From Gammaproteobacteria bacterium (GTDB taxonomy: Bacteria > Pseudomonadota > Gammaproteobacteria > SZUA-140), in assembly GCA_020845975.1 (NCBI GenBank), contig JADLET010000118.1, positions 1 to 36,657 on the forward strand: a stretch of 36,657 nucleotides of DNA. The letters are read 5' to 3'. Shown here in pieces: positions 1 to 36,657 of the stretch. The number at the start of each line of letters is the position of its first letter. The first letter of the stretch is position 1. Made by a program: the position numbers and the translations under genes. Below the pieces are notes generated by a model. It made no database searches. It was not told where the DNA came from and saw only the letters and a program-made list of their open reading frames with translations.

Positions 1-96
1 AAGATCTGGATAGTCGATTCGCGGACTCTGGAGGTGCGCGGCGAGATCGACATCGGGAAAGGCGTAGCGCACCAGATGGTGGTGCTTGATCGCTAG
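1..96 (+). CDS. C-terminal end of a truncated gene, possibly YVTN-type beta-propeller
   Basis: Frame 1 is open from the first base of the window to a TAG at 94-96, giving 31 residues that begin KIWIVDSRTLEV. The pattern of an aromatic/Val-Asp strand, 'RTLEV', then 'GEIDIGKG' resembles one blade of a YVTN/YncE-type beta-propeller. The remainder of the gene lies outside the window, so the family is a guess from a single repeat-like motif. The stop codon overlaps the Shine-Dalgarno sequence of the following merR gene (TAGGAGA), so the two are probably translationally coupled. Confidence 0.35.
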   Translation, partial: KIWIVDSRTLEVRGEIDIGKGVAHQMVVLDR

Positions 97-105
97 GAGA
101 ATGTC

Positions 106-513
106 ATGTTCAGGATTGGTGAAATTGCCAAACAAGCCGGTGTTACTGTCGACACTATACGGCACTACACTCAGAAAGAGCTGCTCGCCCCAAGACGCGA
201 TCCCGCAAACGGATATCAGCTTTACTCCGTCGGCGATGTCCAGCGGGTGCGTTTCATCCTCCAGGCCAAGCGCCTTGGTTATACACTCAAGGAAATCGAT
301 GAGATCTTCAGTGAGGCGCGGCAGGGACATTCTCCCTGTCCCCGGGTGCGGGAGATCATCGAGGCCAGAATCGGAGAAAATCGGCACAGGTTAGACGAGT
401 TGCATGCCGCGCAGACGCGCATGGAGAGAGCCCTCGAGCGCTGGAAATCCTTGCCTGACGGAATACCGGACGGTAATTCGGTGTGTCATCTCATCGAAAC
501 GGATCTTGAATAA
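106..513 (+). CDS. MerR-family metal-responsive transcriptional regulator (ZntR/CadR-like)
   Basis: A 135-residue cytoplasmic DNA-binding activator. The N-terminal winged helix (IGEIAKQAGVTVDTIRHY, then the YQLYSVGDVQRVRFI segment) is typical of MerR, followed by the long dimerisation helix. Cys78 in 'SPCPRVREII' sits where ZntR has its metal-binding Cys79. Cys127 in 'SVCHLIE' matches ZntR Cys124, but the CC pair of ZntR at 114/115 is missing, so the metal may differ from zinc. The length is normal for the family. The start at 106 follows AGGAG with 6-nt spacing and overlaps the stop of the upstream gene. A MerR-type promoter lies just downstream (523-554), so this protein probably activates the metal operon to its right. 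Which metal it senses cannot be read from sequence. Confidence 0.88.
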   Translation: MFRIGEIAKQAGVTVDTIRHYTQKELLAPRRDPANGYQLYSVGDVQRVRFILQAKRLGYTLKEIDEIFSEARQGHSPCPRVREIIEARIGENRHRLDELHAAQTRMERALERWKSLPDGIPDGNSVCHLIETDLE

Positions 514-522
514 GATGGGAGC

Positions 523-554
523 TTGACCGTGGTGTTACTCCAAGGTTCTACACT
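523..554 (+). promoter_or_regulatory. MerR-type promoter with long (20 bp) spacer and dyad operator
   Basis: TTGACC (523-528) and TACACT (549-554) form -35 and -10 elements separated by 20 bp, the over-long spacing typical of MerR-activated promoters. The spacer region contains the imperfect palindrome ACCnTGG-N7-CCAnGGT at 526-546. The element follows the first merR stop codon and precedes the ATG of the second regulator at 592, so transcription would start near 560 and run through the second merR, the Met-rich gene and the ATPase. The ORF-track start at 523 is therefore the promoter, not a gene start. Confidence 0.8.
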
Positions 555-591
555 CACGAATACGGACTGGAACCTAGTAGAGGCCGCGACG

Positions 592-1011
592 ATGATGACG
601 GTAACTGAATTGGCCAGGCAGGCCGAGGTGACGCCGGACACGGTGCGTTACTATCTTCGCCTCGGGCTGCTACAGCCGCAGTGGCACCCGAGTAATCGTT
701 ACCGCTTGTTCACGGAGGCCGATGCCAGACGATTGTGTTTCATTCATCGCGCGAGGATACTCGGGTTCTCGTTAACAGAGATCGCTGAGATCCTGATGGC
801 GAGTGTGCGGGGAGATGTGCTCTGCCCTGAAGCGTGTCAAATCGTGGTCAATGGCGCCACGCGCAACCGAGCCAGGTTAGTGCGACTCGAGCGCGCGCAG
901 GTTCTTTTAGACACGGCGTTGAAGACCTGGGAGGGTATACCAGGCTCCGTCCCGGACGGCCGCGCCATGAAGGCATTGATTGAATCGATAGGGCTTGACC
1001 AGAACCACTGA
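592..1011 (+). CDS. Second MerR-family regulator
   Basis: A 139-residue MerR-type regulator, paralogous to the gene at 106 (shared 'PDTVRYY', 'YRLFTEADARRL', and C-terminal 'W..IP..VPDG..'). I place the start at ATG 592 (or 595), preceded by AGAGG with 8-nt spacing. The ORF-track start at 523 would overlap a strong MerR-type promoter. The metal loop carries Cys78 and Cys82 (LCPEAC), but the C-terminal Cys of the first paralogue is replaced by Lys, so the two proteins probably differ in metal specificity or in effector requirement. As the first gene behind the promoter it is likely autoregulated and co-transcribed with the Met-rich protein and ATPase. Confidence 0.85.
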   Translation: MMTVTELARQAEVTPDTVRYYLRLGLLQPQWHPSNRYRLFTEADARRLCFIHRARILGFSLTEIAEILMASVRGDVLCPEACQIVVNGATRNRARLVRLERAQVLLDTALKTWEGIPGSVPDGRAMKALIESIGLDQNH

Positions 1012-1076
1012 GGTCGGAAAACCCTTGGGTAGATTTAAGGATCGCCAGTCCACCAAAGTAAGAAGGAGAACAGACC

Positions 1077-1613
1077 ATGAAACTGAAGCGCTTTGTGATT
1101 CCCGCTGCCATGTGTATTGCCATAGGATATTCCTCCGTCCAAGCCGACGACAGCCATCATCCCGACCAAGGGAATATGGACGGCCAGGCGGCTATCTCCA
1201 CGCCCCAGACGAGCATGGGCATGAAGGATATGGGCCGGATGCAGGAAAGCATGCAGGCCATGCAGCAGACCATGGATCGTATCCACAAAACGGATGATCC
1301 CGATGAGCGTATGCGACTGATGCAGGAGCATATGCAACAGATGCACGAGATGATGGGCAACATGCGCGGGATGATGGGTCCGGGCATGATGATGCAGGGC
1401 GGTGCCAAGGGGAAAGGCGGTCCCAGCCAGATGGGTGACATGGCCATGGAGGAACGTCAAAAGATGGTGGAAAAGCGCATGGATATGATGCAGGGGATGA
1501 TGGAACAGATGATGGAACAGATGATGGAGCAACAAGAAATGGCAAGACCCGGAAGGAATGACGCCAAAAGCCATGGCGAAAAGGATCAGCAGGGACAGTC
1601 ACGAATGAAGTGA
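1077..1613 (+). CDS. Met-rich periplasmic protein, putative copper/metal binder
   Basis: A 178-residue protein with an N-terminal signal peptide (MKLKRFVIPAAMCIAIGYSS, cleavage near VQA-DD). It has an exceptionally Met-rich mature part containing MMGPGMMMQ and a near-tandem MEQM repeat close to residue 145. Methionine clusters of this kind bind Cu(I) or Ag(I) in periplasmic copper proteins such as CusF/CopC/PcoE-like factors, though this is not a recognisable member of those families. It is likely an extended helical, low-complexity metal buffer. It lies between the MerR gene and the Cu+-type ATPase, with a good RBS (AGAAGGAG), so a periplasmic metal sponge for ions exported by the ATPase is the natural guess. 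A shorter intact relative is at 28013 and a frameshifted one at 27232. Confidence 0.75.
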   Translation: MKLKRFVIPAAMCIAIGYSSVQADDSHHPDQGNMDGQAAISTPQTSMGMKDMGRMQESMQAMQQTMDRIHKTDDPDERMRLMQEHMQQMHEMMGNMRGMMGPGMMMQGGAKGKGGPSQMGDMAMEERQKMVEKRMDMMQGMMEQMMEQMMEQQEMARPGRNDAKSHGEKDQQGQSRMK

Positions 1614-1676
1614 GCCGAGGTTATCAGGGGCGATCAATCGCATGATATGCCCCGTAGTCAACCTGAAGGGGACGAT

Positions 1677-4142
<2,466 letters not shown>

Positions 4143-4182
4143 GTGGCGTGGTGAACCATGGCGTACAGAACACGGAAGGAAA

Positions 4183-4275
4183 ATGGACAAGTGCATTGCC
4201 ACAGGGAAGTCGTATTGTCATGTTTTGCGGCAGATTGGCCGTGAAATCGCGGCGCTAGGGCAACGGGATGCATGA
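4183..4275 (+). CDS. Possible 30-residue ORF upstream of DUF1622 gene
   Basis: ATG at 4183 follows a GGAAGGAA Shine-Dalgarno-like stretch and opens a 30-codon frame (MDKCIATGKS...) that ends in a TGA overlapping the start of the DUF1622 gene. It could be a small coupling peptide or leader. No family is recognised and coding cannot be established from one short frame. Confidence 0.2.
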   Translation: MDKCIATGKSYCHVLRQIGREIAALGQRDA

Positions 4276-4654
4276 GTTTCTCGTACAAGGTGTCGGATAT
4301 GTCGTGCCTTGGATCGAGGCGGTAGGCATTGTTATCGTCGCGTGGGGAGTGTTCGAGGGATTGGCGCGCCTGGGTAGACGTGTTTGGGCTGTTGCCGCAC
4401 AAGGTGAGACGCAGTGGGAGTTTAGCGACATCCGGTTTGCCATCGGCGAAAAGATGGTGCTGGGGCTGGAGTTTTTCCTTGCCGGCGACATCATTCAGAC
4501 CATCGTGGTGCCGACCTGGGAGTCCCTTGGCACTCTTGCCGGCATCGTGGGGATACGCACCATTATTGTCTATTTTCTATACCGGGAAATAAACGCGGAC
4601 AGGCGTGAACCAAGAAGAAATCCTGATGATAGATTGAGAGGGAAAAAAACATGA
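4268..4654 (+). CDS. DUF1622 family membrane protein
   Basis: A 128-residue integral membrane protein. An N-terminal transmembrane segment (VPWIEAVGIVIVAWGVFEGL) is followed by a short polar region with the family-typical IRFAIGEKMVLGLEFFLAGDI, then PTWESLG and a C-terminal helix IRTIIVYFLYREI. These match the DUF1622 family, whose biochemical role is unknown. It lies directly behind the ATPase and overlaps the next gene by four bases (ATGA), so it belongs to the metal operon. The family match is from memory of its conserved pattern; no function should be read into it. Confidence 0.72.
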   Translation: MHEFLVQGVGYVVPWIEAVGIVIVAWGVFEGLARLGRRVWAVAAQGETQWEFSDIRFAIGEKMVLGLEFFLAGDIIQTIVVPTWESLGTLAGIVGIRTIIVYFLYREINADRREPRRNPDDRLRGKKT

Positions 4655-4863
4655 ATAATTCGCATCATGACGTATCACCACCGTTCTGGCGTTCCCGCAC
4701 AGGGCTTGCGCTGATCGGTTTTGCCGCCGTCGCCGGTTTTTTCCTGCTCAGGGAGCAGAATGCCCACGTTGTGGCCTGGCTGCCCTGGTTGTTTCTGTTC
4801 GCCTGTCTACTGATGCATGTTTTCATGCACGGCGGGCACGGTAAGGGACACCGCCATGACTGA
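4651..4863 (+). CDS. DUF2933 family small membrane protein with His-rich tail
   Basis: A 70-residue protein with two predicted membrane helices (TGLALIGFAAVAGFFLL and AWLPWLFLFACLLMHVFMH) and a short His/Gly tail, HGGHGKGHRHD. The 'LLMH.FMHGGHG' ending is characteristic of DUF2933 proteins, which repeatedly occur in metal-resistance operons. The tail could bind Cu, Zn or Ni at the membrane surface, but this is inference. It overlaps both neighbours by 4-8 bases, so the three small membrane genes are tightly co-translated. A second DUF2933-like gene lies at 20518. Confidence 0.72.
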   Translation: MNNSHHDVSPPFWRSRTGLALIGFAAVAGFFLLREQNAHVVAWLPWLFLFACLLMHVFMHGGHGKGHRHD

Positions 4864-5509
4864 ATCGTCCGGTTACGGTCTGTGGTCACTGGTGATCATC
4901 AATTCGCTGGTGTTTATCTTTTTTGCTTTCAGTTTTTTCAAGCCTCAGACTAAACGCGATTGGCGTTCCTTTGGTGCCTTTTCGGCGTTTCTGGTGGCGC
5001 TGTTCACCGAGATGTACGGCTTTCCCCTGACCATCTACTTCCTGTCCGGCTGGTTGCAGAGCAATTACCCGGAGGTGGATTGGTTGTCGCATGATGCCGG
5101 TCATCTGCTGGAGATGCTGTTCGGCTGGAAGGCCAATCCACATTTCGGGCCGTTTCATATGCTGAGCTTCGCCTTCATTGCCGGCGGTTTCTGGCTGCTT
5201 TCCGCGGCCTGGTACGTGCTTTATGCGGCGCAGAAGACCCACACGCTGGCGACGAGCGGCCCCTACGCGCGTATCCGCCACCCGCAATATGTGGCATTCA
5301 TCATGATTATGTTCGGTTTCCTGTTGCAGTGGCCGACGATCCTGACGCTCGCGATGTTTCCAGTGCTGGTTTATATGTACGTCCAGTTGGCGCGGCGCGA
5401 GGAGCTAGAAGTACGGCGAGAGCTCGGTGATGTCTACGACCGGTACGCCGCGACGACACCGGCCTTTATTCCGCGCTGGGGCGGGCAAGTCGGCATGAGA
5501 CCCGGCTGA
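4856..5509 (+). CDS. Isoprenylcysteine carboxyl methyltransferase-like membrane protein
   Basis: A 217-residue polytopic membrane protein. ATG 4856 is chosen because it overlaps the preceding stop, as elsewhere in this operon; the upstream ATG at 4817 lies inside DUF2933. The C-terminal half carries the ICMT/PEMT signature: TSGPYARIRHPQYVAF, then further hydrophobic segments and a REELEVRRELGDVYDRYAATTPAFIP end, where the RHPxY and EE motifs form the S-adenosylmethionine site in this superfamily. Such 'methyltransferase family protein' genes are common neighbours of DUF2933 in metal islands. The substrate is unknown; a lipid or small-molecule methyl acceptor is more likely than a prenylated protein in bacteria. 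Confidence 0.78.
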   Translation: MTESSGYGLWSLVIINSLVFIFFAFSFFKPQTKRDWRSFGAFSAFLVALFTEMYGFPLTIYFLSGWLQSNYPEVDWLSHDAGHLLEMLFGWKANPHFGPFHMLSFAFIAGGFWLLSAAWYVLYAAQKTHTLATSGPYARIRHPQYVAFIMIMFGFLLQWPTILTLAMFPVLVYMYVQLARREELEVRRELGDVYDRYAATTPAFIPRWGGQVGMRPG

Positions 5510-5539
5510 GTTTGCAAGGTCGGGCTTTGCGCAACAGAC

Positions 5540-5590
5540 GTAGGGTTTCGGTAGGGTTTCGAGACACATCTTTCATTGATTAGACACATC
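5540..5590 (+). repeat. Two short direct repeats upstream of the DUF2934-glgP operon
   Basis: GTAGGGTTTCG occurs twice in perfect tandem (5540-5550, 5551-5561), followed by AGACACATC twice (5562-5570, 5582-5590) with a 20-bp start-to-start spacing, about two helical turns. The block lies in the only sizeable gap before the gene at 5605, so it is a candidate regulator-binding region. No -10/-35 pair is clear. Confidence 0.5.
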
Positions 5591-5604
5591 AAGGAGGAAC
5601 GACC

Positions 5605-5859
5605 ATGGCGAAGAATACAAAGTTCGCAGGCGAGCAGCCGACAGTTGGGTCAGATAAGGGAAGTGGTGTTGTGCGAAAGAAGCCCGCTACTAGGAAAGGG
5701 CCGACGCCGCGGAAGTGCTCCGATGATGAGCGGTACAGGATGATTGCCGAATCGGCATACTACCGCGCGGAACAGCGCGGCTTTCAGGGCGATCTGGCGC
5801 TGGATGACTGGCTGCGGGCGGAGGCAGAGTTGGATGCCTTATTATCCAAGGACGAATAG
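5605..5859 (+). CDS. DUF2934 domain protein
   Basis: An 84-residue, mostly charged, soluble protein. The N-terminal 40 residues are Lys/Arg-rich and probably disordered. The C-terminal half (RYRMIAESAYYRAEQRGF ... DWLRAEAELD) is the DUF2934 pattern, a short helical domain of unknown function often found beside glycogen and central-carbon genes in stress islands. AAGGAGG at about 5591-5597 gives an excellent RBS. It is separated by only six bases from glgP and is very likely co-transcribed with it; a role in regulating that enzyme would be speculation. Confidence 0.75.
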   Translation: MAKNTKFAGEQPTVGSDKGSGVVRKKPATRKGPTPRKCSDDERYRMIAESAYYRAEQRGFQGDLALDDWLRAEAELDALLSKDE

Positions 5860-5865
5860 ACCGTT

Positions 5866-7566
5866 ATGTCCGGGATAGACGAATTCAACCACGTACCGCG
5901 CATCGCCTACTTTTCTATGGAGATCGCGCTCAGGAATGAGATCCCCACCTATGCCGGCGGTCTTGGCGTCCTTGCCGGTGATACGCTACGCGCCGCGGCT
6001 GACATTGAAGTGCCCATTGTGGCGGTGACGCTGGCCAGCACAGCGGGCTACTTCCGCCAGACGCTCAATGCTGAAGGCAAGCAGGACGAACAGGAAGATC
6101 CCTGGGAACCCGCAAAGTGGGCGGTACTCCTTGACGCCATCGTTGCTGTCACCATCGAGGGTCGGCGAGTCTGGGTTGGGGGGTGGCTCTATGTGCTCAA
6201 GGGACACATGAACGGCACCCAGCCGGTGGTGTTGCTTGACACGGACCTGGAACAAAACAGCGCCGAGGATCGCGCCATCACGCGGAACCTCTATGGCGGT
6301 GACCAGGCCTACCGGCTCAAACAGGAGGTTGTACTCGGCATTGGCGGGATACGCATGTTGCAGGCCTTGGGTTTCCAGCTGCGTCAGTACCACATGAACG
6401 AAGGGCACTCGGCGCTTTTGGCGCTGGAGTTGTTGCGCCGCTATGCCTATCCACCGGAAGATATGCGCCCGGGCGAATCGCCTTATGACATACCCCGTGT
6501 GCGCGAGTTGTGTTGCTTCACCACCCATACCCCCGTGGAGGCGGGGCATGACAAGTTTGGTTATGACCTGGTGAAGCGCATACTCGGCGAATACTTCGAT
6601 CTGCCCACGTTGCAGCACCTGGCCGGCGCCGAGAATCTGAACATGACCCGCCTGGCCCTGAATTTAAGCGAATATATCAACGGCGTTGCCCGGCGTCATG
6701 CTGAAACCTCCCGCCACATGTTCCCCGGTTATCGTGTTCATGCCGTGACCAACGGCGTGCATCCGTTTACATGGACCAGTGAGCCTTTCCGAAAGCTTTA
6801 CGATGCACACCTGCCAGGCTGGTGCCATGAGCCGGAATTATTAATGCGCGCGGACTGCTGCCTTTCCGATGAGGCCATTCAGTCCGCACACAGAGAGGCG
6901 AAACAACAGCTCATCGCCGAGGTCATGTCGCGGACGGGGATCCCTCTGTCAGTCGAGCATTTCACTGTCGGTTTTGCCCGCCGCATGACGGCCTACAAGC
7001 GACCTGACCTGCTTTTTTCCGATCTTGAACGGTTGAAGGCGATGGCTAGGCGCTACCCCATTCAGATCGTACTGGCGGGCAAGGCGCATCCTCAGGATGA
7101 GCCGGGCAAACACCTGATCCAGGCCTTGCACGTACATTTGCGTGAGCTTCGAGGCGTTATCCCCATCGCCTATCTGCCCGACTACGACATGGCCACGGCT
7201 CTGGCGCTGGTGTCGGGCGTGGATGTCTGGTTGAACACGCCATTGCGGCCGATGGAGGCGAGCGGCACCAGCGGCATGAAGGCCGCGTTCAATGGCGTGC
7301 CTCATCTGAGCGTACTGGACGGCTGGTGGGTCGAAGGGTGCATCGAAGGGATTACGGGGTGGGCGATCGGCGATGATGCCTCATCCGCCAACGGTGACGA
7401 TGCGAGGCATCTCTATCAGAAACTGGAACAGATCATCCTGCCGCTTTACTACCAGGATCGCACGGGATGGACAGCAGTCATGAAGGGCGCCATCGCCAAG
7501 TGCGCTTCTTTCTTCAACAGTCAGCGCATGATGCGCCGTTATGCCAGCGAGGCGTATATGCAATGA
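5866..7566 (+). CDS. glgP: Alpha-glucan (glycogen) phosphorylase, short GT35 form
   Basis: A 566-residue cytoplasmic enzyme that releases glucose-1-phosphate from alpha-1,4-glucans with inorganic phosphate, using pyridoxal phosphate. The N-terminus shows 'IAYFSMEIAL' and 'TYAGGLGVLAGDTLRAA'; the middle has 'YHMNEGHSA'; the C-terminus carries the cofactor region EASGTSGMKAAFNGVPHLS followed by DGWWVEG. It is shorter than the E. coli enzyme (over 800 residues) but matches the compact form found in many bacteria and archaea. Within this window it would feed the pentose phosphate enzymes (gnd, zwf, tal) at the right end and the pyruvate oxidoreductase downstream. There is no glycogen synthase or branching enzyme here. 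Confidence 0.93.
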   Translation: MSGIDEFNHVPRIAYFSMEIALRNEIPTYAGGLGVLAGDTLRAAADIEVPIVAVTLASTAGYFRQTLNAEGKQDEQEDPWEPAKWAVLLDAIVAVTIEGRRVWVGGWLYVLKGHMNGTQPVVLLDTDLEQNSAEDRAITRNLYGGDQAYRLKQEVVLGIGGIRMLQALGFQLRQYHMNEGHSALLALELLRRYAYPPEDMRPGESPYDIPRVRELCCFTTHTPVEAGHDKFGYDLVKRILGEYFDLPTLQHLAGAENLNMTRLALNLSEYINGVARRHAETSRHMFPGYRVHAVTNGVHPFTWTSEPFRKLYDAHLPGWCHEPELLMRADCCLSDEAIQSAHREAKQQLIAEVMSRTGIPLSVEHFTVGFARRMTAYKRPDLLFSDLERLKAMARRYPIQIVLAGKAHPQDEPGKHLIQALHVHLRELRGVIPIAYLPDYDMATALALVSGVDVWLNTPLRPMEASGTSGMKAAFNGVPHLSVLDGWWVEGCIEGITGWAIGDDASSANGDDARHLYQKLEQIILPLYYQDRTGWTAVMKGAIAKCASFFNSQRMMRRYASEAYMQ

Positions 7567-7597
7567 GCCGGAGAATAGAACGACGAGGGAACGAAAC

Positions 7598-7906
7598 ATG
7601 GAACATCGATGGAAAGAACGCTGCCCGGTGTCGCTGGATGTGGTCGTCCGTAGTCGTGACGGCCTGACGCTGCATGGCCGGACACGTGATATCTCGCCGG
7701 ACGGCATGTTCATTCGACTCGGCCGTCAGTCCGTATCGAAGAATACAGTGGTCGAGATCGAGGTTCCACGCTGTGGCTGCTTGCACGGTTGGGTGTTACA
7801 TGTCGGAGATGAAGGTATCGGCCTGATGTTCCGTTCGATCGGCAGTCAGGAGAGACGCCTGCTCGATCAACTTCTCGCTGGGGCGGCGCGTCCTAGTGAA
7901 AGGTAA
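7598..7906 (+). CDS. PilZ domain protein, probable c-di-GMP receptor
   Basis: A 102-residue protein made of a single PilZ domain. It has an N-terminal 'HRWKERCPVSLDVVVRSR' that only partly matches the RxxxR c-di-GMP motif, followed by 'TRDISPDGMFIR', which matches the (D/N)xSxxG motif. The end, 'GIGLMFRSIGSQERRLLDQLL', is also typical. I choose ATG 7598, which has GAGGGAACG upstream; the longer frame from 7541 overlaps glgP. It lies 31 bases after glgP and may be co-transcribed. A link between c-di-GMP and glycogen use is possible but unproven. Confidence 0.75.
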   Translation: MEHRWKERCPVSLDVVVRSRDGLTLHGRTRDISPDGMFIRLGRQSVSKNTVVEIEVPRCGCLHGWVLHVGDEGIGLMFRSIGSQERRLLDQLLAGAARPSER

Positions 7907-8006
7907 TGGTGGGTCATAAAACTCGATCTATCTGCGCATTGAGGAAAACGCAACCTGTAAAAGAGAGCGGAACTGGCGAGGACAGCATATTTGAGAGGGT
8001 GCGCCT

Positions 8007-8309
8007 ATGGACGGTTTATTGACATTTTTGATCTTTGCGGGCTTGTTCTACGTCATGATGCGTTTCGGCTGCGGGGCTCACATGGTGCATGGTCACGGGG
8101 AGCATGGCAGCCACAGTGAGGACGGGGTGAAGTACATCGATCCAGTCTGTGGCATGGAGGTGGCGAAGGACATGGGTTACGCAAAGGCGCATGAAGGTGA
8201 GATGTACCGTTTCTGCAGCCGAAGCTGTCTCGACAAGTTCGACGCCGATCCCGGGCGGTATCTCAACAAACCCCTCGAGAGGAGTGACAACGGGGAGGGC
8301 ATGTCATGA
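8007..8309 (+). CDS. Membrane-anchored YHS domain protein
   Basis: A 100-residue protein with an N-terminal membrane helix (LLTFLIFAGLFYVMMRF), a His-rich linker (HMVHGHGEHGSHSE) and a C-terminal YHS domain (YIDPVCGMEV, then YRFCSRSCLDKFDADPGRYL). YHS domains are small, Cys-containing, TRASH-like modules thought to bind metal ions; the conserved Cys residues are present. It has a GAGGGTGCG RBS and overlaps the next gene by four bases. It opens a co-directional run through the pyruvate:ferredoxin oxidoreductase genes, which suggests a metal-handling role at the membrane near iron-sulfur enzyme production. Function is inferred only from the domain. Confidence 0.82.
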   Translation: MDGLLTFLIFAGLFYVMMRFGCGAHMVHGHGEHGSHSEDGVKYIDPVCGMEVAKDMGYAKAHEGEMYRFCSRSCLDKFDADPGRYLNKPLERSDNGEGMS

Positions 8310-8590
8310 ACAAGGGATTGCCACTATTTGCCGTAGCTCACGCCACCAGCCTGTTCTTCGTCATCACCTTCTCTCTGTGCGTAGCATTCGATTTAGTCTT
8401 TCCCGAACACGCCATGTACCAGGCCTGGCAGAAACTCCTGCCGGGCTTCGTGTGGTTGAGTTGGAAGAACTTCTTTCTCGGTCTGGTCGAGGCCTATGGT
8501 TACGGCTGGTACGTCGCCCTGGTATGGGTGCCTCTATATAACGTATTCGCGGCGCGGGCCGCGCAGCGCGGGGGAAGGACATCTCCATGA
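8306..8590 (+). CDS. DUF5676 family membrane protein (copy 1)
   Basis: A 94-residue membrane protein with two long hydrophobic segments and the conserved core 'LLPGFVWLSWKNFFLGLVEAYGYGWY', ending 'WVPLYNVF'. This is the DUF5676 pattern; its function is unknown, but the family travels with YHS, DUF2933 and heavy-metal ATPase genes. It overlaps YHS upstream and the porC-like gene downstream, both by ATGA, so all three are translationally linked. A paralogue at 20750 follows a DUF2933 gene instead of a YHS gene. Confidence 0.72.
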   Translation: MNKGLPLFAVAHATSLFFVITFSLCVAFDLVFPEHAMYQAWQKLLPGFVWLSWKNFFLGLVEAYGYGWYVALVWVPLYNVFAARAAQRGGRTSP

Positions 8591-9204
8591 ACAGCTGCGT
8601 GCAAGAAGGCGGCGGAGGGGCGCGGGACGCTACGCAACACGAGATACGCTTTCACGGCCGCGGTGGACAGGGCACGGTGTCGGCGGCAGCGCTGCTGGCG
8701 CTGGCGGCCTTCGAGGACGACTACGAGTCCCAAGCCTTTCCCAAGTTCGGCTCCGAGCGGCGCGGCGCGCCGGTGGAGGCCTATGTGCGTATCAGCCACG
8801 TGCCCATTCGTGCCCACAACCAAGTCTACACACCGGACGCGGTGGTGATTCAAGATTCGACCTTGCTGCGTTCGGAGCCGGTGCTTCAGGGTTTAAAAAT
8901 CAGGGGATTGATCGTGCTGAACAGCGAACGGCAGCCGGACGGCTTTAACGATGATCACAGTGATTTTCGCTGGCTTTGCCTGCCCGCCAGCCGCATTGCT
9001 GAGAAATATCTGGGACGTCCCTTGCCTAACACGGTACTGCTGGGTGCCTTGGCAGCGGGGTCGGGATGGGTGAGCTTGTCCGCACTGGAACAGGCGGTGA
9101 CGAGCCACCTGGCAAAAAAAGGCGAAGACATGGTGAAGGTGAATATTGAAGCGTTACGCGAAGGTTATCGTTTTGCCTCTCAAGGCGAGGAAGTGGCCTC
9201 ATGA
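8587..9204 (+). CDS. porC: Pyruvate:ferredoxin oxidoreductase, gamma subunit
   Basis: A 205-residue cytoplasmic subunit of a 2-oxoacid:ferredoxin oxidoreductase. The N-terminus has the diagnostic 'IRFHGRGGQGTVSAAALLA' and 'FPKFGSERRGAPVEAYVRIS', as in PorC/VorC. The complex converts pyruvate and CoA to acetyl-CoA, CO2 and reduced ferredoxin. It overlaps both DUF5676 and porA by four bases. The gene order here is gamma-alpha-beta-flavoprotein. The assignment to pyruvate rather than another 2-oxoacid rests on the beta subunit. Confidence 0.88.
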   Translation: MNSCVQEGGGGARDATQHEIRFHGRGGQGTVSAAALLALAAFEDDYESQAFPKFGSERRGAPVEAYVRISHVPIRAHNQVYTPDAVVIQDSTLLRSEPVLQGLKIRGLIVLNSERQPDGFNDDHSDFRWLCLPASRIAEKYLGRPLPNTVLLGALAAGSGWVSLSALEQAVTSHLAKKGEDMVKVNIEALREGYRFASQGEEVAS

Positions 9205-10373
9205 AGAGTCTGCTGGAAGGCTCCCGCGCGGTGGCCGAGGCGGTGCATCTGTGCCGGCCGCAGGTGATTGCCGCCTATCCCATTACACCGCAGACCCATA
9301 TCATCGAACACCTGGCTCAGTTTGTCGCTGACGGAGATTTATCCGCCATGTTCATTAACGCCGAGAGCGAATTCGGGGCCGCGTCCATAGTGCTGGGTGC
9401 TGTGGCCAGCGGGGCGCGGGCGTTCACCGCCTCCGCTTCGCAGGGCCTGCTGCTGATGACCGAGGTGCTGTACAACATTGCCGGGATGCGGTTGCCAGTG
9501 GTCATGGTTTGCGCCAACCGCGCGGTGGGCGCTCCCATCAATATCTTCAGCGACCATCAGGACAGCATGAGCGTGCGCGATGCCGGCTGGATTCAGCTCT
9601 ATGTGGAAAGCAATCAGGAGGCGGTGGATACCGTCATTCAGGCTTACCGCATCGCCGAGGCCTGCGAACTGCCGGTGATGGTGTGTATGGACGGTTTTTT
9701 TCTAACCCACACCTTCGAGCCGGTGGAGATCCCCCAACAGACCGCCGTAGACGAATTTCTGCCACCGTTCCACTTTGCCCGCGCCCTCGATCCCTCCCGC
9801 CCCATGACCCTGGGCGGTGGCAGCGAACCGGATAATTACCTGGAGTACCGCGCCGGCCAGCATCGAGCTATGGAGCAGGCTCGTGATGTGATTGAGGCCA
9901 TCGACGCCGATTTCAGCGACCACTTTGCCCGCGGCTATGGCGGACTGGTGGACCCTTACCGGGTGGCAGGTGCGGAAACCGTCACGGTCACGCTCGGCTC
10001 CACCATGGGCGCGGTGCGCGACGTCGTGGATACGCTGCGCGAGAACGGGATGGCGGTGGGCGCCCTGCGCCTGCGCTGTTTCCGGCCTTTTCCCGCGCAG
10101 GCATTGATCCATTGTCTTGCTGGCGCGAAGCGTATCGTGGTGCTGGAAAAGGCCTTCAGTGCCGGGGCGGGTGGTATCGTCACCGGTGAATTGCGCGCGG
10201 CGCTGCATCAGGCGGGCCTGGCGACGCCCGTCGAGGGCGTGATCGGCGGCCTCGGCGGCCGCGATCTGACGCCGGCGGTGATCGAGGCGATTTTCCGCCG
10301 CGCGGCAACGGGGGCGTCGTCCGTTGCCTGCCGCTTCGCCGATCTCAACTCAGATGCAGCGCCGTCAACTTAG
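9201..10373 (+). CDS. porA: Pyruvate:ferredoxin oxidoreductase, alpha subunit
   Basis: A 390-residue subunit with the alpha-subunit motif 'YPITPQTHIIEHLAQF', the segment 'INAESEFGAASIVLGAVASGARAFTASAS' and 'ANRAVGAPINIFSDHQD', all typical of PorA of the four-subunit enzymes. It provides part of the thiamine-diphosphate active site and the C-terminal transketolase-like domain. It overlaps porC by ATGA and is separated from porB by 11 bases holding an AGGAGG RBS. The length is normal for the family. These enzymes are usually oxygen-sensitive and used in anaerobic or microaerobic metabolism or in reverse for CO2 fixation; direction cannot be told from sequence. Confidence 0.92.
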   Translation: MKSLLEGSRAVAEAVHLCRPQVIAAYPITPQTHIIEHLAQFVADGDLSAMFINAESEFGAASIVLGAVASGARAFTASASQGLLLMTEVLYNIAGMRLPVVMVCANRAVGAPINIFSDHQDSMSVRDAGWIQLYVESNQEAVDTVIQAYRIAEACELPVMVCMDGFFLTHTFEPVEIPQQTAVDEFLPPFHFARALDPSRPMTLGGGSEPDNYLEYRAGQHRAMEQARDVIEAIDADFSDHFARGYGGLVDPYRVAGAETVTVTLGSTMGAVRDVVDTLRENGMAVGALRLRCFRPFPAQALIHCLAGAKRIVVLEKAFSAGAGGIVTGELRAALHQAGLATPVEGVIGGLGGRDLTPAVIEAIFRRAATGASSVACRFADLNSDAAPST

Positions 10374-10384
10374 GAGGCCTAGCC

Positions 10385-11368
10385 ATGGATACGCGGGATG
10401 CCTTTCGACACAACGTGCTCACCTCCGGCCACCGCGCCTGCTCCGGTTGCGGTGAGGCGATGGCGGCGCGCATGGTCACCGATCTGATCGGGCCAGAGGC
10501 GATCTATGTTAACGCCACCGGCTGTCTACAGGTTTTCTCCACCCACAACCAGCAATCGGCCTGGCAGGCACCGTGGATCCATTCGGTGTTCGCCAACGCC
10601 GCAGCGGTGGCCTCGGGTGTGGAGGCGGCCTTGCGCGCTCGCGGTGAAGATACACCGGTGATTGTGCAAGCGGGCGACGGCGGCACCTTCGACATCGGAC
10701 TGCAATGCCTGTCCGGCATGATCGAACGCGGCCATGATGTGCTGTTCGTCTGTTACGACAATGAGGCCTATATGAATACCGGTGTGCAACGCTCCAGTTC
10801 CACGCCTCATGCGGTGCGCACCACCACCTCACCGCCGGGCCGGGTGAGCGAAGGCAAGCATCATCTCAAGAAAGACCTGATATCCATCGTCGCCGCCCAT
10901 CGTATGCCCTATGCCGCCACCGCCACGGTGGCCTATTTCCCCGACCTCAGGGCCAAGGTGGACAAGGCCATGAGGATTAAAGGGCCGCGCTTTCTCCATG
11001 TATTGTCGCCTTGTCCCCTGGGCTGGGATCACGATGCCGCGCTGTCGGTGACGGTGGCGCGCCTGGCGGTGGAGACCGGACTGTTTCCGCTGATCGAGTT
11101 GGAGTACGGCGCGGTGACCGGAGTGACGCGCCTGGCGCGGCAGCAGCCGGTGGAGGAGTATTTGAAGTTGCAGGGTCGCTTCAAGCATCTGTTCGCTGAC
11201 AAGGGTGGCGCCGAGGAGATCCGCCACTTGCAGGCCCTGGCCGATGCCAACATTCGCCGCTATGGACTGCTGGATGCCAACACCGAATGGGATACCGACC
11301 GGGCATCCCAGACGCAACGCCACGGCCGCGGCGGCTATGCCGCATCGAGCCGGGAGGTCTCCCCATGA
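10385..11368 (+). CDS. porB: Pyruvate:ferredoxin oxidoreductase, beta subunit
   Basis: A 327-residue thiamine-diphosphate-binding subunit. 'CSGCGEAMAARM' and 'ATGCLQVFSTH' supply cysteines for the proximal [4Fe-4S] cluster; 'GDGGTFDIGLQCLSG' is the TPP/Mg motif. 'YDNEAYMNTGVQRSS' is the sequence by which pyruvate-specific PorB is usually recognised, so pyruvate is the most likely substrate. The start has AGGAGG upstream (AGGAGGCCTAGCCATGG), and the stop overlaps the flavoprotein start. The C-terminal tail beyond residue 290 is low in conservation. Confidence 0.93.
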   Translation: MDTRDAFRHNVLTSGHRACSGCGEAMAARMVTDLIGPEAIYVNATGCLQVFSTHNQQSAWQAPWIHSVFANAAAVASGVEAALRARGEDTPVIVQAGDGGTFDIGLQCLSGMIERGHDVLFVCYDNEAYMNTGVQRSSSTPHAVRTTTSPPGRVSEGKHHLKKDLISIVAAHRMPYAATATVAYFPDLRAKVDKAMRIKGPRFLHVLSPCPLGWDHDAALSVTVARLAVETGLFPLIELEYGAVTGVTRLARQQPVEEYLKLQGRFKHLFADKGGAEEIRHLQALADANIRRYGLLDANTEWDTDRASQTQRHGRGGYAASSREVSP

Positions 11369-12987
11369 ACCGACTGGCCATCGAACCCGGCAGCACCGTC
11401 GCTTACCACACCGGCGACTGGCGCAACCAGCGGCCGGCCTATCGTGACAAGTGGCCGCCCTGCGGGCAGACCTGCCCCGCCGAGGAGGATGTCCAGGCGT
11501 GGCTGGCGCTGGCGAGCGACCGGCAGTGGGAGGCGGCCTGGCGCACACTCACGGAACGCAATCCCCTGCCGGCGGTGATGGGGCGCGTTTGTTACCACCC
11601 TTGCGAGCGCGCCTGTAACCGCGCGCATCTGGATACGGCAGTGAACATCCACGGCGTCGAACGTCATCTTGGCGATCTTGCCCTCCAACAGGGTTGGCGT
11701 CACCGCCCGCTGACCGACCAACAACAGACGCAACAGGTGGCGGTGGTGGGCGCGGGACCGGCGGGTCTCTCTTGCGCCTTTCAGCTGGCCCGGCGCGGCT
11801 TTCCGGTGACGATCTTCGACGCCCAGTCGACGCCCGGCGGCACCTTATCCAGCGGCATCCCCGAATATCGCCTGCCCAAGTCGGTAATGCAGGGAGAGAT
11901 CAACGCAATCCTCGCCCTGGGGATACAACTCAAGCTCAATACCCGCATCGGCGCTGATATCAGCGCAGACACCCTGCGCGAGGAGTTCGTTGCCGTCTTT
12001 CTCGCCGTCGGCGCCTTGCAGCCGCGCACCTACCCCGACGATGGTTACGGCGACCACAGCGTGATGAGCGGCGTTGATTTCCTGCGGCGCATCAACGATG
12101 GCGAGCGTCTGAGCCTGCCCGGGCAAATCGCCGTCATCGGCGGCGGCAACACCGCCATCGACGCCGCGCGCTGCGCGCGCCGTCTGGGTGCGGAGGTGAC
12201 GGTAGTGTGTTCGCAGGATCCCCACGGCAGCCATGGGGGACATCCCGGTGCGGAGATACCCGCCTCCCTTGACGAGGTGAACCAGGCCGAAGCTGAAGGC
12301 GTGCGGCTGCGTTATCGCATGGGTGTACAGCGTTTGGTCCGCAGCGGCGCCCATCTGTCCGGCGTGGAGATCGCCCGCGTCGACCAGATCCACGACCGTC
12401 ACGGCCGATTCAATCCAGTGTTGTTCGAAGGGACCGAGGAATTTCTGCCCGCCAGCTTGGTGGTCTTCGCCATCGGCCAGGAGGTGGACTGGAGGGGATT
12501 GGAGCCCTTGGTCCAAACGGAAACATCGGGAATCTTTGTCGGCGGCGACGCAGCGGGCAAACCGCGTTTCGCTGCCACCGCCGTTGGCAGCGGCTATCAA
12601 GCGGCCATGTCGATTATCGCGTTGCTCACGGGTGTTCCACCCCATTACGAACATCATGACAAGGCCGAGGTTACCTTCCGGGACATCAAGCCTCAGTATT
12701 ACCCGCGCCAGGCCCGCCGAGAAGGTGCGCTGATGGCCGCGTCACCCGGTGAATTCAGCGAACGTGTGGCCGGACTTGGCAACGAGGCGGCGCATGAAGA
12801 GGCTGGCCGCTGCCTGAACTGCGGCATCTGTTTCCAGTGCGACAACTGCTGGCACTTCTGTCCCGACGCCGCGGTGATCAAGCAAGGTCAGGGTTACAGG
12901 ATCGATGACGACTACTGCAAGGGCTGCGGGATATGTGCTGAGGAATGTCCTAGCGGACACATCGATATGGAACGTGTGGCTGGCTAG
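11365..12987 (+). CDS. GltD-like FAD/NAD(P) oxidoreductase fused to a 2x[4Fe-4S] PorD-like domain
   Basis: A 540-residue flavo-iron-sulfur protein. The N-terminus has the Cys pattern of glutamate-synthase small-chain proteins (CGQTCPAEEDVQ, then CYHPCERACNR). FAD binding is shown by 'VVGAGPAGLSCAFQLARRG' and NAD(P) binding by 'IAVIGGGNTAIDAARCARRLG'. The C-terminal 70 residues hold two iron-sulfur motifs, CLNCGICFQCDNCWHFCP and CKGCGICAEECPSGH, replacing a separate PorD delta subunit. Start ATG 11365 overlaps the porB stop. I infer that it passes electrons between PorABC and the NAD(P)H pool, or to ferredoxin. It could alternatively act as an NADPH-dependent sulfur/glutamate-type reductase, but its genetic coupling to porCAB favours the first reading. 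Confidence 0.85.
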   Translation: MNRLAIEPGSTVAYHTGDWRNQRPAYRDKWPPCGQTCPAEEDVQAWLALASDRQWEAAWRTLTERNPLPAVMGRVCYHPCERACNRAHLDTAVNIHGVERHLGDLALQQGWRHRPLTDQQQTQQVAVVGAGPAGLSCAFQLARRGFPVTIFDAQSTPGGTLSSGIPEYRLPKSVMQGEINAILALGIQLKLNTRIGADISADTLREEFVAVFLAVGALQPRTYPDDGYGDHSVMSGVDFLRRINDGERLSLPGQIAVIGGGNTAIDAARCARRLGAEVTVVCSQDPHGSHGGHPGAEIPASLDEVNQAEAEGVRLRYRMGVQRLVRSGAHLSGVEIARVDQIHDRHGRFNPVLFEGTEEFLPASLVVFAIGQEVDWRGLEPLVQTETSGIFVGGDAAGKPRFAATAVGSGYQAAMSIIALLTGVPPHYEHHDKAEVTFRDIKPQYYPRQARREGALMAASPGEFSERVAGLGNEAAHEEAGRCLNCGICFQCDNCWHFCPDAAVIKQGQGYRIDDDYCKGCGICAEECPSGHIDMERVAG

Positions 12988-13016
12988 GGTTAGGGGCAGG
13001 AATATTTTTTAACGGA

Positions 13017-13052
13017 TTTTTGCTGGTTTGGAAGGTAACCAGGCAGCAAAAA
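13017..13052. repeat. Inverted repeat after the por operon
   Basis: TTTTTGCTG (13017-13025) and CAGCAAAAA (13044-13052) are perfect complements around an 18-base loop that itself contains GTT...AAC. The T-rich arm is on the 5' side, the wrong way round for a + strand intrinsic terminator, so it could be an mRNA-stabilising hairpin or an operator instead. Confidence 0.4.
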
Positions 13053-13106
13053 AATGCATCTGCCTCATCTGTAGACCGAATTCATCTTTAGAAAGGGAGA
13101 CTTGTC

Positions 13107-13352
13107 ATGATGTTTTTTGAGGACGGGCAGCATGGATGGTTAATGGCCGCGGGGATATTGCATTTGTTGATCTTCATGATACTGGCCATATTAGGTGTCG
13201 CTGTTATGGCGCAGTGGGTCATGCGTGGTGATCGTTCCGGTGCATCACAGTCCGTACAAAAGACACCGCTGATGATCCTGCAGGAACGCTATGCGCGAGG
13301 AGAAATCCAACGGGACGAATACGAAGAGAAAAAACGTGATCTTGGCGCTTGA
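13107..13352 (+). CDS. Small membrane protein with SHOCT domain
   Basis: An 81-residue protein with one transmembrane helix (AAGILHLLIFMILAILGVAVM) and a C-terminal SHOCT motif, 'LMILQERYARGEIQRDEYEEKKRDL'. SHOCT segments are short C-terminal helices thought to mediate oligomerisation. Such proteins are frequent in metal-resistance islands. It has an AAAGGGAGA RBS. The downstream flavoprotein start lies 35 bases after the stop. Nothing in it suggests catalysis. Confidence 0.8.
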   Translation: MMFFEDGQHGWLMAAGILHLLIFMILAILGVAVMAQWVMRGDRSGASQSVQKTPLMILQERYARGEIQRDEYEEKKRDLGA

Positions 13353-13387
13353 CACGCGGAGTGCAGGGCGATGGATTGACTGGCTCT

Positions 13388-14575
13388 ATGGCAGAAACAA
13401 ACATCGAAATAGACGATCCTGAAGGGTCTGTTCGGATTGCCGGAGCAGGCCCGGCGGGACTGGCCGCCGCCGTCACCCTGGCGCGAGCCGGCCGCCGGGT
13501 CATCGTGCACGAGACGCATCCGGAGGTGGGTTATCGTTTCGGATCGGACCTGCAAGGCTTGGAAAACTGGAGCACTGAACAGAACGTATTCGATATGCTG
13601 CGAGGCCTGGGGCTCGCAACGGGGTTCGCCGCCCTGCCTTGTGTGCGTGGCATCGGTTTCGACGCCTGGGGTGAACGCTACGATATCGTCGGAAAGAAAC
13701 CGCTTTTTTATCTGGTGGAACGAGGTCCTGGACCGAGTACTTTGGACTCGGCCTTGCTCAATCAGGCGCGCTCACTGGGAGTGGAAGTGTGCTTCAACAG
13801 CCGGCTCGATCAGGTGGAGGGACCCGCCATACTCGCTACCGGACCCAAGACGGCGGACGCCATCGCAGTCGGTTATCACTTCGAGAGCGACTGGGACGAC
13901 GGCTTTTGGATTATTTATGACGATGCCATCGCCCCCAAAGGCTATGCCTATCTCCTGATCATGAACGGCCGGGGTACTGTCAAGAGCTGTATGTTCACCG
14001 ACTTCAAGCAGGAACAGCGGTATGTGCAACGCACCGTGGAGGCCTTTCAACGCCTGGTGGGTTTGGAGATGAAAAATCCTCAGCCCCACGGCGGCGCCGG
14101 TAATTTCCGCATCCCCGCGCGTGCGGTCACCGGTGTGCATCCGGTGGCGGGCGAACAGGCGGGATTTCAGGATTTTCTGTGGGGCTTCGGCATGCGCTAC
14201 GCGATGATATCCGGCGTGCTGGCGGCACGCAGCCTGTTGCAGGGCGAGGACTATGATCGCTTATGGCGCAAGGAGCTGGGGTCGCAACTCTGGAACGGTC
14301 AGGTCAACCGGGCCATATTCGCTTCGCTGGGCAATCGTGGTTACCGCTGGTTTTTGCGCCGCAACCGGACAAGGCGGTGGGACGCACATCTTTTCCTTCA
14401 CGGATTTTACCAGCCCTGGCCGGTAAAACGGTTGCTGTTACCCTGGGCACGCCGCCAGCTGCGTTCGCGGCGCAAGGACGTGAGCTGTGATCACATGGAT
14501 TGTCATTGCGTATGGTGCCGCCACGGCGGTCAGGCCAGGGCGGGAACTTCATGTGAACATGAGCGTAAACCATGA
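13388..14575 (+). CDS. Geranylgeranyl-reductase-like FAD-dependent oxidoreductase with Cys-rich tail
   Basis: A 395-residue flavoprotein from ATG 13388 (the ORF-track TTG at 13349 overlaps SHOCT; no start has a strong RBS). It has an N-terminal Rossmann FAD motif (IAGAGPAGLAAAVTLARAG) and, near residue 260, a region 'FRIPARAVTGVHPVAGEQAGF' followed by 'GFGMRYAMISGVLAARSLL', the usual FAD-contacting end of the geranylgeranyl-reductase/halogenase group. The C-terminus is odd: a basic stretch leads into CDHMDCHCVWC and a further Cys/His, which looks like a metal or iron-sulfur site. The gene overlaps the YHS-LOG gene by ATGA. The substrate is unknown; reduction of an isoprenoid or quinone is one option, a redox partner of the por electron chain another. 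Confidence 0.72.
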   Translation: MAETNIEIDDPEGSVRIAGAGPAGLAAAVTLARAGRRVIVHETHPEVGYRFGSDLQGLENWSTEQNVFDMLRGLGLATGFAALPCVRGIGFDAWGERYDIVGKKPLFYLVERGPGPSTLDSALLNQARSLGVEVCFNSRLDQVEGPAILATGPKTADAIAVGYHFESDWDDGFWIIYDDAIAPKGYAYLLIMNGRGTVKSCMFTDFKQEQRYVQRTVEAFQRLVGLEMKNPQPHGGAGNFRIPARAVTGVHPVAGEQAGFQDFLWGFGMRYAMISGVLAARSLLQGEDYDRLWRKELGSQLWNGQVNRAIFASLGNRGYRWFLRRNRTRRWDAHLFLHGFYQPWPVKRLLLPWARRQLRSRRKDVSCDHMDCHCVWCRHGGQARAGTSCEHERKP

Positions 14576-15342
14576 TGCGTGATCCCGTCTGTCTCATGGT
14601 GCTCGAACCCCGCAAAGCGGCGGCAATGGCCGAATTCAAAGGTTATGCCTATTACTTTTGTTCGGAGGGGCACAAGCAGAGCTTTATCTCTCGGCCTGAG
14701 CTTTATAGAGACGAGGCATCGGCCATGCGCCTGAACGTGGGTGTTATGGGCTCGGCGGACGATGATCACCCCGAGGTGGTGAGGGATCAGGTACGCGCCC
14801 TGGGTCATGCAATCGGGCAGCGCGGTTTCATCCTCATCACCGGCGCCTGTCCCGGCCTGCCCTACGAATGTGCCGTGGGTGCGCGGGGAGGAGGCGGCTG
14901 GTCGGTGGGCATTTCTCCGGCACTGAGCCTGGATGAGCATGTGCACAAATATCACTCGCCTATGGACATGTTCGATGTGCTGATCTATACCGGCAGCGGC
15001 CTCATGGGGCGCGAGGTGACCAACATCCGCTCCAGCGACATGGTGGTGATCGTGGGTGGGCGCTCCGGCACGCTCGGCGAGTTTGCCATCGCCTACGACG
15101 AAGGCAAATTGATCGGAGTGTTGCAGGGCAGCGGTGGCATTACCGAAGAGATCCCCGGCATCGTAGCCAGCTTCGGTGACAAGGACACCGGTGCGCGGAT
15201 GATCTACGAAGCCGACCCCGCCGTTCTGATTGAGCGCCTGGTTACGATGTATATCGAGCAACATTACCGCCGCCCGTCCTGCTTTTGCGAAGAAACGGAT
15301 ACCGTGGGTGTGGGAGAAGAGGAACGATCGGCGATGAAATAA
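14572..15342 (+). CDS. YHS domain fused to LOG/SLOG-family protein
   Basis: A 256-residue two-part protein. Residues 1-45 form a YHS domain (RDPVCLMVLEP, YYFCSEGHKQSF); the rest is a LOG-type Rossmann fold (TIGR00725-like) with 'ITGACPGLPYECAVGA' and 'VIVGGRSGTLGEFAIAYDEGK', a variant of the PGGxGTxxE motif. Classical LOG proteins are cytokinin riboside monophosphate phosphoribohydrolases, and SLOG proteins often sense or process nucleotide ligands. Here the catalytic Glu position is present (GEF) but the leading PGG is VGG. The fusion suggests a metal-linked nucleotide sensor or hydrolase; no more can be claimed. It overlaps the flavoprotein upstream by four bases. Confidence 0.8.
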   Translation: MMRDPVCLMVLEPRKAAAMAEFKGYAYYFCSEGHKQSFISRPELYRDEASAMRLNVGVMGSADDDHPEVVRDQVRALGHAIGQRGFILITGACPGLPYECAVGARGGGGWSVGISPALSLDEHVHKYHSPMDMFDVLIYTGSGLMGREVTNIRSSDMVVIVGGRSGTLGEFAIAYDEGKLIGVLQGSGGITEEIPGIVASFGDKDTGARMIYEADPAVLIERLVTMYIEQHYRRPSCFCEETDTVGVGEEERSAMK

Positions 15343-15450
15343 TTTTTGGCGGATGGGTCGCCACAGTGGCAATGCACATGCATTGCAGCTGGCGTCACGT
15401 TCGGGACGGCGCCCCGTACAGGGGGCCGTATAACAGAGGAGGAGAGTGTC

Positions 15451-15639
15451 ATGGTGAAAGATCCGGTATGCGGTATGGAGATCGCAAAAGAGAAGGCGGC
15501 GGCGCACAAAGAGCATGAGGGCAAGACCTATTACTTCTGCTCCGCGTCCTGTCGCGATAAGTTCACTGCTTCGCCACAGGATTATACCCAGAAGGAAGCC
15601 GGCGAAGATGCGCATAAAGGGCACGGAGGGTGTTGTTGA
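15451..15639 (+). CDS. Stand-alone YHS domain protein
   Basis: A 62-residue cytoplasmic protein consisting of one YHS domain (KDPVCGMEIAKEKA, then YYFCSASCRDKF) with a short GHGGCC end that adds two further thiols. The start at 15451 has a strong GAGGAGGAG RBS; the longer frame from 15346 has none and a poorly coding composition. It closes the por-centred gene run. A similar protein is encoded at 28840. A role as a small metal buffer or donor is likely from the domain alone. Confidence 0.85.
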   Translation: MVKDPVCGMEIAKEKAAAHKEHEGKTYYFCSASCRDKFTASPQDYTQKEAGEDAHKGHGGCC

Positions 15640-15808
15640 GCAGGATATTCAGCGCACATTTTTGGTGGAACGACATTTTTATTGACGTGTATGTTTCGTC
15701 GCCGTTGGCGGTCGTTGACCGAGGGTCGCGATGACTCCGTACAAGTAAGGTTTTGCCCAGACGTGCCTAAAATTAAGATTGTAGAGCTAGGGCGTCATAG
15801 ATGAATGA

Positions 15809-15829
15809 TGCGCTATGTTCGTTAGCGCA
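15809..15829. repeat. Perfect 7-bp inverted repeat
   Basis: TGCGCTA (15809-15815), a 7-base loop and TAGCGCA (15823-15829) form a perfect hairpin about 170 bases after the YHS stop. There is no T-run, so it is either a weak terminator or processing hairpin of the por operon, or a protein-binding site. Confidence 0.45.
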
Positions 15830-15886
15830 CAGAATTTACCGACGCTTCTGCTCATCTTCTGTGTAGGTTTACGTTCAAGAACGGGC

Positions 15887-15918
15887 TTGACCCGGGTCCT
15901 ACACCAAGGAGATAGGAT
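15887..15918 (+). promoter_or_regulatory. Second MerR-type promoter, ahead of the porin operon
   Basis: TTGACC (15887-15892) and TAGGAT (15913-15918) are separated by 20 bp. The sequence GCTTGACC..GGT..TAC.CCAAGG is shared, without gaps, with the promoter at 523-554, including the right operator half CCAAGG. The left half is weaker (ACCCGGG instead of ACCGTGG). I infer that one of the two MerR proteins also controls the porin, cytochrome and cfa genes that follow. Confidence 0.68.
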
Positions 15919-16072
15919 GAGCTTTGATATGAGAGTGGGTGAACGTTCCGCCCCCGCTTGAAGAAAGAGGGAGGAAGGGCAACCTAAAACAGGTCACGTT
16001 TGTGTGGCTCATTTTTCTTTAGTGCCTTTTGTGGACGGTCGTTGCTGATATTCAGCTAAGAAGGGGCGTGTT

Positions 16073-17227
16073 ATGTCATGGAGTGGCAGCAATTATGTTA
16101 GTGCCGTGGTGGCGCTTGCAATAGCGTCGGGAGTGGCGTTGAGCGAGGCGTGTGCGGCCGATGATATGGCCGGTCTGCAGGCCGAGGTCGATGCGTTGAA
16201 GAAACAGGTACAGGAGGCTGGTGAATGGCGGCGAAGTGATTCGATGGTCCATCTGTCAGGGTACGGAGCAGTTACTTATAGCGATGCGCAATCTGAGAAT
16301 GGCGCCTACGACGGAGTAGTGTTCGCGCCCATCTTCCATTATCAGTACAAGGACCTGATGCTGCTCGAATCGGAGTTGGAGGTCGAGGTCGGTAAGGAAG
16401 GCGAGACCGAGTTCGCCCTCGAATATCTGGCGCTGGATCTGTTCTTAAACGATCACGTGACACTGGTGGCGGGCAAGTTCCTGAGCCCCATCGGACAGTT
16501 CCGCCAGAACCTGCATCCTGCCTGGATCAATAAACTGCCCTCGGAACCCCCCGGCTTCGGCCATGACGGAGCCGCGCCGGTCGCGGAGGTCGGCGCCGGG
16601 CTGCGGGGCGGCTTGCCGGCGAGCGGGGGGCGGTTGAACTATGCCTTCTATGTCGGCAACGGTCCGGAACTCGAGGCGGCCGGCGGGGAGCTGGAGGGGG
16701 TCCGGAGTGAAGGCATGACCCGCGACGAAGACGGCAAGAAGGTTCTAGGTGGCCGGCTCGGCTTCCAGCCCATTGCCAAGTTCGAAGTGGGCATGTCGGC
16801 TGCGACTGGCCAGGCCGCCGTGGCCCGGGACGCCGCTGGCGCGGTGGCCAGTGACCCGGCGCGGGACTATGACGTGACGGGGGTCGATTTCTCTGGCCAG
16901 ATTTACGGTCTTGAGTTGCGTGGCGAGTATGTCCGGCAGAAGGCGGGTGCGGCGGCCGGCAGTGTCGCCCCCGACGCAGCGGCGTGGAAGGCTTGGTACA
17001 CCCACGCCTCCTATCCGTTCCAGCCGGGCAAGTGGGAAGGCGTGCTGCGCTATACCGATTTCAGCATGCCCGATGCCAACCAGGGGCAGCGGCAATGGGC
17101 GGCCGGGGTCAATTACCTCTTCGCCCCCAGCGTGATCGCGAAGCTGGCCTACGAGAAAAATGACGGCGAGAGCGGCACCGCGGCGGATGCCGACAGGATT
17201 CAGGTGCAGCTTGCATACGGCTTCTGA
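16073..17227 (+). CDS. Outer-membrane porin-like beta-barrel protein
   Basis: A 384-residue protein with a signal peptide (hydrophobic VSAVVALAIASGVALS, cleavage near ACA-ADD), a short coiled-coil segment (MAGLQAEVDALKKQVQEA) and a long region of alternating strands ending in the C-terminal Phe (QLAYGF) recognised by the Bam machinery. The plan resembles OprO/P-type and other coiled-coil-bearing porins of proteobacteria. The conserved 'LVAGKFLSPIGQFRQNLHPAWIN' is typical of porin-like proteins found near c-type cytochromes and metal genes. The substrate is unknown. It has AAGGGG as RBS and is the first gene behind the MerR-type promoter. Confidence 0.78.
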   Translation: MSWSGSNYVSAVVALAIASGVALSEACAADDMAGLQAEVDALKKQVQEAGEWRRSDSMVHLSGYGAVTYSDAQSENGAYDGVVFAPIFHYQYKDLMLLESELEVEVGKEGETEFALEYLALDLFLNDHVTLVAGKFLSPIGQFRQNLHPAWINKLPSEPPGFGHDGAAPVAEVGAGLRGGLPASGGRLNYAFYVGNGPELEAAGGELEGVRSEGMTRDEDGKKVLGGRLGFQPIAKFEVGMSAATGQAAVARDAAGAVASDPARDYDVTGVDFSGQIYGLELRGEYVRQKAGAAAGSVAPDAAAWKAWYTHASYPFQPGKWEGVLRYTDFSMPDANQGQRQWAAGVNYLFAPSVIAKLAYEKNDGESGTAADADRIQVQLAYGF

Positions 17228-17248
17228 TGATATCTGGAGGGAATTGCT

Positions 17249-17545
17249 ATGGCGGGTATCAGTAGGTTTCGGATTGGTGGTCTTATCGCGGCTGGTTTTG
17301 TGGCGGTGGCCGTCCTTTTTTACCAAGCGACGCCGCTCGAGGCTAGGGAGGCGGAAAAGCCGGGCGATTCCGTCCGCGGGGTCACGCTGTGGGCCGACAA
17401 TTGCGCGCGCTGCCACGCGATGCGCGATCCCAAGGAATTTCGCGACGATCAATGGCGGGTGATCGTAAGTCACATGCGCGTGCGGGCCGGTCTTGGCGGC
17501 CAGGACGCGCGCGATATTTTGGCATTTCTACAGGCAAGTAACTAG
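17249..17545 (+). CDS. Small mono-haem c-type cytochrome
   Basis: A 98-residue exported protein. An N-terminal membrane segment or signal (GGLIAAGFVAVAVLFYQA) precedes one haem-attachment motif, CARCH, followed by 'WRVIVSHMRVRAGLGGQDA', where the Met is a plausible sixth ligand, and a final helix 'ARDILAFLQASN'. It likely carries electrons in the periplasm. It lies 21 bases after the porin with a GGAGGG RBS and is immediately followed by another cytochrome gene. The exact family is not recognised beyond class I-like. Confidence 0.8.
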   Translation: MAGISRFRIGGLIAAGFVAVAVLFYQATPLEAREAEKPGDSVRGVTLWADNCARCHAMRDPKEFRDDQWRVIVSHMRVRAGLGGQDARDILAFLQASN

Positions 17546-17577
17546 GAGTGGATTGCATGGCAACAGGAGCGGCACTG

Positions 17578-17931
17578 ATGAATACAACCTTTAAGCGGTC
17601 TCTGTTGGTGGCGTCCGCGCTGCTCGCATTCTTCATCATGCAGCGCGGTTGGGCGACAGACGACGTAGCGCGGGGCGAAGCGCTCTATAAACAGACCTGC
17701 GTGGCTTGTCATGGGGCCAGCGGTGCTGGCTCTCTCCCCGGGGTACCGGACCTGACCAAGGCAAGCGGTTCCCTTGCCAAGCCGGATGACGCGTTATTCA
17801 AGAATATAAAGGAAGGTTTTCAGAGCCCGGGCTCCGCCCTGGCCATGCCGCCTAAGGGCGGCAACCCGGCGTTGACCGATGAAGACATCCGCATCGTGAT
17901 TCAGTATATGCGGAGTGCCTTCATGCGCTGA
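17578..17931 (+). CDS. Class I c-type cytochrome (c5-like), periplasmic
   Basis: A 117-residue protein with signal peptide (MNTTFKRSLLVASALLAFFIM, cleavage near GWA-TDD), one haem motif CVACH and a later 'ALAMPPKGG' that provides the axial Met. The fold is that of small single-haem cytochromes c/c5 (GEALYKQTCVACHGASGAG). I choose ATG 17578 because the basic n-region of the signal begins there; ATG 17557 is also possible since both have AGGAG at 8-nt spacing. It follows the other cytochrome by 32 bases, so the pair may work in sequence. Confidence 0.88.
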   Translation: MNTTFKRSLLVASALLAFFIMQRGWATDDVARGEALYKQTCVACHGASGAGSLPGVPDLTKASGSLAKPDDALFKNIKEGFQSPGSALAMPPKGGNPALTDEDIRIVIQYMRSAFMR

Positions 17932-18071
17932 GAGCGGTGCCTTAACCGCCGGCTAAGGTGCGTAATGCTGGCTGGGTAGTTGATGGATCGACTGCCTAGC
18001 GACGAGGAAAACGGTTGGTGCGGACTTCGTCAAGACAGTTTCTTTCTGTTGAAAGAGGGAGGGGGTTAGGG

Positions 18072-19409
18072 ATGAACGACATGGGTGAGCTGGCGGGATT
18101 GTCACATACGGCGGCGACCGTGCCCGGGCGAGGCGGCGACCCGTTCAGCGAGGCGGCATCCGCGGCGGCTCGGCATATCCTGGAACTGATCCTGGCGGAC
18201 TACCGGGGGCCGGTGGCGGTCGATCTGTGGAATGGGGAACGGATCGTCGGCAACGATGATGCGCCCTGCGCCCTGGTCTTCAGGCATCCCGCTGTGCTGC
18301 GCGAACTGGTGCTGGATCGCGATCTGGTGCGCCTCGCTGAGTCCTACCTGGCGGGGGAAGTGGATGTGATCGGCGATTTCGAGGTCTTGTTCGACCTGGC
18401 GGAATACCTTCGCCGCCATGATCTGTCCTGGGCGGCGCGCCTGCGGGTGGTACCGGAGGCGCTGCACCTGCCGCGCGACGGGGTATTGTACGATCCTAAT
18501 AAGATGCGTGACGGCCGGCCGGCACGACGCAACTCGCGGGCCAGCATCGCCCATCACTACGATGTAGGCAACGACTTCTACCGCCTGTGGCTGGACCCGG
18601 AAATGGTTTATTCCTGCGCTTACTTCCGCGATTCCGGTCAGTCGCTGGCCGCGGCGCAGTGCGACAAACTCGATTATCTCTGTCGCAAGCTGCGCCTGGC
18701 GCCGGGGCAGACCCTGCTCGACATCGGCTGCGGCTGGGGCGCTTTGGTGTGCTGGGCCGCGCGCCATTACGGCGTGCAGGCCCATGGCGTTACCCTGAGC
18801 GAGCAGCAATATACCTATGCGCTGGAGCGGGTGCGGCGCGAGGGTCTGGCGGACCGGGTGCGCATCGAGGTGCGCGACTACCGCGACCTGCCCGACGATG
18901 CCCGCTACGACCGGGTGGTCAGCGTGGGGATGTTCGAGCACATCGGCGTGGCCAATTTCCCCCTCTACTTCAATACCGTCAAGCGCGTGCTCACGCCGGG
19001 CGGCCTGTTCCTGAATCACGGTATCACCAACGACACCCGCTGGCGGGAGACGCCACTCACGCGTTTCGTGAATCGATATGTGTTCCCCGACGGTGAATTG
19101 ACGCGTATCAGTGATGTAGTGGATGCCATGGAACAGGCGGGTTTCGAAATCATTGACGTAGAAGGGCTGCGCCGCCACTACGCATTGACCCTGCGCCACT
19201 GGGTGCAGGCATTGGAGGCGCACTACACGCAGGCGGTGGCGTTGGTGGGCGAGGCCCGCTACCGGGTGTGGCGCCTGTACATGGCGGGCGCGGCCTACTA
19301 TTTCGAGGAGGGCAGCAGCGGGGTGCATCAGGTGTTGGCGGGACATGTCGGTGCGCCGATGGCGATCCCGCTCAGGCGCGATGACCTTTATCTCAAGGAA
19401 GTGGAATGA
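18072..19409 (+). CDS. cfa: Cyclopropane-fatty-acyl-phospholipid synthase
   Basis: A 445-residue enzyme that adds a methylene group from S-adenosylmethionine to unsaturated acyl chains of membrane phospholipids, a modification linked to acid and other stress. Motifs seen: 'HYDVGNDFYRLWLDPEMVYSCAYF', SAM motif 'LLDIGCGWGALV', 'GVTLSEQQ', 'VSVGMFEHIG' and the C-terminal 'LRHWVQALEAH'. The N-terminal 100 residues form the lipid-binding domain. ATG 18072 follows GAGGGAGGGGG. Its last bases overlap the start of the next ORF. It is co-directional with the cytochromes, and its stress role fits an envelope-remodelling operon. Confidence 0.93.
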   Translation: MNDMGELAGLSHTAATVPGRGGDPFSEAASAAARHILELILADYRGPVAVDLWNGERIVGNDDAPCALVFRHPAVLRELVLDRDLVRLAESYLAGEVDVIGDFEVLFDLAEYLRRHDLSWAARLRVVPEALHLPRDGVLYDPNKMRDGRPARRNSRASIAHHYDVGNDFYRLWLDPEMVYSCAYFRDSGQSLAAAQCDKLDYLCRKLRLAPGQTLLDIGCGWGALVCWAARHYGVQAHGVTLSEQQYTYALERVRREGLADRVRIEVRDYRDLPDDARYDRVVSVGMFEHIGVANFPLYFNTVKRVLTPGGLFLNHGITNDTRWRETPLTRFVNRYVFPDGELTRISDVVDAMEQAGFEIIDVEGLRRHYALTLRHWVQALEAHYTQAVALVGEARYRVWRLYMAGAAYYFEEGSSGVHQVLAGHVGAPMAIPLRRDDLYLKEVE

Positions 19410-19645
19410 AAGATGTCGGATATGCGTTCTTGCCGAAACCCTTTGGCTGTATGCCGTCTTCCAGCGTGTCGGGCGGTGTGCAATCGCTGATTACCGCCAA
19501 GTACCCCGACGCCAAATTTCTCGCCATTGAGACCTCCAGGGATGGCGCGGTGAACATCTCCAGCCGTATCCAGATGGCGTTGTTCAAGGCACGTGAGTCG
19601 GCGCGGGCGGAGAGTTCGGCGCGGCGCTTAACGAAACGGCGTTGA
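19406..19645 (+). pseudogene. C-terminal fragment of a 2-hydroxyglutaryl-CoA dehydratase activator-like protein
   Basis: A 79-codon frame overlapping the cfa stop by ATGA. Its sequence 'KPFGCMPSSSVSGGVQSL' and 'AIETSRDGAVNISSRIQM' corresponds to the very end of the large CoA-activase/DUF2229-type proteins, which normally exceed 1000 residues and carry an ATPase domain and iron-sulfur Cys not present here. I therefore read it as a remnant that has been trimmed from the 5' side and captured behind cfa. The frame is intact with a start codon, so a functional small protein is not excluded. The homology is recalled by pattern and should be checked. Confidence 0.5.
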
Positions 19646-19707
19646 GCGCAGCGGCCGCCGCGCGCAAACTTGCCGCGCGCGCAAGGCTGAAAAGCCCGAC
19701 GCACTAT

Positions 19708-19728
19708 CCCCGCCACCGCGTGGCGGGG
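19708..19728. terminator. GC-rich hairpin after cfa, possible terminator
   Basis: CCCCGCCAC, loop CGC, GTGGCGGGG form a perfect 9-bp stem 63 bases after the preceding ORF. There is no T-run, so it is at best a Rho-assisted terminator or a 3'-end-stabilising hairpin for the porin-cfa transcript. Confidence 0.4.
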
Positions 19729-19904
19729 ACCGCGGCCAATGCCGTTTACGAACTGTCCTAGACGGCATGCTGTGCGGGTGAGTGTTATTTCGAATGGCGT
19801 GGCGGGTGCCGCCGGGTGGCCGTGAAGCCGCTTCGGCGGAAATGAAGCAAAAGCGTTTCCCGGCAATGATGCCGGCGGTGTGTGGGTATGGAGCATGATC
19901 CGCC

Positions 19905-20375
19905 ATGAAGGTGAACAGTGAAACGGAAAAGGATCAGCAGATTTTGTTATTGGCCATCGCCATTGAGCGACACAGTGCCCGAATGTATCAGGATTGGGCG
20001 CACCGGTTTTGCACTTATGACGGAGGCATGAGCGCCATCCTAGAGGCGTTGGGGAAGGAAGAATTAGGACATGAACGGGAATTGATGGATCTATATGTGC
20101 AACTGACCGGTAAAGATGTGCCGGAACCTCTGCCGGAGCCTATGGAACTCCAGGGTGTCGTGCGGGGATTGCAATCGATACAGGATCATTTTTTTGTCGT
20201 CGATCCGGGCATGGCCGAAACCATTCTTGAGTCGGCCCTGAGGATCGAACGTTTTACCTATGAATTTTATATTCAGTTCCAGAGTAAGGTGGAAGATCGG
20301 CAGGTAGCGGCGCTCATTCGCCGGCTGGTCGAGTTTGAGGGTGAACACGTCCGTATCTTTCTTGAGCGAGTCTAG
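19905..20375 (+). CDS. Ferritin-like (rubrerythrin-type) diiron protein
   Basis: A 156-residue all-helical protein. Four helices carry carboxylate/His ligands in the expected order: 'AIAIERHSARMYQDW' (Glu), 'KEELGHERELMD' (ExxH), 'LESALRIERFTYEFY' (Glu) and 'VEFEGEHVRIF' (ExxH). This is the diiron pattern of the ferritin-like/rubrerythrin group, without a C-terminal rubredoxin domain. It may scavenge peroxide or handle iron. It stands alone between two intergenic regions of over 140 bases. Its length agrees with erythrin-only family members. Confidence 0.72.
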   Translation: MKVNSETEKDQQILLLAIAIERHSARMYQDWAHRFCTYDGGMSAILEALGKEELGHERELMDLYVQLTGKDVPEPLPEPMELQGVVRGLQSIQDHFFVVDPGMAETILESALRIERFTYEFYIQFQSKVEDRQVAALIRRLVEFEGEHVRIFLERV

Positions 20376-20517
20376 TACTCCTTCAAGGCGATATTTACGG
20401 GTTCGGCGAGACGAGTGCATGGCTGGCAGAGAGCTGTCCGCCTATGACAAACAAGCATCCACGGCCGATGTGGCGGGATGCATCGGATAGTTTACCGAAC
20501 ATGAATAGGAGGGTGTC

Positions 20518-20739
20518 ATGGAATGGCTTGCGCAAAACTGGTTCTGGGTTGTGATCGGCGTATTGTTCGTGGGCATGCACCTGTTTGGCCACGGCGGTCA
20601 TGGCGGGGGCGGCGGACATAGTGGCCATGGCGGAGGTGGGTGCGGGCATGGCGGACATGACGCCTCGGATAAACCGGGCAGCGGCGAGACCGGCCCGGAC
20701 AAAGCAGGCTCGAAGAAGTCCACCGGGCACCAACACTGA
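20518..20739 (+). CDS. Small DUF2933-like membrane protein, Gly/His-rich
   Basis: A 73-residue protein with one N-terminal membrane helix (NWFWVVIGVLFVGMHLF) and a Gly/His-rich stretch, GHGGHGGGGGHSGHGGGGCGHGG, likely to bind metal ions. The 'MHLFGHGGHG' junction recalls DUF2933. The RBS is GGAGG. It lies 11 bases before the second DUF5676 gene, echoing the YHS-DUF5676 pair at 8007-8590. Confidence 0.7.
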   Translation: MEWLAQNWFWVVIGVLFVGMHLFGHGGHGGGGGHSGHGGGGCGHGGHDASDKPGSGETGPDKAGSKKSTGHQH

Positions 20740-20749
20740 CGGAGGCGCT

Positions 20750-21016
20750 ATGCTCAACACAAAACTGGTTTCCTGGGCCTTGGGTTTGTCGGGCGCGGTC
20801 ATGTTTACGACGTGCGTCGTATACGGTCTGGTAACGCCGCAGAGCCTGCACATGCATGAGTTTCTCGAGCAGCTGCTGCCGGCGTTCAAGTGGCTCACCT
20901 GGTGGGGCTTCCTGCTCGGCCTCGTGGAGAGCTTTCTCTACGGCGTGTATGCCGGGCTGGTGTACGTGCCGATCTACAACTTTCTCCAGCGGCGCTGGGG
21001 GAATGCCCAGTCGTAA
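20750..21016 (+). CDS. DUF5676 family membrane protein (copy 2)
   Basis: An 88-residue membrane protein, paralogue of the gene at 8306: shared core 'LLPAFKWLTWWGFLLGLVESFLYGVY' and ending 'YVPIYNFL'. It has two to three hydrophobic segments. ATG 20750 is preceded by GGAGG; the longer ORF from 20585 is out of frame inside the previous gene. The function is unknown, but repeated association with metal-binding small membrane proteins suggests a membrane partner for them. Confidence 0.72.
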   Translation: MLNTKLVSWALGLSGAVMFTTCVVYGLVTPQSLHMHEFLEQLLPAFKWLTWWGFLLGLVESFLYGVYAGLVYVPIYNFLQRRWGNAQS

Positions 21017-21170
21017 TGAATGCGCGGTGGGGTCCTATGGTTCGGTGATGGCACTTTGTCAGGGGCAGACTCAAGGCTGCGGTGGATTATATGTTGGACC
21101 AACTTAAGTGACAGGTTGTGTAGTAATGATGTGTGTCATGTTGCTTCAATAATTAAAAGGGGTTAGAACC

Positions 21171-24083
21171 ATGAACCAAAAAAGAGAAATCGTTCTGATC
21201 ACCGGCTGTAACGGACGCATCGGCAGCGCGGTGATGCGGCGGCTGACCGGAGGCTTCAGCGATGTCGTGGGTCTCGACCGCAACGCGTCTACACCGCCGC
21301 CCACCGACTGTGTCTACATACGCGTCGATATCACTTCCGATGACAGCGTGCGCGAGGGACTGCGTATCCTGCGGGAACACCATGGAACCCACATCGCGAC
21401 CGTGATCCATCTGGCCGCCTATTACGATTTCCTCGGCAAGCCGAGCCCGAAATACGATGAGATCACGGTCGAGGGCACGAGACGCCTGCTGCGAGGGCTG
21501 CGCGCGGGCTTCGAGGTCGAGCAGTTCATTTTCTCCAGCACCATGCTCGTGCACCGGCCGGGCGAGCCGGGCATATTTCTCACCGAGGACTCGCCGATCG
21601 GGCCGACCTGGGCTTACCCGGAGTCGAAGGTTCGCACCGAGGCGCTCATCCGCGCGGAGCGCGGCGCAATTCCCGCCGTGATCCTGCGCCTCGCCGGCGT
21701 CTACGACGATGTCTGCCACTCGCCGCCGCTCGCGCACCAGATCCAGCGCATCTACGAAGGGCAGCTCGCCGGCCACCTGTATTCCGGCGAGACTTCGCAC
21801 GGCCAGACCTTCATCCACCTGGACGACGTGGTCGACGCCATCGAATGCGCGATCGAGCGGCGCGCGCAGCTCCCGCCGGAGGTGGCGATCCTGATCGGCG
21901 AGCCGGAGACGCTGAGCTACGACGAGCTGCAGCACACGTTCATGCGCCTGCTGCACAAGAAGTCGGGCGAGACGCACAACGTCCCCGGGCTCATCGCGAA
22001 GGTGGGCGCCTGGATCCAGGACCAATTGCCCGGCCCGGAACAATTTATCAAGCCGTGGATGATCAACCGGGCCAATGACCACTACGCCCTCGACATCACG
22101 CGCGCGCGCAGCCTGCTCGATTGGGCGCCCCGGCGTTCGCTGCGTCAGACCCTGCCGAAGATGGTCGCGGCGCTGGAAGCCGATCCCATCGGCTGGTACC
22201 GCGAGCACGGCCTGGAGCCGCCCGCGTCTTTAGTGCGGGCGGCGAGGCGGGCCATGGCGGAGGCGCCCGCTGCGGCGGGTGCGCAGGGCTGCCTGATGCA
22301 TACCTGTCCGATGCATCCGGAGGTGTGCCAGTGTTCGCCGGGAAATTGTCCGAGGTGCGGCACGACCCTGGAACCCGCACCATTGTCGCAGGCGGTCGAG
22401 TATACCTGCCCGATGCATCCCGAGGTGGTGGCCGGCGAACCGGGCCGCTGCCCCCAGTGCGGCATGGCGCTGGAACTGCGCACCGCTTCGGTCGAAGAAC
22501 ATGCCGGGCATGGCGATATGACGCCTGCCGGACAGACGGTCGAGTACACCTGTCCGATGCATTCGGAAATCGTGCGCAGCGAACCGGGCAGTTGTCCCAA
22601 GTGCGGTATGAGGCTGGTACCGCGCGGCGCCAAGGTTGATGAGCTTGCCGGGCACGGCGGCGACATGATGGTCGAAAGCCATCGCAATATGCTCTGGCCC
22701 TATTATCTCAGTATGATGCTCGGCTTCTGGCTGTTGATCAGCCCGTTCACGCTCGGCTACATGAGCGACTTCGTTCCTGACGCCAACCAGTTGCGGGTCA
22801 TGGCCGAGCGCGGGTTGCCCGCGTTCGAGCTGCGCAACCTGCTGATGAGCTGGAGCGATGTCATCAGCGGTATCTTGGTGATAGTCTTCAGTGCGCTGTC
22901 CGCGGACGCATGGCGCCGCAATCCCTGGGCGCAGTGGGCCAACGCCTGCGTCGGCTTGTGGCTGCTGTTCGCACCGCTGGTGTTCTGGACACCGTTGCCG
23001 GAGGCCTATGCGAATGGCACCCTGGTCGGCGGGCTGGTGATCGCGCTGGCGGTCTTGATTCCGATGATGCCGGGCATGAGCATGGCCGGCATGATGGGCA
23101 AGCCGGACGTGCCGCCGGGCTGGGCCTATACACCGTCGAGCTGGTTGCAGCGCATGCCGATCGGTGTGCTCGCCCTGATCGGCTTTTTGATCGCGCGCGT
23201 CCTGGGGGCCTATCAGCTCGGCCACATCGATACCGTTTGGGAGCCATTATTCCCTGGTAGCGGTGACATGAAGGGCGTGATGAACGGCACGGAGACGATC
23301 ATCACCTCGGACGTGTCCAAGGCCTGGCCGATTGCCGATGGCGCCCTCGGCGCAATCGTCTACACGCTCGAGCTGGTGATGACCTGGATGGCCGGCAAGG
23401 ACCGCTGGCGCACCATGCCTTGGATGGTACTAGGGCTGGGCGTGCTGATTCTGCCGCTCGGTGTCGTCAGCATCTATTTTGTCATCATCCAGCCGATCGT
23501 GATCGGCACCTGGTGCACTCTGTGTCTCATCGCCGCGCTGGCGATGGCGGTGATGATTCCCTATTCGCTCAACGAGTTCGTCGCCATGGGCCAATTCCTG
23601 GTGTGGGCGCGCAAGCAAGGCAAACCTTTCTGGCGCACATTCTGGACCGGCGACGCGATGGATGGTGGCAGCGACGACACGTCCATAGGCCTCGTCGGAA
23701 CACCCCGGGAGCAGTTCGCACAAGCCACACGCGGCGTGACTTACCCTTGGACATTGTTGCTCAGTATCGCGATCGGCGTCTGGCTCACGTTCACGCGACT
23801 CACTTTCGACAGCTCCGGTGCCATGGCCGACAGTGATCATCTGGTCGGTTTGCTGGTAGTGACGTTCACGATCATCGCTTTGGCCGAAGTCGGCCGTGCC
23901 ACGCGCTTCATCAATATCCCGTTCGGCGCCTGGCTGATCGCCGCGCCGTGGCTGCTCGACGGCATCGCCTCGCCGCTGGCGACCTGGAACGGCGTGATCT
24001 GCGGCGTGCTGCTGATTGCATTGGCGATCCCGCGCGGGCCGATCAAGAATTCTTATGCGGGCTGGGATCGATATGTTGTTTAG
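21171..24083 (+). CDS. Fusion: NAD-dependent epimerase + three HMBD + SPW/VKOR membrane domain
   Basis: A 970-residue multidomain protein. (a) Residues 1-365: extended SDR/epimerase fold with 'LITGCNGRIGSAVMRRL' (GxxGxxG) and 'YPESKVRTEALI' (YxxxK). (b) About 373-490: three HMBD units, [17 protein letters not shown] and YTCPMHSEI, each followed by CPxCGxxLxP. (c) About 505-640: SPW-type membrane repeats. (d) About 680-820: a vitamin-K-epoxide-reductase-like region with 'WPIADGALGAIVYTLE', 'RWRTMPW' and the redox CxxC in 'WCTLCLIAALAMA'. (e) A second SPW-like set to the end. The two loop cysteines of classical VKOR are missing. The RBS is AAAAGGGG. I see no frameshift, so the fusion is real in this sequence. 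It may join metal capture to thiol/quinone redox chemistry; the epimerase substrate is unknown. Confidence 0.85.
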   Translation: MNQKREIVLITGCNGRIGSAVMRRLTGGFSDVVGLDRNASTPPPTDCVYIRVDITSDDSVREGLRILREHHGTHIATVIHLAAYYDFLGKPSPKYDEITVEGTRRLLRGLRAGFEVEQFIFSSTMLVHRPGEPGIFLTEDSPIGPTWAYPESKVRTEALIRAERGAIPAVILRLAGVYDDVCHSPPLAHQIQRIYEGQLAGHLYSGETSHGQTFIHLDDVVDAIECAIERRAQLPPEVAILIGEPETLSYDELQHTFMRLLHKKSGETHNVPGLIAKVGAWIQDQLPGPEQFIKPWMINRANDHYALDITRARSLLDWAPRRSLRQTLPKMVAALEADPIGWYREHGLEPPASLVRAARRAMAEAPAAAGAQGCLMHTCPMHPEVCQCSPGNCPRCGTTLEPAPLSQAVEYTCPMHPEVVAGEPGRCPQCGMALELRTASVEEHAGHGDMTPAGQTVEYTCPMHSEIVRSEPGSCPKCGMRLVPRGAKVDELAGHGGDMMVESHRNMLWPYYLSMMLGFWLLISPFTLGYMSDFVPDANQLRVMAERGLPAFELRNLLMSWSDVISGILVIVFSALSADAWRRNPWAQWANACVGLWLLFAPLVFWTPLPEAYANGTLVGGLVIALAVLIPMMPGMSMAGMMGKPDVPPGWAYTPSSWLQRMPIGVLALIGFLIARVLGAYQLGHIDTVWEPLFPGSGDMKGVMNGTETIITSDVSKAWPIADGALGAIVYTLELVMTWMAGKDRWRTMPWMVLGLGVLILPLGVVSIYFVIIQPIVIGTWCTLCLIAALAMAVMIPYSLNEFVAMGQFLVWARKQGKPFWRTFWTGDAMDGGSDDTSIGLVGTPREQFAQATRGVTYPWTLLLSIAIGVWLTFTRLTFDSSGAMADSDHLVGLLVVTFTIIALAEVGRATRFINIPFGAWLIAAPWLLDGIASPLATWNGVICGVLLIALAIPRGPIKNSYAGWDRYVV

Positions 24084-24161
24084 AACAACCTCTATCTATT
24101 TGGTTGGCTGTTGTTCTGATTCGGTAAAAGAATAACGGCGCCGCGTTTATCTAAGGCGTCA

Positions 24162-24192
24162 CTGAAAAGGTCCATGAGTGGACATTTTTCAG
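24162..24192. repeat. Imperfect inverted repeat before the YfdX-like gene
   Basis: CTGAAAA-G-GTCCA and TGGAC-AT-TTTTCAG form a 12-bp interrupted stem around the loop TGAG, followed at the 3' side by AG rather than more T. It could be a terminator for the fusion gene or the remnant end of an insertion sequence; no transposase is nearby. Confidence 0.45.
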
Positions 24193-24232
24193 AAGCTCCC
24201 TAACCACGTTGTATAGCGCAGGAGGATAGGAT

Positions 24233-25183
24233 ATGAAATGCCAGCTGATACGAGTTCTAGTTGCGCATATTTTGATGCTTATCCCATTGGCAGGAGCGCT
24301 CGCGGTTTCTCCCGCGCAGGCGCAACAAGAGCCAGCGGAAAAGATCCAACCGCCTGCTGCGGATGCCAATCATGCGCAGGAAATTAACAAGGCGTACTTC
24401 GAGCAACTGAGAAACGGCAGCCTGATGATCGGACATATGAGCCTCGCGCTGATGGCGCTGGAACATGGGGTCCTCGATGTTGCGGGTAAGGACGTGGACG
24501 AAGCCCTGAAGCTTGCTCGAACGTTGGAAAAGAGTGTGCCCGAGTTCAAATCCAAGGACTCGCTGCGCTTCGGCAAGCTGATCCATGAAGAGGAAAACAC
24601 CACCAGGGTGTTCTATATCCCGATCGTGGACGAGAGCTTCATGGTGCATGGCTTAGATACGCGCGGTGGGGAACGCGAGAAAATCCGCGAAACCGATGCC
24701 AGAATGGTGCATGCCCATGTATCGCTCGACATACGCAAGGCGGTAAGCGGCCTGACGGACGCCAAGGCCGCACTGGAAAAGAAAGATGCCAAGGCGGCGG
24801 AACAGGCGCTGACGGGAATCATGAGTGCAACTGTGGGTGATGAAGTGATCGTGAACGATCCGCTGCATGTGACACATGACAACCTGATTCTGGCCGCGAA
24901 CCTGCTGCGCGAGGAGCGTTACGATTCCGCGCGTTTTGCCCTCAAATACGCCAGAAAAGACTTGGGCGATTATAGTTCACGGGTGCATGACCCAGCACGG
25001 AAACAGCATGTGGAACAGATGCGGAAGGAGATCGACGCCCTCTCTGATCGCTTACGCAAGGAAGATCCCACCACACTGCAAAAGACCGAAGATACAGTCA
25101 AGGGCTGGGGCGCGAAGGTAAAAAAGTGGTTTGACCACCCCGCTCCCGAACCCGGCCATATACCAGAACCACAAAGCCGGTAA
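24233..25183 (+). CDS. YfdX-like periplasmic protein
   Basis: A 316-residue exported protein: signal peptide (LVAHILMLIPLAGALAVS, cleavage near AQA-QQ) and a mostly helical mature part. Segments 'VFYIPIVDESFMVHGLD', 'DARMVHAHVSLDIRKAV' and 'VNDPLHVTHDNLILAANLL' fit the YfdX family, which is acid- or stress-related in enterobacteria and also present in heat-resistance islands. The C-terminal 60 residues are charged and end in Pro-rich sequence beyond the usual family length. RBS GGAGGATAGG is strong. A chaperone-like role is plausible by family only. Confidence 0.68.
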   Translation: MKCQLIRVLVAHILMLIPLAGALAVSPAQAQQEPAEKIQPPAADANHAQEINKAYFEQLRNGSLMIGHMSLALMALEHGVLDVAGKDVDEALKLARTLEKSVPEFKSKDSLRFGKLIHEEENTTRVFYIPIVDESFMVHGLDTRGGEREKIRETDARMVHAHVSLDIRKAVSGLTDAKAALEKKDAKAAEQALTGIMSATVGDEVIVNDPLHVTHDNLILAANLLREERYDSARFALKYARKDLGDYSSRVHDPARKQHVEQMRKEIDALSDRLRKEDPTTLQKTEDTVKGWGAKVKKWFDHPAPEPGHIPEPQSR

Positions 25184-25371
25184 CGTCCATGGGCATCCTC
25201 GTCATTAGCGCGAACAGCTCAGCCAGATGCAGTGTCTTTGCCTGCAGCCATGGAGCAGGTGCTCCTGGATGATTTCGTCATTGTTGGTGGTCTGTCCATG
25301 GCTCGTTGTAGCGCTCGCGGAGGCGCGTTACCGTGCAGTTATTATTCAACTCAACAGAAAGGAGCATCACC

Positions 25372-25626
25372 ATGCAAAAAGAAATTATGAAAGTAACAGG
25401 GATGAACTGCGGCGGTTGTGTCAGCAATGTAACGCGCGCACTGCAGGCGGTTAGCGGCGTCGGTGGCGTAAAAGTGTCGCTCTCGTCCGGCGAAGCCACG
25501 GTGCAATACGACGAACGGCTGACCTCGCCAGATCAACTGAAATCGGCCGTGAAAGGCGCGGGCTATGGTGTGGGTGGGGCCAACGCCGCGCACGGTCATC
25601 ACGCCAAGGGTGGCTGCTGTGGCTAA
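25372..25626 (+). CDS. HMA-domain metallochaperone (CopZ/MerP-like)
   Basis: An 84-residue protein with one heavy-metal-associated ferredoxin-like domain: 'VTGMNCGGCVSNVTRALQ' has the GMxCxxC metal site. A His/Gly/Cys tail, AHGHHAKGGCCG, follows. It would shuttle Cu(I) or a similar soft metal in the cytoplasm, possibly to the ATPase at 1677, although it lies 21 kb away. Start ATG 25372 has AAAGGAG upstream; the ORF-track start at 25333 has none. The region just before (25184-25371) has only weak, overlapping frames and looks like gene debris. Confidence 0.88.
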   Translation: MQKEIMKVTGMNCGGCVSNVTRALQAVSGVGGVKVSLSSGEATVQYDERLTSPDQLKSAVKGAGYGVGGANAAHGHHAKGGCCG

Positions 25627-25657
25627 GTCCATCCATAACCCCCAGGAATGAAAGCGC

Positions 25658-25789
25658 ATGAACACAAATAGCACTGAACTTCTGCGCGCCCATCTTGATA
25701 CGCTCAGAGTGGAACGCCTTGTACTGGCCGCGCGCACGCGGGTATCGTCGACGTGCCTATTTGCAATCATCCGCAGCGCAGCCAGGTGA
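25658..25789 (+). CDS. Possible small or truncated ORF before ppk2
   Basis: ATG 25658 opens a 43-codon frame (MNTNSTELLRAHLDTLRVER...) ending just before the ppk2 start. The first 30 residues look helical and protein-like, the rest not. It may be the start of a gene whose remainder was deleted, as is common in the right third of this window. No family is recognised. Confidence 0.25.
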   Translation: MNTNSTELLRAHLDTLRVERLVLAARTRVSSTCLFAIIRSAAR

Positions 25790-25799
25790 GGCAATAGCC

Positions 25800-26606
25800 A
25801 TGAGCAAGAAAAACAAAAAACAAGGTTCGAACGGGCATCCGCCCTCGATCTCGAAAAAGGCCTATAAGGACAACCTGCACAAACTCCAGGTCGAACTGGT
25901 TAAGCTTCAGCGGCATTTCATTCAGTGCGATGACAAAATCCTGATCATCCTTGAAGGCCGGGACGCCGCTGGAAAAGACGGCACGATCAAACGCATTGTC
26001 GCGCATTTGAGCCCGCGCGAAACCCGCGTCGTGGCCCTCGGCAAGCCCTCGGACCGGGACCGTACCTCGTGGTACTTCCAGCGTTATGTGCCTTATTTGC
26101 CGGCGGCCCGGGAGCTCGTGCTGTTTAACCGCAGCTGGTACAACCGGGCGGGGGTGGAGCGGGTCATGGGCTTCTGCACCGAAGCCGAGTATCAGGAGTT
26201 CATGGGCTCGGTGTCGGACTTCGAGCATATGCTGGTGCGCTCGGGCATCAAGCTGCTCAAGTATTACCTCGACATAAGTAAGCCCGAGCAGAAGCAACGC
26301 TTGGAAGAGCGCGAGCGTGATCCGCTCACGCAATGGAAAGTCAGTACGCTTGACGATCTGGCGCTCAAGAAGTGGAAACAATACAGCCTGGCGCGCGACG
26401 AGATGCTGGCACACACCCACAACCCCATTGCGCCGTGGACCATCGTGTGCGCCAACAACAAGCATCTGACACGGCTCAATATCATCAAGGATCTTCTCAG
26501 CCGGTTGCACTACGCAGGCAAGGATGAGCGGCTGATTCTGCCGGACCCGAAAATCGTGTTTGCATTCGATATTTCAAATATAGAAAACGGCCGGCTCGCA
26601 AAGTAA
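25800..26606 (+). CDS. ppk2: Polyphosphate kinase 2
   Basis: A 268-residue cytoplasmic kinase that transfers phosphate between polyphosphate and nucleotides. Walker A is 'LEGRDAAGKDGTIKRI' (about residue 60) and Walker B 'LFNRSWYNRAGVERVMGF'; 'YLDISKPEQKQRLEER' and 'DPLTQWKVSTLDD' form the rest of the PPK2 core. It is a single-domain form. ATG 25800 begins after a basic stretch typical of PPK2 N-termini (MSKKNKKQ); the ORF-track start at 25695 has no RBS. It could regenerate ATP or GTP from polyphosphate under metal or energy stress. An 11-codon piece like its C-terminus reappears at 36619. Confidence 0.93.
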   Translation: MSKKNKKQGSNGHPPSISKKAYKDNLHKLQVELVKLQRHFIQCDDKILIILEGRDAAGKDGTIKRIVAHLSPRETRVVALGKPSDRDRTSWYFQRYVPYLPAARELVLFNRSWYNRAGVERVMGFCTEAEYQEFMGSVSDFEHMLVRSGIKLLKYYLDISKPEQKQRLEERERDPLTQWKVSTLDDLALKKWKQYSLARDEMLAHTHNPIAPWTIVCANNKHLTRLNIIKDLLSRLHYAGKDERLILPDPKIVFAFDISNIENGRLAK

Positions 26607-26650
26607 ACCGGGATGGCACAAGAGAATTTTAGTACGACCATTTTTTTATA

Positions 26651-26717
26651 GAGGAGATACAAGATGCGGATCGGCATGATAGGCCTGGGACGTATGAGCA
26701 GCAATATGGTGCGGCGA
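26651..26717 (+). repeat. Partial copy of the gnd leader and first codons
   Basis: GAGGAGATAC and ATG at 26664 followed by '[17 protein letters not shown]' are nearly identical to the start of gnd at 31950 ('[17 protein letters not shown]'). The similarity stops at about 26717 and the sequence runs into an unrelated channel fragment. A still shorter copy of the same leader precedes the cytochrome at 30508. Confidence 0.75.
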
Positions 26718-26749
26718 TTGTCGGCAGTCAACCCCCCGGCCTTGCTGAA

Positions 26750-26908
26750 TGTACCTACTTCTCGTTTTCCAACCATAGTTCGCTGGGCTATGGTGACCTG
26801 GTGCTATCGGGGCCGTTTCGTTTTATGGCCGGTATGGAGGCGCTGACCGGACTAGTATTAATTGGCTGGACGGCATCATTCATGTATTTGCATATGCGGC
26901 GCATCTGA
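26750..26908 (+). pseudogene. C-terminal fragment of a K+-channel-like membrane protein
   Basis: Reading in the frame that ends at TGA 26906-26908 gives 'CTYFSFSNHSSLGYGDL' and 'VLIGWTASFMYLHMRRI'. This is the pore and last helix of a two-helix ion channel, where 'SLGYGD' stands at the selectivity filter. The first helix and start codon are missing, and the fragment is fused to the 5' end of a gnd copy in another frame. It is not expected to make a working channel. The ORF-track entry at 26664 is an artefact of this junction. Confidence 0.7.
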
Positions 26909-27231
26909 GAACGCGAGCGATCATGACCGCCAGTAGCCGTGACACGGTCTTGCTTTGCAGAAAAGAATTAACAACAATGAGTTACGCGTTTGGTGGGCAT
27001 GATTATAAGAAACCTGTGCGCGTCACACAGGTGTACAACACAAATTGTCTAAACCACAACAACAACGTAACCAGGCAATGGCTTAAAAATTACCCTTTAC
27101 AAAGCAGTTTCAATTTATCTGTGCGTTCGGTAGAGCTCGGAACAACTAGACTTTCAATGTTAACGTTGCCATACGAACTTTCGAACCTTGGAATCTGGGG
27201 TTTTCTGATCAATTAATATTTAGAGAGTGCG
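26909..27231. other. AT-richer region without a convincing gene
   Basis: This 323-bp stretch is visibly richer in A and T than its surroundings and contains a 97-codon frame (26923-27216) with unremarkable composition, no RBS and no recognisable family. It sits between two pseudogenes and is most likely non-coding or decayed. Confidence 0.5.
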
Positions 27232-27482
27232 ATGAAAAACCCGCAAGACATGGGCAAACAAATGGACATAATGCGGGAAAGTATGCTGAAAATGCATGAA
27301 CAAATGCACACGATAATGGATGCAAAGAATCCGCAGGAGCGCGTGCGGCTCATGCAAGATCATCGGCACATACTGCCCGGCCTATGCAGACCATGAAGGA
27401 CGGGGGCATGATAGGCGGTGATGCGAAAAGCAGCATGGGCGTGGGAAAGCAACAAAAAGACGGCCAAGAGCATAGATGCTAG
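27232..27482 (+). pseudogene. Frameshifted Met-rich protein relative
   Basis: From ATG 27232 the frame encodes 'MRESMLKMHEQMHTIMDAKN' and 'RVRLMQD', closely like the Met-rich proteins at 1077 and 28013, then stops at TGA 27394-27396. Shifting frame at about 27380 recovers 'MQTMKDGGMIGGDAKSSMG' to a TAG at 27480-27482, which is the Met/Gly end of the same family. The signal peptide is absent and a stop lies shortly upstream. It is a decayed, probably duplicated copy. Confidence 0.72.
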
Positions 27483-27584
27483 CGCGGTGAACTAACGGCC
27501 AGTGTCGCCAGCAAAATGTGTCAGGGGAGCTCGCTCCATTCTCAGGTGTCAATCAAGCCAACTTAATACAAGGAGATTAATCTC

Positions 27585-27779
27585 ATGACCGCAACAAACA
27601 AAACGGCTCTTGTCATCGCGTTTGCCGTCGTCCTAGCACTACTTCTGTTGCTCGGCGGCGGGGCGATGACCGGGACAACAATGAGCGGCGGGATGATGGG
27701 GAGCGGAACGATGGGCGGAATCGGTTGGATGTGGATTCCGACTTTACTTGTGCTCGGTCTCGGGGTCCTGCTCGCTTGA
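27585..27779 (+). CDS. Small Met/Gly-rich membrane protein, possibly shortened by a nonsense codon
   Basis: A 64-residue protein with two hydrophobic segments (ALVIAFAVVLALLLLL and WIPTLLVLGLGVLLA) joined by a Met/Gly loop, MTGTTMSGGMMGSGTMGG. The TGA at 27777-27779 is followed in the same frame by VIFGQKK and a second stop at 27801-27803. This basic tail is what would be expected at the membrane exit, and TGG at the first stop position would restore it. It may still be functional without the tail. RBS AAGGAGATTAA is strong. It lies between two Met-rich genes and probably belongs to the same metal set. Confidence 0.6.
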   Translation: MTATNKTALVIAFAVVLALLLLLGGGAMTGTTMSGGMMGSGTMGGIGWMWIPTLLVLGLGVLLA

Positions 27780-28012
27780 GTTATCTTCGGGCAGAAGAAG
27801 TGATCAGTAAACGCCACCCTAGCAAGTGGAATACGAAATTGCAGTACGGATATGTGTCAGTAACAAAGAGCAGTGAGGCGGTCACGTTTGTATACTAACA
27901 GCTTTAATAAAGTTGCTGCTGACAGGCGTGACAACCTTTAATGCCGTAGCAATAAAACTGGGGAATGTCCCCGCTAACCTTACATCAACCTCAACGTGGA
28001 GACTTAACAAAG

Positions 28013-28348
28013 ATGAAAAAAGCACTTCTCATAGTTGTACTGGCCACCTTGCCGTTCTCCATTCCGCTTTCCTGGGCGGATGACGCCCACCATACCGATA
28101 AGGACAAGAAGCTGGCATCAACCATGACAGACAAGGACAAACAAATGCAGATGGCCAAGATGCAGGAAAGCATGCTGCGGATGCATGAGAAAATGCACAA
28201 AATCATGCAGTCCAAGGACGTCAATGAACGAGAGGAGCTTATGCAAGAGCACTCGAAGATGATGCAGGACAACATGTCCATGATGCAGGGCATGATGGGC
28301 GGTGATGCCAAAGACCGGGAGATGGATGGCGGCATGAAAGGTATGTGA
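28013..28348 (+). CDS. Met-rich periplasmic protein (shorter paralogue)
   Basis: A 111-residue exported protein: signal peptide (KALLIVVLATLPFSIPLSWA-DD) and a mature part rich in Met, Lys and His: 'AKMQESMLRMHEKMHKIMQS', 'ELMQEHSKMMQDNMSMMQGMMGG'. It shares an aligned core with the protein at 1077 (RMQESMQAMQ..., RLMQEHMQQMH) and likely binds soft metals in the periplasm. ATG 28013 begins the basic n-region; the ORF-track start at 27965 has no signal-like beginning. No RBS of good quality is seen. Confidence 0.75.
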   Translation: MKKALLIVVLATLPFSIPLSWADDAHHTDKDKKLASTMTDKDKQMQMAKMQESMLRMHEKMHKIMQSKDVNEREELMQEHSKMMQDNMSMMQGMMGGDAKDREMDGGMKGM

Positions 28349-28449
28349 AATGGCACGTACGGCATGGTGAAACATGCCGTGCCGTTCCCGCCTACGGTTT
28401 ATAAAACTTGAGGGCCGAAGCACAACGCGAAGCATTTTTGGAGACGGCT

Positions 28450-28680
28450 ATGGATGTAATAATCATCGCGACGAAGGCTTGTACACATCGTATGAACCTG
28501 GAAAAAGAACTCGAACACTTGCAGATTCCGTATCACACGTGTTTCGTGGAAGACTGCGTAGACCTTGTCCAAAAGTTTGGCATCCGGCATTCGCCGAATT
28601 TGGTAGTGGACAATGAGGTCGTGTTCCGGAAACAGCCGTCGGAAATAGAGCTGCACGCCTATTTTGGCGCCAAGACATAA
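28450..28680 (+). CDS. Glutaredoxin/thioredoxin-fold small protein
   Basis: A 76-residue protein, starting at ATG 28450 inside the longer ORF. It has a beta-alpha-beta beginning 'DVIIIATKACTHRMNLEKELEHLQ' and 'IRHSPNLVVDNEVVFR', where the cis-Pro after Ser and the strand pattern match glutaredoxin-like thioredoxin domains. The usual CxxC is reduced to one Cys in 'TKACTHR'. It probably acts as a thiol-exchange or metal-transfer factor. It is followed at once by an intrinsic terminator, marking the end of a transcription unit. Confidence 0.7.
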   Translation: MDVIIIATKACTHRMNLEKELEHLQIPYHTCFVEDCVDLVQKFGIRHSPNLVVDNEVVFRKQPSEIELHAYFGAKT

Positions 28681-28685
28681 AGCGG

Positions 28686-28705
28686 GCCCGGAAACCCGGG
28701 CTTTT
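28686..28705 (+). terminator. Intrinsic terminator
   Basis: GCCCGG, loop AAAC, CCGGGC, then TTTT: a 6-bp GC-only stem followed by a short T-run, five bases after the thioredoxin-fold gene. This is the clearest Rho-independent terminator in the window. Confidence 0.8.
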
Positions 28706-28839
28706 CATCAGATACTGGGCCGCCGGTTAGGCGAGGTTTTATTGAGAAAGAGTTTGTGTTGGTTTGGATGAATTACCCCCAAGCTGACAGCACCCACAAA
28801 GCGTGGCAACCACACTATGGTGATAAGGAGGGTAATAAA

Positions 28840-29025
28840 ATGGCGACTGATCCAGTATGCAAAATGAACGTGGAGCCGGAAAAGGCAGTAGCCAAGGAAA
28901 ATTTCGCCGGTCAGGAGTACTACTTCTGTTCAGATACCTGCCACAAGTCATTTGTTGCTGAGCCAAAGAAGTATGCAAGCGGTGCAGCACCCGCCGACCA
29001 CTCGTGCTGTGGCGGGCATAAGTAG
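28840..29025 (+). CDS. Stand-alone YHS domain protein (second)
   Basis: A 61-residue protein of one YHS domain (TDPVCKMNVEPEKA, YYFCSDTCHKSF) with a C-terminal SCCGGHK that adds thiols. AAGGAGGG precedes ATG 28840. It is similar in layout to the protein at 15451, so the two may be duplicates or share a role as small metal buffers. The MFS gene starts three bases after its stop. Confidence 0.85.
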   Translation: MATDPVCKMNVEPEKAVAKENFAGQEYYFCSDTCHKSFVAEPKKYASGAAPADHSCCGGHK

Positions 29026-29028
29026 CTG

Positions 29029-30333
29029 ATGAGAGGCGCGGAGTTTATTCAGATCGGCGGCGCGCAACCTGCGGGTCACACGGCCACTATGGTGACGCTC
29101 ATGCTCGCCGTCTTCACAGTGTCGATCGGCTTTGGTGTCGTGCTTCCGCTTCTGCCCTACCTGATCGAGCGGCTACTGGGCACGGGAGTAGAGGCGGCGC
29201 AAGTTTCCCGGCACACCGGGCTACTGACCGCCGTCTACACCCTCGCGCTTTTTCTGTTTGCGCCGTTGTGGGGTCGGTTGTCCGATCGACACGGACCACG
29301 TACCGTGCTGCTTGTGGGGCTGCTCGGCTTCGGCGCCATCATGCTGATTTTCTCGTTAATCGAGAGTCTCACGGCGATTTACGCCGAGCGCCTCTTGAGC
29401 GGCCTGTTTGCGGCGGCGGTGACGCCGGTAGCAGCGGCGGTAGTCGGCGGCGTCACTACGACAGAGCAGGGACGCGCCCGCCGACTCGCATTCGTCGCCA
29501 TGAGCAGCATTGCCGGTTTCCTGCTCGGTCCGATGCTGGGCGTGTTCGTCACGCATTTTGCAGAGAATGTCTTCACTCTCGCCATACCGGCTGGCTCGGT
29601 TGCAATTCCGCTCATGGCGACGGCACTACTCGCCTTTCTCGTGGCCCCCGCTGTCGCGTTTGCTGTGCCGGGTGGCCAGGTCCGTGCTCAGCCAAAGAAA
29701 ACGATGAGTCTCTCCATGGATAAGACGGCATGGTTGGTGCCGAAGCTGCTCATCCTCACCTTCATTGTCTCGGCCGGCATCGGGGTGTTCGAAGTCGGAC
29801 TGGCGCTGCGCGGCAAGCAGGAGCTCGGCTTGACCCCCTACCAGATCGCGCTGATGTTCACTGCATGCAGCTTGATTATGTTTGTGATCCAGGCATTTGT
29901 ATTTTCGCCCTGGTTCAAGCCGGGCGCGACGCGCTGGCTCATCGCGCCCGCCTTGTCCGTACTGACCGTCGGTTTGTCCCTCATACCGTGGGCGTCTGAT
30001 TTTACGCTGATGCTGGTTGTGATTGGCGCTGTCGCGGCCAGCGCCGGTATTCTCTCGCCGATCCTGATCTACTGGATCTCGGCCAAGGCCGGCAGTGAAC
30101 AAGGCTGGCAACTTGGCAAGCAGGCGGCGGCCGCCAGCCTGGGAATCACCGTGGGTTCGGCAGCCGGCGGACTTCTCTTCAATGTCGTCGCCTTGCCTGG
30201 CGCCCCCTTCGTGCTGACTGCAGGACTCGTTGCGCTGGGCTTTCTGCTGAGCCTCGGACTGCCACATATACTCCTGCCACTTTTACCAACAAAGGTGAAA
30301 GCAATGCCCCCAAAGGAGCAGGCCTATGAATAA
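29029..30333 (+). CDS. Major facilitator superfamily transporter
   Basis: A 434-residue inner-membrane protein with about 12 hydrophobic segments. Motif A is 'GRLSDRHGPRTV' (between helices 2 and 3). An 'AERLLSGLFAAAVTPVAAAVVGG' follows, and a middle loop rich in Lys separates the two halves. This is the drug/H+ antiporter type; the substrate cannot be named. It may start at ATG 29029 (poor RBS) or at 29089 (MVTLMLAVF). Its end overlaps the phosphoketolase fragment by eight bases. Co-location with YHS suggests a metal- or toxin-related export role, but no more. Confidence 0.88.
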   Translation: MRGAEFIQIGGAQPAGHTATMVTLMLAVFTVSIGFGVVLPLLPYLIERLLGTGVEAAQVSRHTGLLTAVYTLALFLFAPLWGRLSDRHGPRTVLLVGLLGFGAIMLIFSLIESLTAIYAERLLSGLFAAAVTPVAAAVVGGVTTTEQGRARRLAFVAMSSIAGFLLGPMLGVFVTHFAENVFTLAIPAGSVAIPLMATALLAFLVAPAVAFAVPGGQVRAQPKKTMSLSMDKTAWLVPKLLILTFIVSAGIGVFEVGLALRGKQELGLTPYQIALMFTACSLIMFVIQAFVFSPWFKPGATRWLIAPALSVLTVGLSLIPWASDFTLMLVVIGAVAASAGILSPILIYWISAKAGSEQGWQLGKQAAAASLGITVGSAAGGLLFNVVALPGAPFVLTAGLVALGFLLSLGLPHILLPLLPTKVKAMPPKEQAYE

Positions 30334-30499
30334 GCCGCTGCGCCCGGAAGTGTTGCACAAGGTGAACGTCCACTCGCGAGCCACCAACTACTTGCCAGTG
30401 GGACAGAGTTACCTGTACGACCATTTGTTACTGCCTCCCAATGGAAGATGTTTTCACATCGCGTTGTTTATTAAAAGGACTACTGTTATCAAAGATTGA
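30326..30499 (+). pseudogene. N-terminal remnant of phosphoketolase
   Basis: ATG 30326 overlaps the MFS stop and begins 'MNKPLRPEVLHKVN', then 'RATNYLPVGQSYLYD', which is the conserved beginning of xylulose/fructose-6-phosphate phosphoketolases (normally about 800 residues, with RAANYLSVGQIYLYDN). Similarity ends near residue 38; an unrelated stretch (GRCFHIALFIKRTT...) runs to TGA 30497-30499. The enzyme is therefore lost here, while other pentose-phosphate genes remain nearby. A Trp/Ala segment is replaced (HSRATN instead of YWRAAN), consistent with decay. Confidence 0.75.
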
Positions 30500-30507
30500 G
30501 ATACAAG

Positions 30508-31074
30508 ATGCAGATCGGCATGAAAACAATTCTAGTAACACTGGGCATTAGCGCTCTTCTCGGCGCGCTCGCCGCGCTTGGCGTGATTTACTCGGGCGTC
30601 TTCAACGTGGCCGCGACGGTCACCGACGCGCCGCCCCTGCGCTTGGTGTTCGTTACAACACGGGAAGCGTCCATAAAACGCCATGCGCGAGACATTCAGG
30701 CGCCGGCGCTGGGTGGGGCGCAGCAGGTGGAAAACGGGTTTCGCATTTATCGGGAGGACTGTGTCATGTGCCATACCCCAGTCGGCCGGACGGCGACGCC
30801 GATGGCGATCGGGCTGAATCCGCAAGCGCCGACCTTTGAAGAGATTGATATGACCGCCGCCGAGCAGTTCTGGGCGGCCAAGAACGGCATCCGGTTCACG
30901 GGCATGCCGGCCTGGGGCCCGTCCCGAAGCGACCAGGAACTGTGGGACGTCATCGCGTTCGTGATGACGCTTCCGAAGATGAGCGCTGCGGACTACGACG
31001 CGCTGGATCGCCGTGTTCCTCCCGGGTCAGCACTGCAGAGCGGGACACCCGATGTCGTAAACGATACGCGTTGA
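30508..31074 (+). CDS. Membrane-anchored mono-haem c-type cytochrome
   Basis: A 188-residue protein with an N-terminal membrane helix (ILVTLGISALLGALAALGVIY), a periplasmic domain with one haem motif CVMCH and a plausible axial Met in 'FTGMPAWGPSRSDQELWDVIAFVMTLP'. The latter is typical of cytochrome c family proteins that precede or sit within electron-transfer chains. The start region is a copy of the gnd leader (ATACAAGATGCAGATCGGCATGA), so translation probably begins at ATG 30508 within that borrowed RBS, adding MQIG; ATG 30520 could be the original start. It follows the phosphoketolase fragment by eight bases. Confidence 0.85.
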   Translation: MQIGMKTILVTLGISALLGALAALGVIYSGVFNVAATVTDAPPLRLVFVTTREASIKRHARDIQAPALGGAQQVENGFRIYREDCVMCHTPVGRTATPMAIGLNPQAPTFEEIDMTAAEQFWAAKNGIRFTGMPAWGPSRSDQELWDVIAFVMTLPKMSAADYDALDRRVPPGSALQSGTPDVVNDTR

Positions 31075-31138
31075 AAACGCCAAGCGTCCGAGGGCTATCG
31101 GGAGAACTACACAAACAATTATTTATGGAAAACTGATT

Positions 31139-31878
31139 ATGCACCATAGCAACGTACCGTATTGCATTCCAACACTGCCACGAGCGTTTCTCCTGGCGCT
31201 GGTCGTCACCGGTCTCTCCGGCTTGCCACGCCCAGCAGTCGCAGAGATGGATGAAATAGCACACCCGTTCCTCTCTCATGAGGGACTTCCCGATGCGGTG
31301 GGCAGCTACAGCCTGCGTACCTCCGGACTGTCGACGCGGATTGATGGCGAGACGAAGGGAGACTTCGCCTTCCACATGGAAACCGGCCTCACCGAGACCA
31401 TCGACCTGCACGTCCGCAGCGATCAGTTTTTGCAGTCGCGGCGCAGTGAGGTGATGTTCCAGTTCGTCGCCTGGAAGAGCCAGGATGGCGAGAGCGGATT
31501 TGCACCGATCATCGAGTTTGAGGTACCCACGCGCTCGGGCGGCGGCAAGCCGGCAACCCTGGTGGGATTCACGACGAAGCTCGCGAACTCGCAGGTTGCA
31601 TTTAACCAGAGTTTCCACTATGAGCCGGCGGAGAAGGCCATGGAGGGCAGCGCGGCCGTAGTGCTGCGAGCGAGCGGATCTACCCGGTGGTCGAGCTTAT
31701 GGGGAGCGGAGGGACGGGCAAGCCGACCATCGTGAACCTGCTCGCGGGGGTGAAGTACCGGCTGCCTGGGGGTGCTTTTATCGGTGTCGCCTACCAGCGC
31801 CCGGCGACTAACGCCCGCGAGCTCTCGTCGCAGATCGTCGCGCAGCTTGAGTTCATGTTGGCGACGTCGGCCCACTGA
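31139..31878 (+). pseudogene. Frameshifted gene for an exported, probably outer-membrane beta-rich protein
   Basis: The first frame (31139-31735) encodes a signal peptide ('AFLLALVVTGLSGLPRPAVA-EM') and a region of short strands ('TETIDLHVRSDQFLQ', 'MFQFVAWKS'). It loses this character near 31670. In another frame, from about 31675, 'YPVVELMGSGGTGKP' and 'AGVKYRLPGGAFIGVAYQRP' continue to TGA 31876-31878, ending like a beta-barrel. A single frameshift joins the two halves into a coherent product of about 246 residues. The family is not recognised. It may be a sequencing error, but the neighbouring debris supports real decay. Confidence 0.6.
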
Positions 31879-31949
31879 GATGCAATGACCGTTCCTTATC
31901 ACGCCTGCGATGCGCGGCAGGCGAGACCGGAATTCAAAGGAGATTTAAA

Positions 31950-32969
31950 ATGCAGATCGGCATGATAGGTCTGGGACGTATGGGCAGCAATATGATGCGG
32001 CGCCTGCTGCAGGGAGGGCACGAATGTGTGGTGTACAACCGTAGCGCCGAAGCCGTCAACGTACTCCGCAGCGAAGGTGCCTTCGGGACGGTCGCGTTGG
32101 AGGATTTTGTCGCCCGCTTGAGCAAGCCGCGCGCGGTCTGGTTGATGGTGCCGGCGACGGTCGTGGATGAGGTGCTGGCCCAGCTGCTACCGCTGCTCGA
32201 AGCAGGCGACATTGTCATCGATGGCGGCAATTCCTATTACCGCGACGACATCCGGCGCGCGGCCGAATTGCAGCAGAACGGAGTGCATTATGTGGATGTG
32301 GGCACCAGCGGCGGCGTCGCCGGGCTGGAACGCGGCTATTGTCTGATGATCGGTGGCGAGAACGACATGTTCCGGCACCTCGATTCAGTCTTTGCCACGC
32401 TCGCCCCGGGCGTGGGCACGTCAGCACGCACCCCCGGTCGGCACAAGCCCGACGCCACCGCGGAACAGGGCTACCTGCACTGCGGTCCGCATGGCGCCGG
32501 GCACTTCGTCAAGATGGTCCACAACGGCATCGAATATGGCCTGATGGCGGCGTATGCCGAGGGCATGAATATTCTGCATAACGCCAACGTCGGCAAGCGC
32601 GAGCACGATCGCGATGCCGAGACTGCGCCGATGCGCGACCCGGAGTATTACCAATATGATCTGGACCTGCCCGAGATCGCGGAAGTCTGGCGGCGTGGCA
32701 TTGTGGTGGCGTCATGGCTGCTCGATCTGACGGCGGCGGCACTGGTGGAGGATGCGGAACTCAGCGGGTTCTCGGGACGGGTGTCGGATTCGGGTGAAGG
32801 CCGCTGGACGGCACTGGCCGCCATCGACGAGGGCGTGCCGACGCCGGTCATCAGCGCGGCGCTGTTCGAGCGCTTTTCCTCGCGCGGCAATGCCGACTAT
32901 GCCAACCGGATTTTATCGGCGATGCGAAAACAGTTTGGCGGGCATGATGAAAAGAAAAAAGAACACTGA
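31950..32969 (+). CDS. gnd: 6-phosphogluconate dehydrogenase, decarboxylating (short form)
   Basis: A 339-residue enzyme converting 6-phosphogluconate to ribulose-5-phosphate and CO2 with reduction of NAD(P)+. It has '[20 protein letters not shown]' (nucleotide binding), '[12 protein letters not shown]', '[21 protein letters not shown]' and the catalytic '[16 protein letters not shown]'. The length is that of the YqeC/GntZ-type, often NAD-dependent, rather than the 470-residue E. coli Gnd. AAAGGAGAT precedes the ATG. It overlaps zwf, giving an oxidative pentose phosphate pair. Its 5' end has been copied at 26651 and 30500. Confidence 0.93.
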
Positions 32970-34380
32970 GGTGGATAGTAGCCATAGCCGCACGACGCCG
33001 ACCGATGCGCTGGTGGTATTCGGCGTGACCGGCGACCTCGCTCGCAAGAAGATCTTTCCGGCACTCTACGCCATGGTCAAGCGCGGCGTCCTCAACATTC
33101 CGGTGGTGGGGGTCGCCACTTCCCAGCTAAGCTCGGCGCAGCTGCGCAAGCGCGCCCGGGACGCTATCAGGAAATCCGGCAAGATCGATGACAAGCCGGC
33201 CCTCGATCGGCTGCTCTCCCTGCTTAGCTACGTCAGTGGCGACTACAACGACCTGGGTACCTTCGACGCGCTCAAAAAGGCGCTGGGTGACGCCCGGCGC
33301 CCGGCGCACTATCTCGCTATCCCGCCCGCGTTATTCGTGACCGTCATCCAAGGGCTCGGCGCAGCGGGCCTGGCCGAGCAGGCACGCGTTATTGTCGAAA
33401 AGCCATTCGGACGCGACCTGGCCTCCGCGCGCGAGCTCAACCGCATCCTGCGGTCGGCGTTTGCGGAAGACGCGATCTTCCGCATCGACCACTACCTCGG
33501 CAAAGAGGCGATCATGAATATCCTCTACTTCCGCTTCGCCAATTCCTTCCTCGAGCCGATCTGGAACCGCGACCACGTGTCCAGTGTGCAGATCACCCTG
33601 GCCGAGGATTTCGGCGTGGAGGGGCGGGGCGCGTTTTACGAAAGCGCCGGCGCTCTGCGCGATGTGGTGCAGAACCATCTGTTCCAGATCCTCGCGCTGC
33701 TGGCCATGGAGCCGCCGGGCTATCAGGGCTACGGCGCCGTGCACGCCGAAAAACACAAGGTCTTCCGGGCCATGCGCCCACTCGCGCCCGACGACCTGGT
33801 GCGCGGCCAGTACGCCGGTTACCGTAAGGAGCAGGGTGTGGCGAAGAATTCCGACGTCGAGACGTTCTGCGCCCTGCGGCTGTTCATAGATTCGTGGCGC
33901 TGGCAGGGAGTGCCGTGGTATCTGCGCGCGGGCAAAAGTCTGGCCACTACGGCGGCCGAGGTTCTGGTGGAGTTAAAGCCACCCCCACAACGGCTGTTCG
34001 ACGACTCGGCGCCGGTGGACGGCCTCGCCAACTATCTGCGCTTTCGGCTGTCCCCCGGCTCCGCCGTGGCGCTCGCGGCGCGCGTCAAGCGCGCAGGCAA
34101 GGAGTTTACCGGCGTCCAGCACGAGCTCTTCCTGCTGGACGAGCAGCCGGAAGAGGAATCGCCCTACGAGCGGCTTTTGGGCAACGCCATGGCCGGCGAA
34201 GGCGCGCTGTTCGCTCACGAGGATTGCGTCGAGGCCGCCTGGGCGGTGGTCGATCCTGTCTTGACGAAGCATCACCGGGCCGTGGCGTACAAACCCGGTA
34301 GTTGGGGGCCCAAAGCAGCGGACGCGCTCATCACGGCAGGCGGCGGCTGGCACAATCCCATCCCGGAGGAGGCGGAATGA
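32944..34380 (+). CDS. zwf: Glucose-6-phosphate 1-dehydrogenase
   Basis: A 478-residue enzyme catalysing the first oxidative pentose phosphate step and producing NAD(P)H. Motifs: '[19 protein letters not shown]' (dinucleotide binding), 'EKPFGRDL', the active-site '[20 protein letters not shown]' and 'RAGKSL'. ATG 32944 (MMKRKK) lies inside the end of gnd; GTG 32971 is an alternative. The ORF-track start at 32752 reads a wrong-frame stretch of gnd. It overlaps the HAD gene by ATGA. It would supply reductant for thiol or metal stress; the intact gnd-zwf-tal group suggests this function has been selected. Confidence 0.94.
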
Positions 34381-35075
34381 CGGCGCCGGACCCGATGGTG
34401 TTCCTGCTGGATGTGGACAACACGCTGCTCGATAACGACCGCATCACAGCCGACTTGGATGAGCATCTTGCGCAGGAGTTTGGCGACGAGTGCCGGGATC
34501 GCTATTGGGAAATTTTCGAAACGCTGCGCGTTGAGCTCGGCTATGCGGATTATCTGGGCGCCTTGCAACGCTACCGTATTAGTGTCACGAATGATCCGCG
34601 CTTGCTGATGATGTCTTCATTTCTGGTGGACTATCCGTTTGCGGAGCGCCTGTACCCCGGCGTGCTCGACGTCATCGCCCATCTGCGCCGTTGGGGTCCG
34701 ACGGTGATTCTGACGGATGGCGACGTGGTGTTCCAGCCGCGCAAGGTACAGCGATCGGGATTGTGGGACGCAGTCGAGGGCCGGGTGCTGATTTATCTGC
34801 ACAAAGAGCACATGCTCGACGACGTCGAGCAGCGTTACCCGGCGCGCCATTACGTCATGGTGGATGACAAACTACGCATTCTGGCGGCGATGAAAATGGT
34901 CTGGGGAGAGCGGCTGACATGCGTCTTTCCGCGCCAGGGGCATTACGCGCTCGACCCCGGGAACAGCGCCGCCTATCCGCCGGCTGACATAACGATTGAG
35001 CGTATCGGCGAGCTGATCAAAATCGATTTTCACGCCATGCACGGTTCCGACTACACGCAACAGGAGAAATCATGA
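34377..35075 (+). CDS. HAD-superfamily hydrolase
   Basis: A 232-residue cytoplasmic phosphatase-like protein. HAD motif I is '[12 protein letters not shown]' (nucleophilic Asp), motif II 'VILTDGD', motif III Lys near 'QPRKVQ' or 'LHKEH', and motif IV 'YVMVDDK'. A helical cap lies between residues 20 and 95. Substrate unknown; its position between zwf and tal suggests a sugar phosphate of the pentose phosphate pathway, e.g. as a repair or overflow phosphatase. It overlaps both neighbours by four bases. Confidence 0.85.
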
Positions 35076-36172
35076 AGGTCACACAACAACTGCACGACCT
35101 CGGTCAAAGCCTGTGGCTCGACAACATCACACGCGGGCTGCTCACGAGCGGCACACTCAGCCGTTATATTAAGGAATACGCGGTGACGGGGCTCACTTCC
35201 AATCCCACGATCTTCGATCACGCGATCAAAAATAGTGATTTCTACGATGACGCCATCCGCCAAAAGGCGCTGGACGGCAAGTCGGGCGAGGCGTTGTTCT
35301 TCGAACTGGCGTTGGAGGACTTGATCCAGGCCGCCGATCTCTTTCGCCTGGTGCACGACACCACCGGTAGCCTTGACGGCTGGGTATCGCTGGAGGTATC
35401 GCCTTTGCTGGCAGATGACACGGCGGGCAGCATCAAGGCGGCGGCGCAACTGCATGCGCGTGCGAACCGCCCCAATCTCTTCATCAAGATCCCGGGTACC
35501 CGTGCCGGTTTACCCGCAATCGAGGAGACGATCTTCGCCGGCGTGCCTGTGAATGTGACGTTGCTGTTCTCCCGCGAGCACTACATCGCCGCCGCCGAGG
35601 CGTATATGCGCGGCATCGAACGGCGGATCGCCGCCGGCCTCGATCCGGCAGTCGGTTGCGTCACGTCTCTTTTCATCAGTCGCTGGGACGTCGCCATCAT
35701 GGACCAGGTGCCAGAGGCACTGCGCAACCGTCTCGGCATTGCCATCGCCATGCGTACCTACAAAGCCTATCGCATTCTGCTGGCATCAAAACGTTGGCAA
35801 AAACTGGCCGGCGCCGGCGCCCGGCCGCAACGACTGCTGTGGGCCAGCACCGGCACCAAAGATCCCGATGCATCGGATATCCTTTATCTCGAGGCGCTGG
35901 CAGCGCCTGATACCATTAACACCATTCCCGAAAAGACGCTGCTTGCCTTTGTTGAGCACGGGAAAGTAAGAGGCGTTTTGCCGTCTGATGGCAATGATGC
36001 AGAAGCGCTGCTCGCCGAATTTGCGCAGGTCGGGGTGGACGATGCGGCGCTCGCCGCCCAACTCCAGAACGAAGGTACCCTGTCATTCACGCAATCCTGG
36101 AACGACCTGATGGAGTGCATTGCGTCAAAAAGCGCCGTTCTGATGCAGCGCGCAGAGGGTGCCACTCCATGA
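35072..36172 (+). CDS. tal: Transaldolase
   Basis: A 366-residue enzyme that exchanges three-carbon units between sugar phosphates. 'SLWLDNITRGLLTSG', 'VTGLTSNPTIFDHAI', the Schiff-base Lys in 'NLFIKIPGTRAGLPAI' and 'PVNVTLLFSREHY' are all present, as in the actinobacterial/cyanobacterial-type TAL (about 370 residues). It ends in overlap with the transketolase fragment. With gnd and zwf intact but transketolase truncated here, the non-oxidative branch must rely on a chromosomal transketolase elsewhere. Confidence 0.93.
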   Translation: MKVTQQLHDLGQSLWLDNITRGLLTSGTLSRYIKEYAVTGLTSNPTIFDHAIKNSDFYDDAIRQKALDGKSGEALFFELALEDLIQAADLFRLVHDTTGSLDGWVSLEVSPLLADDTAGSIKAAAQLHARANRPNLFIKIPGTRAGLPAIEETIFAGVPVNVTLLFSREHYIAAAEAYMRGIERRIAAGLDPAVGCVTSLFISRWDVAIMDQVPEALRNRLGIAIAMRTYKAYRILLASKRWQKLAGAGARPQRLLWASTGTKDPDASDILYLEALAAPDTINTIPEKTLLAFVEHGKVRGVLPSDGNDAEALLAEFAQVGVDDAALAAQLQNEGTLSFTQSWNDLMECIASKSAVLMQRAEGATP

Positions 36173-36360
36173 CAGTCGCCGCTCAACTCGACCGGCTGTG
36201 CATCAACACGCTGCGCGCGCTTGCCATCGACGCCGTGCAGCAGGCGCAATCCGGGTATCCCGGTACACCCATGGATTCCGCGTCGACGGCATACTGCTTG
36301 TGGCAGCGTTTTCTGCGCTACGACCCGGAGTATCCCAACCATACGGAGGCCATATCATGA
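36169..36360 (+). pseudogene. N-terminal remnant of transketolase
   Basis: ATG 36169 overlaps the tal stop and encodes 'LCINTLRALAIDAVQQAQSGYPGTPMDS' and 'AYCLWQRFLRYDPEYPNH', which is the start of transketolase (normally over 650 residues). The conserved His of 'SGHPGTPM' is Tyr here (SGYPGTPM), removing a catalytic residue. The frame stops after 63 residues at TGA 36358-36360, where it overlaps an HMA-like start. It cannot be active and marks another deletion junction. Confidence 0.82.
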
Positions 36361-36593
36361 AAACCATCACCATCGAGGTCGGCGGTATGCTGTCGGCGCT
36401 GAGTGCACGCGGCGTGGAGAAGCAGCTCGTCAAGCTCCCGGGCGTGCACCGGGCCGATGTCAACTACGTCGCTGGCAGCGCCACGGTGGCTTATGACGAG
36501 GCCATCGTCGATCTCAAGGCCATCAAGGACAAAGTTCAGGAGTGCGGTTATCACTGCACCGGCGTGTTGCAACCGAAGCACGTGTGTGTCTGA
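36357..36593 (+). pseudogene. HMA-like N-terminal domain, probably of a truncated P-type ATPase
   Basis: A 78-residue frame with the fold pattern of a heavy-metal-associated domain (MKTITIEVGGMLSALSARGV, 'LPGVHRADVNYVAGSATVAYDEA', 'VQECGYHC'). The CxxC metal site is replaced by 'LSAL', so it cannot bind metal in the usual way; such CxxC-less first domains occur at the start of some copper ATPases. The frame ends in 'KHVCV' at TGA 36591-36593. One base on, '...CVSEDPPTAAG' continues in another frame, so a 2-base loss in the GTGTGTGT run probably caused the stop. The ATPase core is missing. Confidence 0.6.
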
Positions 36594-36618
36594 GGACCCG
36601 CCGACCGCGGCCGGCGGT

Positions 36619-36654
36619 GTCTCAAACCTTGAAAATGGCCAGATCGCGAAGTAA
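36619..36654 (+). pseudogene. PPK2 C-terminal tail remnant
   Basis: GTCTCAAACCTT... encodes VSNLENGQIAK followed by TAA, closely matching ISNIENGRLAK-stop of the ppk2 gene at 25800-26606, also at nucleotide level. It is in the frame that would continue the HMA fragment after the GT-run frameshift. I read it as the end of a second ppk2 copy joined by deletion to the start of an ATPase gene. Confidence 0.62.
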
Positions 36655-36657
36655 CCG

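Follow-up and report, generated by a model that had tools for sequence, protein, structure and literature searches.

The window analysed here, a 36,657-nucleotide stretch of DNA from a gammaproteobacterium, encodes at positions 21171..24083 (forward strand) a 970-residue protein in which a soluble extended SDR, three HMBD modules and a polytopic SPW-VKOR-SPW membrane part are fused, and which belongs to a protein family that is widespread yet sporadic. The fusion is genuine, and it appears to be a two-module membrane protein that may have spread horizontally among metal and stress islands. We propose that it acts as a metal-stress membrane oxidoreductase, in which a cytoplasmic SDR is linked to a degenerate VKOR-fold core and Cu/Ag-type metal on the hinge tunes this coupling, a reading that we consider plausible and still somewhat short of probable.

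The fused gene and its orthologues

The reading frame begins with an ATG, 5' of which the sequence AAAAGGG (21156..21162, read directly; this and all features within the gene lie on the forward strand) resembles a ribosome-binding site, and it is open with no internal stop. Pfam searches bore out the preliminary description of a single 970-codon frame joining an SDR/epimerase, three metal modules and an SPW/VKOR membrane part, in that all four were found. The extended SDR or NAD-dependent epimerase domain (PF01370) occupies residues 1-350 (21171..22220), with the Epimerase match covering residues 8-240 (4e-21) and the motifs TGxxGxxG, D36 and Y149xxxK153. It is followed by HMBD 1 (22296..22376), HMBD 2 (22401..22481; absent from the two-HMBD orthologues L043 and L044) and HMBD 3 (22545..22625), all assigned to PF19335 (2.7e-28 and 98 bits for the three, against a gathering score of 23.6). 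The first two modules read CPMHPEV, as had been described for all three, whereas the third reads CPMHSEI. Within the membrane module (22707..24029), two SPW repeat domains (PF03779; 22845..23054 and 23748..24026; 8e-24, 84 bits against a gathering score of 31.5) flank a VKOR-family four-helix domain (PF07884; residues 663-799, 23157..23567) that covers model positions 2-133 of 134 (E=5e-22). Neither the E1-E2 ATPase and HAD hydrolase domains of a P1B-type copper ATPase nor a thioredoxin domain was found by Pfam in the fused protein.

Orthologues that are 76-85% identical over residues 1-970 span the junction between the SDR and the membrane part in several independent assemblies, which rules out the assembly join or missed stop near 22240 that had been raised as a caveat; together with the plasmid matches they also rule out a one-off oddity found only in this genome. 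The best orthologues, with two or three HMBDs, come from Thiogranum, a betaproteobacterium, Devosia and other assemblies, and the two-contig genome G259 holds the fusion twice, one copy having 3 HMBD-type motifs and the other 5. The core SDR-SPW-VKOR-SPW fusion is present in several phyla and in more than 100 plasmid records. At least 529 encoding stretches were found in a scan with one genome per species, of which the best 80 provided the loci examined, and 251 plasmid records of PLSDB match, in 115 of which a single place accounts for 80% or more of the protein. Relatives also occur in MAGs of Acidobacteriota, Bacteroidota, Gemmatimonadota, Deinococcota, Chloroflexota and Myxococcota. A class-wide sample has the family in 8 of 369 genomes and a phylum-wide sample in 6 of 399. 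HMBD-bearing members are over-represented in the scans because these were seeded with the window protein. The source genome, a 207-contig assembly with 4.6% contamination, carries an HMBD-less paralogue elsewhere (L028:5115-8200, reverse strand, equivalent to G000:C122:37114-40199).

Codon comparison of the window gene with seven orthologues gave dN/dS values of 0.15-0.25 for the SDR and 0.08-0.17 for the membrane part. The HMBDs are under purifying selection, with values mostly of 0.03-0.2 (0.05-0.12 for HMBD 1, 0.03-0.13 for HMBD 3) and a single HMBD 2 value of 0.70, whereas the spacer between HMBD 2 and HMBD 3 is under much weaker constraint than the domains (0.2-1.1).

The SDR half has the TGxxGxxG motif, the acidic residue after strand 2 and the YxxxK motif of extended SDRs, and in the family alignment G12, G15, D36, Y149 and K153 are invariant in 48 of 48 members and S123 is kept in 46, which makes it likely that the SDR binds NAD and is catalytically active. 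Its closest folds (AF2 and Foldseek) are UDP-glucose 4-epimerase and dTDP-glucose 4,6-dehydratase, with which it shares these motifs, although it is only about 16-25% identical to solved structures of the group and differs further in being fused to, or encoded next to, a membrane protein. A nucleotide-sugar or isoprenoid-type substrate had been suggested and found no specific match: the best NCBIfam equivalogs, GalE (43.3 bits against a cut-off of 262.3) and HpnA (34.9 against 367.7), are far from being reached, and since every equivalog score is far below its cut-off no substrate can be named.

The membrane module and its relation to VKOR

The averaged hydropathy profile gives 12 transmembrane helices, an even number, with a regular positive-inside alternation. 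The SDR, the HMBDs and both ends of the protein are accordingly predicted to be cytoplasmic, which agrees with the earlier expectation that the HMBDs face the cytoplasm together with the SDR, and the CxxC (CTLC, C782-x-x-C785; 23514..23525) is predicted to lie at the periplasmic end of TM8. The AF2 model of the membrane module has pLDDT 88.7 and pTM 0.86, and the SDR fold was matched as described above, whereas in the model of the full protein (pLDDT 87.4, pTM 0.56) the inter-domain arrangement is not reliable. Foldseek returned no significant PDB match for the membrane module, with human VKOR (6wv6) at rank 7 (E=1.8, probability 0.51), and the kinship with VKOR therefore rests on the sequence profile. 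PF07884 and PF03779 are each matched by all 71 homologues aligned.

In human VKOR the loop cysteine pair C43/C51 relays electrons (PMC7462613). The corresponding predicted periplasmic loop of the fusion (residues 681-720, 23211..23330) holds no cysteine in any of the 71 homologues, and neither does the slightly longer segment 681-722. The CxxC is kept in 56 of these and both of its cysteines are jointly replaced (SxxA) in the other 15; outside that set, the L030 copy of genome G047 shows the same replacement. A VKOR-type thiol/quinone relay is thus unsupported, as the loop pair is absent from every member and the CxxC is dispensable. Canonical VKOR/DsbB identity was rejected, given the missing relay-loop cysteines and a separate DsbB in the source genome: its only DsbB (PF02600) is encoded on contig C84 and is not the fused gene, and apart from the fusion and its paralogue it encodes no VKOR or SPW protein. 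Of the earlier proposal of a thiol/quinone redox protein with a VKOR-like CxxC, the likeness to VKOR and the CxxC itself stand and the relay is unsupported.

Judged by profile and alignment, the domain is properly described as VKOR-fold and not as a VKOR-type thiol oxidase. It shares with the VKOR family the four-helix domain over the full profile, the place of the CxxC in most members and the predicted topology of this section. It differs in lacking the loop pair and, in part of the family, the CxxC, in sitting between SPW domains, and in being fused to an SDR instead of a thioredoxin domain. Other membrane residues (M633, M636, M737, M740, M749, M752, M792, M795 and H890) are strictly or nearly invariant. 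The SxxA members form an alphaproteobacterial clade (L052, L053, L054, L060, L061, L063-L065, L091, L102, L103, L108, L114, L116 and L117), whose hinges are often the most His/Met-rich.

Family architecture, genomic context and possible function

The constant core of the family is an SDR plus SPW-VKOR-SPW, with a hinge between them that carries 0, 1, 2, 3 or 5 HMBDs or a His/Met-rich stretch; in the window's clade the hinge has 1-5 HMBDs, and at L079, L097 and L028-L030 it has neither HMBD nor His/Met stretch. The fusion put forward as a novelty of this locus is real but not peculiar to it: the HMBDs vary as an insert at the hinge of a large SDR-SPW-VKOR-SPW family. Each domain is already known, and databases list proteins with the core architecture as 'NAD-dependent epimerase/dehydratase family protein' or, equally unspecifically, 'vitamin K epoxide reductase family protein'; examples are WP_189424537.1, WP_015447607.1 and WP_075153475.1, which have the same core without HMBDs and for which we found no described function. 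In the literature searched, no paper describing the SDR-SPW-VKOR-SPW fusion was found, and none that dealt with the SPW repeat or with VKOR together with copper resistance and either epimerase or multicopper oxidase.

The HMBDs are putative metal binders, judging from their Cys/His pattern. They share CPMHPEV...PGxCPxCG modules with the HMBDs (PF19335) of copper P-type ATPases and CusB-type adaptors, and HMBD 2 is 66-79% identical to both HMBDs of the copper ATPase in the same window. They differ from these in standing in tandem on a hinge that links a soluble SDR to a non-ATPase membrane protein. The hinges without HMBDs contain 90 MxxH/HxxM motifs where composition shuffles predict 28, with the motif present in 35 of 48 hinges. 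Such motifs occur in SilE, a periplasmic Ag+ sponge (PMC5008109); the likeness is one of motif only, and the hinge of the relatives is cytoplasmic by predicted topology. The range of hinges, from none to five HMBDs or His/Met stretches, offers a ready series for work on metal gating.

Many genomes encode the two halves as separate neighbouring genes, with the junction ATGA at L057, L069, L071, L075 and L110, TGATG at L109 and GTGA at L095. At L121 and L122 (genomes G344 and G327) the split cuts through the HMBD array, the two genes overlap by 8 nt at stop and start, and the products are SDR with two HMBDs and HMBD with SPW-VKOR-SPW. Fusion in some genomes and overlapping gene pairs in others suggest that the two halves work together. 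Pseudomonadaceae (Pseudomonas/Stutzerimonas) carry the membrane module without an SDR in the flank, up to about 9 kb, and since these copies lack a nearby SDR and some relatives lack an HMBD or His/Met hinge, neither hinge metal nor the SDR is needed universally. In a membrane-module tree, built by a quick method with SH-aLRT as its only support, the fusions with 2-5 HMBDs fall in a 20-row clade (SH-aLRT 100) in which Alpha-, Beta- and Gammaproteobacteria are intermixed, and this sharing of one clade suggests horizontal transfer. HMBD presence changed at least three times on the tree and the fused or split state at least eight times.

The fused gene lies between genes for a two-TM DUF5676 protein (20750..21016, forward; PF18926) and a YfdX-domain protein (24233..25183, forward; PF10938). 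One end of the window holds MerR-type regulators (106-513 and 523-1011) upstream of a copper-type P-type ATPase with YHS and two HMBDs (1647..4142, forward), in the same island and 17 kb from the fused gene, and the other end holds an HMA protein; between them are DUF5676, YfdX, PPK2, cytochromes, CMAS, YHS proteins and pentose-phosphate genes. Copper-resistance genes rank with the most frequent of the automatically called neighbours within 9.5 kb of 87 loci; we counted multicopper oxidase (20), CusA-type RND (19), MerR (18), copper-type ATPase (16) and CusB (14), as well as DUF305 and SCO (10 each), DUF411 (9), CopB and CusF (8 each), and many relatives adjoin CopA/CopB/Cus/CueR/Cu-ATPase genes. 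By our judgement, clear metal-resistance genes flank about 8 of 9 plasmid loci, the exception being a Microvirga locus with only SCO/CcdA/DsbA-type genes, whereas among seven control stretches taken from these plasmids one has them; both samples are small. The linkage to copper genes is clear for the wider family, with few plasmid controls. The HMBD clade itself has recurring neighbours (CMAS, cytochrome c, CBS, PEMT-type genes, PPK2) that are mostly related to stress or the envelope and not copper operons, so that its own copper link is weak and derives mainly from the HMBDs. Hundreds of genomes and plasmids carry the gene under uninformative names, many of them in copper-resistance islands, and it may be an overlooked component of bacterial metal tolerance. 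A second recurrent context consists of a GH15/trehalase-like enzyme and a classical SDR, at 15-16 loci each (among them L035, L052-L054, L073, L074, L083, L085, L087-L089, L091 and L092).

We suggest the following course for a metal-stress membrane oxidoreductase. Module 1 would be the extended SDR, lying in the cytoplasm and binding NAD(H), with its Tyr/Lys active site intact, and module 2 the 12-TM SPW-VKOR-SPW part. Under stress by metal, presumably of the Cu+/Ag+ type, the cytoplasmic hinge would bind it, and the metal-bound hinge might alter how the SDR and the membrane core are coupled. A redox or epimerising step of the SDR could then act on a small hydrophobic molecule in the membrane, either quinone-like or lipid-linked, which the VKOR-fold core would hold. 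The CxxC, where present, may be an extra redox- or metal-sensitive site that is not essential; a disulfide relay of the VKOR/DsbB kind is unlikely. The more specific picture of a hitherto undescribed class of metal-gated membrane oxidoreductases, with hydride passing between the cytoplasmic SDR and a substrate, quinone-like or a lipid, in a cysteine-independent VKOR-fold core, with a Cu+/Ag+ switch on a modular hinge and with spread alongside copper-resistance islands, we regard as doubtful. The metal-gated thiol/quinone redox protein of the preliminary description survives in part, since its HMBDs and VKOR profile are real and the thiol/quinone relay, for want of the loop pair, is unsupported. 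The family also comprises VKOR-fold proteins that naturally lack the relay cysteines and, in some cases, the CxxC, in which a thiol-free role of the fold can be asked about.

Other functions were weighed against this. A VKOR/DsbB-like enzyme that oxidises periplasmic thiols with quinone, aided by the SDR, and so protects or matures copper proteins would account for the full-length VKOR profile of all 71 homologues, for a CxxC at the predicted periplasmic end of TM8 in most of them and for the DsbA-family, TlpA, CcdA and SCO genes adjoining several loci. The cysteine-free loop, the loss of the CxxC in the SxxA set and L030, the lack of a thioredoxin domain, the separate DsbB and the insignificant Foldseek match to VKOR all count against such an enzyme, which we consider unlikely. 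The HMBD and His/Met hinges, the strictly or nearly invariant membrane methionines and H890, the copper-island context and the Pseudomonadaceae modules without a nearby SDR speak for a metal carrier or efflux helper, in which Cu+/Ag+ would pass from the hinge to these membrane residues and the SDR would be regulatory. Foldseek matched no known transporter fold, however, and the conservation of the SDR Tyr/Lys in 48 of 48 members goes beyond the needs of a purely regulatory part; we consider a carrier role rather improbable.

The VKOR fold of known members binds quinones, and the HMBD-less paralogue of the source genome (L028) overlaps by 4 nt (ATGA) the genome's only gene for an alternative oxidase (AOX), a ubiquinol oxidase, which hints at a link to the quinone pool. 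Both points favour an NAD(P)H-to-quinone or quinol-linked respiratory side branch, with hydride from the SDR and quinone in the VKOR-fold core. Yet the AOX adjacency concerns one of roughly 100 loci; a partnership with AOX as a family trait was sought at the other loci and none was found, and in the class sample the 8 further genomes with AOX do not overlap with the 8 that carry the family. SDRs, moreover, have no flavin, and quinone reduction would require direct hydride transfer; we give a respiratory branch a small chance. It is very unlikely that the protein is a metal-responsive envelope modifier, with an SDR that works at the membrane by epimerising or dehydrating a sugar, either lipid-linked or a nucleotide sugar: the nearest folds are UDP-sugar epimerases and dehydratases, and CMAS and phospholipid-methyltransferase-type genes recur near the HMBD clade, but no recurrent glycosyltransferase or sugar-pathway cluster surrounds the family loci examined and the SDR falls far under every equivalog cut-off.

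Other features of the window

A tRNA scan found no tRNA genes in the window. Inside the metal/stress island, positions 8587-12987 encode pyruvate:ferredoxin-oxidoreductase-like subunits (POR, POR_N, TPP) followed by an FAD/Fe-S pyridine nucleotide oxidoreductase, and at 14572-15342 a SLOG cluster-4 (LOG-like) domain is fused to a YHS domain. PPK2, 6-phosphogluconate dehydrogenase (6PGD), G6PD, a HAD hydrolase and transaldolase form one stretch at 25695-36172, and PPK2, G6PD and 6PGD also recur beside a few relatives of the fusion.
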